The notes beneath the pieces were generated by a model, which was not told where the DNA came from, made no database searches, and saw nothing but the letters and a program-made list of their open reading frames with translations. Shown here in pieces: positions 1 to 64,000 of a DNA stretch of 64,000 bases (its first letter is position 1; each line of letters begins with the position of its first letter). A program made the translations under genes and the position numbers. This stretch comes from Piezodorus guildinii (lineage: Eukaryota; Arthropoda; Insecta; Hemiptera; Pentatomidae), in NCBI GenBank assembly GCA_023052935.1, contig CM041292.1, positions 26,618,954 through 26,682,953 of the forward strand. Reading direction: 5' to 3'.

Positions 1-282
1 AGCTTCATACATTATATTACAGCTGAAATACTATTAATTGTCTGCTATAGCCTTCTTGAGCACAAAGGAGAATAAAAATAGTGCCTAACCTCATTCTCGG
101 TCTGTCTTATCTGAATAGAAGAGATTAATTGTTTTGATTTTTTTATTAACAGATACAATTACTTAAAGGTCATTCCCTACAGCAATGCATCACATGAGTA
201 ACATAGAAGTTCTATGCAACAAAAGTGGAAAACAAATTTTTTTAATGAATTGATTGATTACAGACGTTCATAGATCTAAATC

Positions 283-396
283 AAACAAATTACTGGAGGA
301 ATTAGTCGGGTCGGTCATTAAATGAAACCAATAGTTTCAACTATTATGTTGCCAACGTTTCGACCCTTGTGGGTCATCATCAGGCCATGTGGAGAA
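283..396 (-). repeat. Single arm of a foldback hairpin element with CTGATGA..GAAAC core
   Basis: Read on the minus strand this carries CCTGATGATGACCC, ACAAGGGTCGAAACGTTGGC, then the AATAGTTGAAACTATTGG-type arm and TTAATGACC. The same units form a complete palindrome at 12345-12563. Only one arm is present here. Confidence 0.6.
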
Positions 397-502
397 TGGA
401 AAGCTAAATATATTTCACCATAAGCCTATGTCATCAAAACCATCACAGATAATAAAGACTTCAGCAGTTATTATCATCATGAATTAAATGAAAGTTGCTT
501 AC

Positions 503-912
503 TGTTAGGATGAAACATCTCACACATAAACTGCATCTTAGGAGGGCTCAGAGGATAGTCAGGAGGGAAAACTAATTTTGTTGGGAAAATCCCGCCTTCA
601 AAACAGGTGCCTTCAGGTCCACTAAAAAAGAAAAATGATTGAAATAGAAAAAGTGATTACTCTGTAGATGAAAAATAAAGTAAACATCACTACAATAATA
701 ATGGCATACGTTATTAGAGCCTCCCATTCAAAAAAATTTTCTTCATTGACTGGTCCAGCGATTATGCCTTCAGGAGGATTGATAGTAAGTTCTGTAAAAA
801 TAAGGTAAGCTGAATAAATTAATTCATGTGAATTAACGCAAAAAATCATTCATTAAAATATAAAATTACGTTTGTATTCTGCCATCAATCTTCTCAATGC
901 TGATCCTGCCAT
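503..912 (-). CDS. UBE2G2: UBE2G2/Ubc7-like ubiquitin-conjugating enzyme E2, 5' part (partial)
   Basis: Three coding exons on the minus strand: 870-912 (ATG at 912), 710-791 and 503-621. GT/AG sites are intact and the phases are continuous. The protein starts MAGSALRRLMAEYKQLTI, then NPPEGIIAGP, NEENFFEWEALIT, GPEGTCFEGG, FPPDYPLSPPKM and CEMFHPN. This is the N-terminal half of the UBC fold and matches the UBE2G2/Ubc7 branch, the ER-associated degradation E2. About 81 residues are present. The last visible exon ends in phase 1 after HPN, so the HPN tripeptide is here but the catalytic Cys exon and C-terminus lie beyond position 1. The family normally has about 165 aa. No frameshift is seen. 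The family assignment comes from remembered motifs and is strong. Confidence 0.93.
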
Positions 913-2159
913 TTCTTGCGATCTTGTTTTACCGTTTATAATGACATAATTTTTGGATGTGAGAACTTCTACACAGTAGAAGTAGCCAAAGAGGTACAAC
1001 CGGCTAGCTACAATGTTTGGTGGCTTAATTTCTATTTGTTTATAGTCACAACACTGTATACACCAATCATCAACTAATGTAAAATCTTAATTATAGGAAC
1101 TGATTCAAAACATGCTCCGATTATTACTGTATTGGATTATTAAAAGAACGGTATGCCAGCCAGCACCAATAGTCTCTTTCTTTTCCAACGGGATTTGTTT
1201 TATAAGTAGAATTTGGTTGGGATTGCAGTAATTGAAACACTTAAGTAACCTTACATAGTTTTGTCATCGTTTCGGCGCAGCTAGACGGTAACATATCAGT
1301 TTTGAAAAATTCCACTCACTACCTTTGCATAAGAAAGCGCAAATGCATTTTTCTTAATGTACGTTTAAGTAGATTTGCTTTAACTTCACAATTTTCAGCT
1401 TAAGCAGAGGCAAACTCAAGGTGTGTTCCCTCGTTGCTTATATTTTTAGAGATTAGGCAGGATATGCGAAGTACATTTTATTTCGTTCTAATCAGAGCCT
1501 GTTGGAACGGGAAAAGTGTACTGCTTATACTGAACTTTATCTCTAAGTAACGATGGAACACATCTTAACTTTTTCCAATTCCTCTGAATTGCGAAATTTT
1601 AATGTCCGGTTTTGTCTAAACTTGGATGATAGTAGAATATCAGGGTTTAAAAGGTTCGGTACAAAATTTGTAAGATTTTATATACTTTTTTAAAATGGTG
1701 TTAAGATAGAGCAACTGTTCGACAAATTCTTGTATGACCAAAATAAATCATCGAACTCAGACCGTTACTGACATGGATACTGCTTTTTGAACTTAGTGGT
1801 TATGATTCATAATTCTAATGCTGTTAAAGTTATTATTAAATGACGTCGCTGTAATTTAATTATTGGGTAATTTGGAAACTATTGATATTATTTAAGATCA
1901 AAATAATATATTAAAACATAATTTAACTGTTTCATATATGTAAAAAAAAAAAAAAAAAAAATCAGACTAATATTAGGGACGTTATACGCAACATATTTTT
2001 TTAGTGGACTGTAAGGCAGTAAGAAAAGTAACATTAAAGCATAGATCTTTCACTTTGCATTAATAACTAAACTTTATCTCTTTTGATTTTAAAATATTTG
2101 GTAATAATCAGCCACTGTCCTTTTAATTTATTTATTTTAATTTTATTTTATTTATTTTT
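913..2159. other. Upstream non-coding DNA of the E2 gene
   Basis: AT-rich sequence 5' of the UBE2G2 start codon. It contains a poly-A run near 1945. I see no coding exon, RNA gene or clear repeat family member in it. The UBE2G2 promoter should lie in the first few hundred bases next to 912. Confidence 0.5.
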
Positions 2160-2162
2160 TAA

Positions 2163-2425
2163 ATGACCTCGATCAAACAGGTGTAGTGGAAAGGGATAAG
2201 ATAGAAGAAATGCATCCCTTTCCTAAAAGAAAAGTTCCGCGAGACATTTGGCGAGAGACAATTCTCCGTTAGAGAGGTCTATGGTTTGGGTCTCGCGGAG
2301 CGATCCCTGGAAGCACAAGGAGATTTTTGAAAGACCTGGGTGTCGATATAGGAGATATAGCGGTGTTAAAAAGAAAATGTGATTTTGGACTCCCGGGGGA
2401 TTATCCACCATCACCTGTATGGCAA
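2163..2425 (+). pseudogene. Possible degenerate retroelement ORF C-terminal fragment
   Basis: A locally more GC-rich island in AT-rich DNA. One plus-strand frame reads through about 75 codons with one internal stop, including SRGAIPGSTRRFLKDLGV followed by a GDIAVLKRK-like stretch. This resembles the end of some non-LTR retrotransposon ORFs (an 'arGaip..t..fl..lGv..' pattern). The likeness is weak and from memory; an unrelated repeat is equally possible. Confidence 0.25.
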
Positions 2426-2799
2426 TTAAATAGTGAATATGATTATATTTTCATTATGTAATGTGCGCACCAAAATTCTAAATTTACAATATAGTGCTAG
2501 AGAGAAATGAAATAAAATAATGTAAATGGCTAAAAGAGAAAAAAAATTGTAAATATTATAAATTTGCAGGAAAAAAAAAATTGAAAATGTATGTAAAATA
2601 TGTCCAAGTGATTGATAAGTATGCTGTGTTTTATAAGCGACCCGATGTATTTGGGCAGCATTGCCAAATAAATAAAGCATTTCTCTCTCTATTGCTATTT
2701 TTTTCATAAGGCTTTTCGAACTTTAAATTATTATTAACCGCTTCTGTATGAAAAGATATTATTTTTCTCACAGCAAAAGTAAGATTTTTATCGAGATAA

Positions 2800-3195
2800 A
2801 ATGGACGACGCTACAGTGGGATCCTAAATTTTGCCTATTCAGGTTTAATTAGAATAGGGATCTTTAACGAGTACCTGACATCGCACAGGCTCGGGACCAC
2901 CTTTTAACGTCCCCTCAGAAGGACGGCACAACTAATGATTTTTCACTCCCATTTAAAAATCCTAGGGCCATCTCTCGGATTCAGGATTAAATTTTAGTTA
3001 TTCAATGTTTCCCAGATTGAAGTAAACCTCTAGAGCCTTGTCATTTTTTTATTTCTATTTCTCCTACTTGGCCATTTCTAGCATACATAGAATCGATAGT
3101 GGTACTCCACTATAGTACCCAGTACCCGGTTTGAACCCAGGTCCTTTGGCATAGGAGGCTGTTATGCTAGCCTCCTTGCTACAGGTAACCCCGAA
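2800..3195 (-). mobile_element. SINE family A, interrupted/degenerate copy
   Basis: It matches the intact family A copies at 45604-45900 and 53359-53650 through the TTTAACGAGTACCTGACATC block (2868-2884), the GCACAGGCTCGGGACC block and CCCCTC..AAGGACGGCA. After an insertion of unrelated DNA, the tRNA-like end resumes (3130-3195, including GCTGTTATGCTAGCC). It is older and more diverged than the other two. Confidence 0.65.
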
Positions 3196-3427
3196 CATTT
3201 CGTTAATCTTCGTCTATTAAGTTTGGACTTCCGTATATTACAAGTTTGACTTACTGTAGGAGTGACTCGATGTGATGTGAACATTACAAAGTCATAGATG
3301 TACTTCTCAATTATTAGGCTTACCAGAGGAGATTCTGAGAAGATACCTCACATTCGAGAACTCTGATAGAGAGGTGGATAACTTTTATTATATTAGTTTC
3401 GTGAAAAATGGACGTCGTGGGTCGTTT

Positions 3428-4376
3428 TAAGTTTCACTTACCTGTATATGAAACATATATTAAGGAAAAGTATTTCGATTGTCAAAATTTTTTAATTCCA
3501 GTTTTCAACTGAAATACGCGTTTTAGGGTATCGTAAGTCCTAATAACCAAGTCCTGCAAAAAAGGTCTGTATGTTAGTGTGTGTGTGTGTCCATGTGTAG
3601 TGAATCTAGCACTAAAACGAAAAGTCGTACGAAACTAAAATTTCATATTTAAGACAACTATACGCCCGAGACGTTACAGTAACTTTTTCATCAAAATCGG
3701 CGAACCAGAAGAGACACTCAGAAACGGCTCTAACGATTTTGATTAAACTCGCTATATCAATCTAAAATTTTATGGGCTTTAATATGCCGATAATTTAAAT
3801 TTCCTTTCTCTTTTAATTTTGTGGATTCGAAAAAATTAACCACGTCATGTCGTTAGCACTTTTAAAAACGGGTAAATAAATAGGTTGAACGAATTCGGTA
3901 TTCAACTAAAAGGGAAAAGAGCAAAAAAAATTGTTTATACAATCTTTGTGTTTTTGAACATAAGAACATTAATATAGATGTGTAATATATTATTGGAAAA
4001 CTTCTTCTTATATTGGCAACAGAGTGTAGTGTCTTGGCTGAACACCTTCCACTGTCTATTTCTGCATGTTATCGTTATTCTACTTATTGTAAAACTAATG
4101 ATTAAAAAAAAAATATTATCTTTTACACAAAATTATAAAATTTAATGGAGAGTGATCCAAAATCCCATAAAAACTAACTGATTTTTCTAGATGATAAAAT
4201 AATAGATTATTTAATGAAACACATATTTCTACCGAAACAGAATTTAATTAATTCTTTACCCTTTTTACTTTCATTTACCTATATCTTTCATCTCTAGCTC
4301 TGCTTGAAAATTCTTAAATTGATTTTAACAACGGAGGTAAGTGAAGGTCATGTTTTGCGCGCATCAGATTTTTGTA
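3428..4376 (+). mobile_element. Helentron-like dispersed repeat, copy 1
   Basis: About 950 bp, non-coding. It begins with TTTCACTTACCTGTATATG and ends with GAGGTAAGTGAAGGTC followed by a GCGCGCATCAGATTTTT end. Internal landmarks shared with copies at 19169-20091, 21034-22506 and 56765-57632 are CCAGTTTTCAACTGAAATAC, CCAAGTCCTGCAAAAAAGGT, a (GT)n tract, TTTAAGACAACTATACGCCC and TTAAACTCGCTATATCAA. Confidence 0.65.
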
Positions 4377-5076
4377 ACTAATAATTATAGCTCGTGTAAA
4401 AACCTCTATAATATAGTTTTATTTTGAGATAGTATTATGAATCACTATAATGTTTATTTTCTACATAATCTATGATAGAAGAAAATAGCTAGGTATCTGT
4501 TGAAAAGAGTTGCTAAGTCACTATCGTTTTATAAATTGATATATCTATCAATTTCAATATTACTTGAATGTGGTATTTATCATACGTTTTGATATTATTA
4601 TCTCAGTTAATATAATAGCTAAGACAATCACTATTTTGATTAAATTCGGTATTGAAGCTTTTAAATTTCGGAAATTTATGAGTTTTAGAACTCCTGTCAA
4701 GAAAATCACTCCATTTAATGATGGCTCACACGATTGGAACTACGTACATTCGTTTAAGTCATTAACTTATTGTTAAAAAGAAAATTAGTTTAAATATGAA
4801 TCACAATATCTTCAATGTCAACAATTTGTTAATATGATAATACGTAATGAGAAATATCGTAGGAATAATGGAGGATTCAATTTTAAGATAAGCACTACTC
4901 CTTTTTTTTATGGCCTTCATGTTTCCCAGCGACCTCTATGTCTCCAAGCCACGCGCTTCAGTTCAATCCCCGGTCAGTTAGTGTGGTTACCTCTCCTCGT
5001 GGTCTTGGGTGTCTTTCGGATAGTATGGTTAGGGTGTAGTAAATTTTGTTTAGAAAGTTTTAATAATTAATTCATC
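4377..5076. promoter_or_regulatory. Region upstream of NOP58
   Basis: 700 bp of AT-rich sequence before the NOP58 start. A short GC-richer patch (4915-5040) with a tRNA-like CAGTTCAATCCCC box may be a SINE remnant. The NOP58 promoter and 5'UTR must be here, but no specific element can be identified. Confidence 0.35.
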
Positions 5077-8000
5077 ATGCTTGTTCTTTTCGAAACACCT
5101 GGTGGATATGCCATATTTAAGGTAAGTTTCCAGTTTCCTTTTAATACTTAATATTATAACCACATGGTCACGTGTTGTTTACTTATGAAGTTTTATTATT
5201 TTATTTATGTTTAATTTTTAGCTGTTGGATGAGAAAAAGCTTTCGAAGACAGATGATCTATATAAGGATTTTGAGACACCAGAAGGAGCTAATCAAATGT
5301 AATTAATTTAATATCCTAGCTGTAGCACATTTACACTATTACTCCAATATTACATATTTAACATCTTTTTGTGTTTTAGTTTGAAATTAAAGCATTTTGA
5401 GAAGTTTCTGGATACTACTGAAGCCTTAGCATCTACTACTGCAGCTATTGAAGGAAAAATTGGAAAAACTCTGAAAAAGGTAAATACTTTGCCTACACAT
5501 TATGTTTTATTGTCATTTGATTTATTCTTTGTTTTGTGCCAGTTGTACTAAATTACAATTTATCTTCTCATATCGCAAATGTATAGTTCAGCTTCCCTGG
5601 CTGAAAATGTGTATTTAATGTTTACTTGATGATTTACATTAATGTATTTGTTATTCTGTACTGAATGTATGATGTTTTTGTTGTTTAGAATTTATATTCT
5701 ATGTTTACTTTGACAAATATTTGAATACAACAAATGCTTTAAATGTTTATGACATAGCATGTATTTGTTTTAGTTAAATTGCTTAATTTTCAGTTGAAAT
5801 TTTATATTAATATTTTGTTTTATCATGTCATGATTTTCTGTTCTTGCACACATATACATTTGTCTATTATTAAATTTTATTTAAATATTTGATATTCTTT
5901 GTTTAATTATAGGCCCTCAAAAGTGTATTCAAAGAAACCCAAGAAAAAATTCTGATTGCTGATGCTAAACTTGGAAATGCTGTTAAAGATAAATTTGATG
6001 TACCAGTCGTTTCAAGCTCTCCAGTCCAAGAGCTGATGAGGTGTATAAGGTCCCAGACAGAAAGCTTGCTATCTGGTCTTCCGAAAAAAGAATTTACCGC
6101 AATGGCTTTAGGTCTTGCACACAGGTAATAAATTTTTTCTTTCTTGTTTTTTTAAATAATGCCCAGTATCTCTTATTTTCTCTTAAAGTATTTGGAATTG
6201 GTAATTAAATTTTTTCTTAAAAGATACACATGCTTGGTCTAAGATAGGCTGAAGCATTCTAAAGCCTACATTATTTAATTTTAGCCAGTTTTTTCACCAA
6301 GGTTACATTCTTTCAGGATCTTTTAATTCTGAATGTTTTAGAATTTTGTTGAGGTGAAAGTTAAAATCTTGATAAAGTTTTATTACTTTCATTTATTACT
6401 TGTAAATTTTTATTCCCAAGGAGTATATCCTTTGCAAGCACATGTCCTTCTAGAGAAAAAAAACATCCTATTAAATCATTAACATTCACTTCACTTGCCC
6501 TCAGTAATCAGTCTGTTCTGTCAAGAAATTACTTCTGTCTTAGTTAACTAAATATGTCAACAATTATATATCAAAGAAAAGTCAAGGTTCTAAATAAAAA
6601 CATGTAACTTTCTCTTCAAAAACTAAATGTTTGAAATGCTTTTAGTTTATGCATTGTATTGATTATTTTCAGTCATTACATTCACCATACAAAATGTATT
6701 ATTAAAATATTTGTTTGTTATAGGTAGAAATTATTAGGAGTCAGCTCTTTGAAAAATATTTCTATTTTGCTGATGTTTCGGCTCACAAGTTTAAACCTAA
6801 ATATCGGCAAAATTAAAATATTTTTCGCTAAAGCTAACTCCTGACTATTTCTACCTATGATAGTTTCAACTATATATCCTCGATATTTTTTTACTAGCAT
6901 TTATTTGTCCTAGTAGAATCATTTAATTATTAGTTGGGATTTTTTTATTTATATTTATTCAAGTTTTATCATGTCATGATTTTCTGTATATGCACATACA
7001 TACATTTTTCTATTAAATTCAGTTTTTCAATCTTGTTTAAGATATTAGACATAGGAAATGGTAATGGAAATTTTTTTAGTTTTCCTCTAACTATTTTTAA
7101 GTCTTAGAGTCGCTGCCTGGTTAACTAATCTCCATATAGTGCTAAAGAACTCTTATATTAAAATTTTTGTTTATGCATTGTATTGGTTATTTGCAGCCAT
7201 TACAATCACCAAATAAAATGCATTTAAAAAAATTAAATTATATTGTATAACATTTTGATCCTCTCTTATTAAGTACTGGAAAAATCCGTGGTATTTTTTA
7301 AATGGAGTGTGCCATGCTACACAGCTGAGAGTAAGTGAAAATGAAATATGAAAAGTAGTGTAGGTTTTCTATGAGGTCGGTGATAGTGAATTATCATACA
7401 CTCTCACTTTTGACATAGTATTAATACATGTTTTTTTTGTAACTATTGTAACCAATTATAAAATATTGTTTAATTTCTTAAAATGAAGTTTCTACATCAA
7501 AGATACACGTTTTCATGATGTGCATATTACTCTAATTTGGATGTAACTTAATCACTTAGTTTTTTAAACTTTTTGCAAAAATAATATAGGGTCTTTAATA
7601 AATAATATTTGATGTTATTTATTATCCAAATGTTTTTGTTTTTTTTTAATTGTGCCTTCGCCCTCTCCCACTAATTTTGTTAACTCTCACAAGATCTCGC
7701 TCTCACGAATTTCCACGTACCTTTTCTCTCACTGTGTATCGTGGCCTTAAATAAGGTTAGATTTTATATCATGTTATAGATTGTTCTCCAACTTAGCTTT
7801 CTGTATCTAATAGGTTACTTAAATCAATTTCAATTGTTTCTAATTCTAATTAACATATTTGAGTTATATTTATAGGATATGTCTCATTTACATTAAAAAA
7901 TTTTAAATGTAATTTAAGATAATAAAATTTTCCTGCTATTAATTTTAATGTAATTATTTCAGCCTGTCTCGCTACAAGCTCAAGTTTTCTCCGATAAGGT

Positions 8001-11000
8001 GGATGTGATGATCGTCCAGGCTATCGGATTACTTGATGATCTCGATAAGGAGTTGAACAATTATATAATGAGATGTAGAGAATGGTATGGGTGGCATTTT
8101 CCTGAACTTGGGAAAATCATTACAGACAATCTTGCATTTGTTAGAATTGTTAAACTTGTTGGTGAGTACTAATATTTGTTAACATTATATGTATCAATTT
8201 TAAGTTTGAATGGTTGTGCTTAGATGTGCTAAATCACACTTATGAATTCCTGTAGAATAAACCCTCCTGTTTGCAACAATATGAGCAGAGTGGGACGTTT
8301 GACACATAAAAGCAAGTAAATTATTTTCACTCTTATGAGAAACAATAGTGCTGTAGTTTCTGTCAAACTATTTTTGAGACTTGGAGTCGCTGCCTGATGG
8401 ACTCATCTTCCAATAGTGCTAAAGAACTCATATAGTTAAAGTTTTTTTTATGTATTGTATTTCTTATTTGCTGCCATTACAATCACCAAACAAAATACAG
8501 TTGAACTCTCTTTATGATTCTTGATCATTCTGAACGTGAATAATTTAGTGGAGATCATTTTAATCCAATGAATATAAATTAAAAAAAAACTAGCAATATT
8601 ATTAGAATTTGAATTTTAAATCTCTAATGTAAATGAGTTTTGGTGTTTTTACTGAGCGAATGATAATTCTTTTTACTTTAACTTACTTATATATGAAATA
8701 CCATATTTTGCATTTTGTTCCATATTATGATTTTCTCAAAAACGGCTCTAAGATTTTGATTAAACTCGCTATATCAATGTAAAATTTAATGGACTTTAAT
8801 ATAATGTAGTTTTCATTCTGATTTAAATAGTGTGACGACTTTAATGCTAATTATTTTCTTTCTCTACATCTGATACAAAAAGTTGTAAAAGGTAATATAA
8901 AGTGACGAATAGGGAATAAATTTGTTAATGATTGCAATTTAATTTAGTCACATTGTTTAATCCAAATCATTGTTTCCAACAAAATGAAATTACGTTTTAT
9001 TAAAATCAACTTAAAATACATTTAAGTTGAATTATATCTAATAGTTTTTAAATTGATTTTAACAGTCGTGGTAAGTGAAAGTCGTGTGTTACCCACACCA
9101 GATTTTTTGAGTCTTTGAGTCACTGCCTGGTGAACTAATCTTCAGATATTGCTAAAGAACTCATATGGTAAACTTTTTGTTTATGCATTGTATTGGTTAT
9201 TTTCATCCATTATAATAGATGAAATACAGTTGAACTGAGCTTACCATTCTTGATCAGACTAGAAATCAAAAATCCAGTGCATGAAAGAAAAACTCCACAG
9301 ACATAAGAATTTCTTACCTTTGGAGGGGATGTAAAATGGTGGTTTCTAGCTGGTTAATGTCAGGTATACATTAAAGATTCCTCTCCTAATTAAACCTGGA
9401 TAGGCAAAATATATGACTCACTCTAGCATTGTTCGATTAGCCCCAGCAGCACAAAGTGACGTTAAGTGAATAAACAAACAAACTAATACTAGTAAGTTGT
9501 GATTTTTACTGACCTAATGAGTTATTCTTTTTTATTTTTTTTTTTTGAGTCTTAGAGTCGCTGCCTGGTGAACTAATCTCCAGATAGTGCTAAAGAACTC
9601 ATATAGTAAATTGTTTGTTTATGCATTGTATTGGTTATTTGCTGCCCTTACAATCACAAAACAAAATACAGTTCAACTCAGCTTATTATTCTTGATGAGA
9701 CTGAATATGAATAATTTAATAGAGATCATGTAAATCCAATGTATATAAAACAATAAAAAAACTGCTAATATTTTATTATTTCCAAATAATTATATTAGGT
9801 TATAACAGTTTGTATAACTGTTGAAGCAATCAACTTTTATGTATTGTGATAAATTTATCAAAGGAAAATGACCGATCCAATCACCACTGCAAAGTCAAAA
9901 TGATATTTCTTAACTGATTTCTATTATTCTATTGTTTTGTTTTGTAGAGAATTTAATTCTCTATAAAATAACATTGAAAAAATAATTGTTGGTATTTATA
10001 AATTTATATAGTGAATTCATGATCTTAAAACTCAATAAATAGTAAGTTATGGTGTTTTCCGAGCAAATGATAATTCATTTTTGAGTCTTAGAGTCGCTGG
10101 CTGGTGAACTAATCTCCAGATAGTGCTAAAGAACTCATATAGTAAATTGTTTGTTTATGCATTGCATTGGTTATTTCCAGCCATTACAATCACAAAACAA
10201 AATACAGTTCAACTCAGCTCATTATTCTTGATCAGACTGAAGATGAATAATTCAGTGGAGATCATGTTAATCCGATGTATATAAAACAAACCAAAATTTA
10301 ATAGAAAAAAGGTATTGAAGTTATAAAATCTCCAATATAAATAGTAAGTTGTAGTTTTTAGATTATATATTACTTATTAATTGTCTTATCTTATGTTTTT
10401 TCTGAGTAAAAAAAATTAATAATAATAAAATTGTTCTTTTTTTTTATTTTTTTATTTTTTTTTAGTCTTAATCATCTTTTGTTATAGAACTCTGATACAA
10501 AACTTTTATTTTTGCATTAATAGGTTATTTACAACTATTAAAATTAACAAATAAATACATAAAAATAAGTTTTAGACGGATCCAATCAACACTGCTAAGT
10601 TCAAAATGATATTTCTTGAATGATTTCTATGATTCAATTTTTTTTGTTTTGTAGAGAATTTAATTCTCTATCAAATAACATTTAGATAATAATTTTTGGT
10701 ATTTATAAATTAATATAGTGAATTTCTGATCCTAAAACTCAATAAATAGTTATGGCGTTTTACGAGCAAATGATAATTCATTTTTGAGTCTTAGAGTCAC
10801 TGCTTGGTGAACTAATCTCCAGATAGTGCTAAAGAACTCATATAATAAATTTTTTGTTTATGCGTTGTAATGGTTATTTGCTGCTGTTACAATCACAAAA
10901 CAAAATACATTTGAACTCAGCTTACCGTTTTTGATCGATTCATACAAAAAAATATTACTGAAATTTTGTGGAGTCTCAAAATAACTATTTTTGAGTCTTA

Positions 11001-14000
11001 GAGTCGCTGCCTGGTGAACTAATCTCCAGATAGTGCTAAAGAACTCATATATTAAAATTTTTGTTTATGCATTGTAACGGTTATTTGCTGCCGTTACAAT
11101 CACAAAACAAAATACAGTTGAACTCAGCTTACCGTTTTTGATCGAATCATACTTAAAATATATTAAAGGAAATTTTTGGAGTCTCAAAATAACTTTTTTT
11201 GAGTCTTAGAGTCGCTGCCTGGTGAACTAATCTCCAGATAGTGCTAAAGAACTCATATATTAAATTTTTTGTTTATGCGTTGTAATGGTTATTTGCTGCC
11301 ATTACAATCACAAAACAAAATACAGTTGAACTCAGCTTATGGATTTTAATCGAATTATACAAAAAACATATTAATGAAAATTTGTGGTCTCCAAATAACT
11401 ATTTTTGTGTCTTAGAGTCGCTGCATGGTGTACTAATCTCCAGATAGTGCTAAAGAACTCATATATTAAAATTTTTGGTTATGCATTGTAATGGTTATTT
11501 GTTGCTGTTACAATCACATAACAAAATACAGTTGGACTCTGCTTACCGTTCCTGATCTAACTTAACATATTAATGGAAATTTGTGGAGTCTCCAATAAAC
11601 TATTTTTGAGTCTTAGAGTCGCTGCCTGGTGAGCTAATCTCCAGATAGTGCTAAAGAACTCATATAATAAATTTTTGTTTATGCATTGTAATGGTTATTT
11701 GCTGTCGTTACAATCACAAAACAAAATACAGTTGAACTCAGCTTACCATTCTTGATCGAATCATAACATAAAACTATTAATGGAACTTTGTGGAGTCTCC
11801 AAAAAACTATTTTTGAGTCTTAGAGTCGCTCCCTGGTGAACTAATCTCCAGATAGTGCTAAAGAACTCATATATTAAAATTTTTGGTTATGCATTGTAAT
11901 GGTTATTTGCTGCCATTACAATCACAAAACGAAATACAGTTGAACTCAGCTTACCATTCTTGATCGAATCATAACATAAAACATATTAATGGAAATTTGT
12001 GGAGTCTCCAAAAAACTATTTTTGAGTCTTAGAGTCGCTGCATGGTGTACTAATCTCCAGATAGTGCTAAAGAACTCATATATTAAAATTTTTGGTTATG
12101 CATTGTAATGGTTATTTGTTGCCGTTACAATCACAAAACAAAATACAGTTGAACTCTGTTTATTATCTTTATTGGACCATTCATAAAATATATTATTGAA
12201 AATGTTTGGAGTAAATAACTATTTTTGAGTCTTAGAGTCGCAGGCTGGTGAACTAGTCTCCATTATAATTACCAAACAAAATACATGAAAAGTGTTTTAC
12301 GTCTTTGAGTTTCCAGTTTGATAGTTATCTATTATAGTGGAAGGAATTAGTCCGGGTGGTGGTCTTAAATGAAATAACTAAATAGTTTCAACTATTTTTT
12401 GTTTGCCTACGTTTCGACCCCCCTTTGTGTTTGAATTACCTTTCACCCACCATGTGCCCTGATGATGACCCACAAAGGGGGGTCGAAACGTTGGCAAACA
12501 ATAAATAGTTGAAACTATTTAGTTGTTTCATTTAATGACCGCCACCCGGACTAATTCCTTCCAGTAATTCTCAATGGTCAACTAATTACATCCACAGTTA
12601 TCTATTTTATTTACTGGATCTGAATAATTATACTTTTAAGTAGAGTTGCTGCAGCAGAGTTGAATCTGTTGATTTAATATCTGTAATGTGCTGAAGAACT
12701 CATATGTTAAATTAAAAAATATATATATTATTTTGGTTTAATATAATGATTTTTCCTGTTAAGGTATTTATTTGTTATGTTGTTGTTTTAGGAACTAGAG
12801 AAAATGTTGCTGATACTGATCTCTCTGATATATTAACCGAAGAGATAGAACAGCAAGTTAAGGAAGCTGCTGAGATCTCTATGGGCACAGAAATATCGGA
12901 AGATGATATCATGAACATACAGGCACTTTGCGATCAGGTACTAATTTTTTCATGGGTTTTATTTTATACTTGTATTTATTACTTTTTTTTAATTCTACAT
13001 TATTTTTATTTAATTATCTTTTTAGGTGATAGAAATGACACAATACCGAAGCCAATTGGCAGAGTATTTGAAGTCTCGAATGTTTGCCATCGCACCAAAC
13101 TTGTCTGTGTTACTTGGTGAAGTCATTGGAGCTAGGCTTATTGCACATAGTGGTAAGAAAATTATAAGATGATTAAAATATTTTATTTTTTTTATACTCA
13201 GTATAAATCTAGTTTTTAACTTTTTTTTTTATTTCATCTAACAACGGTAACAAAATAACTGTAATTGGTCCATAAATATCTTAATTAGTTAATTTGTCAT
13301 CAAATTGATTTTTTATCTCTCTTCTCTTCTGTTCACCATTATTTTTAATTTTAAAAAGTTATTGATTTATTTATTTTTAATAAGAAAATATGTTCATTTA
13401 TATTAAATTAAAAGTCCTCCTAGAAGGATGCAAGTCCCTATGTGGGTTAATAAAGTTATAATGATATTGAGCCATGGCTAAAAAATCAAATGTTGAGACT
13501 TCTTTTAAATAAAGCCACCTGTTAGAATTTAGAACACCCAACAGGATTTACTCTGTAAAACAATAACAGTAATTACCAATATTCCAACCTCACTTTGTGT
13601 TGTTTTATTCATTTTGGTTATTTAAAAAAGTTGTGGCTCTTAATTTATGACTGATATTGTAGATGATTTAATTAAATTTATAAAGATTTGACCCCACAGA
13701 ACGCTAAGCAGAAAAGTTTAATATAAAATTTAGATCATATGCCTATGGCCTTGTTACCTCAGTAACCACAGTTCAAATGGACTGATATTAATAGTACTTT
13801 TTGTTAATTATTTATCTATTGGTAAATAATTCCACAGGTGGTTGGTTAATGTATATCTAATAGTAATATCCCCCAATCATTTTAGAAACATTATAGACTA
13901 AACAAAATTTTATTTCTCATGGTACCTATTTAATATTGTTTATATATAATTATGTAATGAAAACAAAGTATTAATTTGAATAAACTTCGTTAACCAACAT

Positions 14001-16302
14001 TAAACATTACATTTTCTGACGCTTACTGTTCCAACAACTAAAATAATATGATTATTTTTAACTTCATATTAGTCAACTTCATTTACTTATGACAAAAGTA
14101 ATAACTAATGTTGGTGTTTATCCAGACCCGAGGTCTCTGTGAAATTCTGAATCCAAGATATACTATGCATTTATTTAACTGTCTTGAACCTTTTAATTAA
14201 TATATATTTTTAATTGGATTATGTTGTACTTTTATAAGATGAACTGTATTTTATCTTAGTTAAGTTCAATGGAGCAAGTGTAATATATTAGATATCTTCT
14301 TTTTTAGGTTCTTTAGTAAACTTAGCAAAACAACCTGCATCTACTCTACAGATTGCTGGAGCAGAAAAAGCTTTATTTAGAGCTCTAAAAACTCAAAAGA
14401 ACACCCCTAAGTATGGTCTCATCTATACTTGTAATATTGTAGCTGGAGCCAGTGCAAAGAATAGAGGAAAGGTAATTATCTAAATAATACTTCTTTTAGT
14501 TATCTCTTTTATGTTACTTTATTATTATTACACACGTTATAGGCCTTCTATCAAACCATCAGATTAGTGGAGTAGAGTAGATGTTACTTTATTATTATTT
14601 GTTTTATGTTTTTCATATAATGGAATATTTTGTTTCATTTTTCAGATTTCACGAACGTTGGCTGCAAAAGCCTCACTAGCCTCTCGTGTGGATGCTTTGG
14701 GAGAAGATGTTAGCGGAAATACAGACCTTGGATTAGAAATCAGGGCCAAATAGAACTTCATCTAAAATCATTAGAAGAGGGAAACTTGAGAAAGCTATCA
14801 GGCACTGCCAAGGCCAAAGCGAAATTCGAGAAATATCATGGAAAGAGGTAATTAGTTTGAACGAACTTTCTTGATCTTGAGCTTATGTTTCAAGATATTT
14901 AGAACCGCAATAAGAAAAAAAAATCTGTTGTCCACTGTCCACGGCATTTCTCAGAAACTACTGGACCCATTTTTGCTGAAAATTGCCACAAAAATAATAA
15001 GATAAGTAGCAATGATCCTAACACCTAGACGATGATATCAGCTGGTTATTTTAAAAATGGCGCCCAATTCAAAGTGATTTAATTCAATAATTCAGTTATT
15101 TTTGAGGATAGAGTATAAATTCATTAGTGTTTTTTAACCAAAAAAAGCGAATAATTAAAAAAAAAATAGCAATTAATATGCTCATAAACTCCTTGAAGAT
15201 AAAGGAAAAAAATTTTTAGTTTTTTTTTTAACGTGTAAACTGTGAACAATTAGTAAAAAGCAAAAAAAAAAAAAAAAAAAAAATGAATTTTACCCATAAA
15301 TACCCCTCTAACTGGAAAAAAAACCAACTGAAATCGGTTTTGAAATTAGCAGTGGTGACATTTTCCTTTTAATTATTTATTGCTTTACATATTATTTAAT
15401 TGCCTTTGAACAGGTATCAATAACAAACAGTTAAACCCTAATATAGTTATTTGGAATTAATAAACCATTATGTAATAATTTGCAGTGCTTTTGGTATTTC
15501 ACTTGCTTTAATATCTTCATTATTAATTTTTAGTGAAATCCTGGGGTACTCTGCCATGTCAGATTCGACCCTTGGTAAAAGGAAAAAAGAAAAGAAGCCA
15601 TTAATAGAGGATATTACGCCAGCTGAGACTGTCGCAGAAACTGAAGGTATGTTAGATTCATTTTGTGAAGTAATAAAGTAAGCCTTGTGTATTGTGGTAG
15701 CGATTTGCTGTGAGAGTAGAGGGTTGCATGTGGGACTGCCTCAAAGTATTCCCGATTTTTAACTGAAGTTTATCTAACAAGGAGAGAGTTCCAAATGTGT
15801 CTGCATCCAATAAATGGTATTTGCAATGCCACCTTGTGACTATTACTTCCCTCTAGCACTGTAGGCATCCCATCTGAGTATCTCTTGGTATTTTGTTACA
15901 CGCTAAGTAACCTGTTACTTTCTTAACAAATTACTTCCTTTATGAACTAAGTCCTAAGTCATGTTTTATGGATAGAATAGATAGTTGACAACTTGTAGAA
16001 CAGTTTCTTATTTGAATGCCCGATTGATTACTCCATTTTTTTTATTTACAAATTATGTTGGTTTAACAGAAAGTCCTCCCAAGAAAAAGAGGAAAGTTAA
16101 AGAAGAACCTGTGGATGAAACTGAAGAAACCGAACCGGTAGAAGTTACACCATCCAGCAGTTCCAAAAAGAAGAAGAAGAAAATTAAGGATGAACCTGTA
16201 GAAGAAACCGAAGACGTAGAAATGGAACAAGAAGCTGAGGTTAGCAGTTCTAAGAAGAAGAAAAAGAAGAAAATCAAAGAAGAACCTGCTGATGATGAAT
16301 AA
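5077..16302 (+). CDS. NOP58: NOP58 nucleolar protein (box C/D snoRNP core), 11 exons, two frameshifts
   Basis: Exons: 5077-5121, 5222-5298, 5380-5479, 5913-6124, 7963-8161, 12792-12937, 13026-13152, 14308-14471, 14646-14847, 15534-15646 and 16070-16302. The product (about 539 aa if frames are mended; human is 529) starts [15 protein letters not shown] and carries [60 protein letters not shown] and [12 protein letters not shown], which are the NOP5 N-terminal, coiled-coil and Nop domains. It ends in a Lys/Glu tail with PKKKRKV and three KKKKK-(I)K(D/E)EP repeats. NOP58 scaffolds the 2'-O-methylation guide RNPs in the nucleolus. Two single-base losses break the frame: near 7992 (FSP|DKVD) and near 14751 (RAK|xEL). 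All splice sites are intact, so a sequencing or assembly error is likely, with a decaying copy as the alternative. Introns 4 and 5 hold the H/ACA-like array. Confidence 0.95.
6640..6705 (+). repeat. Degenerate partial copy of the H/ACA-like unit (second hairpin only)
   Basis: GTTTATGCATTGTATTGATT..TTTTCAGTCATTACA..CAAAATG matches the 3' hairpin half of the units downstream. The 5' hairpin is unrecognisable. It lies in NOP58 intron 4. Confidence 0.45.
6719..6859. repeat. Short foldback (MITE-like) palindrome in NOP58 intron 4
   Basis: The left arm ATAGGTAGAAATTATTAGGA pairs with the right arm ending ACTATTTCTACCTAT. GTCAGCTC..TTGAAAAATATTT also pairs with AAATATTTTTCG..AGCTAAC. The arms are about 55 bp and imperfect around a ~30-nt centre. 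Confidence 0.65.
7099..7225 (+). ncRNA. H/ACA snoRNA-like unit 1 (NOP58 intron 4)
   Basis: Hairpin 1 is AGTCTTAG..CTAAAGAACTC, hinge ATATTA, hairpin 2 ATTGTATTGG..CCATTACAAT with one mismatch. The terminal ACA has become GCA (ATGCATT), so this copy may be inactive. It is the only nearly complete unit outside intron 5. Confidence 0.45.
8376..8502 (+). ncRNA. H/ACA snoRNA-like unit 2
   Basis: 5' hairpin GAGACTTGG..CTAAAGAACTC; hinge ATAGTT (imperfect ANANNA); second stem degraded (ATTGTATTTC / CCATTACAAT); ACAGTT end kept. First unit in NOP58 intron 5. Confidence 0.45.
8700..9108 (+). mobile_element. Helentron-like dispersed repeat, truncated copy
   Basis: It shares the GATTAAACTCGCTATATCAA block and the end GGTAAGTGAAAGTCGTGTGT..CCACACCAGATTTTTT. 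It stops exactly where H/ACA-like unit 3 begins. Confidence 0.55.
9109..9231 (+). ncRNA. H/ACA snoRNA-like unit 3
   Basis: 5' hairpin GAGTCTTTG..CTAAAGAACTC is kept. The hinge (ATGGTA) and second stem (ATTGTATTGG / CCATTATAAT) are weakened; ACAGTT is present. It directly abuts the end of a helentron-like repeat. Confidence 0.4.
9355..9482 (+). mobile_element. SINE family A, 3' fragment
   Basis: AAACCTGGATAGGCAAAAT, GTTCGATTAGCC and the tail GTGACGTTAAGTGAATAAAC followed by AAACAAAC match the 3' half of family A. The tRNA-like head is missing. Confidence 0.65.
9547..9673 (+). ncRNA. H/ACA snoRNA-like unit 4
   Basis: Intact 5' hairpin (GAGTCTTAG with CTAAAGAACTC, CTGG with CCAG), hinge ATAGTA (fits ANANNA), second stem with mismatches (ATTGTATTGG / CCCTTACAAT), ACAGTT at the 3' end. 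Length 127 nt. Confidence 0.55.
10083..10209 (+). ncRNA. H/ACA snoRNA-like unit 5
   Basis: 5' hairpin as in the other units, hinge ATAGTA, second stem ATTGCATTGG / CCATTACAAT (imperfect), ACAGTT end. 127 nt. Confidence 0.55.
10464..10560 (+). repeat. Decayed H/ACA-like unit
   Basis: TAGTCTTAATC..TATAGAACTCTGATAC..TGCATTAATAGGTTATTT is recognisable, but most stem pairing is lost. Confidence 0.4.
10786..10912 (+). ncRNA. H/ACA snoRNA-like unit 6
   Basis: Hinge ATAATA; second stem GTTGTAATGG / CTGTTACAAT, closed by Watson-Crick and wobble pairs; ACATTT end. 127 nt, first member of the regular array. Confidence 0.6.
10993..11119 (+). ncRNA. H/ACA snoRNA-like unit 7
   Basis: Best-formed copy. 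Hairpin 1 is GAGTCTTAG / CTAAAGAACTC with an upper CTGG/CCAG stem, hinge ATATTA, second stem ATTGTAACGG / CCGTTACAAT perfectly paired, ACAGTT end. The lower stem of hairpin 2 pairs ATTTTTGTTT with AAACAAAAT. 127 nt. Confidence 0.65.
11201..11327 (+). ncRNA. H/ACA snoRNA-like unit 8
   Basis: Hinge ATATTA; second stem GTTGTAATGG / CCATTACAAT fully paired (one G-U). Relative to unit 7 this is a compensatory C-G to U-A change. ACAGTT end. Confidence 0.65.
11407..11533 (+). ncRNA. H/ACA snoRNA-like unit 9
   Basis: Starts GTGTCTTAG; upper stem of hairpin 1 is weaker (CATGG); hinge ATATTA; second stem ATTGTAATGG / CTGTTACAAT closes with G-U wobbles; ACAGTT end. Confidence 0.55.
11608..11733 (+). 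ncRNA. H/ACA snoRNA-like unit 10
   Basis: Hinge ATAATA; second stem ATTGTAATGG / GTCGTTACAAT (paired with wobbles); ACAGTT end. 126 nt. Confidence 0.6.
11815..11941 (+). ncRNA. H/ACA snoRNA-like unit 11
   Basis: Hinge ATATTA; second stem ATTGTAATGG / CCATTACAAT perfect; ACAGTT end. The pocket region differs slightly (GCTCCCTGG). Confidence 0.6.
12024..12150 (+). ncRNA. H/ACA snoRNA-like unit 12
   Basis: Hinge ATATTA; second stem ATTGTAATGG / CCGTTACAAT (U-G wobble at the varying pair); ACAGTT end. Upper stem of hairpin 1 is CATGG, as in unit 9. Confidence 0.6.
12227..12285 (+). repeat. Internally deleted terminal unit of the array
   Basis: The 5' hairpin start (GAGTCTTAGAGTCGCAGGCT) is joined to a 3' end (ATTATAATTACCAAACAAAA) with the middle missing. 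A further decayed trace (GTGCTGAAGAACTCATATGT) lies at about 12689-12708. Confidence 0.6.
12345..12563. mobile_element. Foldback hairpin element with hammerhead-like core
   Basis: Near-perfect palindrome of about 85-bp arms. GGAATTAGTCCGGGTGGTGG at the left mirrors CCGCCACCCGGACTAATTCC at the right. AATAGTTTCAACTATT..GTTTGCC.ACGTTTCGACCCC is mirrored by GGGGTCGAAACGTTGGCAAAC..AATAGTTGAAACTATT. The centre reads CCCTGATGATGACCCACAAA. It lies in NOP58 intron 5, just after the array. Confidence 0.8.
14860..15480 (+). repeat. Dispersed repeat D (longest copy), in NOP58 intron 9
   Basis: Landmarks GATCCTAACACCTAGACG, GATGATATCAGCTGGTTATT and AAAGTGATTTAATTCAATAA recur at 37600-37830 and, inverted, at about 61660-61870. 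TATAGTTATTTGGAATTAAT recurs near 42189, and AATGGCC.ATCAC..CTGC pieces recur near 9860 and 56720. Non-coding. Its class is not recognised, and it runs close to the acceptor of exon 10. Confidence 0.55.
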
Positions 16303-17539
16303 TTGTAAATACGAATATTTTATGTATAGATATAAATATATTTATGTTTTTATAATTTTTATTTTGTTGAGTAAATAAATACTCTTTTGTTCTATAACTT
16401 TATTGACATATTGCCATTCACTTACCAAACTGTTTAATATGTAACAAGCTAAGTAAATGAATAAAACACATGATAGTCTAGTGAAAAAACTACCCATTGG
16501 TTGCATAGCAATGTCTTATTTAAGATTCAATGGTATTCTGCAGGAAGTAATATACAAGCAGGTTTGTGTGGAAAGGAAGTTTGTAATTTAAAGAGGTATA
16601 CCTATTTCAGCTGTATTTTACTAATGGAGATATTCAGGTTTTGAATGATGAATTATTTTATCAGTAACAAAGTAAGGAGCATTGCATTGAATATTTTGTA
16701 TTTTATGTAGGAATTAGATCTTCTAGTGGATCTCCATAGCTTAATGCCATAGGGCTAAATATGCCTTATTATAAATGAATTTTTGTGTAGGAAATAAGAA
16801 AAATTATGGAAATTTCAAATAGGAAAGGAACATCAACTATCGTATAATGCTACCCCTGATAGCTGTTTTCTGAAAGGTTTTGAATAGTTAGGTAAGTGGA
16901 TATAAAGGTGTTAGGTGGTTGAGGCCAGAAAAGGTTCTGTAATAATTTTATGGGGATGATTTGCCCATCCAAAAGCAATTACTAAAAATCTAATTACTGT
17001 TTCATTATAATTAGATATTATTACTTTCTAGAGAAAAATTGTTATCACAAATAGAATGTTGAAATAATGTACAAAATATAAATGTATCTTTTATTTGTAA
17101 TATCTTTAAGTAAAACAGATTCAGGTACATTTAATACTACTAAAAGGTATATTATGTTTACATCACTTCAAACAATATCACAGAAAAATTATCCCAATCC
17201 TATAAAACATTAATTACTTCGATCAAAGTTTGCCTATTACAAATCTATATATCTAGTGCATCTAAATATATCAGAAATCACAGCAAATACATTACATGTT
17301 TATCAATTAATTAATTTTAATTAGTAGAAATCTTAAAATTAACTCATTGGAGACTTGTTAAACAAATATCGTATGAAATACATTATTACTTCCTGAAAAC
17401 CGTAATTATCCTTGAACGATTATAAATATAACTATTATATGTACATAAAATTATGTAATTGTTTCATAAATGCATCAATCAGGTAATTTTTAAAAATTTT
17501 ACTACTGAGTACAGAATTGCTTCGCTACTTAGCTTATTT
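16303..17539. other. Convergent intergenic region, NOP58 / F-box gene
   Basis: Both genes end into this 1.2-kb AT-rich stretch. An AATAAATACTC polyadenylation-like signal for NOP58 lies near 16374. For the minus-strand gene, ATAAA-type signals are too common here to choose one. No coding exon or known repeat is seen. Confidence 0.5.
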
Positions 17540-19926
17540 TTACCACCTATTATAGAAATGTATTTCAACTGCCTCCGAATTCAAATATACTGCTAATTTC
17601 GAATCTATAGAAACAACACTGGCATAATCTAGATCTAGTTCGTAAAGAATATGGTTAGTCTTGAGATCTATCAAATAACCTGTGTCGTAACTACCCCAAT
17701 CTGCTCTGGTGATGACATAAAGCAAATCTTTGCTGAGGAATTGTAATTTGGCCTGTGCTACTGGATCACAGGACTGCAGATCCACACTATACTCTGCAGC
17801 ATATTCCAAGTCATAAATAGTCAACAAGACTCTTTGGCCAAATTTACAATTAGCGACAGATGCAAATTTAGGTTCTAAATATGATACTTCAAATCCAAAA
17901 GGTCTAGAAGTAGAAAACTCTCGAAAATAAGAAAATCTAGACCAAACTTTAAAAACATAATAACGACCAGAATGAAACTCTTCACTGACCAATGCCACTG
18001 TCATGTCTAAATTTGATTTAATACTGATTACTGAAGATGGGAATATGTTGAAATCGACATAATAACCATTCGCATCAAAACCGGTGACAGTATATTTGCT
18101 GGTAGCAACGTAAACTCTGTAATGATCATGTAAGAGAAAAGATGTTCTTTCAACCTTAAAAGTATGCATTGTGGAAAAGAGTAATGAATAGATATATAAC
18201 TGACATCCGTATAGTATACACAAACCATTTTCGATAACTGCATGTCTCAAACCATTAGAATCAGATGGGTAATAATACCTTGTTAAAACAATAGAATCTT
18301 CATGGCATACGAGAAACCCTTCTAGAAAATAATTCTGGTGCCTTGAAAACACAGTAAATACATCTCCCTGTCTAACAACGAGGTGATGTTTAGTGAGGCC
18401 TAAAGCTGTCACCGGCTCGTCAGAGACTAATTGTATGGTTTGAATAAAGCGATTCTTCTCTTCGAGATCATAAACAAATATGACTCCAAGTTCATCAGTA
18501 TATGCTAGAAGCGTGTCATAGACGGACACTACAGTGGTGTTCCAGGTGGCAATGACATGCACTGATTTACGATCCTGCCGCCAATTATGCAGCCTCCTCT
18601 GTGCGTATTGAGCAAAGGCAGTAGCCCAATAAGACCTGGGTTCTAAAGATTCCCCTGAAAAAGAAAATATTAGTTTAAAAAAAATCTGTAATTAATTATT
18701 ATTATCCTAAAAGCCAAATTGTGAAAATAAGTTTTAAGAAAAATCAGATCTAAAAAAAGTTATATATTTTCTTAATTTCCACTCAATGGTTTTTAGTTGG
18801 TACAATCTTGATTAATCATTCCTTTTGATTTTGAAAGTGAATTGAATATCTAAATGTGTGTTTAATTGATTTTAATACATAATGTTCTTTAATACATAGT
18901 GATGCCCCTCCAGGCACTAGCGTTTAAAACCTGTGAAAAATTGTCACTATCATCTAGAGTGGTATCTAGCACCATTTTTGGTAACTAGGTGCTCCAAAGC
19001 TAGCCCCCTTTTTAAATTAAGGCTGCACTACACAGTGATAGAACAGGTAGATGAAAATTCATGAGAGCGAAGTATTGTGAGTTCAAGAATGTAGTGGGAG
19101 AGGAGGAAGGCATATTTAGAAAAAAGAAATTTGGATAACAACATCAAATACTATTGCTTTTAAAAAAATCTGGTGCGGGCAACACACGACTTTCACTTAC
19201 CTCAATTTTTAAAATCAATGAAAGGATTTTCAAATACAGTTAGAGATAAAAATACGTGAAATTATTAAGGAATTAATCAAATTAAATTTCTATAGAAACA
19301 TGTGTTTTATTAAAAAATCTATTATATTAGTATCTAAAATAATCAGTTAGTTTTATCTTCTTTTCATCACTCTCTATTAACTTTTAAAAGCTTGTGTATG
19401 AGATGATAATTTTTCTAAAATCTTTAGCTTTCCAACGGTATATCATACATGTATATTACTGCTCTTATGTTCAAAAACGAAAAATTGCATTAAACAAATA
19501 TTTTTTCTGTTTTCTCCTTTAGTTGGGTATCGAATTTATTCAATTCATATATTTACCAGTTTTTCATCAGCGTTAACAAGATAATCTAGTTATTATTATT
19601 GAATCTACAAAATTAAAGGTACTTTAGGGGAAGACAATTTAAAATATCGGCATTTAAGCCCTGTCAGACCATTTTTATCTAAATAAAACCTACATGATAT
19701 TAAAGCCCATTAAATTTTACATAGATATAGCGAGTTTAATCAAAATCGTCGGAACCGTTTTTGAGAAAATCGAAAAAAGGTGCAAAATGCATGATATAAA
19801 GTGCCTCTTCTGGTAGGCTCATTTAGATGAAAAAAGTTTTGTCACGTCTCGGGCGTATAGTTGTCTTAAATATGAAATTTCAGTTTCATAGGACTTACCG
19901 TTTCCGCCCGGGAGTTACCACACACA

Positions 19927-19961
<35 letters not shown>

Positions 19962-22900
19962 CTTTTTGCGGGACTTGGTTATTTGGACTCAGGGGACCCT
20001 AAAACGTGTATATCCGTTGAAAACTGGAATTAGAAAATTTTCACGATCGCAATACTTCCCCTTACTATATATAGTAAGTGAAAGTAAAAATTCCATGATA
20101 TTAAATATTATTTTTAAAAATATATAAATAAAACTAAATGATGTTATATCAAAACTAACAAGTGTCACATACACATAATGAAAATGTTTTATTTTAAAGC
20201 AGAATTCTATTTTAAGAAATTAAACATTATTTATATTCAAAGTTTGAAAAAAATAAATGATGAAGTTTTATAGAAAATAGGGGTAATTAAATATGTATAC
20301 GTTGAAAGTATGTGAGAGTGTGATAATTCACTATCACCAAATCTCATAAATTTTTACCTACCTGTTCATTCATAGCCTTAAAAATGGGGCAAGCTAGTTA
20401 CCAAAAAAGTTGCTACATACCGGACTTGAGAGGGACAATTTTTCTCAGGCTTTAGATGCTATTATCCAGTACTTCTGTGTCCCTAAAACTATAAAAATAT
20501 TCTATTCTATAAAAATAATTATTCAGAGAAATGTTAATTGTTACTTGAAATATAACAGTTTTCATTGTATTTTATGTGATGATTAGCAAACATTGAAATT
20601 TCTTCTGCTTTAACTTTCAATAAAATATAACATCATTCTTTCCCTAGTGTTTTAAATAAGCCAAATGCCTATCCAAATAATCTATTTTTACTTTCACTTA
20701 CTATATATAGTAAATTCTAATTTAGCTAATAGCTTTATCAAAAAATTAATTTTTCAATAAAGGATGGGAATTGCAGATTTTGAAAAATGTTATATTACTT
20801 TCTTCCAATCTTAGTTTTCATCCTGCATTTGGGAAAGTACCATTGCTTTCAATAAATATATTTTTAATTTTATAATATTCTAAAATTGAGAAATCTTAAA
20901 AAATTTTATGCTTAATCCAGAAATAAATTTATGATTATTATAAATTTATTATAACAAACTCTTATAATTAATTTTGATTCACAAAATATTTCATTACTCT
21001 GCATCTATAGATTTTTTTTATTGTTGTTAGATTTTTACTTTCACTTACTATATATAGTAAGGGGAAGTATTGCGATCATGAAAAATTTCGAATTCCAGTT
21101 TTCAACGGAAATACACGTTTTAGGGTTCCCTGAGTCCAAATAACCAAGTCCCGCAAAAAGGTCTGTGTGTGTGTGGTAACTCCCGGGCGGAAACGGTAAG
21201 TCCTATGAAACTGAAATTTCATATTTAAGACAACTATACGCCCGAGACGTGAAAAACTTTTTTCATCAAAATGAGCTTACCAGAAGAGTCACTTTATACC
21301 ATTCATTTTGCACCTTTTTGCGATTTTCTCGAAAACGGTTCCAACGATTTTGATTAAACTCGCTATATCTATTTAAAATTTAATGGGCTTTAATATCATG
21401 TAGGTTTTATTCTGATTAAAATGGTCTGACAGGGCTTAAATGCCGATATTTTAAATTTTCTTCCCCTAAAGTACCTTTAATTTTGTAGATTCAATAAAAA
21501 TAACTATATTATCTTGTTAACGTTGATGAAAAACAGGTAAATATATAAATTGTATAAATTCGATACCCAACTAAAGGAGAAAACAGAAAAAATATTTTTT
21601 TAATGCAATTTTTGTTTTTGAACATAAGAGCAGTAATATACATGTATGATATACCGTTGGAAAGCTAAAGATTTTAGAAAAAATATCATCTCATGATGGT
21701 AGCACTTTACAATAGGACAACTCCAAGGGAAGCTAAATCAGGGAAGTTGGAGGATGCCAGGCCAATTTTAGGATGTCTTCGCCACCTATTTGTTATTTAG
21801 TGACAGTTTACATCAGCAAAAGTCGTAATTATCTATGGTTTTTTTTTATATTTCAGTCGTGTCTGCAACACTGAAACGTTGCAGTATGTCTCAATATCTG
21901 AAAGGATGTGGGTTTTAATAAGGATACATAAATTAATACACCTAAACGTGTTGAATGGATGGTATATAAGGCAGATGCAATCGAATTCGATGTAGTTAAT
22001 TATTGAATTTAAAAGTAGGTTATTAGTATCTGTATCAAACCTTCAGCTTTACTAAGCCTTTTAATACTATTATGTCGAGTTTATTAGCTTTCAGAGGCTT
22101 ATAGATTATATTTTACTAGTGATCCGATCTTACTTCGCATTGATGCAATATAAATGTGGTATCGTTTATGTTTAAAAACTCTGCGAATTATTACACAATG
22201 GTTTATTAAGAGCAGTAATATACATGTATGATATACTGTTGGAAAGCTAACGATTTTAGAAAAAATATTATCTCATACACAAGCTTTTAAAAGTTAATAG
22301 AGAGTGATGAAAATAAGATAAAACTAACTGATTATTTTAGATAATAATATAATAGATTTTTTAATAAAACACATGTTTCTATATAAATTCAATTTAATTA
22401 ATTCCTTAATAGTTTCACGTATTATTATCTCTAACTGTTTTTGAAAATTCTTTCATTGATTTTAAAAATGGAGGTAAGTGAAAGTCGTGTGTTGCCTGCA
22501 CCAGATTTTTTATTTATCTTTTGGTTTGGCAATGCTATAAACATTGTAATTAATAATGATATAAACAGAGGTTAATTCTGACATTGGAATTTGTGGATTG
22601 TAATGTTCTGAAGATTAACAAAAGTAATATACATATTTAAAAAAATAATGACTTCAATAATAAATCTGAAATGATAAATTAATATAAAATCTTTTGGGAC
22701 TCAATGGTCAGATGATTGAGCTGATGGATTCAAAAGTGGAAAGAGGATTGGAGACGGATTGCGAAAGAGATGGAGTTTCACAGTAGAAGAGGATCAGACA
22801 AAGAAAGATCTTTAGAGTAGTATTTAAACTGATTGGTACAGAGATCATCAAAGAAAATAGTTTGAGACAGTTGTAATGAATCATGGTATCAAAATAAAAC

Positions 22901-23767
22901 CAATCGATCAGCTGTTTTCTGAAGAATTTATCTATACTTTGATCTTCCCTGGAAACTTCAAATTAATTTAAGTATGAAACCAACTTATACATATTTAAAA
23001 TTTATTTTCTTGTCCATATAAACTAAATAAACATGATTTGCGACTTTAAGATATTCAGTAAATTCAGGTACATATTTGTATAATTTTAAACCTAATACTG
23101 TTATTCTGAAATAAAAACAAACCTTTTCATTAATTCATAAAATATTAGTAGATCTGTAATGACTTTAATTATAAACCTAATAAATCTCTTAATCTGAATT
23201 ATTAGAAAAAAATTAATCTTAAGAATATGAAGAAAATCTGGAATATATTTTTAAAAATTTATTTCTTGATTGGTTTCTTAATCTAATCACCAAATATTTT
23301 CATTCCAAAATTATCATTTTATATTACTGTTTGTCTGCATACTTTATTGCTATGATTATTTTTCTTTTAATTTTATTGGTTGTTATCTTGTTTTTTCTTA
23401 GCCCTGGAGAAGCCCTGTAATTCAGGACGAAACATTGGCACACAAATATTTCTATACTTCCAACAATACAATATGTTTATTTTAAGCATGTATTCATATT
23501 TGTAAAGAAAATTAGCTTAATAATAATATAATAGAATAAGGAAATAAATATTAAGAGCATACCTGGATTATCAAAATCTAAAGCACAAAACACCCACTCC
23601 TCGACACACAACCTGTGTTTCTTGCACATTCTTTTCCAAAGTACATCTGAATTCGCATACGATCTCCATTGTTTACTTACACAGCAACATGAAGCTAAAT
23701 CATTGGCATTTAAGTATTTAAATATTTCAATTGCAATTTCAGGAGGAAGACTTCCTACTACGTCCAT
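17540..23767 (-). CDS. F-box protein with putative beta-propeller C-terminal half
   Basis: Two coding exons, 23563-23767 and 17540-18654, joined in phase 1 (CCA G|GG GAA), give 439 aa with no break. Residues about 5-50 form an F-box: LPPEIAIEIFKYLNANDLAS, CCCVSKQWRSYANSDVLWK. This is the SKP1-binding adaptor motif of SCF ubiquitin ligases. The remainder has repeating beta-strand-rich stretches (IFVYDLEEKNRF, LTKHHLVVRQGDVFTVFSRH, GYLIDLKTNHILYELDL) like a degenerate propeller without clear WD dipeptides. It is likely a substrate-recognition subunit; the substrate is unknown. A TATTTCAG acceptor lies 10 bp before the ATG, so a non-coding 5' exon probably lies upstream. The 4.9-kb intron is full of repeats. 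Confidence 0.88.
19169..20091 (-). mobile_element. Helentron-like dispersed repeat, inverted copy
   Basis: It runs from TCTGGTGCGGGCAACACACG, then ACTTTCACTTACC, to CTTACTATATATAGTAAGTG, then AAAGTAAAAA. The terminal 16-bp palindrome TTACTATATATAGTAA and the inverted ACTTTCACTTAC / GTAAGTGAAAGT near the two ends are clear. A (CA)n tract lies at 19920-19958. It sits tail-to-tail with the copy at 21034-22506. Confidence 0.7.
20692..20718 (+). repeat. Solo hairpin end of the helentron-like repeat
   Basis: ACTTTCACTTACTATATATA followed by GTAAATTC: only the palindromic terminus of the element is present, between two larger inverted copies. Confidence 0.6.
21034..22506 (+). mobile_element. Helentron-like dispersed repeat with internal insertion
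   Basis: It has the same ends and internal blocks as the copy at 19169-20091, in opposite orientation. At about 21697-22207 an unrelated ~510-bp segment interrupts it. A ~70-bp stretch of the element (AGAGCAGTAATATACATGTA..GGAAAGCTAA..) is present on both sides of this segment, at 21627-21696 and 22209-22275. Confidence 0.7.
23395..23470 (+). repeat. Hairpin-element core (CTGGAGA..GAAAC type)
   Basis: CCCTGGAGAAGCCCTGTAAT followed by TCAGGACGAAACATTGGCAC: a stem (CCCTG/CAGGA-like) between a CTGAnGA-like box and GAAAC. It lies in the F-box gene intron and is related to the cores at 283-396, 12345-12563, 41625 and 53945. Confidence 0.45.
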
Positions 23768-24560
23768 ATTTCTAGTCTGAAATACAAATAATGATTGTTG
23801 ACAAGCTCAATAATGCTGAAGACAATAGATATTCAAAGGAATATTTACATAAAACTAAAGTTCTAAAAATATCCCTCAAATGGAGGTTGCAACTTGGCCA
23901 AGAGTCAAAAACTAAATAGATGTATGTATATTTTGTTTTGATATAAAATTTAGTTATTTAAAAAATAATTTATTTTCCTTTTACATTACCTAGTATAGAG
24001 TACTCGAGACTTAACTATTATTACTTTAAGTTGATATATTTGTGTAGTTTAAATGAATAAAAAAGTAAAAAAAACTTGTGTGTTTTGATGATATGTTTAC
24101 CTACTCTGAGTGAAAGTAGAATCAAAAAATGTTTTTTTTGTTTTTTTTTTTTTTTTTCAGATATGTAATACTTTTTTTAGCTAAAGATAACTGGAATACT
24201 ACTCCACAATTACATACTGGAGGATAATAGGAGAACATCTTGGTTCTGTAGACGGGCATCATCCTCCTAAACAATCGCTGTCTTGACTGGCAGGCTAATT
24301 TAATTTAAAAAAAACAAAACCTTCACATTGACAAAGGTCATTAACGAGGGACTACTGCACTATTATTTATAACTTTATTCTGTTATTTTTAACATGGTTC
24401 AAGGGATCTAGACAGTCAGAAGGCGTAGCTGCCTATAAATAAGGTTCATTCAATTTAAAAATCAAATTAAAACTTCAGATTCAATAAATAAATAAAAAAT
24501 TCAACACTGATTTTTGTACATCTCGCCGTCAACACTGTTTTTGTGGCAAAACTGAGGAAC
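23768..24560. promoter_or_regulatory. Bidirectional promoter region, F-box gene / unknown gene
   Basis: The F-box start (23767, minus) and the next gene's start (24561, plus) are head-to-head about 0.8 kb apart, so both promoters must be within this interval unless a leader exon lies elsewhere. It contains a long T-run (24135-24158) and no transposon that I recognise. Confidence 0.5.
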
Positions 24561-27500
24561 ATGACCATGTCGCGAGCACAGAAAAGGCGATTTCAGAATG
24601 ATGTAATTATCATTATTTATTAAAGCTATCAAACCAACACTGTTAATGTCAAATAACTATTTAATATTTTCGATATTTCTTTAGGATGAAAAGAAAGAAA
24701 AATACAATTCCACAATATCGAGCTCTATTGCTGATATCATAAGGTTTAGTTTGGATGACGAGTTTAGATCAAAATGTTTCCAATTAATGCAGGTAAATTC
24801 TGATAAACCTAAGAGTATTAATCTTAAAGAGTATTCTATCTTCTCCCTAAAGTAATTATAAAAATGCCAGCTTGAGCATCGTTAATATTTTTCGATATAA
24901 AAACATATTTTGAGTCTTAACATTTATTTAATTAAATCAAGTCGCAAAACAATATCAGTGTGCTATAAAATTTATCTCAACTATTTTGATTCCACTAAAT
25001 TTACTTTAAAGTTAAAAATGTCGCTCAAAATGTGTGAAAAACATCGTACTCTTTTTTTGGGATTATACGTTTTTGTATTCAAAAAGTTTGTGAAGAATAT
25101 TCCCCAGCTCTAGAGTGAAGAACTAACATTCATTTCTTTTTTAATTTTGAATTGACGTGAATGTTGTTACCAATAAAATTCTTTGACTGTAATCAAAATT
25201 TGTTTCCGATTCGTATGAATTTATATTTTTATCATACCAAATCAGAGAATAATTACTGTTTGTGTTTATAGTTATAGCATTAAATCTGGACAAAAAAATA
25301 TGGATTTTAAAGTAATTATCATATCAAGAGGCAGTGCCTAAAAATGGAATACAACCTATTTTAATTAATGTGCGATGTCATATCCAAAAATACTCATAAT
25401 TTTGTGATAGATACCGCACTATTAAAAAATACATATATTGTTATATGTATAATTATTTTTATAGTAATTAATGAATATTTTTTATATTATTGGATTTTTT
25501 TGCATTTTCTAAATTCTTAATATTTAATTAAATCTCTGAAGGCTGAACAAATCTGTATCACTGCACCCTCGATCAAATCGGCGGGAATCGGAAAGAAACA
25601 TCTTAAGTAGAGGGGAGTGGGTTTGACTTCTATTTCTTAGCGGACCCACACTACGAATTTCGACATTTTCATTATGACTATAAGATTGTAAACGCGTTTT
25701 AATCTTCAACTTGTTGTTTTCCGTTTTTTATTTTGTGTGCAAGCATGTTCTTAGTTGAAGTAAACATGAAAGTTAAAACAAATTAACTAATATCCTATTA
25801 AATGTTAGTCCTGAGAACCAGAAAAAGGATACAATAGTAAATTATTAAATAATTTAATATAAATAATAATATTGATTATTATTGTAATAATTTATCAACG
25901 TCCATTAGAAAAAGGATATGCAATAGCAATAGTTTACTATAATATACTGCAGTAGTATAATTAGTATAGAGTTGGGGCACCAAATTTTTGTGGAACACTG
26001 TTCTCAACTTCATTGTATTTTTGATGAACACCATGCTTCGACTGTCAATTTTGTCATCTTGGTAAAATTTAGAGCTTAATTTAATCAGCTGTTTTAAGAA
26101 CTTTTTATTAAACCCCGAACCTCATCCTGACAAAATCCATCAATCTTGAATCAGCCAGAATTTAAACAATGAATTTATGTATATGTTTTTTCATCTTTAG
26201 AAGATACAAAAAAAAAAAAGAAAGATTTTTTTGAGATTTATATTCAAAATTATAATTCCTAAAAGTTCAACCTTATAAAATTTAAGATTTGGGAGAAGTT
26301 AGTTGAGAGTGCAGTTAAATAAACAAAAAAATAAGTATAAACTTAATTTAATGGTGCCAACGTTTCGGCCATTTTAAATTTAAAAACGTTTTAAATTAAC
26401 TTTGTACTTAATTGGGTATTTATTTGACTGCACCCTCAACTAACTTCTCCCAAATATACACACAATCAACCATTATCACTTCACAAAGTTTAATAGTTTT
26501 TAGTAAAAATGGTAAATTGTAAGCTTTTTAAAAATTCATAGTATTTAAGATTTAGATATGAATCAAGAGAATTTTTCGATATGATGTAACTAATTTTATT
26601 TCTCTTCTACTTAATTTTATGTTTCATTGTAAATTCAAAAGTGAACATTGAAGTTTCTGATTTGTTCAAAGATTTGCAGATATGTATTTCACTTTTCAGG
26701 TCAACAACACAAATGATTTCCAGCAAGCCATCAAAGAAAAATTAGATTCACTTACCAATCCCAGTTCCATCACAACTCACACTTTACAAAAGAGGCCATC
26801 ATTTCATGATGAAGAGGTCGAAAAAAGTTTAAGTCATCCTTCTGACAGAAGTGGAATGTTTACTCAAGTCAATATAGAACAACAAACTGATGAAGTAAAA
26901 TATAAACTTGCAACAACAACCTTTTGAAATAATTGCAATGTTTTTATTGGTCTAACATTTTTAAAATTTTTTTTCATTGTATTTTTAATATGAATTAAGT
27001 ACTTGAGTCATGACTTTACAAATTAAAATTCTTTTAAGGGTTCTTACAAAAATTTTGGGCAATTCATTTTATTCATGTAGACAAAGTAATTTTTTATAGA
27101 TAATTTTGCAATATATATATATATATATATATATTCTTTATGATGATTCCTACTAAGATTAACATTATCTTTATGATCAAGTTTTATTTTAAATTGGATT
27201 TATAATCAATCATACTTAGAAAAAAGAAAAATATTTCTACAAATGAGAGTTTTTCACATTCTGGTTTGTCGTCCACTCATATATGTTTTGAAGGTGGTTC
27301 ATTTTTTTGCACAAGGTAAGTTATTTACTTATAAACTGAAAGGAAACAATTATAACATTATGCCACCTTCTAAATGTAAACAAATGACACTCCATAATAT
27401 AAAACTGATTTAATTCTAGAAAGAGAGACATAAACCATTTTGCCATCTGAGCACAGATATATTCACCCCTAAAATATTTAACTGTGTTCCTTTTGTCTGT

Positions 27501-30058
27501 TGGCCGTACATGTATATTTCAGCTGTACATACCTGTTATCCTTAAAGGACCCAGTATCAGAATCAAATTATTTCCTATTGCTATATTCCACATTAATGTT
27601 ATTTCAATTTTTTTATATGATTACCATTTTTTAAACAATATAATATAACAAATAAATTAGAAATTTGTAATTAATTTTCCCCAATCGAATCTTAAACCTT
27701 GTTCCACTTCTAAAAGTGCTTATCGACGGGTTAATGTTATTTTTATGGGGTATTAGATATTTTTATTTTGACTACCTGTAAACAATTTGCTTGGAAGCTT
27801 CTTTGTGAAAAACTGTTACAAACACTTAACCTATTGAATCAATTTATGGTTGAAGTTTTTTTCAGGCTTCTTTTACCATGAGAATCATGTATACTGTTTT
27901 AGAATACATCTAAAAGTTCTGCAAAATTCAGAATAAAGCTAAGGTGTGCACATTTGAGGATTTTTCTATATTTGATTAATAATATGCCTTCTTTTTCACA
28001 TCTATATTTTATAATTATATTTCTACGGAAGATACAGGCATCCTTAACATTTTTAAAGTTTCATTCTTTTTTCTAAAATAAATTATTCAAAGCTGTGGAG
28101 TAATCTTTTTTTTTAAATACCCTTTTGTTAGATATTTTTAGCTCCATAAGAAAGAAGAATAACAAAATTATGTTTATGATTATTGGGAATTTGGACTATT
28201 GGGACAATTAAACAACAGATTATTATATCATAATACATTTGACACCAAATCATCTGGTATTTTCACTAAATAAATGAAATATGGTATTAAGACAATACGA
28301 TTTTCGGTTAGTTGCCTAATATGGTTTTCTAGACAGGAATCTCTATTTCAGTACCTCTTCCCTTCCAAAAATGACAATATTTGGCAATAATAATATTACT
28401 CTTAAGTTTTGATTGGATTGTAATCAATATTTTTACTTTTTACTTGTGTATATAGCTTTTTTCAGTCAAATTCATAATTTTTTCAGTCAAATTCATAATT
28501 TTTTCAATCAAATTCATAATTTTTTCAGTCAAATTCATAATTTTTTCAGTCAAATTCATAATTTTTTCAGTCAAATTCATAATTTTTTCGATCAAATTCA
28601 TAATTTTTTCAGTCAATTTCATAATTTCTTGTACCCATTTTATAAAGTTAATTTAATGAGGTTTTGCTACCAAGAACTTAACATTTTTATTAAATCTTGT
28701 TGTTGTTTATCCATTTATCATCACTTTATGTTACTGTGCTTAATCCGACGGTGCAGCGGGAGTCCTAAGTTTTGTCTACCCAGGTTTACTCTTTAGTAAA
28801 CCTGGGTAGGCAAAACTTAGGGATCTTTTACGAGTTCCACTTATTAAATCTTTTTAGAGTCATCTGTGGTGCACAAATATAGGTGGATCTGCTGGTTTTA
28901 GACTTGCGACCTTAAGCATAGAAGACTGTTATGCTAGCCACTACTCCACAGGTGACCCTAAATGCATTCAACAAGGTGTTTGAATCTGCCGGGTTTAAAC
29001 ACGTGACTTTGGACTTATTAATCTTTAACTCCTTGCTGAATACATCCAGGGTCACCTGTGGAGTAGTGGCTAGCAAAACAGCCTCTTTTAAAGGACGAAA
29101 TAACCATGGATGTTTACTCCCTAAAAGAAAATATAGGGCCATATGCTGGTTTTGAACTTTCGACCTTAAGCATAGAGAGCTGTTATGCTAGCCACTACTC
29201 CACAGGTGATCCTTTATGCATTCAAAAAGGTGTTAAGGATTAATATGTCTAAGGTCACAGGTTCAAACCCGGCAGATTTAAACTTTTTTTTAATGCATTT
29301 AGGGTCACCTGTGGAGTAGTGGCTAGCATAACATCCTTCTATCCCCTAGATCGCGAGTTCATACTTGGCAGATGGCCCTATGTTAGTTTTTAGGGAGTAA
29401 AAATCCTTGGTTATTTCGTCCTTTAAAAGAGGCTGTTATGCTAGCCACTAATCCACAGGTGACCCTGGATGAATTCAGCAAGGAGTTAAAGATTAATAAG
29501 TCCAAAGTCACGTGTTTAAACCCGGCAGATTCAAACACCTTGTTGAATGCATTTAGGGTCACCTGTGGAGTAGTGGCTAGCATAACAGTCTTCTATGCTT
29601 AAGGTCGCAAGTCTAAAACCAGCAGATCCACCTATATTTGTGCACCACAGATGACTCTAAAAAGATTTAATAAGTGGAACTCGTAAAAGATCCCTAAGTT
29701 TTGCCTACCCAGGTTTGCTTAAGAGTAAACCTGGGTAGACAAAACTTAGGACTCCCGCTGCACCGTTGGATTAAGCACAGTAACATAAAGTGATGATAAA
29801 TGGATAATCAACAACAAGATTTAATAAAAATGTTAAGTTCTTGGTAGCAAAACCTCATTAAATTAACTTTATAAAATGGGTACAAGAAATTATGAAATTG
29901 ACTGAAAAAATTATGAATTTGATTGAAAAAATTATGAATTTGACTGAAAAAATTATGAATTTGACTGAAAAAATTATGAATTTGACTGAAAAAATTATGA
30001 ATTTGATTGAAAAAATTATGAATTTGACTGAAAAAATTATGAATTTGACTGAAAAAAG

Positions 30059-30116
<58 letters not shown>

Positions 30117-33100
30117 ACAATTTTCTTATTTTTAACTTTTTTTCTTTTTTTATCATTAGAGATAAATTCTATATAATTATATTGTCAGCAGAAGAGTTTA
30201 TCATTTTTCATCTATCTATATATATACTTGTGGAGAAGCTACCCATTGGCAGAACTTCGACAAATAAGTTAAAAGTAAACATATAAAATAATAGTAATAA
30301 AGAATATTCCTTAAATGAAAATACATATTAAAATACTATTACTAAAATTTTTATTCTGAATACTTTTGACGTACGTATGTTTCATAATCTATTATTCAAT
30401 CAGTAGTCAACTAAAAAGAAAGAACTTTTAATTTGAAAAAATAGACTCTTCTTTCTACTCCACTACTTCATTATACGCTTGCTACTTTTACAGCCTTATT
30501 ATGCCATCATCAGATAAGTGCCTTAGAGTGCTGGGTAAGCTTCGCTCCAAAGCAGACAGAATATCAAATACATGATGATAGCATAATAAGGTGGAAATTT
30601 AGTGTATAATTTTTGTAATAAATTTGTAGTAGAGTACAGTTTTTCATATAAAATTGTTCCTTCACATAAAACTCAGCATTTAATTTTAATATTAATTAAT
30701 GTTCTATTCATAAGTGTTCTATAAATTGTTATACAACTGTTTTCCTCTTTTAAGGTTGATAAAACTGAGGGCTTACAAAATACAGAAATACCAAATCCTA
30801 CTCTAAACATAACTGATTCCGATATTGATGAGATCACTAAAGTTTTTACAATGACTAATATCGTGATGGAAGAAAACATTGAAGAAAGATACAGGTTACC
30901 TGGAACTAGTGGGATGTTATCAAACAGTTTCATCAAATCCGAGGAAATTAAGAAAGTAATTAAGATAAGTAACTGTTAATGTGTAAAATAAAGGCATCTA
31001 AGTACTTAATTTTAAAGTTTTATAATTTTTAAGGATCTTTTTTTAATATTTCTTTTATACCTTTTGTGATGATATTAAACAGATTCTGTAACAATGAAAC
31101 ATGTGAAGCCTGTTATTTCATTTAATAAATTAAAAATTTTGAAAGTTTTTACTGTATTTTAGGGTATTTCCCACCTAGATGTAAATTATAATGAAGACAA
31201 ATTGACAGAAAAAACAGAAGATTTCTGGCTGAGTGAGGAATGTTGTCAGTGGGATTCCAGTAAAATACGGGTTTGTTTGACTTCTTTTATACTTCCTTTT
31301 TTGTTATTTGCTTACTTTTCTCTCTTTATTAATGCAATTTTCTTGGTTCCTAATACAAAATTAATATTATTTTAACCTAATTAATTTACTGTTGTGAAAA
31401 TATAAATGTTGGGAGTTTTAATGTGATTGTGAAAGAGAGTGTGTATATAATGATGAAAGAAATGTGATGTGTGAAAATAAAGAACAAAAATTGTAAAAAT
31501 TGATGAAATTATACAAATAATGACTGGAACATTTGATTTTAAAAGTATTTTCAAGTAATTGTTGGCTTAGAAGATAATACATGGCCCTTCTCAAAACATA
31601 GGAAAAATTGTTAATAATCATTAATGATTAATAAGTGGATAAATTGTATGAAGAGACGGTTCTAGTGATTAATTAATGCAATTTTCTTGGTTTCTGTTCA
31701 GAAAATAATATTTTTTGATCTAATTAATACTTTTATTTTTTTAAATTTTGCCTTCCCATTTTGGCTTCTGCCATAAGGAGATTTTGGCAGCCCAGTACCC
31801 ACTCCGATCTGGATGGAGTTTCAGCTCTTATTTTTTGTAATTGGGAGCATACTTCAAAATGTGCTGCATCCATTTCACTATTCGCATGACAAAGGCAGCA
31901 AAGTGGAGACTATACCACTCCGATCTGATACAAGTATTTAGCGAGGTAGTCATGGCCGGTAATCATTCTGAACTATGCAACAGCATCTTTACTCTTCAAA
32001 TCTATCGGTATCCGCTGTTCTTCTTTTCTCTTCCAGTGCTTATTGATCGAACTTAGTCTTAGGGAATCTGTTAGTAGAGCATGATATGCCCTCTTAACTT
32101 CATCTCTAGCTCTATGATAGGAAATTTGATTGTCCAACTGTTCGAAAGCTGCACCTTCTTTTGCAAGCTTGTCAGCTACCTCATTCCCATGGATACCACA
32201 GTGGCCTGGTATACCATTGGAAAAACCACCTGCCTACCTTGTTGTACAGTTGTTTAATTTTTAATTGGCAGTTCACAACGTCATTTTCTTGAGATGCATT
32301 TGGCTGTGTAGCTGCTATGATGGCTGCCTGTGAATCCACAAACAAGACAATGCTCTTTACATCTATATTTATGAGAGCTTGCAAAGTGAATTTCGCTGTC
32401 GAAATTTGTAGACCATTTTCTTACAGGCATAAATATTTGAAATAGATGGAGTACACAAGCCTGCTCCTCCGTTTTAATTGGCATGTTCCGCTGAACCATT
32501 GGTGTAGACATAGAGTCAGGGAGGGCTGGGTTAACGCTTAGTAATGGTTTCAATTAATTTATTATGTATTGGATAATAAAAATATTTCATAACTTCTTTA
32601 TTAGCATAATCAGATAGGAAAAAAATGTTCAAAAAAATGAAAATATGATTCTGTATTAAATTATAATATTTAGAAAACACATAATCATAGAAAGAATAAT
32701 CACTAAATATGGTGTGTTTAATGTCTTATTATTATAAGTGGTCTGTGGTATCTATACTTTAAATAAGGTTAAATATACTTAAGTTTGTTTTTTTAACATT
32801 TATTTAGTACTTTTTGGAGGCATATACGTTTGATAACTACTTTAGTTCATAGAATAAATATACTAAGCCAGTGCTTATTTGCCTTTTTTTTTTTAAACCA
32901 AAACAAAACCCTTAGGAATGAAATACCTGGTGGGGCTCTGTTTGCTTTATTAAAAAAATGACAAATCAGCACAAACTTAGTATATTTTTTCCAAATATAT
33001 ACCTCTCATGCTAGAGGTTCTGAGTTCGAATCCCAGTCCCAGCTTTTATAAGGATATAATTAAATGGGGATTCACTCACAGCCTCTCCCCAGGGTATGTG

Positions 33101-33349
33101 AGACCCTTGAGTCAACTGGTGGCCATTCACAAAAATAAGCGTAGGGAGTGATCACCCTACCCTTATAAACTTTCATCGAGAAACGTGAGTGTATTCTCCC
33201 AATGACACCTATGTTTCTGAAGACCTTATTCTTCCCATCTGAAGTATCTAATTTAATCTTTTAAACCATAGGAAAATGGAGAGGATATTTTAATACAAGA
33301 AGAAGAGATAAATGACATTGATTTAGATGAAAATGACACGAATTGGTAA
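24561..33349 (+). CDS. Unknown 243-aa protein, six exons
   Basis: Exons: 24561-24602, 24685-24792, 26700-26894, 30755-30955, 31163-31270 and 33272-33349. Every exon length is a multiple of three and every junction is phase 0, with an uninterrupted frame from ATG to TAA (732 nt), which strongly supports the chain. The start MTMSRAQKRRFQND has a second in-frame Met at codon 3 in better context. An N-terminal part, SSSIADIIRFSLDDEFRSKC, looks helical. The rest is polar and acidic, with FWLSEECCQWDSSKIR and an end EEEINDIDLDENDTNW. No family is recognised. The donor of exon 3 is weak (GAA|GTAAAA); reading through it adds 10 codons and a stop, giving a 125-aa variant. A giant palindrome fills intron 3, and a LINE fragment and a SINE lie in intron 5. 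Confidence 0.75.
26286..26456. mobile_element. Foldback hairpin element
   Basis: Arms GGGAGAAGTTAGTTGAGAGT (left) and CCTCAACTAACTTCTCCC (right) are complementary, as are GTGCAGTTAAATAAA and TTTATTTGACTGCAC. A GCCAACGTTTCGGCC core lies at 26354-26368. It is related to the hairpins at 41540 and 53139. Confidence 0.7.
28459..28622 (+). repeat. ~22-bp tandem repeat, left tip of palindrome
   Basis: About eight units of TTCAGTCAAATTCATAATTT(TT), with CAATC and CGATC variants. Confidence 0.9.
29888..30056 (+). repeat. ~22-bp tandem repeat, right tip of palindrome
   Basis: Reverse complement of the left-tip array (ATGAATTTGACTGAAAAAAT units). The unit order of variants is partly mirrored, including GATTGAAA variants. 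Confidence 0.9.
30061..30112. repeat. (TA)n microsatellite
   Basis: Uninterrupted TA dinucleotides just outside the right tip of the palindrome. Another TA-rich tract is at 33801-33861. Confidence 0.95.
30488..30592. repeat. Small foldback element
   Basis: CCTTATTATGCCATCATCA is mirrored by TGATGATAGCATAATAAGG with one mismatch, around a ~65-nt centre. It lies in intron 3 of the unknown gene. Confidence 0.6.
31745..32560 (-). pseudogene. Non-LTR retrotransposon (LINE) RNase H / C-terminal fragment
   Basis: Minus-strand frames, broken by shifts and stops, encode an RNase H-type stretch (SIVLFVDSQAAIIAATQPN, then a diverged 'FQW.pgHcGi.GNE' segment and KLAKEGAAFEQLDNQ) and a downstream zinc-knuckle-like tail (CCLCHANSEMDAAH). 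This order is typical of Jockey/I-type LINE ORF2 ends. It is 5'-truncated, degenerate and lies in intron 5 of the unknown gene. Confidence 0.75.
32995..33235 (+). mobile_element. SINE family C, partial copy
   Basis: It shares TGAGTTCGAATCCCAGTCCC (B-box-like), AAATGGGGATTCACTCACA, CACAAAAATAAGCGTAGGGA and GTGATCACCCTACCC with the copy at 51444-51733. The first ~25 bases of the head are missing or diverged. Confidence 0.7.
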
Positions 33350-36300
33350 TATAAAAAGATGAGAGAAAAAAAAAAAGATTATATTATATTAATAAGTATT
33401 ATTAGCGTACTGTAATCAGTATTTGTAACTTTTGATTTTTTAAAAATTGATTTTGGATAAAAAAGTGATGTAAAAATTAATTTCCGATTAAAGTAATTCT
33501 TGTTGGTTTTTGGCTTGTAGGTATAAATTTATGTATAACTTAATTTAAAATTAAGGTTTATAATTTATAATTTTAGATTAATTTCATTATATAAATAAAT
33601 TAAAATTCTTTATTATTTAATTTTTTTCATTATTGTTGGTTCTGAACTGATTATGTTATTATAATAAAATTAAATAGTTATTATGGTATTATAATTATAA
33701 ATTATATAAAGAATTATAATCAAATATTATTTTATGTATACATTTTTTTTTTCATATCATAATTTATGTTTTTTTAATGTAATTTACTTTGATTAATAAT
33801 TTATATATATATATATTATATATATCAAAAAATTATATATATATATATTATATATATATATTCAATTTAGTTTTTAAGTTATAATTGTTAATGGTAGTCT
33901 ATACAAAATGTTTATATTGTTAAATCTATATTAAATTTTGCAATCATGTTTTACTAATATTTTTAAAACCTAGCATAGCAATCTCAAATAATTTCAGGCT
34001 TTAGGACAGAAATATTTTTTAAGAAACAGATTATCCATAAAAGGATTAATAGTTTTTATTTATTTAGGTTTACAGAGTCCAGAATGGTGTTTGTATATTA
34101 TCAGTCTAATTCAAGATGTGTAGTGTTATAAAAGTAATTTTAATATTAAATTACTTAATAAATAAAACTATATTTATGTATTATAAACATAAAAAAAATA
34201 AATAAAAAAACCTGTATCTCTACAACCTACAAAGAGTCTTAGGCTCAGTACACATATAGATTCATACTGTTTCTAAGCCCAAGGCCATGCAAGGAGGTGA
34301 TTAAGCTCAATTTTGGGTACCCACTTATCTGTCCTATGAGGATCTCCCATACCCAAGGGCCACCCCCTGGCTGAACTAATAGAATAAACAATATTCTGCT
34401 ATAGCTGGGATTCGAACCTAGGACCCGGAGAACAGTAGACTAGCGCTCTATCCACTAGACCACACTGCTCCCTCATCTATGTATTATATTAATTTAAAAA
34501 AGAAATAAAACTAGAAGAGGTAAACAAACACATCAAAAATAACAATAACTTGTGAAGCTTAATATATTTACAGAACAATAACTAATAGGTACATAGTAAA
34601 CACATAAATGTAAATTATATAACATATTTTCACGTAATTTGTGCAAGTATTAGTTAGCTCTATCAGTCTAATATTTAAAGATAGACAATATATTACAAAG
34701 TAAATAAATTTACATTATATAATAAGACAGTTTAAAAATCATTATATTTAATTTACCAAAATAATTCTAATGGACAATCAATCAGCATAAAGATTATGTT
34801 GGTAAGTAAATATATTTTTAAAATAGGTAATAATTATATTTTGATTTTCTAGTTTCATTCCTGTCTTCTCTACATATACATAGAAAATATTTACAATCAG
34901 CACCTGGTAAACACTCATGCGCACTAAACTATTAATAGTTATTGTGAGAAAGTGACTGAGTTAGATTGTCAAAGTGATTAAAGAAAAAGCAATACTAACA
35001 TTACGGTAATTCAAAACCAGAATATCATTCATATTATTAACTCCCTTATACTTACAACAAATATAAATTAATGGCCTCAAAATAATTTTCATTTCAAAAA
35101 ACTATTTATTGATAAAAATCTTTCAAATATTTTCTATTATCACAATTTTACATCTGCACGATATTATTCTAATTTTATTTTTTTTACATTCTCAAAATGA
35201 AAAACAACGAACCAGGATTGAAAAACCATAAATACAAAATATTTACAAATAGAATACAATGTGATAATAACGCATTATTATATTAAATAAAAAAAAAAAA
35301 AAAAAAAATGGAAATATAAACAACTGCCCAATTAAGGCTTTGGATTTTTTTAAAGATAGTATTTTTAATCCAGATATTCTAATATTTTCAAATAAATAAT
35401 GTATAACTAACCCATATAAATACATATTTAAATATACCATTTATTCATAACTTAATAATAAAAACAGAAAAGGTGTCAAATTATCTCATTCCACACTTCT
35501 AAAACGGTACATAAACAAATGAATGCCAAAACTGGCAAAATATTATTATGAAGTGAAAATGTAAGTATTAAATAAATGAATTAAAATTTAGAAAGAAAGA
35601 ATCATTATTGCCAATTGTAAGAAACTCTCTCAACCTAACATAAGTAACAATTTAGAACTGAGGATTTATTTCAATCCTTTCTGTAATAATCAATAATATT
35701 AAATTAAAAATTAACTATCCATTTTTTAAATTTTATTCATGACAAGAAGCAGAAAGAATTGGTTAAGAGGTTTCTTATGTTTTTTTTTTAATAATGTATA
35801 TTGCCTACATTAAAGAAAAGTAAAGGCAATAACATTATAAGTATACCTTCTCTTACTTAAAAAACAAAACAATTCAAATGGTTCGGCCAATAGTTCCATA
35901 TCACAGCTAAGAATAACAATGCTTCCAAAATCTAGAGAATATTTTTTAATAAAAATACATTACTCAAAGCCGATATATTAGGCACTGCAAGATATCGTAA
36001 ATTGAAAATATATATAGAATATTTTTATAAATGTCTAATACTTAATAAATGATCAGTTTTTCATTTAAACTCTAAATATGAAAGGAGCAAAGCATAAGTT
36101 CCGAATGAGGGCAAATCTCAGACAGTGCTACCTTGATTAAACTAGAGTATGGGCGGGCTCTGAAAGACAAAATTATATCTAAGGCATGCCTATCCCCATA
36201 CATAAATCATTTCTATACATTATTATTATTTATTTTTTTAATTTACACAAAATAGAAGAAAAATAAGTTTACCATTAAAAATAAAACAAAAACAAACGGA

Positions 36301-37328
36301 GGTTAATTTGCTGATCAATTGAGCACTTGAGAAGACACATGGATCGAGGAAATAGGCATTCAGAATCACAGTACTTTTGTATAATTTACAAATATTCTAA
36401 TTCACATTATTAAAAGTCAACTTGATTGATAGAATGTGTAAATAATAAAGTATCGATTATGCTTAGGCCATTTAAAGCGGTGATATAAACATTAGTGGCG
36501 GCATGTGCTTATACAATTTATAACCTTTTATTTATAGTTTATAAACTTACAAAATGATGATTATATTAAACTGAACTATACCTGTAAATTATATCTAAAG
36601 AGAATTAACGAGACAAATGAACTAGGATTATTTTTTATTTTAATTCTATACATTTTTAAAAATAAAAAAAGATAATCATTGAATTATTTAATGTTTTCTG
36701 AATAATAACTTTGCTAAAGAAAAAAATTCCTCTGTTTAGTGGCAACCAAATTTAACAGTTCCAGCATTGATGATATAGAACATTTAGAAATTTATTAGTA
36801 CAATAGTTTCAGTTTAAGGATCTTTATTCTGCTATTACACTGATAACTATTTAAGGAATAATTAGTGATATACATATTATTGAAGAAATACGTGATTTCT
36901 ATAGGTTTATGAGTTAAGGTATAGAACAGGGAGAGACATTTTAAATTTTACATTTTAATAAACCTATAATTAGAAAAAAAAATGTAGAAAACCACTGAAT
37001 ATTTAAATTTACTGTAAAAAAATAAATTACATATAATTATACAAAATTAAAATATCCATCCAAAGATAGCAGAATAGAATCTTAAAAAATAGAAAACGAG
37101 TAGAGCTGCTTTTAATGTAAACAAAATGAAAGTAAATATAATTAATTAATAAATGTTTTAAGGTTAATGATTGTCTACTTTGAAGCGAACCAATAACTTC
37201 CTCTGCCCTACTGATGCTGTTTATAAATTAATCATGGAATAAGAAATTAATCTATTGCTTTGAAATTATCGCCTTTTCTGCCATCCAGATCCATAACATT
37301 CTAAAATGATAACAATAACAGTTTGGAC
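33350..37328. other. Intergenic region / possible long EML 3'UTR
   Basis: Nearly 4 kb of very AT-rich DNA between two convergent genes. Apart from a SINE B copy (34186-34477), TA tracts and A/T homopolymers, I see no exon or recognisable element. Part of the right side may be the EML 3'UTR. Confidence 0.45.
34186..34477 (-). mobile_element. SINE family B with target-site duplication
   Basis: tRNA-like head at the right end on the minus strand: GGAGCAGTGTGGTCTAGTGG, ATAGAGCGCTAGTCTACTG, GGTTCGAATCCCAGC (A and B boxes TGGTCTAGTGG and GGTTCGAATCC). An A/T-rich tail is at the left. The flanking duplication TATGTATTATA is at 34175-34185 and 34478-34488. Confidence 0.85.
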
Positions 37329-63654
<26,326 letters not shown>

Positions 63655-63889
63655 CTAATGGAATATTTAGTTTTTAAAATAAAATAATAAAAACAAAGAA
63701 TTTGTATGAAGAAAGTAAACAAATAAAAAGAATGTTTCTTAACATACTTATCCATCCCAAATAGATGAAATGGATACCAGAGAAAAAGAAAGATGTCGGA
63801 TGAGGAGATGCTGGTATGAGATAAATAAAAATAGATTATACTTAATGAATATTAAATAGTTAAACATATGATAATAATGAAGAATGAGA

Positions 63890-64000
63890 TGGTTAGAGTT
63901 GTGGTCAATAAATTATTACAAAAAAATAGTGTAAACTTTTATTGTGCAACCGATATTCTGAGTCTTCTTCAGGGCTAGAAAGTAACAAGGTATACACTGT
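63890..64000. repeat. Start of a hairpin element cut by the window end
   Basis: GAGATGGTTAGAGTTGTGGTC resembles foldback-arm starts elsewhere. On the minus strand the sequence reads CCCTGAAGAAGACTCAGAAT then ATCGGTTGCAC, like the CTGAnGA..GGC cores of the other hairpin elements. The second arm is not in the window. Confidence 0.35.

Follow-up and report, generated by a model that had tools for sequence, protein, structure and literature searches.

What are the short repeated units that fill two introns of NOP58, the gene for a snoRNP core protein, in Piezodorus guildinii, and why should one intron hold so many of them? The window analysed here is a stretch of 64,000 nucleotides of genomic DNA, in which the host gene is readily recognised. 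Its hand-spliced product of 392 amino acids matches nucleolar protein 58 in PDB (E 7e-161), confirming the host proposed in a first-pass annotation, and tblastn with NOP58 of Nezara viridula gives pieces across 5077-16299. The units themselves are very probably intronic box H/ACA snoRNAs of the SNORA3/SNORA45 type, aimed at two sites in 28S rRNA and amplified locally within NOP58. This answer is based on the sequence of the units, their match to a known RNA family, the folds of several units, complementarity to the 28S rRNA of the same species, and constraint. The same evidence, with SNORA3 listed at all 12 units, bears out the first-pass proposal of an amplified H/ACA snoRNA-like family in these introns.

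Twelve units of about 130 nt and four remnants lie in introns 4 and 5, all on the sense strand (Table 1); at least twelve units, all sense and all intronic, had been noted before. Unit 1 is in intron 4 and units 2-12, eleven in a single intron, are in intron 5, the whole set spanning 7099-12150. Searched at the DNA level, the 1.2-Gb assembly gave at least 13 matches, 13 of 13 inside the NOP58 array and none outside it among the matches returned, these counts being lower bounds. In the remainder of the 64-kb window the best blastn match outside the array has an E-value of only 0.007. A covariance model built from the units finds all 12 of them at E 4.7e-24 or better, as it must by construction, and was also used to place some of the remnants.

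Table 1. Features of the NOP58 locus (positions in the window; bits and E-values are for SNORA3 unless stated otherwise; z, folding energy against shuffles)
Feature	Position	Strand	SNORA3 score	Broken pairs	Remarks
NOP58 (host)	5077..16300	+			exon 1 from 5077; exon 4 to 6124; exon 6 from 12792
Intron 4	6125..7962	+			splice sites read from sequence
Exon 5	7963..8161	+			splice sites read from sequence
Intron 5	8162..12791	+			splice sites read from sequence
Remnant, 3' hairpin only	6640..6694	+			own model 37.5 bits, E 4.6e-5, model positions 69-123
Unit 1	7099..7225	+	35.5 bits, E 9.8e-4		intron 4; z -1.8; ACA changed to GCA
Unit 2	8373..8502	+	32.1 bits, E 0.0063	7	intron 5; z +0.6; H box ATAGTT
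Unit 3	9106..9231	+	21.8 bits, E 1.8		H box ATGGTA; right strand of 3' pocket deleted; 5' guide with mismatch
Unit 4	9544..9673	+	45.1 bits	3 (hairpin 2)	z -3.6
Unit 5	10080..10209	+	43.7 bits	3 (hairpin 2)	
Decayed remnant between units 5 and 6	~10460..10570	+			own model 17.9 bits, E 0.25; blastn E 2.5e-6 over 10480-10555
Tandem array	10780..12262	+			period 208 bp; starts at unit 6
Unit 6	10783..10912	+	48.8 bits	0	opens the 208-bp tandem array
Unit 7 (reference unit)	10990..11119	+	49.6 bits	0	z -6.6
5' pocket, left guide UAGAGUC, unit 7	10999..11005	+			complements GACUCUA of 28S
5' pocket, right guide GCU, unit 7	11035..11037	+			complements AGC of 28S
Box H ATATTA, unit 7	11049..11054	+			
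3' pocket, left guide UUAUGC, unit 7	11065..11070	+			complements GCAUAA of the species' 28S
3' pocket, right guide CAC, unit 7	11101..11103	+			complements GUG of 28S
Box ACA, unit 7	11114..11116	+			
Unit 8	11198..11327	+	47.1 bits	0	z -5.5
Unit 9	11404..11533	+	35.7 bits	4	boxes and guides intact
Unit 10	11605..11733	+	49.8 bits, E 3.7e-7	0	top Rfam score
Unit 11	11812..11941	+	41.3 bits	2	z -4.8
Unit 12	12021..12150	+	43.2 bits	2	
13th unit with internal deletion, array end	12219..12311	+			blastn E 1.3e-10; sequence reading
Remnant of 5' hairpin	12666..12713	+			blastn E 6.8e-6

At gathering scores, Rfam gives no match anywhere in the window. The family was revealed only in E-value mode, run on positions 1-17,500, where SNORA3/SNORA45 (RF00334) is listed over the full model at all 12 units, with E below 0.001 in ten of them. 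The best unit aligns to model positions 1-131 of 131, and its score is 1.2 bits below the gathering cut-off of 51 bits; no unit attains that score, and unit 3 is not significant. Because all 12 units score under the cut-off, automatic annotation at that threshold would overlook them, and because even the best stays below it, we call the units SNORA3-type, on the strength of alignment and predicted target, rather than curated members of the family. Judged from sequence, the units belong with the box H/ACA guides of the SNORA3/SNORA45 type. A search with 241 bases around unit 7 returned SNORA3 at 49.6 bits and the nematode family ceN100 (RF01607) at 42.0 bits (E 6.4e-7); the consensuses of both have AGAGUC and GCUA as the strands of the 5' pocket. 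The SNORA3 family search of 14 control genomes gave no match, a result of little weight, as the identity of the control species is not given. The first-pass annotation named neither an RNA family nor targets.

Box H (ANANNA) is present in 10 of the 12 units, the exceptions being units 2 and 3, and ACA follows the second hairpin, at three nucleotides from the 3' end, in all units except unit 1 (11/12), the unit end being inferred from the family model. The boxes had been described as common to all units, and so they nearly are, but not universally. The recurrence of both stems likewise holds for most units as two hairpins, but in a check of the pair list only units 6, 7, 8 and 10 are free of broken pairs and at least one is broken in the other eight. 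The second hairpin given earlier, ATTGTAAnGG/CCnTTACAAT, is a real stem but only the upper one; beneath it lie a lower stem, TTTTGTTT/AAACAAAA, and the pocket ATGC/CACA. Six units were folded against shuffled sequences. Units 7, 8, 11 and 4 are strongly structured, unit 1 weakly, and unit 2 is unstructured; for unit 7, none of 200 shuffles is equally stable. Minimum-energy folds show two hairpins about a hinge in units 4-8 and 10-12, with the ACA absorbed into the second stem in units 4 and 5 and extra outer pairs in some other units. This fold is absent from units 2 and 9; unit 3 forms the 5' hairpin and has an altered 3' hairpin, and unit 1 forms two hairpins if folded as 130 nt. Covariation among the units gives no signal (both members change in two pairs, and 91 of 500 shuffles score as high) because the copies are too similar.

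In H/ACA RNAs, the pocket is an internal loop about 14-16 nt ahead of box H or ACA. In unit 7, the distance from the first base of the right guide to box H is 14 nt, and that from the upper stem to ACA is 13 nt, which by this counting is one below the range. The strands first proposed for the 5' pocket, AGTCGCTG and AGATAGTG, turned out to be mostly upper stem (CGCUG/UAGUG), and the true guides are the adjacent UAGAGUC and GCU. Targets tried for the 5' pocket with those strands or at other places in rRNA did not fit, and the pocket as used here follows the alignment to Rfam.

Both pockets were scanned against the species' own 28S rRNA (L012), and each ranks the expected site first of 285 uridines. 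The expected sites, L012 positions 1509 and 1548, are the equivalents of human 28S Psi3899 for the 5' pocket and Psi3938 for the 3' pocket. Shuffled guides matched the pocket score in 0 of 400 and 2 of 400 trials, respectively. The scan covered the 3' part of 28S alone, matched by Rfam over 1,296 nt; roughly the first 40 nt of this match are unrelated sequence, with a TTG repeat at its end, rather than rRNA. In chicken, ACA3 of RPL27A intron 3 is assigned to 28S-3409 (7+3 nt, 5' hairpin), and ACA3 of RPL27A intron 2 to 28S-3448 (5+4 nt, 3' hairpin) (PMC2653536). We converted these positions to human 3899 and 3938 by their distance from the ACA54 site, which is 3311 in chicken and 3801 in human, and human 28S is pseudouridylated at these two positions at 100% and 93% (PMC6182160). 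Both pockets are thus complementary to 28S sites that are pseudouridylated in human and predicted to be so in P. guildinii.

The second guide fits GCAUAAG, found in both 28S copies of the genome itself, better than GAAUAAG of the Rfam consensus. Valid evidence for C at this site comes from the loci L012 and L013, which were retrieved through similarity across 102 bases; L001 and L002 are no evidence for that base, since the pattern used to find them already held the C variant. A shorter pattern matched L002 again and also L003, which was rejected, as by eye the sequence there is not rRNA. The exact pattern GACCCTGTTGAGCTTGACTCTAGT had no match in viral contigs.

Units 4-12 have ANANNA, ACA and both guides all intact. 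Units 1-3, which fail variously in boxes, structure or pockets, look partly decayed; unit 1 is probably decayed or marginal, and units 2 and 3 are probably pseudogenes. Among tandem units 6-12, the guide and ACA columns are invariant (0/22 variable), and the units as a whole vary in 18 of 130 columns versus 35 of 84 in the spacers duplicated with them (P = 8e-6), though gene conversion could be part of the cause. The locus probably grew by local duplication, with units 1-3 as a presumably older set now decaying and the 208-bp array as a presumably younger one maintained by purifying selection, perhaps raising guide dosage.

Intronic snoRNAs are made when the host gene is transcribed, its introns are spliced out, and H/ACA proteins shield the folded units while the remainder is degraded. 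Mature H/ACA RNAs are stable species of about 120-140 nt to which dyskerin, NHP2, NOP10 and GAR1 bind. By this route, transcription of NOP58 and removal of its introns would leave folded units protected by dyskerin-type H/ACA proteins; the 5' hairpin pocket (UAGAGUC and GCU) would then direct pseudouridylation of the 28S equivalent of human Psi3899, and the 3' hairpin pocket (UUAUGC and CAC) that of Psi3938. Expression, processing, the modification itself, and the number of working units among units 4-12 are here predictions from sequence. In its boldest form, a single intron would contain at least nine working H/ACA guide genes, all addressing one pair of rRNA sites and all yielding a mature RNA, so that a C/D core-protein gene sets the dose of an H/ACA guide. 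We consider this no more than a tentative possibility; were it true, an endonucleolytic or other release step would be needed beyond debranching and trimming.

An equally tentative alternative, compatible with the guide-RNA reading, is that one or a few units work and the others are redundant, homogenised by gene conversion and unprocessed, because exonuclease trimming of one lariat frees only the outer copies. According to PMC11028025, a single snoRNA per intron is the predominant arrangement in animal genomes, and introns with two can give sno-lncRNA hybrids. Six spacers, taken as possible endonuclease sites, have no conserved stable hairpin (z from -2.2 to +1.4); the apparent decay of units 1-3 and the poor fold of unit 9 point the same way. 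Against this, every one of units 4-12 has kept both boxes and both guides, and the tandem units are under tighter constraint than their spacers. Intronic clusters of H/ACA RNAs have also reportedly been described in Drosophila (Huang et al. 2004, by title).

Far less probable is an action of the array in cis on NOP58 splicing or dosage, a host feedback in which the guide role is secondary. The concentration of 11 units within intron 5 would suit it, but the guide strands count among the best-conserved columns, and the units are of the H/ACA type, which the NOP58 protein is not, to our knowledge, known to bind. A precedent exists in the sister C/D core gene NOP56, on which the intronic SNORD86 feeds back, as described in PMC11028025. 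We give slightly less credence still to the idea that a mobile repeat of snoRNA origin (SINE-like or snoRT), or else a plain tandem satellite, spread by chance through these introns and has lost guide function: the 208-bp period and the remnants and decayed copies recall such elements, but the units keep to a single strand, no copy lies outside NOP58 among the matches of the lower-bound assembly search, guides and ACA do not vary while the spacers do, and complementarity to two neighbouring 28S Psi sites is retained. MicroRNA-like or plain hairpin repeats, suggested by the stable hairpins of several units, can practically be dismissed in view of the box positions, the pocket-to-box spacing, the Rfam H/ACA families and the target complementarity.

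If the units are H/ACA guides amplified in place, their near-identical copies with private substitutions offer a natural test of H/ACA output per intron, and likewise of what favours the amplification of a guide whose two target sites are conserved. Among the best literature matches listed (titles and abstract openings, with partial coverage of subscription journals), no insect relative of SNORA3 and no NOP58-hosted H/ACA array is reported; absence from print is not claimed.

Among the closest known systems is vertebrate SNORA3/SNORA45 (ACA3): it aligns with the units over the full covariance model, has the same 5' guide (CUAGAGUC/GCUA in its consensus) and, going by the sites given in chicken to two separate ACA3 copies, shares their pair of 28S sites. 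The units and vertebrate SNORA3 may descend from one ancestral gene: common guides and the full-length alignment lean that way, but the host gene differs. Chicken ACA3 is also intronic, with one copy in each of two RPL27A introns; here the host is NOP58 instead, with 12 units. In C. elegans ceN100, the strands of the 5' pocket are identical, and the 3' pocket is very similar on its left side (UUAUGC), which faces CACC, but ceN100 scores far below its cut-off of 80 bits. The reported Drosophila clusters are similar in that insect H/ACA RNAs are grouped in introns. The mammalian SNORD115 and SNORD116 arrays have one snoRNA per intron of a long host RNA. They and other tandem C/D arrays resemble the NOP58 locus in the tandem repetition of one family with gain and loss of copies, but are C/D RNAs in imprinted domains with up to hundreds of copies (PMC11028025). 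The type of guide RNA is already known, and what is unusual is the copy number, 11 units in a single intron. Known so far from vertebrates and nematodes, this kind of guide is hereby extended to an insect, in whose own genome the two rRNA targets were checked.

Twelve units of about 130 nt, all sense to NOP58, lie in two of its introns. Intron 4 has a single unit; the other eleven are in intron 5, where units 6-12 form a tandem array with a 208-bp period. The Rfam model of SNORA3/SNORA45 (RF00334), run in E-value mode over window positions 1-17,500, matches all twelve along its whole length, at 49.8 to 21.8 bits (E from 3.7e-7 to 1.8); the E-value is below 0.001 in ten of them, 0.0063 in unit 2 and 1.8 in unit 3, and no unit passes the curated Rfam cut-off. 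Other H/ACA families (ceN100, SNORA72, SNORA18 and SNORA13) match the units more weakly, the best of them being ceN100, which scores 42.0 bits when 241 bases are searched. Four remnants show that copies have also been lost: one is just a 3' hairpin and another just a 5' hairpin, and of the remaining two, one is decayed and one has an internal deletion.

The identity of the host is clear from the first 392 amino acids of its hand-spliced product, which match solved NOP58 proteins with E = 7e-161, compared to 8e-94 for the best NOP56. Among the best 120 of 7,993 matches, the closest protein is NOP58 of Nezara viridula, the southern green stink bug (96% identity), and the next-best named relative is from Riptortus pedestris (81%). 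These identities make a pentatomid the probable source, and as differences from the N. viridula protein are scattered across exons in the tblastn comparison, it is probably another species. The frame has a single break, near window position 14750 (the tblastn match shifts frame from 14741), with no further breaks in the tblastn pieces; either a recent mutation or a mistake in the assembly could account for it.

Elements of the reference unit (unit 7) and coordinates of annotated features
Feature	Coordinates (strand)	Sequence or basis
Unit 7, first lower stem		UGAGUCUU/AAG-A-ACUCA
Unit 7, 5' pocket		AGAGU(C)/(G)CUA
Unit 7, first upper stem		CGCUG.CUGG/CCAG.UAGUG
Unit 7, box H		AUAUUA
Unit 7, second lower stem		UUUUGUUU/AAACAAAA
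Unit 7, 3' pocket		AUGC/CACA
Unit 7, second upper stem		AUUGUAACGG/CCGUUACAAU
Unit 7, 3' end		U-ACA-GUU after second upper stem
NOP58	5077 to about 16300 (+)	hand-spliced protein comparison
NOP58 intron 4	6125-7962 (+)	splice sites read from sequence
NOP58 intron 5	8162-12791 (+)	splice sites read from sequence
mariner/Mos1-type and Tc1/Tc3-type transposase pieces	46955-47284 (-), 55093-55626 (+), 58625-59392 (+)	
EML-type beta-propeller gene, probable exons; F-box exon	50167-56333 (-) and 23477-23806 (-)	

On the anatomy of unit 7, the pocket strands proposed in the first-pass annotation are mostly upper stem. Fold stability was compared with dinucleotide shuffles in six of the twelve units and in six spacers: units 7, 8, 11 and 4 fold strongly (z of -6.6, -5.5, -4.8 and -3.6), unit 1 weakly (-1.8) and unit 2 not above shuffles (+0.6), and the spacers lie between -2.2 and +1.4. 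All model pairs are intact in units 6, 7, 8 and 10; three are broken in each of units 4 and 5, two in each of units 11 and 12, and four in unit 9, whose minimum-energy fold differs from two H/ACA hairpins.

The 5' target derived from the alignment, AGC-PsiN-GACUCUA, would fall on U3899 of human 28S. Human 28S rRNA carries pseudouridine at 3899 (100%) and 3938 (93%), according to PMC6182160. PMC2653536 assigns the chicken ACA3 copies in RPL27A introns 3 and 2 to 28S-3409 (7+3 nt, 5' hairpin) and 28S-3448 (5+4 nt, 3' hairpin), respectively; by the offset of the ACA54 site, 3311 in chicken (PMC2653536) and 3801 in human (PMC9941101), these correspond to human 3899 and 3938. At the two sites, the eukaryotic LSU consensus of Rfam is GAGC-U-U-GACUCUAG and GUG-U-A-GaAUAaG, and the 3' guide UUAUGC calls for GCAUAA, with C at the variable a of the consensus; insect 28S presumably has C there too. 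Two 28S copies from the species' own genome, fetched by similarity after the targets had been derived (LSU matches of 935 and 93 bits), both read GAGC-TT-GACTCTAG and GAGGTG-TA-GCATAAG.

A scan of 285 U in the 1,296-nt match of the higher-scoring copy (roughly the first 40 nt being non-rRNA), with a simple score of our own, ranked position 1509 first for the 5' pocket (11.3; runner-up 7.6) and 1548 first for the 3' pocket (9.6; runner-up 5.6); shuffled guides equalled these scores in 0/400 and 2/400 cases. The 5' guide makes 7+3 Watson-Crick pairs in ten of twelve units, the exceptions being one G-U in unit 2 and one mismatch in unit 3, and the right strand of the 3' guide pairs over 4 nt in units 1 and 2 and 3 nt in units 4-12, and is lost in unit 3. 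Guided by the two pockets, pseudouridines would most likely form at two 28S sites separated by 39 nt.

Both genomic 28S copies are located on C2, near 188.58 and 188.65 Mb. In both, the 28S-like sequence sets in suddenly, directly ahead of TGTCCCTACC, and what lies upstream differs between the two; they read as interrupted or truncated rDNA units, R-type elements being our guess at the cause. Two IMG/VR 'viral' contigs look chimeric or mislabelled, since they end in eukaryotic LSU rRNA.

Across the seven tandem periods of units 6-12, 18 of 130 unit columns vary and 35 of 84 spacer columns do (Fisher P = 8e-6), so that the unit is more constrained than the co-duplicated spacer; gene conversion limited to the unit could also produce its low variation. 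The guides and ACA together have 0/22 variable columns, versus 18/108 in the remaining unit (P = 0.04). Covariation among units was uninformative (double changes in two pairs, a value reached by 91 of 500 shuffles). Identity is 92-98% within units 6-12, and units 1-3, with 80-91% identity to other units, are taken as older.

A DNA search of the 1.2-Gb assembly, window included, gave at least 13 matches, and the SNORA3 model gave 8 at E <= 0.001, all of those listed lying in the NOP58 array. Of 32,521 candidates the model search scored just 42, and its 14 control genomes yielded no match, so diverged copies may exist elsewhere in the assembly.

Several other repeats were seen. The fold-back element 12335-12566 (65-nt arms, 95% complementary) resembles, by eye, sequence near ~296-390, and the two probably represent a MITE family. 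The inverted repeat 6720-6858 in intron 4 (49-nt arms, 71% complementary), where Rfam gave sub-threshold miRNA matches only, looks like a MITE. An inverted duplication at 28449-30065 (780-nt arms, 96% complementary, 57 nt between) carries, at the outer end of each arm, a tandem array with a 21-bp period. One of three pieces of the EML-type gene is above that family's Pfam cut-off.

Intronic H/ACA RNAs are released as RNPs by splicing and trimming, and by analogy those of the array most likely would be too. One snoRNA per intron predominates in animal genomes, and two within one intron can yield sno-lncRNAs (PMC11028025), so an intron with eleven of them poses a question of processing. Dosage would be the simplest reason for the amplification; that only one or a few units work, the other copies being redundant duplicates, seems rather unlikely, and the structural faults of units 9, 4 and 5 bear on the number of working units.

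No report of NOP58 as host of a SNORA3-type RNA appeared in the literature searched. Intronic H/ACA clusters have reportedly been described in Drosophila; to our knowledge, it is unusual for a single intron to carry so many copies. At the 5' pocket, SNORA3, ceN100 and the units all have AGAGUC and GCUA as surrounding strands, and the array RNA is a SNORA3-type guide, of a known kind, in a different host gene, NOP58.
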